Source: Anaerococcus senegalensis JC48
GTDB taxonomy: Bacteria > Bacillota > Clostridia > Tissierellales > Peptoniphilaceae
Assembly (NCBI RefSeq): GCF_000321005.1
Contig: NZ_HE578907.1
Location: forward strand, 825,824-869,459
DNA: 43,636 bases
Direction: 5' to 3'
Positions 1 to 43,636 of the stretch are shown here, in pieces; position 1 is the stretch's first letter; each line of letters starts with the position of its first letter. Under the pieces are notes generated by a model. The model was not told the origin of the DNA, searched no databases, and saw only the letters and a program-made list of their open reading frames with translations. The position numbers and the translations under genes were made by a program.

Positions 1-54
1 TACTATATGGTATTTGCATCTCCAACTTGTATGTGATAAAGTATTTTTATCCAT
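1..54 (-). CDS. tnpA: IS200/IS605 family transposase TnpA, N-terminal fragment
   Basis: Only the first 18 codons are inside the window. They begin MDKNTLSHTSW and continue RCKYHIV, which matches the conserved start of Y1 (HuH) transposases of the IS200 group (LSH-x-K/S-x-x-C-KYHIVF). These enzymes nick and join single-stranded IS ends through a tyrosine; the HuH and catalytic Tyr regions lie beyond the edge. The ATG at 54 is preceded by AGGAGG at good spacing. The gene is probably partial only because the window ends here. Confidence 0.75.
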   Translation of the reverse strand, partial: MDKNTLSHTSWRCKYHIV

Positions 55-59
55 GATTA

Positions 60-109
60 CCTCCTTATTTAATTGTGCATGTGACTATCACAATTATACA
101 TTAAGGAGG
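60..109 (-). promoter_or_regulatory. Hairpin sequestering the tnpA ribosome binding site
   Basis: CCTCCTTA (60-67) is complementary to TAAGGAGG (102-109), and inside it AATTGTG (71-77) pairs with CACAATT (89-95). On the minus strand the 3' arm is the tnpA Shine-Dalgarno itself, so the folded transcript would hide it. A comparable RBS-masking stem-loop is known for IS200 tnpA. A TATAAT hexamer lies inside the structure on the minus strand, so a start there would omit the 5' arm. Confidence 0.7.
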
Positions 110-143
110 TTTTCTTGGTGCTTAAAGCTAAAGCTTAATACCT

Positions 144-168
144 CCACCTGCATAGCAGGTGGTTTTTT
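144..168. repeat. IS-end hairpin with following T-run
   Basis: CCACCTGC (144-151), loop ATA, GCAGGTGG (155-162), then six T on the plus strand. It is a perfect 8-bp stem. Position and sequence fit the subterminal hairpin of an IS200/IS605 left end. It could also act as a plus-strand terminator that blocks inward transcription. Confidence 0.6.
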
Positions 169-207
169 GTTTCGCTCTCTTTCGTTCGCTCAACTCACTT
201 AAGTGGA

Positions 208-242
208 CAAAAAAACTCTTGCAAAATAAAATTTTGCAAGAG
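208..242 (-). terminator. Intrinsic terminator after mnmA
   Basis: A 12-bp perfect stem, CTCTTGCAAAAT (216-227) and ATTTTGCAAGAG (231-242), with a 3-nt loop. On the minus strand it is followed by a run of seven T. It ends the cysteine desulfurase-mnmA transcript. Confidence 0.85.
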
Positions 243-255
243 CTGAATTTTTCTA

Positions 256-2434
<2,179 letters not shown>

Positions 2435-2451
2435 TAAAATTTCCTTTTAAT

Positions 2452-2479
2452 TTATAAAAGACCTAAATATTTAGGTCTT
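2452..2479 (-). terminator. Palindromic hairpin after the PC4-like gene
   Basis: A perfect palindrome at 2458-2479 (AAGACCTAAAT and its complement) with TTTTATAAATT following on the minus strand. It overlaps the stop codon of the PC4-like gene (2478-2480). The loop has to open from the palindrome centre and the T-run is short, so termination may be partial and allow read-through into the desulfurase. Confidence 0.6.
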
Positions 2480-2687
2480 AGTCATCAAATTCTTCTTTTA
2501 AAACTTCAGCTTCTTCCTTAGTAAAAGTAATTCCCTTGCTCATCCTTGTATGATCTTCATTCCAATCTCTCAAATCATATTTTGGATCTCTCTCATTCCA
2601 AGAAACAAGATTTAATTCCTTTGTCCATCCTTTGGCATTGGTTGAAAGAACACCTAAATTTTCTACTATATCAAATTTAATTGCCAT
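2478..2687 (-). CDS. YdbC/PC4-family small nucleic-acid-binding protein
   Basis: 69-aa protein. Features such as VLSTNAKGWTKELNLVSWN, then KYDLRDWNEDH and GITFTKEEAEVLKE, match the YdbC family, which shares the fold of the transcriptional coactivator PC4 and in Lactococcus binds single-stranded DNA. No membrane segment or signal. It starts 8 bp after the 143-aa gene with GGAG correctly placed. Function is inferred from family only; it may act in transcription or ssDNA handling. Confidence 0.8.
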   Translation of the reverse strand: MAIKFDIVENLGVLSTNAKGWTKELNLVSWNERDPKYDLRDWNEDHTRMSKGITFTKEEAEVLKEEFDD

Positions 2688-2695
2688 AAAAACTC

Positions 2696-3127
2696 CTAAC
2701 TATAATAATTTCTTGGCAAAGAGCTTAGCAAAACATTCTCAATTTCACTAGCTGCCAATTCCATTTTTCTAATTCTTCTTTTTATTCTACCCTTTTGTTT
2801 TATAATTTCCTTATCATCAAGATCTTTTATATCATCAAAACTTTTTAAAAGATTTTTTATTTTAATATCATCTGTCTTATAAGAAAAGTTTAAATCAGTA
2901 AACTTATCAATCTTTTCAACAAAATCATAGGGATTATGGTCCATCAATGAAATATAAGAATCCATAAAAATTCTATTAAGCTTATTTTTATCATTATAAA
3001 ATTGGTTTAAATTTTCATATCCTGTCAAATAAAAATTCAATTCAAACTCAGCCTTAATCAAACGAATCTTTAGTTCCATTAAATTTTTTTGATTTTTAGT
3101 TAAATTATTTTCATCAAAAACGCCCAT
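2696..3127 (-). CDS. Unrecognised 143-aa helical protein
   Basis: Not recognised. The protein is soluble, rich in Lys, Asp, Asn and Ile, and predicted helical by eye (for example KNLMELKIRLIKAEFELNFYL near the N-terminus and a basic stretch KQKGRIKRRIRKME near 114-127). No signal peptide or membrane span. RBS AAAGGAGAGG precedes the ATG at 3127. It is first in a transcript with the PC4-like gene and has a well-formed promoter, so it is probably a real gene. Confidence 0.7.
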   Translation of the reverse strand: MGVFDENNLTKNQKNLMELKIRLIKAEFELNFYLTGYENLNQFYNDKNKLNRIFMDSYISLMDHNPYDFVEKIDKFTDLNFSYKTDDIKIKNLLKSFDDIKDLDDKEIIKQKGRIKRRIRKMELAASEIENVLLSSLPRNYYS

Positions 3128-3146
3128 ATTATCCTCTCCTTTGAGT

Positions 3147-3175
3147 ATAATATCACAGAAAAATTTCTCTTACAA
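3147..3175 (-). promoter_or_regulatory. Promoter of the 143-aa gene / PC4-like operon
   Basis: On the minus strand: -35 TTGTAA (3170-3175), 17-bp spacer, -10 TATTAT (3147-3152). The RBS and ATG follow within 25 bp. Confidence 0.65.
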
Positions 3176-3227
3176 GGATTGTATTATAAAGTTTTAAAAT
3201 ATCAATTTTTATTAATTAAAATTTTGT

Positions 3228-3256
3228 AATATAAAAAACCTAGACTAAGCTAGGTT
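3228..3256 (-). terminator. Terminator overlapping the msrA 3' end
   Basis: AACCTAG (3237-3243) pairs with CTAGGTT (3250-3256). On the minus strand the stem is followed by TTTTTTATATT. The stop codon of msrA (3245-3247) lies in the loop and its last sense codons form the 5' arm. Confidence 0.75.
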
Positions 3257-3730
3257 TGGTTTATCTAATAAATTAATATGGCAATAGCCATTTGGATTTT
3301 TTTCTAAATAATTTTGATGGTAATCTTCTGCTTTTATGAAATTTTCTAATTTTTCCACTTTTATTTGTATTTTTCTTTCTTCATTTTTTTGTTTTTGATC
3401 TAAAAATTTTCTAGAAAATTCTAAATCTTTTTCATCATTTGAAAAAATCCCACTTCTGTATTGACTACCTATATCATTTCCTTGTTTATTTATTGAAAAT
3501 GGATCTATAATATAGTAAAAATATTCTAAAATTCTTTCTAAAGATTTTTCTTTTCCATCATAGATTAATTCTACAGTTTCTGCGTGATTTGTTTTATATA
3601 AATTTTCATAAGATGTATTTTCCGTATTTCCATTAGCATATCCTACAAGAGTAGATTCTACTCCTTTTATATCTTTAAAATATGCTTCTACTCCCCAAAA
3701 ACATCCTCCTGCTAAATATATTTTTTTCAT
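3245..3730 (-). CDS. msrA: Peptide methionine sulfoxide reductase MsrA
   Basis: Reduces methionine-S-sulfoxide in proteins using thioredoxin-type reductant. The N-terminal GGCFWG motif holds the catalytic cysteine (C10 from the chosen start); the C-terminal YCHINL carries a possible resolving cysteine. Family motifs YANG and IDPFSINKQGNDIGSQYRSG are present. I chose the ATG at 3730: it overlaps the yjjB stop as ATGA and has GGAG upstream. A TTG 18 bp earlier (3748) would start inside that RBS and add six residues unlike the family. It is the last gene of the yjjP-yjjB-msrA group. Confidence 0.95.
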   Translation of the reverse strand: MKKIYLAGGCFWGVEAYFKDIKGVESTLVGYANGNTENTSYENLYKTNHAETVELIYDGKEKSLERILEYFYYIIDPFSINKQGNDIGSQYRSGIFSNDEKDLEFSRKFLDQKQKNEERKIQIKVEKLENFIKAEDYHQNYLEKNPNGYCHINLLDKPNLA

Positions 3731-4203
3731 TTTTTCTTTTTTCTCCAATCATATCTTTTACTAGGTTTTCTAAATTTAAATCCTCTTAATGATTTTGATA
3801 AAGCTGATGCCAATAAAATACCAAAAGAAATTGCTGACGCAGCTGCTAGGGTATCAAATAAATTTATTAAAGCCAAAGATTTTTCCCCATCAACAAAATA
3901 ATATAGGGTATTATAGATTCCTTTTCCAGGCACTAAATTAATTATTCCAGGAACTATAAAAAGTATTGCTGGCATATGACATTTTCTTGCAAAAATTTCT
4001 CCCATAATACCTGTAAAATATGCTCCTGCTAGGGCTTTTAAAAAAACTCCATCTCCAATTACATCTCCAACTATTTGATAGATTACAAATCCTATTGCTC
4101 CAGCAAGAGATGATAATTTTATTGAACTTTTTGGACAAGAAAATAGCATAGCAAAACCCACAGCCGAAATATATGAAAATATAAATCCTAACACTAAATG
4201 CAT
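3727..4203 (-). CDS. YjjB-like subunit of a threonine/serine exporter
   Basis: 158-aa membrane protein with about five hydrophobic segments, matching the C-terminal (DUF3815/YjjB) half of the ThrE family. The motif VPGIINLVPGKGIYNT around residue 80 is typical. The short basic tail (RKPSKRYDW) is probably cytoplasmic. In many bacteria ThrE is one polypeptide; here, as in E. coli YjjP/YjjB, it is split, and the partner half lies 9 bp upstream. RBS GGAGGAA. The substrate could be another small metabolite: E. coli YjjPB is reported to export succinate. Confidence 0.85.
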   Translation of the reverse strand: MHLVLGFIFSYISAVGFAMLFSCPKSSIKLSSLAGAIGFVIYQIVGDVIGDGVFLKALAGAYFTGIMGEIFARKCHMPAILFIVPGIINLVPGKGIYNTLYYFVDGEKSLALINLFDTLAAASAISFGILLASALSKSLRGFKFRKPSKRYDWRKKKK

Positions 4204-4212
4204 ATTTCCTCC

Positions 4213-4983
4213 TTATAAAATAGTCATAGGGACTGCAACTCCAATTGCAAGAGCTAATGAAATAAATAAAGACATTGTAAGTCCTACAAGTCCACTCGTT
4301 GCATCTCCACTCATCAAATCTCTTATAGAATTTGTCAAAATAAATCCTGGTACATAAGGCATCATCGATGAAATTATTACATTTGCCGTATTAAATCCAC
4401 CAAAAAATTTTCCAATCATCAATGTTAAAAATGATACCATTATTCCAGCAACAAAATTATCAATAAAGTACCCATACATTTTCTTTTCAATATTTCTATA
4501 AATTAGAAAAGTCAAAAATGATACAACTAAAGTTACTGGAAGATCTAAAAATATTGGCGATTTTGGATTTACCAATATTGGAAAAGCTGTTGACGCAAGA
4601 ACGGCTCCTATAATTGTAACTTTGGGATCAATTACTGTAGCTTTTCTTATTTTATCAAGTTCTAACAAAGCCTCATCCAATGTTAATTCATGGTTACAAA
4701 ATTTTCTTGAAAAAGAATTAACCTTATCTACAATAATCAAATTATTTCCTCTATTTTTTACTCTCTTAACATTAGCATAAGTTTTTCCATCAACATTAAA
4801 AGAATACATCATAGCATTAAACGTCGCAAAAACATCTATGTCTCTAGCATTATAAATAGATCTTATAATTCTTTCTACAGTATCTTCAACCCTATAAATT
4901 TCAGCTCCATTTTTTAACATCATAGCTCCTGCTCTTGATGTTATTTCTAGTAATTTATTAATATCATCTTCCTTATATTTCAT
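4213..4983 (-). CDS. YjjP-like subunit of a threonine/serine exporter
   Basis: 256 aa. An N-terminal soluble DUF1212 region has RAGAMMLKNGAEIYRVEDTV (18-37) and the ANVKRVKNRGNNL-type motif, followed by about five membrane segments from residue ~125. Together with YjjB it should form one ThrE-type transporter. RBS AAAAGGATTTT. A terminator hairpin stands just upstream with little room for a separate promoter, so expression probably relies on read-through from the J-domain gene, although I cannot exclude a weak local start. Confidence 0.87.
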   Translation of the reverse strand: MKYKEDDINKLLEITSRAGAMMLKNGAEIYRVEDTVERIIRSIYNARDIDVFATFNAMMYSFNVDGKTYANVKRVKNRGNNLIIVDKVNSFSRKFCNHELTLDEALLELDKIRKATVIDPKVTIIGAVLASTAFPILVNPKSPIFLDLPVTLVVSFLTFLIYRNIEKKMYGYFIDNFVAGIMVSFLTLMIGKFFGGFNTANVIISSMMPYVPGFILTNSIRDLMSGDATSGLVGLTMSLFISLALAIGVAVPMTIL

Positions 4984-5002
4984 CTCTAAAATCCTTTTTA
5001 AA

Positions 5003-5042
5003 ATACAAAAGTAACTTTCCTAAATTGAAGGAAAGTTACTTT
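5003..5042 (-). terminator. Terminator after the J-domain gene
   Basis: A 13-bp perfect stem, AAAGTAACTTTCC (5008-5020) and GGAAAGTTACTTT (5030-5042), 9-nt loop. On the minus strand it is followed by TTTTGTATTTT. The U-run is short and interrupted, so partial read-through into yjjP is plausible. Confidence 0.7.
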
Positions 5043-5052
5043 AAGAAAAATT

Positions 5053-5817
5053 TTACATATTTTTATATTTATTTATATTTTCAGAAGTTAGAAAGTCATA
5101 AGCATCATTTATTTTTTGAAATTTTTCTGTAGCATTTGGATCTGTACTAATATCTGGGTGAAATTTTTTAGCAAGTTTTCTATAGGCAAGTTTAATCTCA
5201 TATTGATCACTTGTATATGAAACTCCCAAAGTATCACATGCTTTTTGATATTTTTCCTTAAAACCAAGGTCATTTACAAATCCACCATTTTGATATGATC
5301 CTGTATTATAACCACCATCAAAATTTCCTGTGTCAAAATCAAATCCAGAAAAATTAAATCCTTGAAAAAATTCCTCAAATTTTTGATTCATTTCTTCTTG
5401 TCTTCTTTGTCTTTCTTCTTCAGCTTGTCTTCTTCTTTCTCTTTCTTGGTCAAGCCTATATTTTTTGGCGTAATCTGATAAATTTTCATATCCTTTCATT
5501 TGTCCAGATATTAATGTATCAGCCTTATCATACATCCATTCTATTAAGGTATAATTTCCATATCTTAATAAAGAAATAAATGATTTTCCTAAAAATGGAA
5601 CTACAGCAATTATTAAAAATATAGTTAAAAGTCTTGGTGGAATTGCTATAAAAAATATTGGTAAAACAAATATAGCAGAACATCCAATTAACATTATAAC
5701 TTGGCTTAAACCCTCAAAGACTGTAACAATGGCATTTAAAATATTAATTAAAAAATTAAATATAGAATTTAATACGCTTGCCAGTCCATGGATAAATTTT
5801 CCAAATATTTTTTTCAC
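5053..5817 (-). CDS. Membrane-anchored J-domain (DnaJ-like) protein
   Basis: 254 aa. Hydrophobic N-terminal half (two to three membrane segments between residues ~15 and 95), then a highly charged Arg/Glu/Gln stretch (RLDQERERRRQAEEERQRRQ) likely helical, a Gly/Asn/Phe-rich linker, and a C-terminal J domain of ~60 residues with the HPD motif near 219-221. J domains stimulate Hsp70 ATPase, so this one would recruit DnaK to the membrane. I chose the GTG at 5817, which has GGAG seven bases upstream; the TTG at 5829 lies on that RBS. A promoter lies directly upstream. The client is unknown. Confidence 0.8.
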   Translation of the reverse strand: MKKIFGKFIHGLASVLNSIFNFLINILNAIVTVFEGLSQVIMLIGCSAIFVLPIFFIAIPPRLLTIFLIIAVVPFLGKSFISLLRYGNYTLIEWMYDKADTLISGQMKGYENLSDYAKKYRLDQERERRRQAEEERQRRQEEMNQKFEEFFQGFNFSGFDFDTGNFDGGYNTGSYQNGGFVNDLGFKEKYQKACDTLGVSYTSDQYEIKLAYRKLAKKFHPDISTDPNATEKFQKINDAYDFLTSENINKYKNM

Positions 5818-5838
5818 TTTTTTCTCCAATCTACCATG

Positions 5839-5867
5839 ATTATACCCAAGTTATTTTTGTATGTCTA
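5839..5867 (-). promoter_or_regulatory. Promoter of the J-domain gene
   Basis: Minus strand: -35 TAGACA (5862-5867), 17-bp spacer, -10 TATAAT (5839-5844). It abuts the stop codon of the ABC transporter gene. Confidence 0.7.
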
Positions 5868-7637
5868 CTAACCAAAAAGCTCTTCATTATTAGAATTATA
5901 AAGCTTGTAATAAATTCCTTTTTTATCTAATAATTCTTTATGACTTCCTCTTTCAACAATTCCCTCATCAGTTAATACAATAATAGAATCCGCATTTATA
6001 ATTGTAGAAAGTCTGTGAGCAATGGTTAATGTTGTTCTTCCCTTGGATAATTTTTCTAAAGAATCTTGAACTATAGCCTCACTGGTATTATCTAATGAAG
6101 AAGTTGCCTCATCTAAAATTAAAATTGGTGGGTTTTTTAAAAATACTCTTGCAATAGAAATTCTTTGTTTTTGACCTCCAGAAAGTTTAACACCTCTTTC
6201 TCCAATATAAGTGTCAAATCCATTTGATAGTTCCATAATAAAATCATAAGCTCCTGCAAGCTTACTTGCCATAATTATTTCCTCATCACTAGCATCTTCT
6301 TTTCCATACAAAATATTTTCTCTAATAGTTCCACCAAATAAATAAACATCTTGTTGGACAATACCTATATTATTTCTCAAAGAATTTAGGGTTAAATCAT
6401 TAATATCCTTATCGTCAATTAAAATTCTTCCCTTATTTGTTTCATAAAATCTAGGAATCAATTTTGTTACAGTAGTTTTCCCTGCTCCAGATGGCCCAAC
6501 AAGAGCAACATTTTCTCCAACATTTATATCAAAATTAATATCTTCCAAAATCCATGGATCTTTTTCTCCTTGGTCGGGATATTTAAAATATGCATGGTCA
6601 AAAGAAATTTTTCCCCTAACATCTTCAAGTTTTTTGGAATTATCTTTATCAAAAATATCAGACTTCATATTAATAACTTCATTAAATCTTTCAATTCCTG
6701 TAATTCCTTTTTGATATTGGTCAGTAAATTCTACAAGTCTATTTACAGTTGCAATAATTGTATTTAAATATAAAACAAAGGCAACTAGGTCTCCTGGGCT
6801 GATTATATTTTTTATTACAAAGTTTCCGCCCATAATTATTAAAATTGCATACATACTTCCTGCAAATAATTGGTTAATCATATTATAAGATGCCATATTA
6901 TAATATTTTACTTTTTTAATATCGACAAACTTATCATTGCCTTTTTTAAACTTTCTTTTTTCTAAATCTTCATTTGCAAAAGATTTAACAACATCAATTC
7001 CCAAAAGTGAGTCTTCTATACTTGCATTTATTTCCCCAATTTGTCTTTTTTCACTTTTAACTGATCTTGAAAAAGCTCTTCTTTTAACTCTTGCAGCATA
7101 CACCATTACTGGAATAATAATATATAAAACCAAAGTTAAAGGAATATTTATAGTCATCAAAACTACAAATGAAATAGTTAGTTTTATAAATCCTATAAAA
7201 AATTCTTCAGGACAATGATGAGAAAATTCTGTGATATCAAATAAATCTGTTGTCATCCTACTCATAAGTTGACCAATTTTTGTTTCGTTAAAAAATGCAG
7301 TTGACATTGTCAAAAAATGTTTGAAAATATCTCTCCTCATATCTTTTTCAATATGAGCTCCCATTATATGACCATAAGATTGCATAAAATATCTTCCAGC
7401 AACTTCTACAAGTTTCGTTAGAGCATATATTAAAGTAAGTTTCATTATAATAGAATAAGTTAGGCTAGAATTTGATGCATGATCTGTGAGTGTTGATAAA
7501 ATAATTGGTAAAATCAATTCACAAACAGTTGTTAAAAATGCAGAAAATAAATCAATAGCCAAAATATTTTTGTAATCCTTGTAATAAGGAATAAATTTTT
7601 TGATTAATTCTTTGTCAGAATAAGTTCTTTTTTCCAT
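5868..7637 (-). CDS. ABC transporter, fused permease and ATPase (MsbA/MdlB type)
   Basis: 589-aa half-transporter exporter. The N-terminal six-helix ABC transmembrane domain covers residues ~20-310. The nucleotide-binding domain has Walker A GPSGAGKTT (381-389), Q-loop NIGIVQQD, signature LSGGQ (485-489), Walker B ILILDE (505-510) and H-loop TIAHRLS. It would function as a homodimer or with a partner not seen here. Substrate cannot be told from sequence: lipid, drug or peptide. RBS AGGAGGAG. Transcribed alone, divergent from the nfnAB pair. Confidence 0.93.
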   Translation of the reverse strand: MEKRTYSDKELIKKFIPYYKDYKNILAIDLFSAFLTTVCELILPIILSTLTDHASNSSLTYSIIMKLTLIYALTKLVEVAGRYFMQSYGHIMGAHIEKDMRRDIFKHFLTMSTAFFNETKIGQLMSRMTTDLFDITEFSHHCPEEFFIGFIKLTISFVVLMTINIPLTLVLYIIIPVMVYAARVKRRAFSRSVKSEKRQIGEINASIEDSLLGIDVVKSFANEDLEKRKFKKGNDKFVDIKKVKYYNMASYNMINQLFAGSMYAILIIMGGNFVIKNIISPGDLVAFVLYLNTIIATVNRLVEFTDQYQKGITGIERFNEVINMKSDIFDKDNSKKLEDVRGKISFDHAYFKYPDQGEKDPWILEDINFDINVGENVALVGPSGAGKTTVTKLIPRFYETNKGRILIDDKDINDLTLNSLRNNIGIVQQDVYLFGGTIRENILYGKEDASDEEIIMASKLAGAYDFIMELSNGFDTYIGERGVKLSGGQKQRISIARVFLKNPPILILDEATSSLDNTSEAIVQDSLEKLSKGRTTLTIAHRLSTIINADSIIVLTDEGIVERGSHKELLDKKGIYYKLYNSNNEELFG

Positions 7638-7694
7638 TTCTCCTCCTTTTTTATTTATACTCTAGTATTTTACTATTAATTTAAACTTATTCAC

Positions 7695-7722
7695 TTGATT
7701 TTTTATCTGTAATTGTTAAAAT
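7695..7722 (+). promoter_or_regulatory. Promoter of the nfnAB-like pair
   Basis: TTGATT (7695-7700), 16-bp spacer, TAAAAT (7717-7722) preceded by TGT (extended -10). The RBS AGGAGG follows at 7741-7746. Confidence 0.6.
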
Positions 7723-7750
7723 ATTATTAAAGATATTATTAGGAGGAAAT

Positions 7751-8593
7751 ATGGCAAGAATAATTGAAAAAACAAATCTTAATGATTCTACCATTAAATT
7801 TGTTGTAAATTCTCCAGATATTGCTAAAAGAGCAAAACCTGGCCAATTTATAATTTTAAGAATAGACGAAAAAGGCGAAAGAGTTCCTTTTACAATTTCT
7901 GAAACTGATGATGAAAACGTAACTATTATTGTTCAAATTGTTGGTGGAACAACTATAAGAATGAATGAATTAAAAGCTGGTGATGGATTTTTAGATTTTG
8001 TTGGCCCTTTAGGACAACCAACAGAGCTTAATAAATATAAAGGAAAAAATGTTTGTGTAATCGGTGGCGGTCTAGGAACTGCAATTGCCTACCCTCAAGC
8101 AAAATATTTACATAAAATAGGAGCCCATACAGATGTAATAATGGGTTTTAAAAACAAAGACATAATAATTCTTGAAGATGAATTAAAAGAATCCTCAGAT
8201 AATTTATATATAACTACAGACGATGGATCTTATGGAAAACAAGGTTTTGTTACTGAAGTTTTAAAAGAAAATATTGAAAATGGAAAAAAATATGATCTTG
8301 TTTTAGCAATTGGTCCAATGATAATGATGAAAAATACTGCCCTTGTTACAAAAGAATATGACATACCAACTATTGTTTCACTAAACTCAATTATGGTAGA
8401 TGGAACAGGAATGTGTGGTTGTTGTAGAGTAACAGTTGGTGGTGAAATGAAATTTGCCTGTGTTGATGGCCCAGATTTTGATGCTTTTGAAGTAGATTTC
8501 GATGAAGCAATGAATAGAGGAAGAAATTACCAACAAGAAGAAAGAGAACATATTTGTAGACTAACAGGAGATATAAGAAATGGCAAAATTTAA
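7751..8593 (+). CDS. nfnA: NfnA-like FAD/[2Fe-2S] subunit (ferredoxin-NADP reductase alpha)
   Basis: 280 aa. Ferredoxin-NADP reductase-like FAD domain (RVPFTIS near 44-50), an NAD-binding part (VCVIGGGLGTAIAYP, 101-115), and a C-terminal [2Fe-2S] motif with C222, C224, C225 and C237 preceded by an Asp-rich turn. This is the layout of NfnA and of sulfide dehydrogenase subunit B. With NfnB it would make NADH-dependent reduced ferredoxin:NADP+ oxidoreductase, an electron-bifurcating cytoplasmic complex of anaerobes that supplies NADPH. The next gene overlaps it by 14 bp. Annotation as dihydroorotate dehydrogenase electron-transfer subunit is possible but no pyrD is adjacent. Confidence 0.87.
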   Translation: MARIIEKTNLNDSTIKFVVNSPDIAKRAKPGQFIILRIDEKGERVPFTISETDDENVTIIVQIVGGTTIRMNELKAGDGFLDFVGPLGQPTELNKYKGKNVCVIGGGLGTAIAYPQAKYLHKIGAHTDVIMGFKNKDIIILEDELKESSDNLYITTDDGSYGKQGFVTEVLKENIENGKKYDLVLAIGPMIMMKNTALVTKEYDIPTIVSLNSIMVDGTGMCGCCRVTVGGEMKFACVDGPDFDAFEVDFDEAMNRGRNYQQEEREHICRLTGDIRNGKI

Positions 8594-9971
8594 TATGAGT
8601 AAAGAAAAGGTAACTATGCCTGAACAAGATCCTAATGTTAGAAACAAAAATTTTAAGGAAGTATCTTTGGGTTATGATTTAGAAATGGCTCAAGAAGAAG
8701 CGCTTAGATGTGTTCAATGTAAAAACAAACCTTGTATGGGAGGATGTCCTGTTTCTGTAAGAATTCCAGAATTTATTCACCAAGTTGTAGAAGGGAATTT
8801 GGATAAGGCTTATGAAATTATTTCATCCACAAACAACCTCCCAGCAATTTGTGGTAGAGTTTGTCCGCAAGAAAGTCAATGTGAAGGAGTTTGTACTAGA
8901 GGAAAAAATGGTGATCCTGTTGGAATCGGTCGTCTTGAAAGATTTGTTGCAGATTATCACATGAACAAATCCTATAATAAACCGGTTGAAGTTAGAGGAC
9001 AAAATAAAAAAGTTGCAGTGGTTGGATCTGGTCCTTCTGGACTTTCTTGTGCAGCTGACCTTGCAAAATTAGGATATCAAGTAGTAATGTTTGAAGCTTT
9101 CCACACAGCGGGCGGAGTTTTGATGTATGGGATTCCAGAATTTAGGTTGCCAAAAACTTTGGTTCAAAAAGAATTGAAAAATGTAATTGGACTTGGTGTA
9201 AAACTTCAAAGAAATACAATTATCGGTAGAACAAAATCAATTAATGAATTATTTGACGAAGGTTTTGAAGCAGTTTACGTTTCAACAGGTGCTGGTCTTC
9301 CAAAATTTTTGAGAATTGAAGGAGAAAATTTAAATGGAGTTTATTCTGCAAATGAATTTTTGACAAGAATGAACTTGATGAAAGCATATAAATTCCCAGA
9401 ATATGATACACCAGTTCATATAGGAAAAAAGGTCTGTGTAGTTGGTGGTGGAAACGTGGCAATGGATGCGGCAAGAAGTGCAAAAAGAATGGGTGCAGAT
9501 GTAACTGTTGTTTATAGAAGAAGTTTTGAACAAATGCCAGCTAGAATTGAAGAAAGTCATCACGCAAAAGAAGAAGGAATAAACTTTATGAACCTACATA
9601 ATCCTGTCGAAATTAAAGGAGAAAATGGTTGGGTTAAAAAAGTTAAATTAGAAGTAATGGAATTAGGAGAAAAAGACAAATCTGGAAGAAGACGTCCAAT
9701 TCCAACAGGAAAATATGAAGAAGTCGAATTTGATTCCGTAATTGTTTCAATTGGTCAATCACCAAATCCATTAATTAAACAAACAAATTATGATATTAAT
9801 ACAGAATCTTGGGGTGGAATTATAATTGATGATTCTACAATGACAAGTAAAGACGGAGTTTTTGCAGGAGGAGATGCAGTTAGCGGCGCTGCTACTGTAA
9901 TTCTTGCAATGGGGGCTGGTAAAAAGGCCGCTGAAAATATTGATAAATATATAAAAAATAAGAATAAATAA
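8580..9971 (+). CDS. nfnB: NfnB-like subunit (GltD-type flavoprotein)
   Basis: 463 aa, about 50 kDa, the size of NfnB. The N-terminal domain carries eight cysteines for two [4Fe-4S] clusters: C44, C47, C52, C56 and C91, C95, C101, C105. The FAD site is GSGPSG (149-154) with AGGVLMYGIPEFRLP downstream; the NADPH site is VVGGGNVAMDAAR. GltD-like proteins are often called NADPH-dependent glutamate synthase small chain, but the large subunit is absent here and an NfnA gene overlaps, so NfnB is the better reading. GGAG at 8568 precedes its ATG inside nfnA. Confidence 0.88.
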   Translation: MAKFNMSKEKVTMPEQDPNVRNKNFKEVSLGYDLEMAQEEALRCVQCKNKPCMGGCPVSVRIPEFIHQVVEGNLDKAYEIISSTNNLPAICGRVCPQESQCEGVCTRGKNGDPVGIGRLERFVADYHMNKSYNKPVEVRGQNKKVAVVGSGPSGLSCAADLAKLGYQVVMFEAFHTAGGVLMYGIPEFRLPKTLVQKELKNVIGLGVKLQRNTIIGRTKSINELFDEGFEAVYVSTGAGLPKFLRIEGENLNGVYSANEFLTRMNLMKAYKFPEYDTPVHIGKKVCVVGGGNVAMDAARSAKRMGADVTVVYRRSFEQMPARIEESHHAKEEGINFMNLHNPVEIKGENGWVKKVKLEVMELGEKDKSGRRRPIPTGKYEEVEFDSVIVSIGQSPNPLIKQTNYDINTESWGGIIIDDSTMTSKDGVFAGGDAVSGAATVILAMGAGKKAAENIDKYIKNKNK

Positions 9972-9997
9972 TTTTATTTAGCTTAATTAATAATTTA

Positions 9998-10045
9998 ATG
10001 TATCAACCTAAATCTTTATTTTAGATTAGATTGATACATTTTTTA
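9998..10045 (+). terminator. Terminator after nfnB
   Basis: ATGTATCAA (9998-10006) pairs with TTGATACAT (10031-10039), with an additional inner stem of CTAAATCT and AGATTAG. Followed by TTTTTT on the plus strand. Confidence 0.85.
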
Positions 10046-10095
10046 TGTGAATTTTAGAAATATATATTAATTTTTTAAAATTATATAATAGCAAT

Positions 10096-10153
10096 ATTTT
10101 AAAATAAAAATCCGATTAAAAGATTTTTTATTAATCTGTTTAATCGGATTTTT
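10096..10153 (-). terminator. Terminator of the TetR-MMPL-LxxG operon
   Basis: AAAAATCCGATTAAA (10106-10120) and TTTAATCGGATTTTT (10139-10153) form a perfect 15-bp stem with an 18-nt loop that can pair further (AGATT/AATCT). The minus-strand side is followed by TTTTATTTT. Confidence 0.8.
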
Positions 10154-10164
10154 AAATTTAGATT

Positions 10165-12471
10165 CTATTTTATTTTTTCAATTATTCTAGATTTTGTTTC
10201 AAAATCGTCGCTAGTACCTGTAATTGATTTATTTTCTTTTGCGATTTTTGACATTTGTTCTAGAATATCACTAATTTCTGTTACATCTCCAGATTTATTT
10301 GCAAGTTTATCAATTCCTTTTGTTTTATAATCATTTAATCCCTTTTTAAATTTATCAAATGATGAAACATAATGATCACTTCCATTTTTTAGTTGACCTG
10401 TAGAATCACTTAATTTATTAATTCCATTATCTAATTGTTTAATTCCATTTGCCATTGGATTTATTGCTGTTTCATTTATATTTGCAAGTTGAGAAAGAGA
10501 TTTTGATCTTTCTTGGAATTGATTTAATCCACTAGATAAAGATGCAGATCCATTTCTTAGTTCTTCGGAATTAGAATCTAATTGACTAATTGCATTTGAA
10601 AGTTTATTTACACCTTCTTGATTTGCTTGAGTTCCATATTTTAATTTTTCTGAACCTGCTTTAATTTGTTTTGTAGACTCATCAAGCATTACTACAGAAT
10701 CTTGTAATTTTTTAATATTACTATTTGATAAAGCTCCACCAATTTTTTTGCTTGCTTCTGAAAGTTTTGCTGATGATGTTTGAACAGTTTCTTTTGACTC
10801 ATTTAATTTTGAACTTACTTGACCTAAATTATTATTTACTTGTCCTATTGATGATGTAAGTTCTGATGATCCATTAGCTAATTGTCCTAGTCCTTGTTTA
10901 ATAGCAGCATTTGCTTGGCCATTTACACTTATTGATCCAGCTTCATTGTTTAATCCTTGTTTTACTGCCTTTAAGTTTTCAATTTCTGCTGAAAGAGAGC
11001 CATCCTCATTTTTCGCTTGTAAATTTGCTATAACTTGGTCGATTGCACCAGCTTGAGCATTTATATTTTGAACACTAGAATCAAGGCTTGGTGCATTTTG
11101 AGCACTTTGATTTAAATTATTTATACCTTGATTTAATGTTTTTGAAGATTCTTCAATTTTTGAAAGTCCCCCGCTCAATTGACTAACACTATCTGCTAGT
11201 GGGCTAATTCCATTTGATAATTGACCAAGTCCATTTGATAGTTGATTCATAGAATTAGTTAAATTTGCTATATCATTTCCATTAGTTGCTTTTGATAGAT
11301 TATCTCTTAAACTTGCTGTTCCATTGCTTAATTTCATAAGTGATGAATCTAATTGACTAGCTCCATTATTTAAACTAACAGATCCATCTTGCAATTTTGC
11401 CATATTATTATTTATTTGTCCAACTGCTATTGTGTATTGGTTAACACCATTATATAGCTTTGAACTTCCATTATTTAGTTGGTTAACTGCTGTATTCACT
11501 GTTTGAATTTTTCCTGGCAAACTAGCAAAAGCATTTGATAATTGATCAAATGAGCTTACTATTTTATTAGATCCTTGAGATAATTGACCTGCCCCTTGAT
11601 TTAATTTTCCAATTCCATCGTTTAATTTTTTGCTTCCTTCATCTAATTTATTTGAACCATCAACAAGTTTTGCTGCATTTTCTTCTAAATCATTTACTCC
11701 ATTTTTTAATTCATCTAAGGAATCAAGTTTTGCATCTTCTTGGAAAAATTCATTAGTGATAAGAGCATAAACTTCAGTTGGTTCGTAGTCTTTAACATCC
11801 ATTTCCATTTCTACTTTATCTTTGAAGTTATCAAGCTTATCCCCTTCTACAACTCCTTGGAAATTTTCTTTAAGTCCTGGTGTCAAAACAGCTGCAACTA
11901 TTTCATTTTTTCCGTCTTTAACAAGCTTTCCACTATTTGTTGTAAGATTTTTCACCTTATCAGAATTAAAATTCATTTCAGCAAGGGCAAGGTATGGAGA
12001 ATAAATTTCTTTATTTTTACCATCTATTTTTGCATTAGTTTTCTTTTTATTAATAGCTTCTATTTTTATTTTTAAATGCCCAGATTTACCCTTTAATTTA
12101 TCTGAAGTTATTTCTTTACCATCTAAAAAGTATTTTACATTTATATCAACTGGTAAATCTTCTTTTGTTTTACCTTGATAGTAAATATCTTTACTATCTT
12201 CATTCCAATTAATATAACCATTATCCAGATTAACTTTTTTATCTGTCTTTAAATTTTTTATATCTTTTAGATTTGTTTTATCTTTTACTTTTATATTATT
12301 ATCAGAATTTATCCAAATTGAACCAGTTTTATCTTTTATTTTATTAGCTTCTTTTGTAACATATATTGTTTCATTTTTTCTTACACTTGAATCTTGTGCA
12401 TAAGCAACATTTGTCATTAATAATGAACTTGCAAGAACTAGTGAGAAACCTTTCATTAATTTATTTTTCAT
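10165..12471 (-). CDS. Secreted LxxG heptad-repeat protein, partner of the MMPL exporter
   Basis: 768 aa. A signal peptide (residues 1-25) ends in NVAYA before Q26. Residues ~30-245 form a globular part of unknown fold. From ~252 to ~715 the protein is built of L-x-x-G units in a near-heptad pattern (for example KLNDGIGKLNQGAGQLSQG), the X-X-X-Leu-X-X-Gly type seen in YhgE/Pip-like envelope proteins. This predicts a long helical rod. The C-terminus is soluble, without an LPXTG motif or membrane anchor. It follows the MMPL gene by 9 bp and should work outside the membrane with it; a reach across the wall is inference. RBS GGAGGAAAAT. Confidence 0.8.
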   Translation of the reverse strand: MKNKLMKGFSLVLASSLLMTNVAYAQDSSVRKNETIYVTKEANKIKDKTGSIWINSDNNIKVKDKTNLKDIKNLKTDKKVNLDNGYINWNEDSKDIYYQGKTKEDLPVDINVKYFLDGKEITSDKLKGKSGHLKIKIEAINKKKTNAKIDGKNKEIYSPYLALAEMNFNSDKVKNLTTNSGKLVKDGKNEIVAAVLTPGLKENFQGVVEGDKLDNFKDKVEMEMDVKDYEPTEVYALITNEFFQEDAKLDSLDELKNGVNDLEENAAKLVDGSNKLDEGSKKLNDGIGKLNQGAGQLSQGSNKIVSSFDQLSNAFASLPGKIQTVNTAVNQLNNGSSKLYNGVNQYTIAVGQINNNMAKLQDGSVSLNNGASQLDSSLMKLSNGTASLRDNLSKATNGNDIANLTNSMNQLSNGLGQLSNGISPLADSVSQLSGGLSKIEESSKTLNQGINNLNQSAQNAPSLDSSVQNINAQAGAIDQVIANLQAKNEDGSLSAEIENLKAVKQGLNNEAGSISVNGQANAAIKQGLGQLANGSSELTSSIGQVNNNLGQVSSKLNESKETVQTSSAKLSEASKKIGGALSNSNIKKLQDSVVMLDESTKQIKAGSEKLKYGTQANQEGVNKLSNAISQLDSNSEELRNGSASLSSGLNQFQERSKSLSQLANINETAINPMANGIKQLDNGINKLSDSTGQLKNGSDHYVSSFDKFKKGLNDYKTKGIDKLANKSGDVTEISDILEQMSKIAKENKSITGTSDDFETKSRIIEKIK

Positions 12472-12480
12472 ATTTTCCTC

Positions 12481-14535
12481 CTAATTTAATCCCTTAGTTG
12501 TCTTTTTAATAAATGGAAATGCAATTTTTATTAGTGCTGGTAGGAATAAAATAATTGAAAGCATACTAATTATTGCTCCCCTTGCCAACAACATACAAAT
12601 TGTTGATACAATTTCCATTTTTGAATACAAGCCTACGCCTACAGTTGCTGCCATAAATGATAAAGCAGATGTAACAATTGATTTAGATGTTTCTTTTACA
12701 GTCAATTTTAAGGACTGATCCACATCTTTAGTTTCTTTATATTCTACTAAAAATCTATCCATCATAAGAATTGAATAATCTATTGTTGAACCTAATTGAA
12801 CTACTCCTATAATTATTGATGTTACGAATGGAATAGTTTGACCTAGATAAAATGGAACTCCCATATTTATTTGAATAGCAAGTTCTATTACTGCAATTAA
12901 GACTACAGGAATAGCAAATGATTTAAATACTACTGAAATAATTATAAAAACTATAATTATTGATGCAATATTTACCATTTTAAAATCTTTGTCTGATAAA
13001 ACTGTTAAATCTTTGGTTAAAACAGCCTCACCTGTTAAATATCCTTTTTTATCATGATCTTTTACAATATTATTAATTTTATCTACTTGATCGTTTACCT
13101 TATCAGATGCCGTTTGATATTTTGAATTTACCATTATCATTTGATATCCATTTTTATTAAAATTATCTTTTAATTTATCCGGCATAACACTATCTGGTAA
13201 AGTTAGGCCTGTAAATGAATTTAAACTTAATACGCTATTTATACCTTCAACATCTTTTAATTCATCAACAAGTCCATTAACATTTTTTTTGCTTAATTTA
13301 TCATCAACAACCACAAAATGTGTAGATGCCATATTAAAATCTTTTTTCATTTTATTTAAAGCAACTATTGAATCTAAATCTTGTGGCAAGGACCTATCAA
13401 GATTGTAATAAAGATCAGTATTTCTTGCTCCATAAATTGCAGGAATAAACAAAATTAAAAATGCAATAAATAATCCATTTTTATGACCCAATACAAAATT
13501 TGATGTTTTTTCGAATGATGGCAAAAATACTCTATGATTAAATCTCGCAACCAATTTTTCTGCAATTAAAATCATTGGTGGTAAAACTACTACTGTAGAA
13601 ATTAGTCCCAATAAAACACCCTTACTCATAACAAGACCTATATCTTTTCCAAGTCCTAAACGCATCAAAATTAAAACAATAAATCCTGCAAAAGTTGTAA
13701 GTGATGATGCAAAAATTGAAGATACAGTTTTTTGAATAGCTATATCCATTGCATCATTTTTATCATCATTTTTTTTCTTCTCCTCAACATATCTATGGTA
13801 CAAAAATATAGAATAATCTGTAGTCACAGCAAGTTGTAAAACAGCTGCTATAGCTTTTGTTATATAAGAAATTTCTCCTAAAAATAAGTTTGTACCAAAA
13901 TTATATAAAATAGCATAACCAATATTTAAAATAAACAAAAATGGTATTATTGTTGATTCGTTTGTAAGGGATAAAATTATTAAAGCCAAAACTACAGCCA
14001 AAATAACATAAATTGGAGTTTCATGGTCTATTAAATCTTTTGTATCTTTTACAAGTGAGCTCATACCACTTAAGAACTTTTCCTTAGATTCTATTTTCTT
14101 GATATTATCTATGGCTTCCATTGTTCTAAAAGATGATGATCCTTCCTCAAATTTAACCATCAGCAAAGTACAATCTTTAGAATAAAAAACATCTCTTATT
14201 TCATCTGGTAAAAATTCATTTGGAAAACTATCACCTACAATTGATGATTTAGAAATTACATCTTCAACTCCATCAACTTTTAAAATCTTATCTTTAAGTT
14301 TATCAGCATCATAATCATCGCCTTTCAAAAGAAGCATGCCAGTTGCAGCATTTTTAAAATCTTTATCAAGAATTTCTTGACCTTGTGTGGATTCTAAGTC
14401 AGATGGTAAATATGACAAAATATCATAATTTACACCCGTATTCTTATATCCAAACCATGCAGGTATTAATAACAAAGTCATTATTAATAACATAAGTCTA
14501 GGATGATGCGAAATAAATTTTGTTATTTTCTTCAT
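12481..14535 (-). CDS. MMPL/RND-family exporter
   Basis: 684 aa, the usual size of Firmicute MMPL proteins. Two homologous halves, each with one membrane helix, a large extracytoplasmic loop and five more helices. Each half carries an Asp-Tyr pair in the middle of a membrane helix (TTDYSIF, D240-Y241; TIDYSIL, D586-Y587), as in the proton relay of MmpL3. It should be a proton-driven exporter of lipids or hydrophobic compounds. It overlaps the TetR gene by 4 bp (ATGA), so it is under that regulator, and is followed by the secreted LxxG protein. Substrate unknown. Confidence 0.9.
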   Translation of the reverse strand: MKKITKFISHHPRLMLLIMTLLLIPAWFGYKNTGVNYDILSYLPSDLESTQGQEILDKDFKNAATGMLLLKGDDYDADKLKDKILKVDGVEDVISKSSIVGDSFPNEFLPDEIRDVFYSKDCTLLMVKFEEGSSSFRTMEAIDNIKKIESKEKFLSGMSSLVKDTKDLIDHETPIYVILAVVLALIILSLTNESTIIPFLFILNIGYAILYNFGTNLFLGEISYITKAIAAVLQLAVTTDYSIFLYHRYVEEKKKNDDKNDAMDIAIQKTVSSIFASSLTTFAGFIVLILMRLGLGKDIGLVMSKGVLLGLISTVVVLPPMILIAEKLVARFNHRVFLPSFEKTSNFVLGHKNGLFIAFLILFIPAIYGARNTDLYYNLDRSLPQDLDSIVALNKMKKDFNMASTHFVVVDDKLSKKNVNGLVDELKDVEGINSVLSLNSFTGLTLPDSVMPDKLKDNFNKNGYQMIMVNSKYQTASDKVNDQVDKINNIVKDHDKKGYLTGEAVLTKDLTVLSDKDFKMVNIASIIIVFIIISVVFKSFAIPVVLIAVIELAIQINMGVPFYLGQTIPFVTSIIIGVVQLGSTIDYSILMMDRFLVEYKETKDVDQSLKLTVKETSKSIVTSALSFMAATVGVGLYSKMEIVSTICMLLARGAIISMLSIILFLPALIKIAFPFIKKTTKGLN

Positions 14536-15125
14536 TTATTATCTCCTGTTCTATCAAAAATTTTTCTAATAATAGCAAATAAAACTGGCTTCATTTCTTC
14601 AATTGATAAAATTGAATCTTCCAATACAGCACTTTTACAAGTAGACATCATGATTTCTAGAGTGAGAGAAAGTATATAAAGTTTTTGAGACTCAGTATGA
14701 TTTTTTAAAAATAAATTATCGTATTTATTTAAAATAAATTTCAAAGTCGAATCAGCTTCGCTAAGCCCATAATCATTTTCAATTTTTGTATAAAGAGTCC
14801 AAGTAATATTTTTACTTAAAAGATCTAGTTCAAAAGAATGGGCAATTAAATAATCTATTATATAATCAACAAAAGAAATATATCTTTCAATGGGATCGGT
14901 TTGTACACATGTTTTTTCTGCATTTAAAATAATTTCTGTTACAATATTTAAAACCATTTTTTCCTGCAAATCATTTTTATCTGTGTAATACAAATAAAAT
15001 GTACCTAAACCAAAACCTGCTTCTGTCATAATATCTCTTACAGAAGTTTTTTCAGCACCCTTTTCTTTAAAAATTTTAAGAGCTGCCTCCATAATTTTTT
15101 CTTTTTTATTTTCTACATCACTCAT
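14532..15125 (-). CDS. TetR/AcrR-family repressor of the MMPL operon
   Basis: 197 aa. The N-terminal helix-turn-helix (residues ~8-55: KEKIMEAALKIFKEKGAEKT, then VRDIMTEAGFGLGTFYLYYTDK) is a textbook TetR domain. The C-terminal part is a variable helical ligand-binding domain with two cysteines. It is the first gene of the operon and its own promoter region holds two TGAAC-N3-GTTCA palindromes, so autorepression relieved by a ligand, perhaps the export substrate, is likely. A TTATTAAAAGGAG-type RBS precedes the ATG. Confidence 0.93.
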   Translation of the reverse strand: MSDVENKKEKIMEAALKIFKEKGAEKTSVRDIMTEAGFGLGTFYLYYTDKNDLQEKMVLNIVTEIILNAEKTCVQTDPIERYISFVDYIIDYLIAHSFELDLLSKNITWTLYTKIENDYGLSEADSTLKFILNKYDNLFLKNHTESQKLYILSLTLEIMMSTCKSAVLEDSILSIEEMKPVLFAIIRKIFDRTGDNK

Positions 15126-15147
15126 AAATTATCTACTCCTTTTAATA

Positions 15148-15166
15148 AAATGAACACCGTTCATTT
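15148..15166. promoter_or_regulatory. TetR operator, downstream copy
   Basis: AAATGAAC-ACC-GTTCATTT, an 8-3-8 perfect inverted repeat just upstream of the TetR start codon. It shares the core TGAAC-N3-GTTCA with the copy at 15196, centre to centre 45 bp. It lies in the presumed 5' leader. Confidence 0.75.
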
Positions 15167-15181
15167 ATTGCTACATTTATT

Positions 15182-15209
15182 ATGATACAGCTTTCTGAAC
15201 AATGTTCAA
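15182..15209 (-). promoter_or_regulatory. Promoter and upstream operator of the TetR-MMPL operon
   Basis: Minus strand: -35 TTGAAC (15204-15209), 16-bp spacer, -10 TATCAT (15182-15187). The palindrome TGAAC-AAT-GTTCA (15196-15208) overlaps the -35, so a bound TetR dimer would block RNA polymerase. Confidence 0.65.
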
Positions 15210-15264
15210 CTTTTTTTCTAAAAAAATATTTAATTTTTTTATTTGTATAACAAATTAGATAAAA

Positions 15265-16662
15265 TCAAGACTCTAAAGAATTATTTTTTGAATTTTTTAA
15301 AGCAAATTTTATAATTTCTATTCCTTGGTCAATTTCTTCAATACTTAAATTTGCAAATCCCAATATAAAATAATTTTCTTTGCCATTTTTTTTGTAAGTA
15401 AATCTATTTAAATCAATTAAGTGTAGGGATTTATTATTTAAAATTTTTTTAAACTTTATTATATCTATAGATTCATCTATTTTTATAAGTAAATTTAGAG
15501 AATCCACTTTTTGGGGAAAAGAAATCTCTTCAATTTCTTCCAATTTTTCAACTATAAATTTAAATTTTTTAAAATAAATATTTTTCATTCTATTTATATG
15601 TTTTTCAAATTCTCCACTTTTAATAAAATTCGCCAAGGCTTTTTGTACAAAAGTTGATACAGTATTTGATAAACCCTTAAAATTTTTTTCATATTTTTCT
15701 AACAAATCATCTGGTAAAATCATATAAGATATTCTAAGTGAAGGAGCTAATAATTTTGAAAAATTTCCGAAATAAATAACATCAGAATTTTTATCCATAG
15801 CCTTTAAACTTTCTGTAGGATAGCCTGTAAATTTAAATTCACTATCGTAATCATCTTCAATTACATATCTATCTTTTGAAAGAGATGCCCAATTTAATAA
15901 TTCAATCCTTCTTTGGATTGACATAACTGTACCCATTGGAAATTGATAAAAAGGGGTTACAAAAAGACAAAGTGCATTTAAATCAGAAAGTCTATCTATT
16001 TTTACTCCCTCACTATCGAGTTCTAAAGGTATAGGATTTTTTAAATCATAAGTATAAAATTTATTACCAAAAGCATAACCAGGATTTTCAAAAGCAAAAA
16101 GTGTTTGATCCGTTAAAAGTTTCTTTATTATTGAAAATAAATGCTCAGTTGATGATGAAATAATTATATTTCTAGAATTTGTTGAAATGTTTCTAGAATT
16201 TTTCAAATAAACTTTTATAGCATTTCTTAAAGGTTCATATCCCTTATATGATCCCTTATCCAAAATTTTTATATCATATTTATCAATTGATTCTCTCATA
16301 TATTTTTGAAGAGTTTTATAAGGGAAATTCTCATAATCTACCCCACTTATTGAAAAATCATATTTAATTTCTTCACCAATTTCTCTATTTTCTTCTATCT
16401 TTTTCTTATCTAAAATTATCAAGTCATCTATTTTCCTACAATAAAAACCACTCTTATCTTTTACATAAATATATCCTTCTTCTTCAAGTTTGTAATAAAC
16501 TTTTTTAATTGTGTTTATTGAAACATTGATATCTTTTGATAAACTCCTAATCGATGGTAGTTTTTCATTTTCCACGATTTCTCCATTTATTATTTTATTT
16601 TTTATAATTTCATAAATTTTATCATATAAAAATTTATTATTTTTTGGTAAATTTAAATACAT
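15265..16662 (-). CDS. pdxR: MocR/PdxR-type regulator (GntR domain + aminotransferase fold)
   Basis: 465 aa. The GntR winged helix-turn-helix is at residues ~10-75 (KLPSIRSLSKDINVSINTIK). A type I aminotransferase domain follows from ~100, with EDDYDSEF (269-276) and the PLP lysine K303 in FGNFSKLLAPSLR; TPFYQFPMGTVMS matches the MocR consensus. It is divergent from pdxS with 89 bp between, the classic arrangement in which PdxR activates the pyridoxal-phosphate synthase gene when PLP is low. Other MocR proteins control taurine or GABA genes; the pdxS neighbour makes PdxR most likely. RBS GGGG before the ATG. Confidence 0.9.
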   Translation of the reverse strand: MYLNLPKNNKFLYDKIYEIIKNKIINGEIVENEKLPSIRSLSKDINVSINTIKKVYYKLEEEGYIYVKDKSGFYCRKIDDLIILDKKKIEENREIGEEIKYDFSISGVDYENFPYKTLQKYMRESIDKYDIKILDKGSYKGYEPLRNAIKVYLKNSRNISTNSRNIIISSSTEHLFSIIKKLLTDQTLFAFENPGYAFGNKFYTYDLKNPIPLELDSEGVKIDRLSDLNALCLFVTPFYQFPMGTVMSIQRRIELLNWASLSKDRYVIEDDYDSEFKFTGYPTESLKAMDKNSDVIYFGNFSKLLAPSLRISYMILPDDLLEKYEKNFKGLSNTVSTFVQKALANFIKSGEFEKHINRMKNIYFKKFKFIVEKLEEIEEISFPQKVDSLNLLIKIDESIDIIKFKKILNNKSLHLIDLNRFTYKKNGKENYFILGFANLSIEEIDQGIEIIKFALKNSKNNSLES

Positions 16663-16715
16663 CTGTACCCCTATTTTTTTTATTTTTTGTTGCTTTTATT
16701 AGTTACAGTTTAGCA

Positions 16716-16721
16716 TATAAT
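16716..16721 (+). promoter_or_regulatory. -10 element of pdxS, no good -35
   Basis: TATAAT at 16716-16721. The hexamer 17 bp upstream is not -35-like (about CTTTTA), as expected for a promoter that needs an activator such as PdxR. No clear direct repeats for PdxR could be assigned. Confidence 0.55.
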
Positions 16722-16751
16722 TAAATCAAAAGAAATATTAAGGAGATAAAA

Positions 16752-17603
16752 ATGGTAAATAAAGATATAAATAAAAAATTTGAAAAAAAGGTTATCATGG
16801 ACGTGATGAATGTTGAACAAGCAAAAATTGCTGAGGCTGCTGGTGCTAGTGCAGTTATGGCTCTTGAAAGAGTTCCTGCAGATATTAGAGCTGCTGGTGG
16901 AGTTTCTAGAATGAGCGATCCTAAAATGATTGAAGAAATTATGAAAGCTGTTAAAATTCCTGTAATGGCAAAGGTAAGAATTGGTCATTTTGTTGAAGCA
17001 CAAATTCTTGAATCCTTAGGTATTGATTATATTGACGAATCTGAGGTTTTAACAGTTGCTGATGATTTTAACCATATTGATAAAAAGAAATTTAAAACTC
17101 CATTTGTTTGTGGTGCTAGAAATATTTCTGAAGCTTTGAGAAGAATTTCTGAGGGTGCTTCTATGATTAGAACAAAAGGTGAAGCTGGTACTGGAAATGT
17201 TGTTCAAGCTGTAAGACATATGAGAGAAATTAATAGAGAAATCCAAAGAATTTCAGTTTTAACTGATGATGAAATTTTTTCTTATGCAAAAGATTTGGCA
17301 GTTGATGTTGAACTTTTAAAATATGTTAGAGATAATAAAAAACTTCCTGTTGCAAATCTTTCTGCTGGTGGAGTTGCAACTCCAGCTGATGCTGCTTTAA
17401 TGATGCAACTTGGAGCTTATGGTGTATTTGTTGGAAGTGGAATTTTTAAATCAGGAAATCCAGAAAAAAGAGCAAATGCAATAGTAAAAGCCGTAGCAAA
17501 TTATGACAATCCAGACGTGATTCTTGAAGTTTCAAAAGATCTTGGTGAAGCTATGGTTGGAATTAACGAAGACGAAATTAAAGAAATTTTTGAAAATAGA
17601 TAA
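16752..17603 (+). CDS. pdxS: Pyridoxal 5'-phosphate synthase subunit PdxS
   Basis: 283 aa TIM barrel that makes PLP from ribose 5-phosphate, glyceraldehyde 3-phosphate and ammonia. Active-site residues by family: D17 (VIMDV), K74 ([10 protein letters not shown]) and K142 ([12 protein letters not shown]). [18 protein letters not shown] and the phosphate-binding [17 protein letters not shown] are conserved. The N-terminus is a few residues shorter than B. subtilis PdxS. RBS AAGGAG. No pdxT follows: the next gene is convergent and a terminator intervenes, so the ammonia source is not encoded here. Confidence 0.97.
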
Positions 17604-17631
17604 AAATTAAAATCAAACAATTGCCCCATAT

Positions 17632-17665
17632 AAAAAATTCTGCAAAATAATTTGCAGAATTTTTT
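17632..17665. terminator. Bidirectional terminator between pdxS and the aldo/keto reductase
   Basis: AAAAAATTCTGCAAA (17632-17646), loop ATAA, TTTGCAGAATTTTTT (17651-17665): a 15-bp perfect stem with T-runs on both strands, ending pdxS (+) and the convergent reductase (-). Confidence 0.88.
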
Positions 17666-17667
17666 CT

Positions 17668-18507
17668 TTATACTCTTTTTAATAAATCTTTTAACCATTT
17701 TTCATCTTCAGGATCTGATGAATATCTTTTTTTAAGGTCAATTGATTTTATTGCCTTCAAATCTTTTTCATCAAGAGAAAAATCAAAAATATTTATATTT
17801 TCCTTTATCCTTTCTGGATTTGTTGATTTTGGAATTGGCATTGTTCCTCTTTCAACATGCCAACGTAAAACTATTTGAGCAGGAGTTTTATTATATTTAT
17901 TAGCAAGTTTTTTTATTACAAACTCTTCCAGTAACTCACTTCTACCCCTAGCAATTGGTGACCAAGCTTGGTGGATTATATTATTTTCTTTTAAAAATTT
18001 TACAGTATCATCATTTTGAAAATGTGGGCTTGATTCTAATTGGTCGATTGCAGGTTTTTCTCCAATTTCTAAAAGTTTTTTTAGTTGAGAAAGTTCAAAA
18101 TTTGAAACTCCAATTGTTTTTACTATCCCTTGTCTTTTATAATCTTCAAAAACTTTCCAAGATTTATCAAAATCCTTTCCAAACCAATGAAGTAAAACCA
18201 CATCTAAATAATCTGTTTGTAGTTTTTCTAGAGACTCATCCAATGATTTTTTTGTTTTATCATATCCAAAATCACTTGGCCAAACTTTTGTTGCCAATTG
18301 ATATTGATCTCTTTTTTTACCAGAATTTTTAAGCTCAGCTCCAATCATATCTTCATTTTCATAAAGCTTTGCTGTATCTATATATTCATAGCCATTTTCT
18401 AAAGCTGCTTCAATAGTTTTTGCCATATCTTCTCTATTTGTAATTTTATAAGTTCCAAGACCTAAAGCTGGAATTTTATTTCCATCATTTAATTTGTAAT
18501 ATTTCAT
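17668..18507 (-). CDS. Aldo/keto reductase
   Basis: 279 aa, the usual size. NAD(P)H-dependent TIM-barrel oxidoreductase. The catalytic tetrad is visible: D in YIDTAKLY, Y in the same segment (KLYENE), K in ATKVWP, H in LLHWFG. GVSNF and the C-terminal IPKSTNPERIKEN (NADPH phosphate binding) are present. It resembles the 2,5-diketo-gluconate reductase/glyoxal reductase group (YvgN-like). RBS AGGAGG. Likely cytoplasmic carbonyl detoxification; exact substrate unknown. Confidence 0.92.
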   Translation of the reverse strand: MKYYKLNDGNKIPALGLGTYKITNREDMAKTIEAALENGYEYIDTAKLYENEDMIGAELKNSGKKRDQYQLATKVWPSDFGYDKTKKSLDESLEKLQTDYLDVVLLHWFGKDFDKSWKVFEDYKRQGIVKTIGVSNFELSQLKKLLEIGEKPAIDQLESSPHFQNDDTVKFLKENNIIHQAWSPIARGRSELLEEFVIKKLANKYNKTPAQIVLRWHVERGTMPIPKSTNPERIKENINIFDFSLDEKDLKAIKSIDLKKRYSSDPEDEKWLKDLLKRV

Positions 18508-18544
18508 ACTTTCCTCCTGTTTTAATTTCTTACCCTTAAACTTA

Positions 18545-18553
18545 TGTTATAAT
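18545..18553 (+). promoter_or_regulatory. Extended -10 promoter giving a leaderless mRNA
   Basis: TGT-TATAAT (18545-18553) with no good -35. It ends six bases before the ATG at 18560, so the expected transcription start coincides with the A of the start codon. There is no Shine-Dalgarno upstream. Confidence 0.6.
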
Positions 18554-18559
18554 CATTGT

Positions 18560-19288
18560 ATGAAAACTGTATTAATAACAGGCGCATCAAGAGGGATTGG
18601 TGAAGCCATAGCAAAAAAATTAAATAAATCCTATAATTTAGTTTTAACTTATAATAAAAATAAGAATAAGGCATTAAGTTTATTAGAAAAATTAAGAAAA
18701 GAAAATCCAAATGTAATAGCTGTAAAATGTGATGTAAAAAATGAAAATGAAGTTAATAATTTATTTGATATTGCTGAGAAAAATTTTTCTCATGTAGATA
18801 TTTTGATAAATAACGCAGGAATTTCCCATTTTGGTCTTATTCAAGATATGGATTTTTCTTCTTGGAATGATATTATAAATACAAATTTATCTTCGATTTT
18901 TTTAACTTCAAAAAGGGCAATTCCATATATGGTAAGTCAAAAATCTGGAGTAATAATAAATATGTCATCTATTTGGGGTAACTTGGGAGCAAGTTTTGAA
19001 GTAGCTTATTCTGCAAGTAAGGGTGGAATCAATTCTTTTACAAAGGCTCTTTCTAAAGAACTTATACCTTCAAATATAAGAGTCAATGCAATTTCTCCTG
19101 GAATTGTTGATACGGATATGACCAAATTTGATTTATCCAGCGATGATAAAAAGGCTTTGAAAGAAGACTTAATTGAAAAAAGATTTGCAAAATCCGAAGA
19201 AATTGCAAATCTTGTTGAATTTTTAATATCTGATAAGGGATCTTATATTACAGGATCAATTTTTGATATTAATGGAGGTTTTTATTAA
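18560..19288 (+). CDS. Short-chain dehydrogenase/reductase (FabG-like)
   Basis: 242-aa classical SDR. The NAD(P) motif TGASRGIG is at 7-14, NNAG near 84-87, the catalytic serine near 136-137, and Y150-x3-K154. The C-terminal DINGGFY is typical of FabG-type enzymes. The start is fixed by the fold: strand beta-1 begins right after the ATG. It may be a 3-oxoacyl-ACP reductase, but no fab genes are near, so the substrate is open. Its 3' end overlaps the convergent addA by 20 bp. Translation without an SD is predicted. Confidence 0.9.
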   Translation: MKTVLITGASRGIGEAIAKKLNKSYNLVLTYNKNKNKALSLLEKLRKENPNVIAVKCDVKNENEVNNLFDIAEKNFSHVDILINNAGISHFGLIQDMDFSSWNDIINTNLSSIFLTSKRAIPYMVSQKSGVIINMSSIWGNLGASFEVAYSASKGGINSFTKALSKELIPSNIRVNAISPGIVDTDMTKFDLSSDDKKALKEDLIEKRFAKSEEIANLVEFLISDKGSYITGSIFDINGGFY

Positions 19289-22200
19289 CTTGTTCAAATT
19301 CTTTAAAATTGTACCAATAAATATATGATTTTGAAACTTTTTTACCTAGGGCTTCCTCTATGGAGTCCTTGTAAATTTCTAATTGCTTATCATAAAATCC
19401 TTCTCTTTTATAAGAGTCTGTTTTAAAATCCATTAAAATTATATGATCTTCAAATTCAAACATTATATCAATCTGACCATTTACGTAAAAATTATCTATT
19501 TTTCTTAAAAATGACTCTTCTTTTCTTATAAGTGGTGATTTTTCCCTTATATCTTTAATAATTTTTGAATTAAAAAATCCCAAAAATTTTTCTAAATTTA
19601 AATAGGAAATATATTCTTTTCTTATTTTTCCTAAATCAATAAGCTTATTAATTTCATTTTTTAAAGAATCTAAATCATATTCTTTAAATTCAAGTTCTTG
19701 GAAAATTTTATGGATAAGTGTACCTTTTTCTGTAGCTGATAGGCTAATTTGATCAAAATTTGGCCTTCTAAAGTCATGAGAAATTCCCATATCATCAAAC
19801 GTAGATTTTTCATAACCGTTATTTGATAAATCATAATTTTTTGCAATTTCTGTAACTGATTTTTTTAGAGATTTGTTTGTATTCTCCAAATTTTTATAAG
19901 AAAAATTAAATGTATCTTTAATATGATTATAAATTCTTTTGTCATAATTATTTCCATCAAGTAAATCTTTTACATCAGTAAAATCAAGTTTAGAATCTGC
20001 CTTAAATTCTTCAATATAATCAATTTTAACTGAACCATTATTAAAATTATCAGTCTTATAATCCAAATCTATAAAATCAGCCATAATTTTATCATCACAA
20101 AGAATTTTTAATATCCAATCCATATAAGAAGATAAATCTAGCAAGGAATCTGTGCTTAAAATTTTATCAAGTCCTTTTTCATTTAGATCTTTTTGACCAA
20201 TAATAGATAATTTTCTTTCTGCACGAGTTAAGGCAACATATAAAACTCTCATCTCTTCTTTTTTGTCATTTAGATTTAATTTTTCCAATATCAAGTCTCT
20301 TTTTATTGATGAAATTTTTATTTTGTTATCCCAATCAGAAATATTTATTCCTATTCCCAAATCCTTATCCAAAAGCATATCCTTACTTTTTCCTCTAGTA
20401 TTAAATCCTTTTGAAGCTTCTGGCAAAATTACAGCCTTAAATTCCAAACCCTTTGACTTGTGGATTGTCATTATTCTTACCAAATCTTCTTCATCAGATA
20501 AATTTCTTGATGCTTTTAGATTATCCTTTTTTTGATTTTTCAAATTATCTATATAAGTTAAAAATCCAAACAAAGAATTTTCATTATTTTTATCATAATC
20601 ATCCATAAGTTCTATAAAAGCTTCAATATTTTGAACTCTTTCATATCCCCTATCCCTAGCCTTTAGAAAGTCATAATATCCAGATTTTTCAAAAATTATA
20701 TTTGCAAAATCATACATAGTAGAAAAATTCAAAATATATGAAAAATCTGCAAAAGTTGTGTTAAAGTCTGAGATTTTTTGGCTTAATTCATCATTAAAAT
20801 TTTCTTCATAAAGTGAAAATTTTTCATAAAAATATTTTTTATCAGAAGAAAGACTTATTAATGAAAGCTCATCTTCAGAAAAATCAAAAATTTCACTTCT
20901 TAAAACAGAAAGTAAGGTTAAATCTTCTTTAGGATTTGCTATATATTTTAAGATATTTATGAAAAAGTCTACCTCTACTGTTTCAAAAGAAATTTTTGAA
21001 ATATCAGATGAAAATGGAATTCCAGCTTTTTTTAATTCATTTTCAATTAAGTAGGCTCTTGAAGATGATCTCAATAAAATTGCTATATCTTTATAATTCA
21101 TTCCAGAATTTATTAAATCATCAATTTCTTTTACCAAATATTCTTCTTCATTAACACTTGAATTTAAAGCCTTAATTGATACCTTTGGATATTTTTCATC
21201 AAATTCAAAGTGATAATTTAGCCTGTGATTATCATCCTTATAGGCAATATCAGAATTATTTTTAGTCATCAAGTTATCAAAAATATAGTTATTAAAATCA
21301 ATCAAATCCTTGTCAGTTCTAAAATTTTTGGATAAATTTATCCTAAAAGAATCTGGATCTTTTTCATAAGATTCTAATTTTTCTAAAAAAAGTTCAGGTC
21401 TTGCATTTCTAAAGCCATAAATTGATTGTTTCACATCTCCTACAAAAAATAAATTATTTTTATTTTTTAGTTTATCAACTATATAATTTTGTATATCATT
21501 GGAATCTTGGTATTCATCGAAGAAAATATACTTAAATTGTTTTTGTAATTTTTCTACTAAGGCGTCTTTTTCTAATAATTTTATAAATTCATGCTCCATA
21601 TCAGAAAAATCCAAATAATTTTCTTCTCTTTTTTTATTTTTATAATTTTTTTCAAATTCAAAAACCAAATTTTTAAGTTCAGATAAAACTTTCTCTTCCT
21701 TTGGATCAAAAAATGCCTTTGTGATAGAATCAGTATTTACTACTATATTTTTTAAATCTGTAAATTGGTCCTTATAATAATTTCTTTTTGTTTTTACAAA
21801 TAAGTCTTCATTAGGATCATCTTTTTTCTTATTAAATCTTGTTTTTGCTTTAAGATTATAATCAAATTTTTCAAGACTATCATCCCACTTATCTTCTATT
21901 ACAGATTTTTTTAAATTATAAAAATAAGAAAGATCAATATCTATCATTTCGATAAATTCTTTACGCATAGACTTTTCTACTATAAATTTTTTTAATACTT
22001 CTGCATTTTTTATAAGCTCATCTACTTTTTTTTCAATAATTTTTTTAAATTCAGAAAAATCAAACTTATTTCTTGTATGATATTTTATCCAATTTTCTGG
22101 ATCTACCTGACTTTTTGAAAAATCGTACAAGTCCAAAACAATTTCTTTTGCATCATTATCATCTTTTTCTTTTGCAAAGTTGTGCAAAAAATCAATAAAT

Positions 22201-22664
22201 TCTTGGTCATTTTTTTCATATTCATTTTCAAAAAGCTCATCAATTGCATCTTTTCTTAATAAGGCTTGTTTGGAATCAGCAGCTATTTTAAAAGATGGTG
22301 AAAGATTATCTGATAAGTAAAAATTTTCCCTAAGCATATCTGCGCAAAAAGAGTGGAGAGTTTTAATAAAGGCATCATTTATTGATTTTATTTGTTTTTT
22401 TACAAAAGACCTATCAATATTTTTATTATCCAAAAGCTCAGATAATTTTTCTCTAATCCTATCTTTCATTTCAACTGAAGCCTTGTTAGTAAAGGTTACA
22501 ATTATCATGTTTTTTATAGGAATTTTTTCCTCAATCATTAAAGATACTACTCTATCAACCAAAACCCTAGTTTTTCCACTTCCTGCCGCAGCAGAAACTA
22601 TAATATTTTTATCTCTAGTTTCAATTGCTTTTTTCTGATCATCAGTTGGCTTAAATTTACTCAT
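19269..22664 (-). CDS. addA: ATP-dependent helicase/nuclease subunit A (AddA)
   Basis: 1131-aa UvrD-like 3'-5' helicase with a C-terminal RecB-family nuclease. Walker A AAAGSGKT (25-32), helicase motif II FFDEYQDSN, motif VKQSIYGFRNA, motif VI ALTRAERKL, and nuclease motif MDFKTD (1078-1083). With AddB it resects double-strand breaks and loads RecA, the Firmicute counterpart of RecBCD. Its ATG overlaps the addB end by 8 bp. Length is slightly below the ~1200 aa norm. Last gene of a five-gene operon; its 3' end overlaps the SDR gene on the other strand and no separate terminator is seen. Confidence 0.97.
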   Translation of the reverse strand: MSKFKPTDDQKKAIETRDKNIIVSAAAGSGKTRVLVDRVVSLMIEEKIPIKNMIIVTFTNKASVEMKDRIREKLSELLDNKNIDRSFVKKQIKSINDAFIKTLHSFCADMLRENFYLSDNLSPSFKIAADSKQALLRKDAIDELFENEYEKNDQEFIDFLHNFAKEKDDNDAKEIVLDLYDFSKSQVDPENWIKYHTRNKFDFSEFKKIIEKKVDELIKNAEVLKKFIVEKSMRKEFIEMIDIDLSYFYNLKKSVIEDKWDDSLEKFDYNLKAKTRFNKKKDDPNEDLFVKTKRNYYKDQFTDLKNIVVNTDSITKAFFDPKEEKVLSELKNLVFEFEKNYKNKKREENYLDFSDMEHEFIKLLEKDALVEKLQKQFKYIFFDEYQDSNDIQNYIVDKLKNKNNLFFVGDVKQSIYGFRNARPELFLEKLESYEKDPDSFRINLSKNFRTDKDLIDFNNYIFDNLMTKNNSDIAYKDDNHRLNYHFEFDEKYPKVSIKALNSSVNEEEYLVKEIDDLINSGMNYKDIAILLRSSSRAYLIENELKKAGIPFSSDISKISFETVEVDFFINILKYIANPKEDLTLLSVLRSEIFDFSEDELSLISLSSDKKYFYEKFSLYEENFNDELSQKISDFNTTFADFSYILNFSTMYDFANIIFEKSGYYDFLKARDRGYERVQNIEAFIELMDDYDKNNENSLFGFLTYIDNLKNQKKDNLKASRNLSDEEDLVRIMTIHKSKGLEFKAVILPEASKGFNTRGKSKDMLLDKDLGIGINISDWDNKIKISSIKRDLILEKLNLNDKKEEMRVLYVALTRAERKLSIIGQKDLNEKGLDKILSTDSLLDLSSYMDWILKILCDDKIMADFIDLDYKTDNFNNGSVKIDYIEEFKADSKLDFTDVKDLLDGNNYDKRIYNHIKDTFNFSYKNLENTNKSLKKSVTEIAKNYDLSNNGYEKSTFDDMGISHDFRRPNFDQISLSATEKGTLIHKIFQELEFKEYDLDSLKNEINKLIDLGKIRKEYISYLNLEKFLGFFNSKIIKDIREKSPLIRKEESFLRKIDNFYVNGQIDIMFEFEDHIILMDFKTDSYKREGFYDKQLEIYKDSIEEALGKKVSKSYIYWYNFKEFEQVNKNLH

Positions 22665-25600
22665 CTGATAGCTCCTTTTTTATTTTATCTAAGGAAATTT
22701 CATTATTTAAATCTCTAAATTTATCTTGATCTATTGTATAATCAAATTTACAAATAGACCTAAAATCACAATTAGTACATTCATAAGAATTTTTATTTGT
22801 TCTTAAAGGATTTAATTTAATGTTTCCATCTTTAATTTGACAAATATAATTTGAAATTAATTTTTTTATAAATTTTTCCAAAATTTCTTCCTCTTCAGGT
22901 GTAAATATATTTACCTTTCCTCTTGAAATTTTGAAAATATCAGATTTTTTTCCATTAAAATCTTCATCTAAAAGCTTTAAAACTTCCTCATTTATTTTTA
23001 TAATAAGTCCATTCATTTTTGTCTTTTTGTTATATATATCAAGGATTGTTTTTTTAGTAAATGGATCATCAATTTTTTGAACCTCGTCCTTAAGTGGCAA
23101 ATAAAAACTTGCTACAGGTGAAAGATTTTCAGATTTTTTTTCTTTAACTGATAGCATATAGACGAAAAGTTGAAGTTGAATTCCGTTAAAAACATATTTA
23201 ATATTTATTTCAGTACTGCCCGTCTTATAATCAATTATTCTAACAAAATCTTCAAACCTATCAATCCTATCAATTCTTCCTTCTAGATAATTATGATCAT
23301 CAACATAAACTTCAGGATATTTTTGACTCTTTCCATATTTTTCTTCAACACTATCTATTTGAAACTTTCCTTTTTTTATTTGGTCTAAAACTTTTTTTGT
23401 TGATTTTTGAGTTGAAGCATAAACATTTGATAAGATAAATTTATTTTTGTTATCATTTGCCCTCATTTTTTCTAAAGAATTTTCAATTGCTTTTTCAAAA
23501 TTTTCCCTTACTAGATTTTCTAATTTTTTATCGTCAAGATTTTCAATGTCTATTCCCCTTAAATCTTTTGAAATATTTTCCATATTATAGTGGACAATAT
23601 TTCCAATTTCCATCATATCTACATCCAAATTTTTATTTTTTTGGGCCCTTAATCCATAATTAATAAAATATTTGTAAGGACATCTTGCATATCTTTCAAT
23701 TTCAGAAACAGAAAACCTATTTTTATTATAAAGTCTTTTAGAAATTTCCTTATTTAGAGGATTTTTATCATTCGAATAAGCAAATCCTTTCATAAACAAA
23801 TCATAAGAAGAGTTTTTGGACTTATTAAATTCGAAATTTTTTGAAAAATCTTTTTTATATTGAAGATAGGCTTTTACAAATTCTTTTTCCCTATCACTTA
23901 CCTTTTCCTTTTCTTTTATGTCCCACAAAATTTGATAAGCTTTCAAATCTAAAAGATCTTTTGAATATTTTACGTGCTCAAATTTTTCTTTTGAAATTTT
24001 TTGATAACTTATATTTGGAAAAATATTTATAATATCAGAAATACTTGTAGACCTATTCATAGGATCATTATTTTTATTTATTAGGGAATATGAGAAAATA
24101 ATTTTTTGAGATGAGGTAAACATTCTCAAAATATTTAAAAGAATCTTATCATTCTTTTTTTCCTTATAAATTTTAAGGTCAAATCCTTCATTTTCCAATA
24201 AACTTTTCTCATTTTCTGATATTAACATTTCGGAATTATTATTTTCTGGAAAATAAATATCAGTCATACCTACAAAAATTTTAATTTTCCTATCATTTAT
24301 CCTATCTCTTGAAAAATCTCCGATTAAAACTTGATCAATTGCTGGAGGAATCAAGCCAATAGAAGTCGCCTCACTTGCCTTTTGAATTAATTTATATATT
24401 TTTCTAAGATTAGTCTTGCTATCTTTCATTATTGATTCAATTTGTTCAAGAATTGTTATAAATTTATCCCAGATTTGCTTATTTTCTTCATGAATTTCTA
24501 TTTTATTTTCTTTTATATATTCTTGATAGTGATTAAAACCAGATTTTATCCTTCCATTATCAATGACTTTAAAAATTTCTTTTACAATTAAGCTTGCACT
24601 TAGATTTTTATTTCTCATTTCATATAAGTCTTTTATCAAATCTAAAATAATATTTCGAATTGAATTAACCTTATCCAACTCTTCTTGTTTTTCTTTTTTA
24701 ATTTCATCTTTATAAAAATTTTCATCTAAAGTAAAATATTTATCATCAAAAATCATTGAACCTTTAATTTTTCTGGTATTTATATATTTTTGAAAGGCTA
24801 AAACTCTTTCTAAAGAATTTTCTCCAAAATCTATTAAATCTGACCTAATAAAGGACTCAAGGTCAGTTTTTCTAAAATTAAAAACAACAAGTCTAAGTAA
24901 AGAAAGCCAAGTTTTTACAACATGGTTGTCAGACATTTTTTGAGATTTATCAATAAATATAGGAATATCCATCCTAGAAAAGATTCTTCTAATTAAATTT
25001 TCATATTCATCTTCATTTGTCATAACTATGGATATATCAGAATAAGAGTATCCTTTTCTTATTAATTTTTCTATCATCAAGGCCATATTTTCAATCTCAT
25101 TTGTAGATGAAATTGATTCAACAATTTTTATATTAGAAGTTTTACCCCAAAATTTTTCAGGATTGTATTTTTCAAAATTTTCATATAGGTGTTTAATATC
25201 TAGAATATCAGATTTCTTCTCTAAATTTATTATTTGACTTTGTCCCAAATTTTTTACACTTTCCACAAATCTCAAGGATTGTTCAAAAATTTCCATGTCA
25301 TTTGCCAAATGGTTTTCGTAATATTTTGAATCAAGAGAAATTGATACAGTAATTTTTCCACCTATTTTTATAAGCTCTTTTATGAAATCTAATTTTAAGT
25401 CTGACAACAAATCAAATTTATCAAAGTAAAAATTAACATTTTCCAAAAAATCACAATATTTAATATTATCCTTTATGATATTAAGCTCATCTTCGCTATC
25501 AATATAAGAATTTTCTAATTTTTTCAAATAAGAATCATAAATTAATTTTATTTCTTTAAATTTAAGCTTGGTCATGGTATCAAGATTTTCATTATTTTCT

Positions 25601-26016
25601 ATTTGATCAAAAAAATCATTATCAAAATAATATTCTTTTATATTTGAAATAAAATCTGAAAGGTTATTAACAAAATCTATATCTGATGCCTTATTTGAAA
25701 ATAATTTTAATTTATCATCAATCTCATCTAAAACATTTGTAAGTAAAATTGTTTTAGATACCTGATTTAAATTTTCATGTTTTTTTAAAGATAGTCTTTG
25801 AGAAACATAGGAAATTAATGATGAAAAAGACAAGACTTTGGCATCCATAACAGACTTATATTTTATAGAATCAATAAAATCCATATCACTTTCCAAGGTA
25901 TATTGTTCAGGAACTATTAAAAAAGATTTTTCCTTATTTTCTAATTTTTTTTCTATATCCTGATAAATATAAATGGAATTTTCTTCAGGAAATTTACTCA
26001 TTATTATTTTTATCAT
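22657..26016 (-). CDS. addB: ATP-dependent nuclease subunit B (AddB)
   Basis: 1119 aa. A RecB-family nuclease motif IIDYKTG near 927-933 and four cysteines that should hold the AddB [4Fe-4S] staple: C779 (YARCPYKYF) and C1080, C1083, C1089 (CTNCDFRSIC). VPEQYTLE near 38-45 is an AddB signature. In many AddB proteins the N-terminus carries a G-x-x-G-S-GKT nucleotide site; here the corresponding stretch is MSKFPEENSIYI and has no such motif, as in streptococcal RexB. Start ATG overlaps the sbcC stop (ATGA). Confidence 0.95.
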   Translation of the reverse strand: MIKIIMSKFPEENSIYIYQDIEKKLENKEKSFLIVPEQYTLESDMDFIDSIKYKSVMDAKVLSFSSLISYVSQRLSLKKHENLNQVSKTILLTNVLDEIDDKLKLFSNKASDIDFVNNLSDFISNIKEYYFDNDFFDQIENNENLDTMTKLKFKEIKLIYDSYLKKLENSYIDSEDELNIIKDNIKYCDFLENVNFYFDKFDLLSDLKLDFIKELIKIGGKITVSISLDSKYYENHLANDMEIFEQSLRFVESVKNLGQSQIINLEKKSDILDIKHLYENFEKYNPEKFWGKTSNIKIVESISSTNEIENMALMIEKLIRKGYSYSDISIVMTNEDEYENLIRRIFSRMDIPIFIDKSQKMSDNHVVKTWLSLLRLVVFNFRKTDLESFIRSDLIDFGENSLERVLAFQKYINTRKIKGSMIFDDKYFTLDENFYKDEIKKEKQEELDKVNSIRNIILDLIKDLYEMRNKNLSASLIVKEIFKVIDNGRIKSGFNHYQEYIKENKIEIHEENKQIWDKFITILEQIESIMKDSKTNLRKIYKLIQKASEATSIGLIPPAIDQVLIGDFSRDRINDRKIKIFVGMTDIYFPENNNSEMLISENEKSLLENEGFDLKIYKEKKNDKILLNILRMFTSSQKIIFSYSLINKNNDPMNRSTSISDIINIFPNISYQKISKEKFEHVKYSKDLLDLKAYQILWDIKEKEKVSDREKEFVKAYLQYKKDFSKNFEFNKSKNSSYDLFMKGFAYSNDKNPLNKEISKRLYNKNRFSVSEIERYARCPYKYFINYGLRAQKNKNLDVDMMEIGNIVHYNMENISKDLRGIDIENLDDKKLENLVRENFEKAIENSLEKMRANDNKNKFILSNVYASTQKSTKKVLDQIKKGKFQIDSVEEKYGKSQKYPEVYVDDHNYLEGRIDRIDRFEDFVRIIDYKTGSTEINIKYVFNGIQLQLFVYMLSVKEKKSENLSPVASFYLPLKDEVQKIDDPFTKKTILDIYNKKTKMNGLIIKINEEVLKLLDEDFNGKKSDIFKISRGKVNIFTPEEEEILEKFIKKLISNYICQIKDGNIKLNPLRTNKNSYECTNCDFRSICKFDYTIDQDKFRDLNNEISLDKIKKELSDE

Positions 26017-29000
26017 ACAACCACCTTCAAACTTGAGCCTTCTGTTTTTGAATATTTAACTTCAATTTTTGCATCAATTGCATTTTTCAATTCTTTTACG
26101 TGAGAAATTAAACCGATAAATTTATTATCGTAAGATAATTTTTCTATAGTCCTAATTGCTTTTTCTAAATAATCATCTGACAAAGTACCAAAACCTTCAT
26201 CAATAAAGAGTGTATCAATTTTTATTCCCCCATTTTCCCCACTTATTTCATCTGAAAGACCAAGGGCAAGAGCCAAAGATGCAATAAAACTTTCTCCACC
26301 AGAAAGTGAAGCCTCACTTCTAATTTTTCCAGTATTATAATCCAAAATTTCTATATCAAGGCCATTATTTTTTCTCTTATCACTTGTTTCTTTTTTTCTT
26401 AACATTTTAAATTGGCCATCACTCATATCTTTTAATCTAAGATTAGCGTAGGTCAAAATTTTATTAAAATAATTAGAAAGAACAAATGTTTCAAAATTAA
26501 TTTTTTCCCTTCCAGAAACTTTAGATAATGATCCATCACAAACCTTTGTAAGTTTATATAAAATTTCATCATCATTTTTTGATTTATCCAAAGAAATTTT
26601 TATCTTATTAATTTCTTTATCACTCTCAAATAATTTTTCGTTTTTTAATCTAATTGAAAAAATAGAATCATTTATTAGCTCTATATTTTCTTTTAAATTT
26701 TCTATTTCCTCTTTTATTTTCTCAGTTTGATAAATATCGATGTTTTTATATTCTTTGAGACTTTCTATCCTAATAGAAATATTATTTAATTTTTCAAAAT
26801 AGAGGCCGATTTCTTCTTTTTGTTTTAGCAAATCATCTGCAATCTTTAAATATTTTAAAAACTCATCTATATTTTCAAAATTTTCTTTTACTTTTTCTTC
26901 AAAAATTTGATTTTCTTTTATGATTTTTTCTTTAGAAGTTTTTAAATCAGAATCATAATTTAATATTAATGAAGATGATGATGACTTTTTATTTTCCAAT
27001 TTTTGAATATCTTCTCTTAAAATTTTTATTCTTTTTTCTTCTTCATTAACAAAGTTTCTATCTTTTTCTAAACTTTCTTCAATTTGTTTTTTATTAAAAA
27101 TACTAAGTTCTTCTTTTTTTATTTTATATTTATTTTGAGTATCGCTTATGTCATCTAGATACTTAAATTTATCAAGTTTATTTTTTAAATCTTTTAAGTC
27201 AGATTCAATTAAATTTGCCTTTTGATCAAGTTCTTCCTTATTTTTCTTTTTTTCATCATATAAGCTAAGGTTTTTTTTGTATAAATTTCTAAGATCTTGA
27301 TAAGTTTTTCTATAGTCATTTAAGTTTTTTTCATATTCTTTATGATTTTTTAAATTATTATCAATTGAATTTTTTAAATCAGAATTTTTTTCTTTTAAAA
27401 AATCAACCTTAATCTTTAAATCCATATAATTATTTCTTATTTTTTCTAAATCAAAATCCCTTACTTCTAAAAATTCTACTTTTTCATCACAAATAGACCC
27501 ACAAATTGGACAAATTCCATCTTTTTCTAATTCTTTTCTAAATTCATTAATAAGAATAGATTTTTTTGACTCTTCTGCTAATTTTAATTTTTCACCTATA
27601 TTTTTTAAATTAGACTCTGATTTTTCAAGCTCTTTTTCCAGTTTTTGTAATTCTTTTACTTTTTTATCATTTTCTAAAGATTTTTCATAAAGATTTTGGT
27701 AGTCCCTAAGCTCATCTTTTATTTCATAAGCTTGATCTTTTATTTTTTCAAGATTTTTAGCAATCTCAAGTAGACTATTTGATAAATTTCTTATTACATC
27801 ATTTGTACTTTCTTTTTTTACTAAATAATCATCTATCTTTTTCTTATATTCTTTAGAAAGTTCTATATTTTTTATATTTTTTTCTAATTCTTTTTCCAAG
27901 GAAAAAAGTTCATTAAATTTTTTTATTATTTGTTCATTTTTTACAATATTTTCTTTTTTTTGATTAATTTTTATTTCTATTTCATCTAAATTTCCTAATT
28001 TTTCTCTGCATTTTCTAAGATTTTTCTCTATATTATATAGATTAATTTTCTCATCTTCTAATTTTTGACCTATATTTTCATAATTTTTTTTATAATCTAG
28101 TAAATTATCATAATATGGCTTTATAAGAATAGATTTTTCAGATAAAATTAATTCATTTTTTAAATTTTCATAGTAGTGTTTTTCACTTAAAACTTCTTTT
28201 TTTTCAAAGTTTAGAGTCTTAAGTAATCTAATTTTTTCATTTTCTTTTTCATAAAAACTTAGTTTGGAAGTTTTACCATCCAAAATCTTAGATAAAGAAT
28301 TCTTTTCTTTATTTTTTTCATCCAAGTTTTTTTCTAAATCTTTAGATAAGTCTTTTATTACTTTTTCAATTTTGGAAAAATCCTTTAATTCAATTGTTTC
28401 ATCATCAATATTTTCATCTAATAGGTCATTTTTATTTACTTCTGTTTTTAATTTATTTGCAATAAATTCTATATTTTTCTTAGAATCCTTGCTAGCTTCC
28501 TTCAATTTTTCCTCGATATCCTTGTAAATATATGATGAAAAAATTTTAGATAAAAGAGCTGCCTTATCATCTGAACTTGATTTTAAAAATTTGGAAAATT
28601 CTCCTTGAGCTAAAATCATGACCCTATTTAGTTGGTCAAAATTTAGACCAATCAAATCAATTATCTTCTTATCAGTTTTTTGTGGTCCATCAGATATTAA
28701 AATTTCCTCATCTTTTTCATACTTATAAAATTCAACACTATGGCCTACCTGCACATTTGTTCTTGTTTTTTTGGCCCTTTGTTTTGGAATTCTTTTTATC
28801 CTATATTTTTTACCATCAAGATCAAAAATAAAATCAACATAAGTAGGCGGATTATTTCCATTCAAAAAATCACTTCTTAAATCATCTATAATAAAACCTT
28901 CTCTTTGAATTTCACCAAAAAGTGCAAAACTTATAGCATCAAAAATTGAAGTTTTACCACTACCCGTATCTCCAGAAATTATAAAAATTTTGGAATCATA

Positions 29001-29075
29001 AAGTTTGCTAAAGTCTATCAAAGTTTTATTTTTGTAGGTCATAAATCCATACATTTCAAGACTTATTGGTTTCAT
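26013..29075 (-). CDS. sbcC: DNA double-strand-break nuclease ATPase SbcC (Rad50-like)
   Basis: 1020-aa SMC-like ATPase. Walker A GDTGSGKTS (35-43), a long Lys/Glu coiled coil (~190-870), a zinc hook CPIC (C522, C525) in the middle, signature LSGGE (924-928), and Walker B LFIDEGFG (956-963). It works with SbcD to open hairpins and protein-blocked DNA ends. The overlaps on both sides are 4 bp (sbcD and addB). Confidence 0.96.
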   Translation of the reverse strand: MKPISLEMYGFMTYKNKTLIDFSKLYDSKIFIISGDTGSGKTSIFDAISFALFGEIQREGFIIDDLRSDFLNGNNPPTYVDFIFDLDGKKYRIKRIPKQRAKKTRTNVQVGHSVEFYKYEKDEEILISDGPQKTDKKIIDLIGLNFDQLNRVMILAQGEFSKFLKSSSDDKAALLSKIFSSYIYKDIEEKLKEASKDSKKNIEFIANKLKTEVNKNDLLDENIDDETIELKDFSKIEKVIKDLSKDLEKNLDEKNKEKNSLSKILDGKTSKLSFYEKENEKIRLLKTLNFEKKEVLSEKHYYENLKNELILSEKSILIKPYYDNLLDYKKNYENIGQKLEDEKINLYNIEKNLRKCREKLGNLDEIEIKINQKKENIVKNEQIIKKFNELFSLEKELEKNIKNIELSKEYKKKIDDYLVKKESTNDVIRNLSNSLLEIAKNLEKIKDQAYEIKDELRDYQNLYEKSLENDKKVKELQKLEKELEKSESNLKNIGEKLKLAEESKKSILINEFRKELEKDGICPICGSICDEKVEFLEVRDFDLEKIRNNYMDLKIKVDFLKEKNSDLKNSIDNNLKNHKEYEKNLNDYRKTYQDLRNLYKKNLSLYDEKKKNKEELDQKANLIESDLKDLKNKLDKFKYLDDISDTQNKYKIKKEELSIFNKKQIEESLEKDRNFVNEEEKRIKILREDIQKLENKKSSSSSLILNYDSDLKTSKEKIIKENQIFEEKVKENFENIDEFLKYLKIADDLLKQKEEIGLYFEKLNNISIRIESLKEYKNIDIYQTEKIKEEIENLKENIELINDSIFSIRLKNEKLFESDKEINKIKISLDKSKNDDEILYKLTKVCDGSLSKVSGREKINFETFVLSNYFNKILTYANLRLKDMSDGQFKMLRKKETSDKRKNNGLDIEILDYNTGKIRSEASLSGGESFIASLALALGLSDEISGENGGIKIDTLFIDEGFGTLSDDYLEKAIRTIEKLSYDNKFIGLISHVKELKNAIDAKIEVKYSKTEGSSLKVVV

Positions 29076-30166
29076 TCGATCACCTTTTTAAAAATTTCTT
29101 TATCTTTTTCACTCATATTTTCATCCATTTTAAACTTATAAAACTCTTCAAAAACTTCCATAGTAGATAAATTTTCAAGGTCAATACTTATATCATCAGA
29201 ATTTTCCAAATCAATAGTATTTTTATACTTTATAGAAACAGCATGGGGAAATTTCATTTTTAATTTCGCCATGGGTGAATCTATAGGATGATCATCCTTT
29301 AAAATAAATTCTATATAGTCATTCGAATTTTCCATTTTTAAGATATTTTCAAAATAATCTTCAATTTGACAAAAATCATTTAAAGCTTTTATCTCTATTT
29401 CTTTTATAGAAATATGGTCTTTTAAATCTACTATAGTCACTGATTTTTTTTGCCTTCTTTCTGAAAATGAATATTTCATAAAGGTTCCACAGTATCTAAT
29501 TTTTTCATCTATCACAAAATGTTTTCTGTGAAGATGACCAAGGGCTACATAGTCAAAATTTTTAAATAAATTTGCATCCATAGCATCATTTCCACCTATT
29601 GTTAGAGGTTTTTCTCCCTCGATTTCTTCATCTTCATATGCTTTTTCATTTGCATAGCAGTGACTTATCAATACATTTCTATCTTTATAATCAATATTTT
29701 TTAGAAGTATCCTATATAAATCTGTAAAATTTTCTATATTTGAATCAATTTCATTTTTTGCCCTAGCTAGGGATATATAAGGAATAGGATAAAAATTAAC
29801 TTCGCCAAATTCATCTTCAAAAGTTAAAGATTCATCAAAAGAATTACCAAAAATATAATAAGAATTTTTTTCGAAAAAACTTTTAGAAATTTCAAGTCTT
29901 TTTCCTGAATCATGATTTCCAGAAATTGCTATAATTTTTTTCTTAAAATCAAAAATAATCCTATCAACAAAGTCAGAATATACTTTCATAGACTCGCTAT
30001 TTGGAATAGATGTATCAAAAATATCACCAGCTATAACGACTATATCTATTTTTTCACTTTTGATAATTTCTAAAATTTGGTCAAGGCAATATTTTTGATC
30101 TTCTAAAAGTGAATATGATCCTATATTTTTTCCTATGTGAAGGTCTGATAAGTGTAATAATTTCAT
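29072..30166 (-). CDS. sbcD: Exonuclease subunit SbcD (Mre11-like)
   Basis: 364-aa metallophosphoesterase. Metal-binding motifs in order: LSDLHIG (6-12), AGDIFD, SGNHDSG, SHCYAN and GHLHRKH. Forms the nuclease of the SbcCD complex. It overlaps yaaA and sbcC by 4 bp each, indicating translational coupling through the whole operon. Confidence 0.96.
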   Translation of the reverse strand: MKLLHLSDLHIGKNIGSYSLLEDQKYCLDQILEIIKSEKIDIVVIAGDIFDTSIPNSESMKVYSDFVDRIIFDFKKKIIAISGNHDSGKRLEISKSFFEKNSYYIFGNSFDESLTFEDEFGEVNFYPIPYISLARAKNEIDSNIENFTDLYRILLKNIDYKDRNVLISHCYANEKAYEDEEIEGEKPLTIGGNDAMDANLFKNFDYVALGHLHRKHFVIDEKIRYCGTFMKYSFSERRQKKSVTIVDLKDHISIKEIEIKALNDFCQIEDYFENILKMENSNDYIEFILKDDHPIDSPMAKLKMKFPHAVSIKYKNTIDLENSDDISIDLENLSTMEVFEEFYKFKMDENMSEKDKEIFKKVIE

Positions 30167-30885
30167 TTTTCTTCCCTTACATATATAAACTCATTGTCAG
30201 TTGAATTGTATGGGTCATAAATATAATTGCAAAGGATTATTTTTTTAATTTCTTCTGGGTCTTTGATTTTTTTGTTTATCAAATATTTAAGCATCCTACC
30301 ACGCATTTGTTTTGTATAAGAAACAATAGATCTTATTTTTCCGTTTCTATTTTCTTTAAATGTTAAAGTCAATAATTTTTGATCTTTTTTCAAATATTTT
30401 TTTATTAGCTTTGCATATTCAGCACTTGCCAAATTTATAATAAAATCTTCATCCTCAAAAGCCTTTTCGTAAATTTTATCAGCCCAAAATCCAGGCATAT
30501 CTATCCCTTTCGAATCCATATATAACCTATAATCAGATATTCCTGTAAAAGGCTTACAAAGTCCATAAAGAGCAGAAATTATATAAACATGATTATTTAA
30601 ATATTCCAAATCATTAAAATCTTCTTTTTTAAATTGTTTAAAAACAAGTCCATCATAAGAAAAAATTGCAGGGTTTTTTAAATTATTAAAATCAAAATCT
30701 TTGTAATCATAATAAGCTTTTATTGCTAAATCATCATTACAAGAAAACATATTTGCCAAATCATTTATAGAAAAACTCCTAAGTTTTTCGACCAAGTCTT
30801 TTGTTTCTTCTTCAAATAAAAGTCCTTCTGTTTTTTCATTTTCAAAATGTTTAAACCTTTTTGCAGGTGAAATTATTATTTTCAT
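30163..30885 (-). CDS. yaaA: Peroxide stress protein YaaA (UPF0246)
   Basis: 240 aa. Starts MKIIISPAKRF, the family signature, and has YDGLVFKQF and GLCKPFTGISDYRLYM typical of YaaA/DUF328. E. coli YaaA lowers free iron and DNA damage during peroxide stress and its fold binds DNA. Here it leads the sbcD-sbcC-addB-addA operon, which supports a DNA-damage role. RBS AAAGG before the ATG. Confidence 0.93.
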   Translation of the reverse strand: MKIIISPAKRFKHFENEKTEGLLFEEETKDLVEKLRSFSINDLANMFSCNDDLAIKAYYDYKDFDFNNLKNPAIFSYDGLVFKQFKKEDFNDLEYLNNHVYIISALYGLCKPFTGISDYRLYMDSKGIDMPGFWADKIYEKAFEDEDFIINLASAEYAKLIKKYLKKDQKLLTLTFKENRNGKIRSIVSYTKQMRGRMLKYLINKKIKDPEEIKKIILCNYIYDPYNSTDNEFIYVREEK

Positions 30886-30916
30886 ATCAAACCTTTCTAT
30901 TTTTAATTCTTAATTA

Positions 30917-30925
30917 ATTATATCA
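30917..30925 (-). promoter_or_regulatory. Extended -10 promoter of the yaaA-sbcDC-addBA operon
   Basis: Minus strand TGA-TATAAT (-10 hexamer at 30917-30922), about 30 bp before the yaaA ATG. The -35 region is a poly-T stretch belonging to the znuB terminator. No LexA or other operator seen. Confidence 0.55.
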
Positions 30926-30937
30926 TAGAAAATTTTC

Positions 30938-30966
30938 ACAAAAAAAAAGACAGGCGAACCTATCTT
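30938..30966 (-). terminator. Terminator overlapping the znuB stop codon
   Basis: Minus strand AAGATAGG, loop TTCG, CCTGTCTT with one G-U pair, then nine T. The UUCG tetraloop is very stable. The znuB stop (30960-30962) lies inside the 5' arm and loop. Confidence 0.85.
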
Positions 30967-31754
30967 TTAAAAATTTTTTGAATTATTAATGAAATTATCA
31001 TCCCAATAACAGCTATTACTACTATAGCGCCACCTGGTTTTATTCCCAAATAAAAACTTGCGCTAATTCCAGCCATCATATAAAATATTGCGATAATAAT
31101 TGATTTTATGAAAGTTTCCTTATAAGATTTTGAAATTAAAAGTCCACTTGCAACTGGCAAAACCATTAAAGATGAAATCATCAAGGCCCCAACAGTTTTT
31201 GCAGAAATTCCAATTGTTACTGCTGTCAAAAATGTAAAAATATTTGAAACTAATTTTGAATTAATTCCTGCCAAATTTGCCATTAATGGGCTAATTGAAT
31301 TATATAGAAGAGGATAGTAAAGATAAAGGCTAAAAAATAATACAAAAACAAAAATTACACTTACTACAATAAGGTCAGTTTTTGTAACACTTGTAATCGA
31401 ACCAAATAAAAATGATTCAAAACTTGTTCCACCAGGGGTGAAATCTGACATAATCGCTGCAAGTCCAATTCCCAAACTCATTATTATAGCTGTAGCCATA
31501 TCTCCAAAGTTTTTGAATTTTTTCCTAATTATTTCTATAGCAAAACTTGCAATAATACAAATTATTATGGATGAAAAAACTGGATTAATCCCAATAATTA
31601 AACCGAGTGCCACACCAGATAAAGCCGTGTGTGATAGGGCATCACCTATCATCGATGTCCTTCTATTCACCATAACAATTCCAATCATAGGAATTATTAT
31701 TGCAAGCATAAGCCCAACCAAAAGAGCTCTTTGCATAAATTCGTAACTAAGCAT
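30960..31754 (-). CDS. znuB: Zinc ABC transporter permease
   Basis: 264 aa with about eight membrane segments, ABC-3 family (ZnuB/AdcB/MntB). The motif GDALSHTALSGVALG (37-51) is characteristic, and GALMISSLMVLPVA is the conserved late helix. It overlaps the ATPase gene by 8 bp. Metal specificity is taken from the His-rich binding protein and the zinc-type regulator; manganese is the alternative. Confidence 0.93.
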   Translation of the reverse strand: MLSYEFMQRALLVGLMLAIIIPMIGIVMVNRRTSMIGDALSHTALSGVALGLIIGINPVFSSIIICIIASFAIEIIRKKFKNFGDMATAIIMSLGIGLAAIMSDFTPGGTSFESFLFGSITSVTKTDLIVVSVIFVFVLFFSLYLYYPLLYNSISPLMANLAGINSKLVSNIFTFLTAVTIGISAKTVGALMISSLMVLPVASGLLISKSYKETFIKSIIIAIFYMMAGISASFYLGIKPGGAIVVIAVIGMIISLIIQKIFKR

Positions 31755-32412
31755 CTACTATCCTTCCATTTTTAATTCTAATCTGCCTTTTTGAAAATTC
31801 TCTTACAATATCCATCTCATGAGAAATCATTAAAATTGAAATTTTATGTTTGTCATTTAAATTGGATAGAAGTTTAAGAAAGTCTCTTTTTGATTTTTCA
31901 TCAACACCAACGGTAGGCTCATCTAAAATAAGAAGATCAGGATCGTTGACCATTGCCCTTGCAATCATAACTTTTTGAGCTTGGCCTCCCGAAAGTTGAT
32001 TAAAGGGAATATTTAAAAGATTTTCTATATTTAAAATTTCAAAAATATTATAAACTTTTTTATAACATTTTTTTGTTGGTCTATTAAAAATATTAAATTT
32101 TTTATACAAATTTAAAACAACAAATTCTTTTCCAGTTACCGGAAAGGCTACTTTGTTTGCATCATTAACTTGAGGTACATATCCAATTTTAGAATAATCA
32201 TCAAATTTTTCAATGTCTTTTCCAAATAATTTTATTTGACCTGATTTTTTCTTCAAATCTTTTAAAATTAATTTTATGAGAGTAGACTTTCCAGAGCCAT
32301 TTTCGCCCTGGATTGTCAAAAAATCTCCCCTATTTAAATCAAAACTTAAATTTTTTAATATATTATCCTTGCCGTAAGAAAAGACTAAGTCTTTAACTTC
32401 TATATCCTTCAT
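31747..32412 (-). CDS. znuC: Zinc ABC transporter ATP-binding protein
   Basis: 221 aa. Walker A GENGSGKST (near 36-44), Q-loop IGYVPQ, signature LSGGQAQ, Walker B LLILDEPTVGVD, H-loop SHE. Belongs to the ZnuC/MntB-type ATPases. It starts directly after the znuA stop with no gap, within the znuA-znuC-znuB operon. Confidence 0.93.
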   Translation of the reverse strand: MKDIEVKDLVFSYGKDNILKNLSFDLNRGDFLTIQGENGSGKSTLIKLILKDLKKKSGQIKLFGKDIEKFDDYSKIGYVPQVNDANKVAFPVTGKEFVVLNLYKKFNIFNRPTKKCYKKVYNIFEILNIENLLNIPFNQLSGGQAQKVMIARAMVNDPDLLILDEPTVGVDEKSKRDFLKLLSNLNDKHKISILMISHEMDIVREFSKRQIRIKNGRIVDA

Positions 32413-33516
32413 CTATTTTAAACTACTTTCCATTAATTCTAAGTTTTCTTTTATCATTTCTTGATAAGTTTTATTAGCTTTCAAATCGTTATTACTTGCA
32501 TATTCTATAGTATTTATAGCCTTTGCGTCAAGTGATAATTCATTTGCTAAGGTCTTAACATTTTTATCAGAACCACCTTTTTCATAGAAAAGTGCTGAAA
32601 TTTTTTCTTTTTTAACATAGTCAATGGAATCTTTCATTGTTTTTGCATCAGTTTCACTTGTTGAAGTTATTGAAGTAAGTGGAATTTGAGTTAAACCATA
32701 ATCACGAGCAAGATATGAAAATGCTTCATGATCTACTAAGAATTTTTTATTTTCTTTATTTTCTAATTTATCTCCATATGTTTTATCAATTTCTTCAAGT
32801 TCTTTTTTTATTTTTTCAAAATTTCTCATATAATAATCTTTATTTTCTGAATCAATTTCTGAAAGTTTATCTGCAATATTTTTTGCTTGAATAATTCCAT
32901 TTTTTGGTGCTAACCAAATATGTGGATCATACATACCATGGTGGTGATGTTCTTCTTCATCTTCGTGATCATGGTGGTCAGAGTCTTCACTATCTTCCAT
33001 GCTTTCATGGTCATGGTTGTCTTTGTCTTCGTGGTCGTGATGATCACTATCTTTATCTTCTTGTGATCCTTCATGATCATGATGGTCACTATCTTCGTGG
33101 TCATGATCTTCTTCATCTTCAGTTTTTATTAAATCAATTCCCTTAGATGTATCAACCATTTCTACTTTTGAAGCATCTTCAACCTTATCTTTCCAAGATT
33201 CAAGACCTGCACCATTTAAAAATAAAACCTTAGCATCAGATAATTTCGCCATATCTTTTGCTGATGGTTCAAAATCATGAACTTCTGTATTTAAATTTGT
33301 AAAAGATTCTACATTAAATTTATCTCCAGCTATTTGTTTAGTTAGATTATAAATTGGATAAAAAGAAGCATATATAGTTTCTTTTGTAGATTTTTCACTT
33401 TGTTTTGTTTCGTTTGAACTGTTTGAATCATTTGAGTTACTTGTTTGGTTATTTTTTGCACATCCTGTTACAAAAAGGCCCAAAACTAAAGCTATCGCTA
33501 AAAATTTTTTTTTCAT
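32413..33516 (-). CDS. znuA: Zinc-binding lipoprotein ZnuA with long His-rich loop
   Basis: 367 aa. Lipoprotein signal with lipobox VTGC (C19), Ser/Asn-rich tether, then a cluster A-I solute-binding fold. Zinc ligands are expected at H80 (TEVHDFEPS), H199 (MYDPHIWL), the later VDHEAFSYLA and an acidic residue near the C-terminus. Between the first two ligands lies an acidic His-rich loop (133-194) with 17 histidines, including three copies of SDHHDHE. Such loops mark zinc-specific binding proteins. RBS AAGGAGG. The promoter carries a Fur-family-type palindrome. Confidence 0.95.
   Translation of the reverse strand: MKKKFLAIALVLGLFVTGCAKNNQTSNSNDSNSSNETKQSEKSTKETIYASFYPIYNLTKQIAGDKFNVESFTNLNTEVHDFEPSAKDMAKLSDAKVLFLNGAGLESWKDKVEDASKVEMVDTSKGIDLIKTEDEEDHDHEDSDHHDHEGSQEDKDSDHHDHEDKDNHDHESMEDSEDSDHHDHEDEEEHHHHGMYDPHIWLAPKNGIIQAKNIADKLSEIDSENKDYYMRNFEKIKKELEEIDKTYGDKLENKENKKFLVDHEAFSYLARDYGLTQIPLTSITSTSETDAKTMKDSIDYVKKEKISALFYEKGGSDKNVKTLANELSLDAKAINTIEYASNNDLKANKTYQEMIKENLELMESSLK
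32935..33120 (-). repeat. In-frame imperfect repeats coding for the ZnuA His loop
   Basis: Degenerate tandem units (gat/cat-rich) encode HDHE-type blocks; SDHHDHE is encoded three times. The region is compositionally distinct from the rest of the gene and is not a CRISPR array: units are irregular, without spacers, and stay in frame. Confidence 0.7.
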
Positions 33517-33530
33517 TTTTTCCTCCTTAA

Positions 33531-33547
33531 TTGCAAATCATTTGCAA
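33531..33547. promoter_or_regulatory. Predicted Zur box
   Basis: TTGCAAAT-C-ATTTGCAA, a perfect 8-1-8 palindrome. The core TGCAAAT-N-ATTTGCA has the 7-1-7 arrangement of Fur-family operators. It lies 6-22 bp downstream of the znuA -10 on the minus strand, where bound regulator would block initiation. Confidence 0.75.
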
Positions 33548-33552
33548 GAAGT

Positions 33553-33580
33553 ATTATATAACTGTTTTATTTTTTGTCAA
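33553..33580 (-). promoter_or_regulatory. znuA promoter
   Basis: Minus strand: perfect -35 TTGACA (33575-33580), 16-bp spacer, perfect -10 TATAAT (33553-33558). A strong promoter followed at once by the predicted Zur box fits tight zinc repression. Confidence 0.85.
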
Positions 33581-33582
33581 TA

Positions 33583-33591
33583 TGATATTAT
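33583..33591 (+). promoter_or_regulatory. Extended -10 of the Fur-family gene
   Basis: TGA-TATTAT (33583-33591) with no clear -35. It sits just past the znuA -35, so the divergent promoters are interlocked, while the Zur box is on the znuA side. Confidence 0.45.
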
Positions 33592-33610
33592 AAATTAAGA
33601 GGTGAATTTT

Positions 33611-34033
33611 TTGAAAGCAAGAGATTTATTAAGAAATAAAAATATTAGAGTCACAGAAAAAAGAAGAATTATTTTAGAAAAAATAATTGAAAATAATGAT
33701 CCAATTTCAGCAGAAGAAATTTTAGAAAAATTAAAAAATGATAAGATAAATCTAGATCTTTCTACAATTTATAGAAATTTAAATACACTTGAAGAAGTAG
33801 GACTTCTCTTAAAAAACACAAACCTAGATGGAATTTCATATTTTCAATTAAACACAAATGATCACAAACATTTTATTACTTGCATGTCTTGTAATAAGAA
33901 ATTTATTATAGAAAACTGCCCAATTCATGAAGTTGAAAAGCAAATTGAAAAAGAAACAGGATTTATTATCAAAGGACATAGTTTTGAATTTACAGGAATT
34001 TGCCCAAATTGCCAAAAAAAATTAAATAAATAA
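33611..34033 (+). CDS. zur: Fur-family transcriptional regulator, probably Zur
   Basis: 140 aa from a TTG start. N-terminal winged helix (RVTEKRRIILEKI, then DLSTIYRNLNTLEEVGLL) and C-terminal metal-binding domain with DHKHF, CMSC and CPNC, the two CxxC pairs of the structural zinc site. The TTG at 33611 has AGAGGTG six bases upstream; the GTG at 33602 is part of that RBS and is a worse choice. Divergence from the zinc importer and the palindrome between them make Zur the likely identity; PerR or Fur cannot be excluded by sequence alone. Confidence 0.9.
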   Translation: MKARDLLRNKNIRVTEKRRIILEKIIENNDPISAEEILEKLKNDKINLDLSTIYRNLNTLEEVGLLLKNTNLDGISYFQLNTNDHKHFITCMSCNKKFIIENCPIHEVEKQIEKETGFIIKGHSFEFTGICPNCQKKLNK

Positions 34034-34037
34034 ATTT

Positions 34038-34073
34038 AAAAAGTTGATAAAAATTTTTTTATCAACTTTTTTT
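34038..34073. terminator. Bidirectional terminator between zur and the symporter
   Basis: AAAAAGTTGATAAAAA (about 34038-34053) and TTTTTATCAACTTTTT (34056-34071), a perfect stem with T-runs on both strands. Confidence 0.85.
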
Positions 34074-34075
34074 CT

Positions 34076-35347
34076 TTAAACTCTCTTATTAAATTTTTCT
34101 TTATCAAATGAACCTACAGAATTTGCAACTATCATTGTTCCAGATGCATCTCCTGTTGTATTTATTGCAGTTCTTGCCATATCTAAAATTCTATCTATTC
34201 CCATTATCATAGCAATTCCTTCTACTGGAAGACCAGCTGATGATAATACCATTGATAGTGTTACAAGACCAACTGAAGGAATTCCTGCAGTTCCTACTGA
34301 TGCTATTGTTGCTGTCAAAATTACAGTCATATAATCATTTAAGCTTAAATCTATTCCATAAGCATTTGCAATAAATACTACCGCTACTCCTTGCATTATT
34401 GCAGTTCCGTCCATATTTATTGTCGCTCCCAAAGGAATTGTAAATGAAGAAATTTTCTTATCAACTCCAATATCTTCAAGAGTTTGAATATTTAATGGAA
34501 CTGTTGCATTTGATGATGCAGTTGAAAATGCAAAAGTCATAACTGGAAAAAATTTTTTCAAAAACGAAAATGGATTTACTCTTACAAAAATCGTTAAAAG
34601 TAGCATATAAACTATTAAAAGTTGGAAAGCTAGTCCCAAAATTACAGAAATCATATATGATAACATTGATAAAATAACATCATAACCAAGATTTGAAAAT
34701 GTTCTTGCTATTAAGAAAAATACTCCAATTGGTGCAAGTTTCATTACAGCCATAGTCATACTCATCATTAAATCATTCATTTCTGTAATTATATTGCCCA
34801 ATGTTTCCATTCTATCTTCCATTCCTGCAATCAAAAGTCCAACTATAACTGCAAAAATTATTATTTGTAACATATCACCCTTTGCCAAAGCTTCAATAGG
34901 ATTTGTTGGAATCATATTTAATAGCGTATCTTTCATTGAAGTTTTTTCTCCAGTATCCATTTTAAACTCATTAGATCCCAATTCCATATTCATTCCCTTA
35001 CCAGGATTTATTATTGATGCCAAAGAAAGAGCTATTATTATTGCAAGAGCTGTAGTTAAAAGATAAAATAAGACAATTCTTATTCCAACTTTTCCAAGAG
35101 TTTTTGTATCCCCCATATTTCTACAGCCATCAGCAATTGAAAAAAATACCAATGGAACAACTAGCATTTGCATAGCTCTTATGAACATTTGACCTAATAA
35201 ATAAAAAATTCCATCAATTATAATGTCATCTTTGATATGACTTTTAGGTACAAAATAATGCATTAGAATTCCAAGAATCATTCCACAAATTAGGGCGATA
35301 AAAATTTTAGATGTTAAGCTTAACTTTTTATCAGATTTAGCTTTCAT
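34076..35347 (-). CDS. Dicarboxylate/amino acid:cation symporter (DAACS, GltP-like)
   Basis: About 423 aa with eight membrane helices and two re-entrant loops. The hairpin motif ASSNATVPLN and the helix-7 motif GATINMDGTA are those of glutamate/aspartate and C4-dicarboxylate symporters (GltP, DctA, SstT relatives). It imports an acidic or neutral amino acid with Na+ or H+; which one is not readable. Starts at the ATG at 35347, which has GGGAG at proper spacing; the ATG two codons earlier abuts the RBS. It overlaps the upstream RmlD-like gene by 11 bp. Confidence 0.9.
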   Translation of the reverse strand: MKAKSDKKLSLTSKIFIALICGMILGILMHYFVPKSHIKDDIIIDGIFYLLGQMFIRAMQMLVVPLVFFSIADGCRNMGDTKTLGKVGIRIVLFYLLTTALAIIIALSLASIINPGKGMNMELGSNEFKMDTGEKTSMKDTLLNMIPTNPIEALAKGDMLQIIIFAVIVGLLIAGMEDRMETLGNIITEMNDLMMSMTMAVMKLAPIGVFFLIARTFSNLGYDVILSMLSYMISVILGLAFQLLIVYMLLLTIFVRVNPFSFLKKFFPVMTFAFSTASSNATVPLNIQTLEDIGVDKKISSFTIPLGATINMDGTAIMQGVAVVFIANAYGIDLSLNDYMTVILTATIASVGTAGIPSVGLVTLSMVLSSAGLPVEGIAMIMGIDRILDMARTAINTTGDASGTMIVANSVGSFDKEKFNKRV

Positions 35348-36188
35348 ATCCATACTCCCTTCTCAGATAATCTTTTAAAGAATCTTCCCAAGATGAAAAA
35401 GTATTTTTTCCCAAAAGACCCAAAAAATAATTATCTATTCCTCTAAAGGCAGGTTCGTAATCAATCCTATCAGAATCTCTAACTTCTTCTACCTTTGCAT
35501 CAATTTTTGTTATATCAATAATTTTTTGAGCAAAAGCTCTAAAAGAACAAGTTCCTTCACATGAAGCATGGTAAATTCCATAAGCATTAGTTCCTATAAT
35601 TGAAATTAAAAATTTTGAAAGTTCATATGCCGAAGTTGGAGATCCATATCTTGATTTTGGTACTTTTACAAGTCCATTTTTTGCTTGTTCTATTATTGAT
35701 TCTATTAAATTATTTTCTTTAGAATAAAGTCTTGATACTCTTACAATAAAATATCTATCAGCAAAATCTTTTACAAATTCTTCTCCCAAAAATTTACTTT
35801 TTCCATAAACTGAATTTGGATTTGCCTTGTCAATTTCTTTGTATGGATGAATTGTTTGTCCATCAAAAACATCTGCAGTAGATAATTGAACAAGTTTTGC
35901 CCTTACCCTATTTGATGCTATAGCAATATTTTTTGCTCCCAAAGCATTTAACAAATATGCTTTATCAGGATCATTTTCACATTTTAATCTATTTGTAATT
36001 CCTGAACAATTAATTATTATTTTTGGTCTATTTCTATCTACAAATAAATTTACTTCTTCTTGTTTTGTAATATCTACTTCGTCCTTGTCAGTTGCAATTA
36101 TTTCAGCTTCCAAAGGATCTAAATATCTTAGAAGAGTCGAACCAAGTCTTCCATGTGCTCCTGTAATCCAAATTGTGTTAATTCTCAT
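35337..36188 (-). CDS. RmlD-like sugar-nucleotide reductase (extended SDR)
   Basis: 283 aa. NAD(P)-binding motif GAHGRLG near the N-terminus, then YxxxK as YGKSKFLGEEFV, with STADVFDG and NCSG motifs as in dTDP-4-dehydrorhamnose reductase (RmlD). No other rml genes or glycosyltransferases are present, so a true rhamnose role is uncertain. I chose the ATG at 36188: AAAGGA upstream and the Rossmann strand begins there. An upstream ATG at 36260 would add 24 residues without family similarity and would run through the promoter. Confidence 0.82.
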   Translation of the reverse strand: MRINTIWITGAHGRLGSTLLRYLDPLEAEIIATDKDEVDITKQEEVNLFVDRNRPKIIINCSGITNRLKCENDPDKAYLLNALGAKNIAIASNRVRAKLVQLSTADVFDGQTIHPYKEIDKANPNSVYGKSKFLGEEFVKDFADRYFIVRVSRLYSKENNLIESIIEQAKNGLVKVPKSRYGSPTSAYELSKFLISIIGTNAYGIYHASCEGTCSFRAFAQKIIDITKIDAKVEEVRDSDRIDYEPAFRGIDNYFLGLLGKNTFSSWEDSLKDYLRREYGYES

Positions 36189-36231
36189 AAATTTTTCCTT
36201 TCTATATTGTAAAAAATTAAATATATGTTTT

Positions 36232-36240
36232 ATTATAACA
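36232..36240 (-). promoter_or_regulatory. Extended -10 promoter of the RmlD-like gene
   Basis: Minus strand TGT-TATAAT (-10 hexamer 36232-36237). No good -35. The rest of the 36189-36305 gap is AT-rich with no other signal I can support. Confidence 0.55.
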
Positions 36241-36304
36241 TATTGCAAATTATTTTTCATTTATATTTGTTAATTATCTTGATTTCTAATTAAATTATTT
36301 AATC

Positions 36305-36331
36305 AAATAAAAAAAGCTAGTAAAACTAGCT
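36305..36331 (-). terminator. Terminator of the pur operon, overlapping the purD stop
   Basis: AGCTAG (36315-36320), loop TAAAA, CTAGCT (36326-36331); on the minus strand followed by seven T. The purD stop (36330-36332) lies in the stem. Confidence 0.8.
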
Positions 36332-37574
36332 AATTTAATCCTATATCTTTTCTATAATATTTATTTTCGTAACTTATTTTTTCACAATCATCATAGGCGA
36401 TTTTTCTTGCAAGCTCTAAAGTTTTTGCTTTAGAATTTATTGTAAGAACTCTTCCCCCATTTGTCAAAATTTTTCCATTTTCTAATTTAGTTCCATTATG
36501 AAAAATTAATGAATTTTTTACATCTTCGAGTCCAATTATTTCTTTATTTTTTTCATATTTTAATGGATAACCATCAGAAACGAGAATTAATGATAGTGAA
36601 TAATCACTAGACCATTTGATATCATCTTTCTTTAAAGTCTTATCAAGAGCTTTTTCTATAATTTCTACAAGGTCTGATTCAAGTCTTGGCATTAAGGTTT
36701 CTGTTTCTGGATCTCCAAATCTTACATTAAATTCTAATACTTTTGGTAAATCATTATCTATCATAAAACCAATAAATAAAATTCCATTGTAAGAAAGTTT
36801 TGAATTATTAAAACCATATTCAATTTGTTTTAATATTTTTTCTATATTTTTTTCTGTTTTTTCAGAAAATTTACTAGGAGAATATGTACCTACTCCTCCA
36901 GTATTTGGTCCCTTATTCCCATCATAAATTTGCTTGTGATCTTTGCAAGTTTCTAATGGAAATAATTTATTATTTGAAATCAAACACAAAACAGATGCCT
37001 CTTCACCTTTTAAGAATTCTTCTATAACAACAGTTTTTCCTTCATCTCCAAATATTTTTTTATTAAAAATATCATCTAAACTCTCAAGAGCTTTTTTCTC
37101 ATCCTCACAAATTATAACTCCTTTTCCAAGACAAAGCCCATCAGCTTTTATTACTAAAGGATAAGAAAAATCTTTTAATGAATCTTTAGCATCGTCATAA
37201 TTATCAAAAGATTTATATTTTGCCGTCGGTATATTATATTTTTCTAAAAAGTTTTTGGTAAATTTTTTTGATTTTTCAAATTTCGCACATTCTTTATTTG
37301 GTCCAAAAATTCTAAGGTTATTTTTTTCAAATTCGTCTACTATTCCCATACATAGAGGATCTTCAGGACCTACAATTGTTAGACCTATCTTTTCTTTTTT
37401 TGAAAAATCAACCAATGATTTTATATCAGTTGGATCAATATTAATATTTGTACAAAAAGAATTTGTTCCTGCATTTCCCTTTGCCATAAAAATTTGATCT
37501 ACTTTTTTTGATTGTGATATTTTCCATGCTAAAGCATGTTCTCTTCCACCATTTCCAATTATTAAAACTTTCAT
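36330..37574 (-). CDS. purD: Phosphoribosylamine-glycine ligase PurD (GARS)
   Basis: 414-aa ATP-grasp enzyme, step 2 of purine synthesis: phosphoribosylamine + glycine + ATP to GAR. Starts MKVLIIGNGGREHALAWK; has the ATP-grasp motifs PLVIKADGLCLGKGV and EFNVRFGDPETE. The ATG at 37574 (AGGAG six bases upstream) overlaps the purN stop as TGATG; the TTG one codon earlier is not needed. Last gene of the operon. purH, usually between purN and purD, is absent. Confidence 0.96.
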   Translation of the reverse strand: MKVLIIGNGGREHALAWKISQSKKVDQIFMAKGNAGTNSFCTNINIDPTDIKSLVDFSKKEKIGLTIVGPEDPLCMGIVDEFEKNNLRIFGPNKECAKFEKSKKFTKNFLEKYNIPTAKYKSFDNYDDAKDSLKDFSYPLVIKADGLCLGKGVIICEDEKKALESLDDIFNKKIFGDEGKTVVIEEFLKGEEASVLCLISNNKLFPLETCKDHKQIYDGNKGPNTGGVGTYSPSKFSEKTEKNIEKILKQIEYGFNNSKLSYNGILFIGFMIDNDLPKVLEFNVRFGDPETETLMPRLESDLVEIIEKALDKTLKKDDIKWSSDYSLSLILVSDGYPLKYEKNKEIIGLEDVKNSLIFHNGTKLENGKILTNGGRVLTINSKAKTLELARKIAYDDCEKISYENKYYRKDIGLN

Positions 37575-38200
37575 CAAAGACTCCTATTTTTTACAAAAAC
37601 CTTATTATCTTTTATGTAAAATAAATCATCACAAAAATCTTTTACAGATTTTGTCAAAATTTCATGTTCTTTATCCAAAACTTTTTTTGCAATATCATCA
37701 ATTGTATCTTCTTGGTCGATTTCTACAATTTCTTGATAAATTATTGGGCCAGCATCAGCATCTTTGGTAACAAAATGTGTTGTAGCTCCTGTGAATCTTA
37801 CACCTTTTTCAAAAACTTTCTCGTGAACTTTTCTTCCATAAAATCCAATACCACAAAAAGATGGTATTAGAGATGGATGAATATTAATTATCTTTGATTC
37901 GTATTGACCAATAATTTTTTGAGGTAAAATTTTGAGATAACCGGCAAGAACAACAAGATCTATATGTTCTTTTTTTAAAGTATCAAGTAATAAATCATTA
38001 TCTGTACAAACCATTGTTTTTATAGATGATTTTTTTGCTCTTTCAAGTCCATAAGCTTCTTTTTTGTTTGAAATAACTATTGAAATTTGACCATTTATTT
38101 CTCTTTTTCCACACGCATCAATTATAGCTTGAAGATTTGTTCCAGATCCTGATATTAATATGGCAATTTTTTTAAAATTTGAGGTCGATTTTTTTATCAT
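37574..38200 (-). CDS. purN: Phosphoribosylglycinamide formyltransferase PurN
   Basis: 208 aa, step 3, transfers formyl from 10-formyl-THF to GAR. ILISGSGTNLQAII near the N-terminus, catalytic INIHPSLIPSF (Asn and His), and DADAGPII (catalytic Asp). The start at 38200 lies inside purM (27-29 bp overlap), with GGAG about 12 bases upstream, a somewhat long spacing; no better start is visible. The overlap implies translational coupling. Confidence 0.94.
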   Translation of the reverse strand: MIKKSTSNFKKIAILISGSGTNLQAIIDACGKREINGQISIVISNKKEAYGLERAKKSSIKTMVCTDNDLLLDTLKKEHIDLVVLAGYLKILPQKIIGQYESKIINIHPSLIPSFCGIGFYGRKVHEKVFEKGVRFTGATTHFVTKDADAGPIIYQEIVEIDQEDTIDDIAKKVLDKEHEILTKSVKDFCDDLFYIKDNKVFVKNRSL

Positions 38201-39197
38201 TTTCTACAATTTCTCCAAGATCTAATAATTCATTATTATCAATTATTTCTTTTACTATTTCTACATATTTCTCGTCTACTGCAAAAACTAATCCTACTCC
38301 CATATTAAAAGTTTCGTACATATCTTTTTTATCAAGATTTCCCCATTTTTGTAAAAGTGAAAATATTTTTGGAGCTTCTACATTTGTAAGGTCAATTTTT
38401 GCACAAAGTCCATCTGGAATCATTCTTGGAATATTTTCATAAAATCCACCACCAGTTATATGACTTAGGCCATTGATTTCAATTTTATCAAGTAAGGCTA
38501 AAATTTCTTTAACATAAATCTTGGTTGGCTTTAATAATTCTTCACCAAGACTTCTTTCAAGTCCTTCAATTTTTTGATCTAAGGATAATTTTTCTTTTTC
38601 TAAAACAATTTTTCTTACAAGAGAATAGCCATTTGAATGAATTCCTGAAGATCTTAAACCAAAAATATGGTCTCCTTTTTTTATTTTTTCTCCAGTAATT
38701 ATTTTTTCCCTATCAACTATTCCTACACAAAATCCTGCAAGATCATAGTCATTTTTCTTATAAAGACCCGGCATTTCTGCAGTTTCTCCACCAATCAGAG
38801 AAGATTTTGCTTCAAGACAACCATCAGCAACACCTTTTACAATTTTTTCCATTTTTTCAGGAATAAGTTTACCACATGCAATATAATCTAGAAAAAATAA
38901 AGGTCTTGCACCTTGACAAAGTATATCATTTACACACATTGCCACACAATCAATTCCAATTGTATCGTGTTTGTCCATCATTTGGGCAAGCATAACTTTT
39001 GTTCCAACTCCATCAGTCCCAGATACTAAAACTGGATTTTTTATATCTAAATTTTCAAGACTAAAAAGTCCAGAAAATCCTCCAAGTTTACTTAATACAT
39101 TTTTTGATTGAGTTTTTTCTACAATATTTTTAATTAATTCTACTTCTTTTTGACCATTTTCTACATTAACACCGGCATCTTTATAATTTATTGACAT
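38172..39197 (-). CDS. purM: Phosphoribosylformylglycinamidine cyclo-ligase PurM (AIRS)
   Basis: 341 aa, step 5, closes the imidazole ring to AIR. MSINYKDAGVNVENGQ at the N-terminus, GTDGVGTKVMLAQ, CVAMCVNDILCQGARPLFFLDY-type core and GGETAEMPG are all conserved. Starts 1 bp after the purF stop. Its usual substrate-provider PurL is not in this window. Confidence 0.97.
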   Translation of the reverse strand: MSINYKDAGVNVENGQKEVELIKNIVEKTQSKNVLSKLGGFSGLFSLENLDIKNPVLVSGTDGVGTKVMLAQMMDKHDTIGIDCVAMCVNDILCQGARPLFFLDYIACGKLIPEKMEKIVKGVADGCLEAKSSLIGGETAEMPGLYKKNDYDLAGFCVGIVDREKIITGEKIKKGDHIFGLRSSGIHSNGYSLVRKIVLEKEKLSLDQKIEGLERSLGEELLKPTKIYVKEILALLDKIEINGLSHITGGGFYENIPRMIPDGLCAKIDLTNVEAPKIFSLLQKWGNLDKKDMYETFNMGVGLVFAVDEKYVEIVKEIIDNNELLDLGEIVENDKKIDLKF

Positions 39198-39198
39198 T

Positions 39199-40482
39199 TT
39201 ATTTCCTTTCTAAAGGGTTAAATCCATCAAAACAATTTTCATAATATGTTTTGTTTCCACAAGCTTCTCTTAATCCTTCTAGAGAAATAAATCCCAAAGA
39301 ATCTGCTCCAATTATTTCTCTTACTTCTTCTACACTTCTATTACTGCTAATTAAATGTTCTTTATCAGCTACATCAAATGTATATTTTTCTTCTTTTACA
39401 ACTTGAGGAGAGGAAATTCTAACATGGACTTCTTTTGCGCCTGATTCTCTTAGTATTTCTATTACTCTTTTCATGGTATTTCCTCTTACAATAGAATCAT
39501 CAACAAGCACAACTCTTTTTCCTTCCAAAAGATGTTTTATAGGATTTAACTTTATTTTTATTCCTTTTTTTCTCATTGAATCTGTTGGAAGAATAAATGT
39601 TCTATTTATATACCTATTTCTAACAATAGCTCTTTCATATTTTATGTTTGAAGCGCGAGAAAATCCTACTGCAGAAATAAGTCCACTGTCGGGACTTCCT
39701 ACAACAATATCCGCATCAACAGGATGTTCTTTATAAAGAATCTCTCCCATTTTAATTCTTGCATCATAAACACTAATACCATTTATACATGAATCAGGTC
39801 TAGCTGTATAAACAAAATCAAAAATACATGGAGAATTTGAAATTTCTTTTGTAAAATATGATTTTTCTCCATTCTTATCTACTATATAAATTTCTCCAGG
39901 TTTTAATTCATGGCAAAGCTCTCCACCAATAGATTCTATTGCACATGATTCACTAGCTACTATATAATTATCATTATTTTTTCCTACGCAAAGGTTTTTA
40001 ATTCCATAATGATCTCTAACAGCAATCATTCTTTCATCACTTAAAACTAAAAGCGAATATACGCCATTTAAATTATTGACATACTCAATAATTTCGTCTA
40101 TATTTTTTGAATTTAAATTATTGACAATTTCTTCTGGAGAATTTTCATTAAAAAATTTTCCATCAATAGCTATTAAATTTTTATGATTTGAATTTTTTGG
40201 ATAAAACATCCATGGCATTGGCAATAGTGATCTATCATCTTCAGCAAACATATATTTTACATGACCTAGACCAACATTTCCTGAAAGAGTTGATATATTA
40301 TCAAGACTAATATTATTTGCAATTTCTCCCTTACCTCTTATTTCTGATAATTTTTCATGAGAAAGCAAAGAAATTCCCATAGCTTCCTGTCCTCTATGTT
40401 GAATAGCATAGAGGGCAGAATAAAGATCTGGGAATATATTTTTATAATTTTTTTTTGAAAATATTCCTACAATTCCACTCAT
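39199..40482 (-). CDS. purF: PurF-like amidophosphoribosyltransferase with degenerate glutaminase domain
   Basis: 427 aa, shorter than the usual 460-510. Catalyses PRPP to phosphoribosylamine, step 1. The C-terminal half is standard: SPDSGLISAVG, KYERAIVRNRYINRTFI and the PRPP loop VVLVDDSIVRGNT (324-336). The N-terminal Ntn-hydrolase half keeps HRGQ (29-32) but starts MSGIVG instead of MCGIVG. Lys76 and Phe79 replace the glutamine-site Arg and Thr (GHVKYMF for GHVRYPT), Asp107 replaces Asn in the HNGN motif, and the TTSDSE segment is missing. It therefore looks NH3-dependent. Frame upstream of the ATG closes at once, so no other start rescues a cysteine. Cys residues for an Fe-S cluster are also incomplete. 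Confidence 0.9.
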   Translation of the reverse strand: MSGIVGIFSKKNYKNIFPDLYSALYAIQHRGQEAMGISLLSHEKLSEIRGKGEIANNISLDNISTLSGNVGLGHVKYMFAEDDRSLLPMPWMFYPKNSNHKNLIAIDGKFFNENSPEEIVNNLNSKNIDEIIEYVNNLNGVYSLLVLSDERMIAVRDHYGIKNLCVGKNNDNYIVASESCAIESIGGELCHELKPGEIYIVDKNGEKSYFTKEISNSPCIFDFVYTARPDSCINGISVYDARIKMGEILYKEHPVDADIVVGSPDSGLISAVGFSRASNIKYERAIVRNRYINRTFILPTDSMRKKGIKIKLNPIKHLLEGKRVVLVDDSIVRGNTMKRVIEILRESGAKEVHVRISSPQVVKEEKYTFDVADKEHLISSNRSVEEVREIIGADSLGFISLEGLREACGNKTYYENCFDGFNPLERK

Positions 40483-40484
40483 TA

Positions 40485-40964
40485 TTAATTTGCCTTATAT
40501 TCATATTCAGAATTATCTATAGTTTCTTTCATTTTAACTCTCATATCCTTTAATTTTTCTCTTAAAGAATCATATTTTACTGAAAGAATTTCTATAGCTA
40601 AAATTGCAGCATTTTCACCACCACCAATTGCAACTGTCGCAACTGGAACTCCACTTGGCATTTCAACTGTAGAAAGTAGGGCTTCAATTCCTCCAAGATG
40701 AGATGATTTTGCAGGAATTCCTATTACAGGTCTTGTTGTTAAAGCTGCAATTACACCTGATAAATGAGCAGCTTTTCCTGCAATTCCAATATAAACTTCA
40801 CTTTCTTCTTCGCTTTCTTTTACATATTTTTCTAAACTTTTTAAAGCTCTGTGGGCAGAAATTACCTTAACTTCATAATCAATACCAAATTCCATTAATT
40901 TAGAAACAACTTTATCAGCAATTGGGCTATCAGACAGTGATCCCATAATTATAGAAACTTTCAT
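40485..40964 (-). CDS. purE: 5-(carboxyamino)imidazole ribonucleotide mutase PurE
   Basis: 159 aa. IIMGSLSDSPIA at the N-terminus, SAHRAL, GIAGKAAHLSGVIAALT, IPAKSSHLGGIEALLS and the C-terminal GGGENAAILAIEIL are PurE motifs. It resembles class I enzymes, which use N5-CAIR from PurK, yet no purK is here and several residues (KAAHLSG, SAHRALKS) are slightly off, so a direct-CO2 enzyme is not excluded. 12 bp after purC, 2 bp before purF. Confidence 0.93.
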   Translation of the reverse strand: MKVSIIMGSLSDSPIADKVVSKLMEFGIDYEVKVISAHRALKSLEKYVKESEEESEVYIGIAGKAAHLSGVIAALTTRPVIGIPAKSSHLGGIEALLSTVEMPSGVPVATVAIGGGENAAILAIEILSVKYDSLREKLKDMRVKMKETIDNSEYEYKAN

Positions 40965-40976
40965 ATAAACTCCTTA

Positions 40977-41657
40977 TTAAAGTCCTAAATATTTAGATAA
41001 TTCCATTGGTTCAATATAAGTTCCATCTTTATATGCTCTCATATTTCCACCAGAAACTTCATCAATCAAAACAACTTCACCAGTTGAAGCAAGTCTTCCC
41101 CATTCAAACTTAATATCATAAAGATCAAGTCCGTGCTCAGCTAAAATGTCTTTTACAAGTTTTGCAACTTTTTTATTTTCTTCAATAATTTCTTTATATT
41201 CATCATGAGATAAAATATTTAATTCAACTAATCCATCTTCAGTAATAAGTGGATCTTCACGATCATCATCTTTTAAAGTAATTTCAGAATAAGCATCAAG
41301 GTCTTGACCTTCTGTTGCATAAAGTCCATATCTTCTCATAAAAGATCCAACAGCTTTAAATCTTGTAATAACTTCTAAACCTTTTCCAAAAACTGTACAT
41401 TTTTCAATTTCCATAAGATTTTTATCAAGATCAGCTCCAAGATAATGAGTTTTTACACCAGCTTCATTTATTTTTTCAAAGAAAAATTTAGAAACTTTTA
41501 AACATTCAGCACCGGCACCTTCTTTTTCACCAGCAACTTGATTTCCACCTGTATCAAATACTCCATCAGTTCCTGTCATAGTATCCTTGAATAAACAAAA
41601 GTATTTTCCATTTTCTTCAACTAAATTTTTTGTCTTACCTTCGTAAATTGTGTTCAT
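40977..41657 (-). CDS. purC: SAICAR synthase PurC
   Basis: 226 aa. YEGKTKNLVE near the N-terminus, VFGKGLEVITRFKAVGSFMRRYG-type core (about 75-97), DDREDPLITED, and LYDIKFEWGR with VLIDEVSGGNMR are PurC signatures. Adds aspartate to CAIR. First gene of the operon, with TTAAGGAG before the ATG and a riboswitch-terminator leader upstream. Confidence 0.96.
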   Translation of the reverse strand: MNTIYEGKTKNLVEENGKYFCLFKDTMTGTDGVFDTGGNQVAGEKEGAGAECLKVSKFFFEKINEAGVKTHYLGADLDKNLMEIEKCTVFGKGLEVITRFKAVGSFMRRYGLYATEGQDLDAYSEITLKDDDREDPLITEDGLVELNILSHDEYKEIIEENKKVAKLVKDILAEHGLDLYDIKFEWGRLASTGEVVLIDEVSGGNMRAYKDGTYIEPMELSKYLGL

Positions 41658-41682
41658 TTTTTTCTCCTTAAAAATTTTTTTA

Positions 41683-41732
41683 CAAAAAATAAGCCCAGAA
41701 GGACAGGCTACGAAACCTATCCTCCTGGGCTT
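41683..41732 (-). terminator. Leader terminator before purC
   Basis: A 17-bp stem on the minus strand (41732-41716 with 41707-41691), two G-U pairs, 8-nt loop, then ATTTTTT. Its 5' arm begins with GCCCAGGAG, which belongs to the 3' part of the aptamer, so aptamer and terminator should exclude one another. Confidence 0.88.
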
Positions 41733-41820
41733 TTATCCCTCTGGTGTAATACTTAAAAATATCCGTACCGCTCGGTCTTGAAAAAACAGATCCCTAGGTA
41801 CACTTTCGCCCATTTCTATG
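41716..41820 (-). ncRNA. ykkC-family riboswitch, probably PRPP-sensing (subtype 2b)
   Basis: The minus-strand leader of purC contains the ykkC-type core in order: GTGTACCTAGGGATCTG (41803-41787), AAGACCGAGCGGTACGG (41779-41763), and AGAGGGATAAAAGCCCAGGA (41742-41723), close to the ykkC/yxkD consensus (CUAGGG, CCGAG, GGGAUAAAAGCCCGGGAG). Subtypes bind guanidine, ppGpp, PRPP and others; in front of purC-E-F-M-N-D the PRPP subtype fits best. PRPP binding would keep the 3' strand in the aptamer and prevent the terminator, an ON switch. No guanine aptamer is seen next to it. Confidence 0.82.
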
Positions 41821-41843
41821 AGCCATATTCTTCGTTCATGTTC

Positions 41844-41872
41844 ATAATACCAAGCCTAATTTTAATTGTCAA
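41844..41872 (-). promoter_or_regulatory. Promoter of the pur operon
   Basis: Minus strand: perfect -35 TTGACA (41867-41872), 17-bp spacer, -10 TATTAT (41844-41849) with TGG in front (extended -10). The start would be near 41837, giving a leader of about 180 nt. The 41658-41966 gap thus holds leader, promoter and, on the other strand, the DUF4230 gene promoter. Confidence 0.85.
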
Positions 41873-41911
41873 GAAAGTTTTTTGATAAAATTTATTTTTA
41901 TAATTTATAAC

Positions 41912-41939
41912 TTGTAAATTACCCTATTTGAGATAAAAT
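41912..41939 (+). promoter_or_regulatory. Promoter of the DUF4230-like gene
   Basis: TTGTAA (41912-41917), 16-bp spacer, TAAAAT (41934-41939), then RBS GAAAGGA before the ATG at 41967. Confidence 0.6.
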
Positions 41940-41966
41940 AATTAAGAGAAAAAGAAAGGATTTAAA

Positions 41967-42560
41967 ATGATTAAAAAGAAAAGTTTAATTAAAAATATTG
42001 TTATAGCAATTCTTTTATTAGCTACAATTCTTTTTGGCTTTAAATATTTTTCATCACGAAATGAAAATAAAATCGACAATAAATTAATCCAAAATAGAAT
42101 AGAAAATGCCAAGGAACTTACAAGTTTAAAATATTCATACACAAACATGGGACAATTCGAAAATTCAAATAAGTTTTATGGATATGATATACCATTTACT
42201 CAAAAAAAATTCATCGTTTCTTATGATGGTATGATTTCTTGTGGAGTAGATCTTGATAAAATGGATGTAAAAGTATCAGCTAAGACCATAAATATAAAAT
42301 TACCAAAATCAAAAATTTTATCACATGAAATATATGAAGATTCCCTAAAAATTTTCGACCAAAAAACTTCAATTTTCAATCCTATAAAAGTAGAAGATTA
42401 TAATGATTTTGCAAAAAAACAAAAAAAATCTGTAGAAAAAAAAGCAATTGAAAAAGGAATCTTAATAGAAGCAAATAAAAAATGTGAAAAAGCAATAAAA
42501 GAAATAATAAATATAGACAATAGTTTAGAAGATTATACAATAAATATACAATTTAAATAA
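41967..42560 (+). CDS. DUF4230-like membrane-anchored protein
   Basis: 197 aa. A single N-terminal membrane segment (about residues 10-28, basic residues before it), so the rest should be outside the cell. ELTSLKYSYTNMGQFENSNK and FIVSYDGMISCGVDL fit DUF4230, a domain of unknown function. The C-terminus is Lys-rich and helical. RBS AAAGGA. Divergent from the pur operon. No function is known to me. Confidence 0.75.
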   Translation: MIKKKSLIKNIVIAILLLATILFGFKYFSSRNENKIDNKLIQNRIENAKELTSLKYSYTNMGQFENSNKFYGYDIPFTQKKFIVSYDGMISCGVDLDKMDVKVSAKTINIKLPKSKILSHEIYEDSLKIFDQKTSIFNPIKVEDYNDFAKKQKKSVEKKAIEKGILIEANKKCEKAIKEIINIDNSLEDYTINIQFK

Positions 42561-42580
42561 GGGTTTACCCTTATTTTTTT
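42555..42580 (+). terminator. Terminator overlapping the DUF4230 gene stop
   Basis: AAATAAGGG (42555-42563), loop TTTA, CCCTTATTT (42568-42576) and a T-run to 42580. The stop TAA (42558-42560) is inside the stem. Confidence 0.82.
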
Positions 42581-42581
42581 A

Positions 42582-42590
42582 TGCTATAAT
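42582..42590 (+). promoter_or_regulatory. Extended -10 promoter of the deoxyribosyltransferase gene
   Basis: TGC-TATAAT (42582-42590), directly behind the previous terminator; no good -35. Confidence 0.55.
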
Positions 42591-42611
42591 AAATACATGA
42601 AAGGTGGTAAT

Positions 42612-43121
42612 ATGAAAATATATTTAGGTTGTGACTTATTTACAGAAGGACAAAGATGGCAAGCTTTAGAAATTCAAAAAGCATTGGAAAAAGAATTTTC
42701 TGATATAGAAATTTATAATCCAGCACAAAATTTAGAAATAAATGATAAATCAGCAGGATTTACAACAAATTACGATATACTTTTGGCTGATTATGAGAGA
42801 CTTAAAAATTCTGATATTCTAATAGGATTAATGGATACAAAAGATTTGGGACTTGCTGCAGAAATGGGAATAGCCTTTGAAAGAAAAATCCAAATTTTTC
42901 AACTCTACACTGACATTAGACTGGGTGGAAATGACAAAGAAGATAAATTTGATCCAATGAAAAAAGATATTTTTCAAAATGATTTTTTATATATAAATAA
43001 ACTTGTAACAGGACTTTCCTATGTTGACAAAAATGGAAACAAATTCAAAAGACCAAGAATTTATAAGACAAAAGAAGATTTGATAGAAGATTTGATTTTG
43101 TATATAAAAGAAAATAGATAA
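42612..43121 (+). CDS. Nucleoside 2-deoxyribosyltransferase
   Basis: 169 aa. MKIYLGCDLFTEGQRWQA at the N-terminus and DILLADYERLKNSDILIG, then GLAAEMGIAFE with the catalytic Glu, match the family that exchanges bases between deoxyribonucleosides for salvage. I chose the ATG at 42612, which follows AAAGGTGG with four bases between; the ATG at 42597 lies before that RBS. Single-gene unit near the pur operon, consistent with purine salvage. Confidence 0.88.
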   Translation: MKIYLGCDLFTEGQRWQALEIQKALEKEFSDIEIYNPAQNLEINDKSAGFTTNYDILLADYERLKNSDILIGLMDTKDLGLAAEMGIAFERKIQIFQLYTDIRLGGNDKEDKFDPMKKDIFQNDFLYINKLVTGLSYVDKNGNKFKRPRIYKTKEDLIEDLILYIKENR

Positions 43122-43143
43122 AAAGACTGTAAGATAAAACTTC

Positions 43144-43177
43144 CCCAAAAAGTAAGCCTAAAAACTAACTTTTTGGG
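43144..43177. terminator. Possible terminator between convergent genes
   Basis: CCCAAAAAGT (43144-43153) pairs with ACTTTTTGGG (43168-43177). No clear T-run follows on either strand, so it may be a weak bidirectional terminator or only an inverted repeat. Confidence 0.45.
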
Positions 43178-43206
43178 CAAATCTAAAATTTATACAAATT
43201 TTTTTC

Positions 43207-43461
43207 CTATTTAAATAATCCAACCAAAGTATCACTTATCTTATCTTTTATAATATCTAGGTTTCCAATTTCATTTTTTAATTGATCAACTAATTGGTCT
43301 CTACTTTCCTTGTCATCAACATTTTTAATTTTATCAAATAAATCTTTTTGCCATCCATCTTCTGAATCATTGTTTTCTTTTTTGAAAGCTTGAACAAATT
43401 CATCTACATATAATTTCTTATCTTGAACCATTTTTTCTATAACTTTTTCAATTTCGCTCAT
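43207..43461 (-). CDS. Unrecognised 84-aa acidic helical protein
   Basis: Not recognised. Soluble and predicted helical, rich in Asp, Lys and Glu, with one Trp (DGWQKDLFDKI). RBS AAAAGGAG before the ATG at 43461 supports a real gene. No membrane segment, signal or cysteine. It is alone and its promoter is not clear. Confidence 0.65.
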   Translation of the reverse strand: MSEIEKVIEKMVQDKKLYVDEFVQAFKKENNDSEDGWQKDLFDKIKNVDDKESRDQLVDQLKNEIGNLDIIKDKISDTLVGLFK

Positions 43462-43611
43462 AATAACTCCTTTTAAAATAAATTCATTAAATAAATACCC
43501 AATAATTTGTAAATCAATCTGTTACTAAAATTTTTTATTGATTAAAAGCAAACACAATAATATAATGGAAATATTGAAAATTTCAAAAAGTTATAAAACG
43601 TAACAAAATCA

Positions 43612-43636
43612 AAACTACCAGCTTAGCTGGTAGTTT
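43612..43636 (-). terminator. Hairpin at the window edge, probably the terminator of a gene to the right
   Basis: AAACTACCAGC (43612-43622), loop TTA, GCTGGTAGTTT (43626-43636), an 11-bp perfect stem. On the minus strand it is followed by TTGATTTTG, weakly T-rich. In the 43462-43611 gap I see only AT-rich sequence. Confidence 0.5.

Follow-up and report, generated by a model that had tools for sequence, protein, structure and literature searches.

The purF-type gene of the window (the whole stretch of 43,636 nucleotides from Anaerococcus senegalensis JC48 that was analysed) most probably encodes an amidophosphoribosyltransferase that no longer hydrolyses glutamine and makes phosphoribosylamine from PRPP and free ammonia, a reading given a probability of about 0.8. 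The nucleophile and the glutamine-binding residues were lost, the PRPP loop was intact, the gene lay in a purine operon, and no second copy was found in the assembly; we infer that NH3 is the only donor, as well as where it comes from and how it enters. Judged by the relatives compared below, a broader change is under way in steps, reaching PurL and GuaA in other families, and this PurF appears to be its most decayed case.

Table 1. Features of the window bearing on the purF-type gene and its operon
Feature	Position	Strand	Basis or remark
purC	40977..41657	-	TIGR00081, 91.9 bits, below cut-off 189.9
purE	40485..40964	-	NCBIfam profile
purF-type gene	39199..40482	-	427 aa, predicted to lack a working glutaminase site; ORF, profile, homology, and predicted-fold evidence
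N-terminal Ntn (former glutaminase) domain, residues 1-217	39832..40482	-	fold predicted to be kept; border approximate
Codon 2 AGT, Ser replacing catalytic Cys1	40477..40479	-	sequence and alignment
Lys76 replacing Arg73	40255..40257	-	alignment
Asp107 replacing Asn101, Gly102 kept	40162..40164	-	alignment
Junction of ~16-residue deletion and Pro116 replacing Asp127	40135..40149	-	alignment
Phosphoribosyltransferase domain, residues 218-427	39199..39831	-	two of four Cys aligned with presumed [4Fe-4S] ligands changed
PRPP loop VVLVDDSIVRGNT, intact	39475..39513	-	sequence and alignment
purM	38172..39197	-	NCBIfam profile
purN	37574..38200	-	NCBIfam profile
purD	36330..37577	-	NCBIfam profile

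Read on the plus strand, the purF interval was broken by many stops, and the minus strand held a single ORF, whose length agreed with the ~427 aa of the original prediction. Its product started with MSGIVGIF, followed by GHVKYMF, AIDGK, and a shortened ENSPEEI segment, and scored 347.3 bits against TIGR01134, narrowly below the NCBIfam cut-off of 350; the predicted fold was the two-domain Ntn plus phosphoribosyltransferase arrangement of PurF, and the PRPP loop and the flexible loop were both present. Only four open codons (GKLI) lay between the ATG and the stop upstream of it, so an earlier start cannot supply a Cys, and a missed start codon was ruled out. A second complete purF, which had been named beforehand as evidence that would speak against the prediction, was looked for: the sole other match (E 7e-4) spanned residues 348-424 only, and a second intact purF elsewhere in the genome was thereby ruled out as far as the 99.76% complete assembly shows.

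Residues at the key positions are given in the E. coli numbering of the original prediction; we take the E. coli glutaminase site to consist of Cys1, Arg73, Thr76, Asn101, Gly102, and Asp127, with Asn101 presumably the oxyanion-hole Asn, Arg73 presumably binding the glutamine carboxylate, and Arg73 and Asp127 presumably binding the amino-acid part of glutamine. Aligned with the intact PurF of genome G060, the window protein displayed Ser1, Lys73, Asp101, Gly102, and Pro127. Three readings of the original prediction were reproduced: AGT (Ser) instead of Cys at codon 2 on the minus strand, GHVKYMF in place of GHVRYPT (opposite GHVRYS in relatives), and IDGK in place of HNGN (AIDGK opposite AHNGN in relatives). 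A fourth, that the TTSDSE segment was deleted, stood in part: ~16 residues were missing, but the deletion sat between the counterparts of HNGN and TTSDSE, and the latter, rather than being lost completely, survived as ENSPEE with Pro at the Asp127 position. The gap was placed identically in three MAFFT modes because the PurF of G132 (MIIIDGKIIN), which grouped with the window-type PurFs, bridged it; a phmmer pairwise alignment placed it otherwise, as did one small alignment, in which the window protein read SKHKP, and a placement with HNGN deleted outright was rejected on the agreement of the MAFFT modes.

In the phosphoribosyltransferase half, DDSIVRG was unchanged in 48/48 aligned PurFs; among the four Cys positions that we take to be [4Fe-4S] ligands, two or three were changed in all nine window-type PurFs versus none of 21 intact ones. 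Both domains were under purifying selection. The N-terminal domain, a model of which had been proposed as a check, was predicted to keep the Ntn fold; its dN/dS was 0.13 in the window type, twice the value of the C-terminal domain, and ~0.04 in the five close Ser1/Asp101 pairs measured. The doubled value fits relaxed constraint as well, a point against the main reading. A lost nucleophile, an intact acceptor site, and a former glutaminase domain under selection are the features looked for in an ammonia-dependent amidotransferase derived from a glutamine enzyme, and all of them were present.

The PurF survey comprised 115 sequences, one per genome, from 115 of 178 searched genomes (G000-G177), and it was enriched for suspect families: f2, f4, f6, f13, and that of the window were deliberately sampled, other families gave 0 to 3 rows each (none from f3 and f16, one from the large family f19), and six genomes of the window's family (G004, G081, G117, G157, G163, and G175) were left out as not fetched or split. 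The following types were seen: (i) Ser1 plus Asp101 in 70; (ii) Cys1 plus Asn101 in 22, all intact; (iii) Cys1 plus Asp101 in 13 and Cys1 plus Ser101 in one; and (iv) a Met-Phe start without Cys in five and Gly1 in four. Ser1 with Asn101 did not occur among the 115, all 70 Ser1 sequences carrying Asp101. PurFs of the window type, at 85-92% identity, were found in A. hydrogenalis, A. ihuae, A. vaginalis (two), A. obesiensis, and A. jeddahensis, and Peptoniphilus raoultii had a PurF of 65% identity with Ser1/Asp101 and the same deletion; other PurFs of the same genus were 35-43% identical to that of the window (two methods). Cys1 was kept in none of the 28 readable same-genus PurFs, and the seven intact PurFs of the family belonged to other genera, so the close relatives with an intact Cys2 site that would have spoken against the original prediction were not encountered. 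As to fixation in relatives, which it had proposed to check, the signature recurred in six other Anaerococcus genomes and Ser1/Asp101 in many PurFs, but Arg73 and Asp127 were both kept in 55 of the 70 Ser1 PurFs (P. raoultii, one of the 55, by an uncertain alignment at 127). Both were changed in 7/7 window-type Anaerococcus PurFs, which retained Ser1, Asp101, and Gly102.

Other forms were also recorded. Five same-genus genomes (L047, L048, L049, L059, and L060) carried an altered PurF with start MFGIWN, Trp at 73, His at 127, and Asn101 kept, apparently a different route to site loss; three sequences (L063, L291, and L298 from G036, G101, and G143) were very divergent, starting with MGAFFG or MGGFFG; and G125 and G155 (family f4, genus g55) had two PurF matches each, which the profile start marked as a Cys-type and a Ser-type copy; of these, the sequence of the G125 Ser-type copy was examined. 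An outside control took in 30 genomes of the class that belong to other orders, five of them chosen because their PurL results were odd (a class-wide PurL scan served only to pick genomes) and 25 not, and gave 28 PurFs (G229 was not among them, and G410 gave no match): 25 were intact and three had Ser1/Asp101, all three from family f60 and from the five chosen for PurL. Of these three (L329, L330, and L331, another order), two adjoined a PurL-type motif with Gly for Cys.

The same substitutions recurred across the tree. On the full PurF tree, from which seven partial or very divergent rows were omitted, residue 101 needed at least seven changes and residue 1 at least nine; Fitch counting with reversals allowed gave Asn to Asp four times and Cys to Ser five times. 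In a carefully built tree with 29 sequences from family f1 and eight from outside it, the hypothesis that Asp101 arose only once in f1 (one all-Asp101 clade) was rejected (AU p 6e-43), as was each of three pairings of Asp101 groups (p 0.0065, 8e-8, and 4e-4), these p values being somewhat flattering because the groups were named after a quick tree had been seen; Asp101 arose at least three times within family f1. Genus g3, with three Cys1/Asp101 PurFs and one Ser1/Asp101 PurF, fits Asp101 arising first, and the relatives suggest a change of Asn101 to Asp, then of Cys1 to Ser, with additional loss of Arg73, Asp127, and the loop in the window type. The Ser1 codon was AGY in 66/70 and TCN in 4/70, and both codon types occurred beside Cys1 relatives in family f6, which fits separate Cys1 to Ser events. 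Every informative pair in a tree-aware test of the Ser1/Asp101 link pointed in the same direction, without reaching significance on so few independent pairs (median p 0.125). The window clade grouped with f4/f6 at support 80, and its attachment to f1 was not rejected (p 0.363). The site had originally been called erased; its residues are indeed gone, but the word oversimplifies, since many relatives have Ser1 and Asp101 as fixed residues of repeated origin.

The comparison was also applied to other glutaminases. PurL, nearly always the fused large form in the genomes examined, had lost the glutaminase Cys in 44 of 99 genomes and kept the triad in 55; four of the 99, all PurL-intact, had no PurF in the survey, and in the 95 with both, PurL was (i) intact in 17/17 with intact PurF, (ii) lost in 8/11 with Cys1 but otherwise altered PurF, (iii) lost in 36/60 with Ser1 PurF, and (iv) intact in 7/7 with other PurF types, a tree-aware pair test of PurL against PurF giving p 1 on few pairs. 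The GuaA Cys was changed in 15 of 38 genomes (14 Gly, one Glu) and kept in 23, 12 of the 38 having been picked for low scores, and all 15 changes were in genomes with PurL lost. Among the genomes examined, PurL and GuaA Cys losses were thus seen only where PurF was already altered. GlmS kept Cys1 in 22/22 full-length copies, which ruled out a general loss of class II glutaminases, and PyrG, present in 16/28 genomes, kept its Cys in 16/16; the loss is therefore confined, among the enzymes examined, to the purine pathway. All 11 genomes tested from the same genus (g1, including G000) gave no CTP synthase (PyrG). In one relative (G021, L103:559-5457), PurD (residues 3-410) and PurL (413-1628) formed one 1633-aa protein, and ORF lengths of 1630-1655 aa in other relatives suggest the same fusion.

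The window genome itself had intact glutaminase residues in PurL, GuaA, and GlmS and a type III glutamine synthetase, so glutamine is still made there and open to use, the change being limited to the first step, which counts against the main reading; lack of glutamine is not the reason there, and glutamine auxotrophy as a cause was left unsupported. Among 45 genomes, glutamine synthetase was not found in 16 by a search confined to the catalytic domain, to which type III enzymes match partially; PurF was altered in 15 of these 16 versus 18 of the 29 with a match (Fisher p 0.033, kinship ignored), a weak association of glutamine synthetase absence with altered PurF, to which G095 (intact PurF, no glutamine synthetase found) is a counterexample.

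The operon order purC-E-F-M-N-D was common to six Anaerococcus records (purD lay further away in P. raoultii), and the other same-genus purF loci inspected had a different gene order. PurM of the window shared 58-62% identity with the PurM of four genomes from other families (G041, G056, G042, and G044) and 47-56% with PurM in six own-family loci not of the window type, which suggests an origin of the operon outside the family. The purC gene, far under its cut-off (Table 1), was a divergent form. Elsewhere in the window were a metal-binding lipoprotein with a long His/Asp/Glu-rich stretch (32413-33516), adjoining ABC genes as well as a Fur-like regulator (all named by inspection), and a 174-aa ORF (42597-43121) with no NCBIfam match that by eye resembled nucleoside deoxyribosyltransferase.

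In the proposed mechanism, the phosphoribosyltransferase half would join PRPP with free ammonia, probably derived from amino-acid fermentation, to yield phosphoribosylamine; the ammonia would enter via the former glutamine pocket, still capping the ammonia channel, and the N-terminal domain would persist as a scaffold, as the wall of the channel, and as a lid coupled to PRPP. It is conjectured that Asp101 together with Ser1 binds NH4+ at the channel mouth, because Ser1 pairs exclusively with Asp101, the change originated repeatedly, and the pair survived after the amino-acid-binding residues were lost. In other families of the order, the PurL glutaminase, and in some also that of GuaA, is lost too, by which de novo purine synthesis there appears to be moving stepwise towards ammonia. 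A broader proposal, tentative and given clearly less than even odds, is that de novo purine synthesis in this bacterial order is switching from glutamine to free ammonia in the fixed sequence PurF, PurL, GuaA, with Asp101/Ser1 repeatedly selected as an ammonium-capturing channel mouth. According to PMC3261824, replacing Cys1 of E. coli PurF by Ser or Ala leaves no detectable glutamine activity but still allows use of ammonia; with this precedent, the absence of a second purF, and the lack of Cys1 among the 28 same-genus PurFs, the NH3-dependent enzyme originally predicted is the best reading as far as sequence goes. In Anaerococcus prevotii, which uses peptones as energy source, most strains produce ammonia from threonine and serine (PMC3035230). 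Two accounts count against the former-pocket entry route: use of ambient NH3 at the transferase site with a front channel (PMC12017579) and an alternative ammonia path proposed to bypass the old glutaminase site in human carbamoyl phosphate synthetase 1 (CPS1; PMC4655335).

Neutral decay, in which plentiful ammonia makes the glutaminase unneeded and its site drifts, is compatible with an NH3-only enzyme; it concerns the meaning of Asp101 and Ser1, which would be merely tolerated, and is a serious rival to the ammonium-binding conjecture, with a chance only somewhat short of even. It accounts for the further losses in the window type (Arg73, Asp127, the loop, and two presumed Fe-S ligand positions), the doubled N-domain dN/dS there, and the other routes seen (Phe start with Trp at 73 in five genomes, Gly1 in four sequences). 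It sits poorly with Asp101 in 70/70 Ser1 PurFs, at least three origins of Asp101 inside one family, an N-domain dN/dS of ~0.04 in the five close Ser1/Asp101 pairs measured, and retention of Arg73 and Asp127 in 55/70 (P. raoultii uncertain at 127). That retention could also mean that the N-terminal domain is an amino-acid sensor regulating the transferase half, given the presumed role of both residues; both were changed in 7/7 window-type Anaerococcus with Ser1, Asp101, and Gly102 staying, and such a sensor is unlikely.

The same 55/70, and the fact that Ser is the nucleophile in other Ntn hydrolases, would suit a Ser1 that still works as one on glutamine or another amide. An Asp in the oxyanion hole should oppose the oxyanion, the window type also lacks Arg73 and Asp127, and a working Ser1 is thus highly improbable; the E. 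coli Cys1 to Ser enzyme, with no detectable glutamine activity (PMC3261824), speaks against it too. Hardly more plausible is a separate glutaminase supplying NH3 in trans. Such split subunits exist in other amidotransferases, PurQ for small PurL being an example, but the six operon genes matched purine families only, and visual inspection of the ORFs at window positions 29000-43636 revealed no recognisable glutaminase. Sequencing error, contamination, or a pseudogene had no point in favour and is practically negligible: the frame was open, dN/dS was well below 1 (0.13 for the N-terminal domain), and, as the original prediction had argued, the changes went beyond a point error, the same ones recurring in seven Anaerococcus genomes (six besides the window's) and P. 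raoultii sharing Ser1/Asp101 and the deletion.

Compared to glutamine PRPP amidotransferase of the B. subtilis type (TIGR01134, EC 2.4.2.14), the window PurF lacked Cys1, Arg73, Asn101, Asp127, and ~16 residues, scored below the family cut-off, and belonged to a type with two or three of the four Fe-S-aligned Cys changed. Among the structures listed for comparison were 1jgt and 1q15, which we take to be beta-lactam and carbapenam synthetases, Ntn-fold relatives likewise without glutaminase function, but with a different acceptor domain and not known to use ammonia. CPS1 differs in its reaction, in the triad-type fold of its glutaminase, unrelated to Ntn, and in being one enzyme rather than several of one pathway. 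It is alike in that the glutaminase Cys became Ser, the inactive domain was kept, and free ammonia is the substrate (PMC4655335), and convergent cases occur in fish (PMC7657897). An ammonia-dependent PurF is likewise already proposed: PMC3261824 describes crenarchaeal PurF', a group of PurF relatives that lack the N-terminal Cys, cluster with purine genes, and are suggested to be ammonia-dependent PRPP aminotransferases, which share these two traits with the window PurF but adjoin an intact PurF in the genome and often have Ala or Val, whereas the window PurF had Ser1 with Asp101 and no second purF was found; the paper also mentions a Ser-type paralogue beside an intact copy in Methanocorpusculum labreanum. 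No report of an only-copy bacterial PurF of the NH3 type, the recurring Asp101/Ser1 pair, or the nested PurL/GuaA loss was found in the open-licence PubMed Central literature.

In the textbook pathway of de novo purine synthesis, glutamine is consumed at three enzymes, PurF, PurL, and GuaA. In this order, that dependence was apparently dropped stepwise, the same two PurF substitutions recurring, and the intact, Asp101-alone, Asp101 plus Ser1, and stripped sites would form a natural series for the conversion of a channelling enzyme to free ammonia, otherwise approached via single mutants. Annotation of PurF, PurL, or GuaA as glutamine-dependent is probably wrong for many genomes of the order, and drugs that mimic glutamine to target these enzymes would be expected to leave the altered ones unaffected. 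If the ordered conversion is true, some lineages would need glutamine at no purine step.
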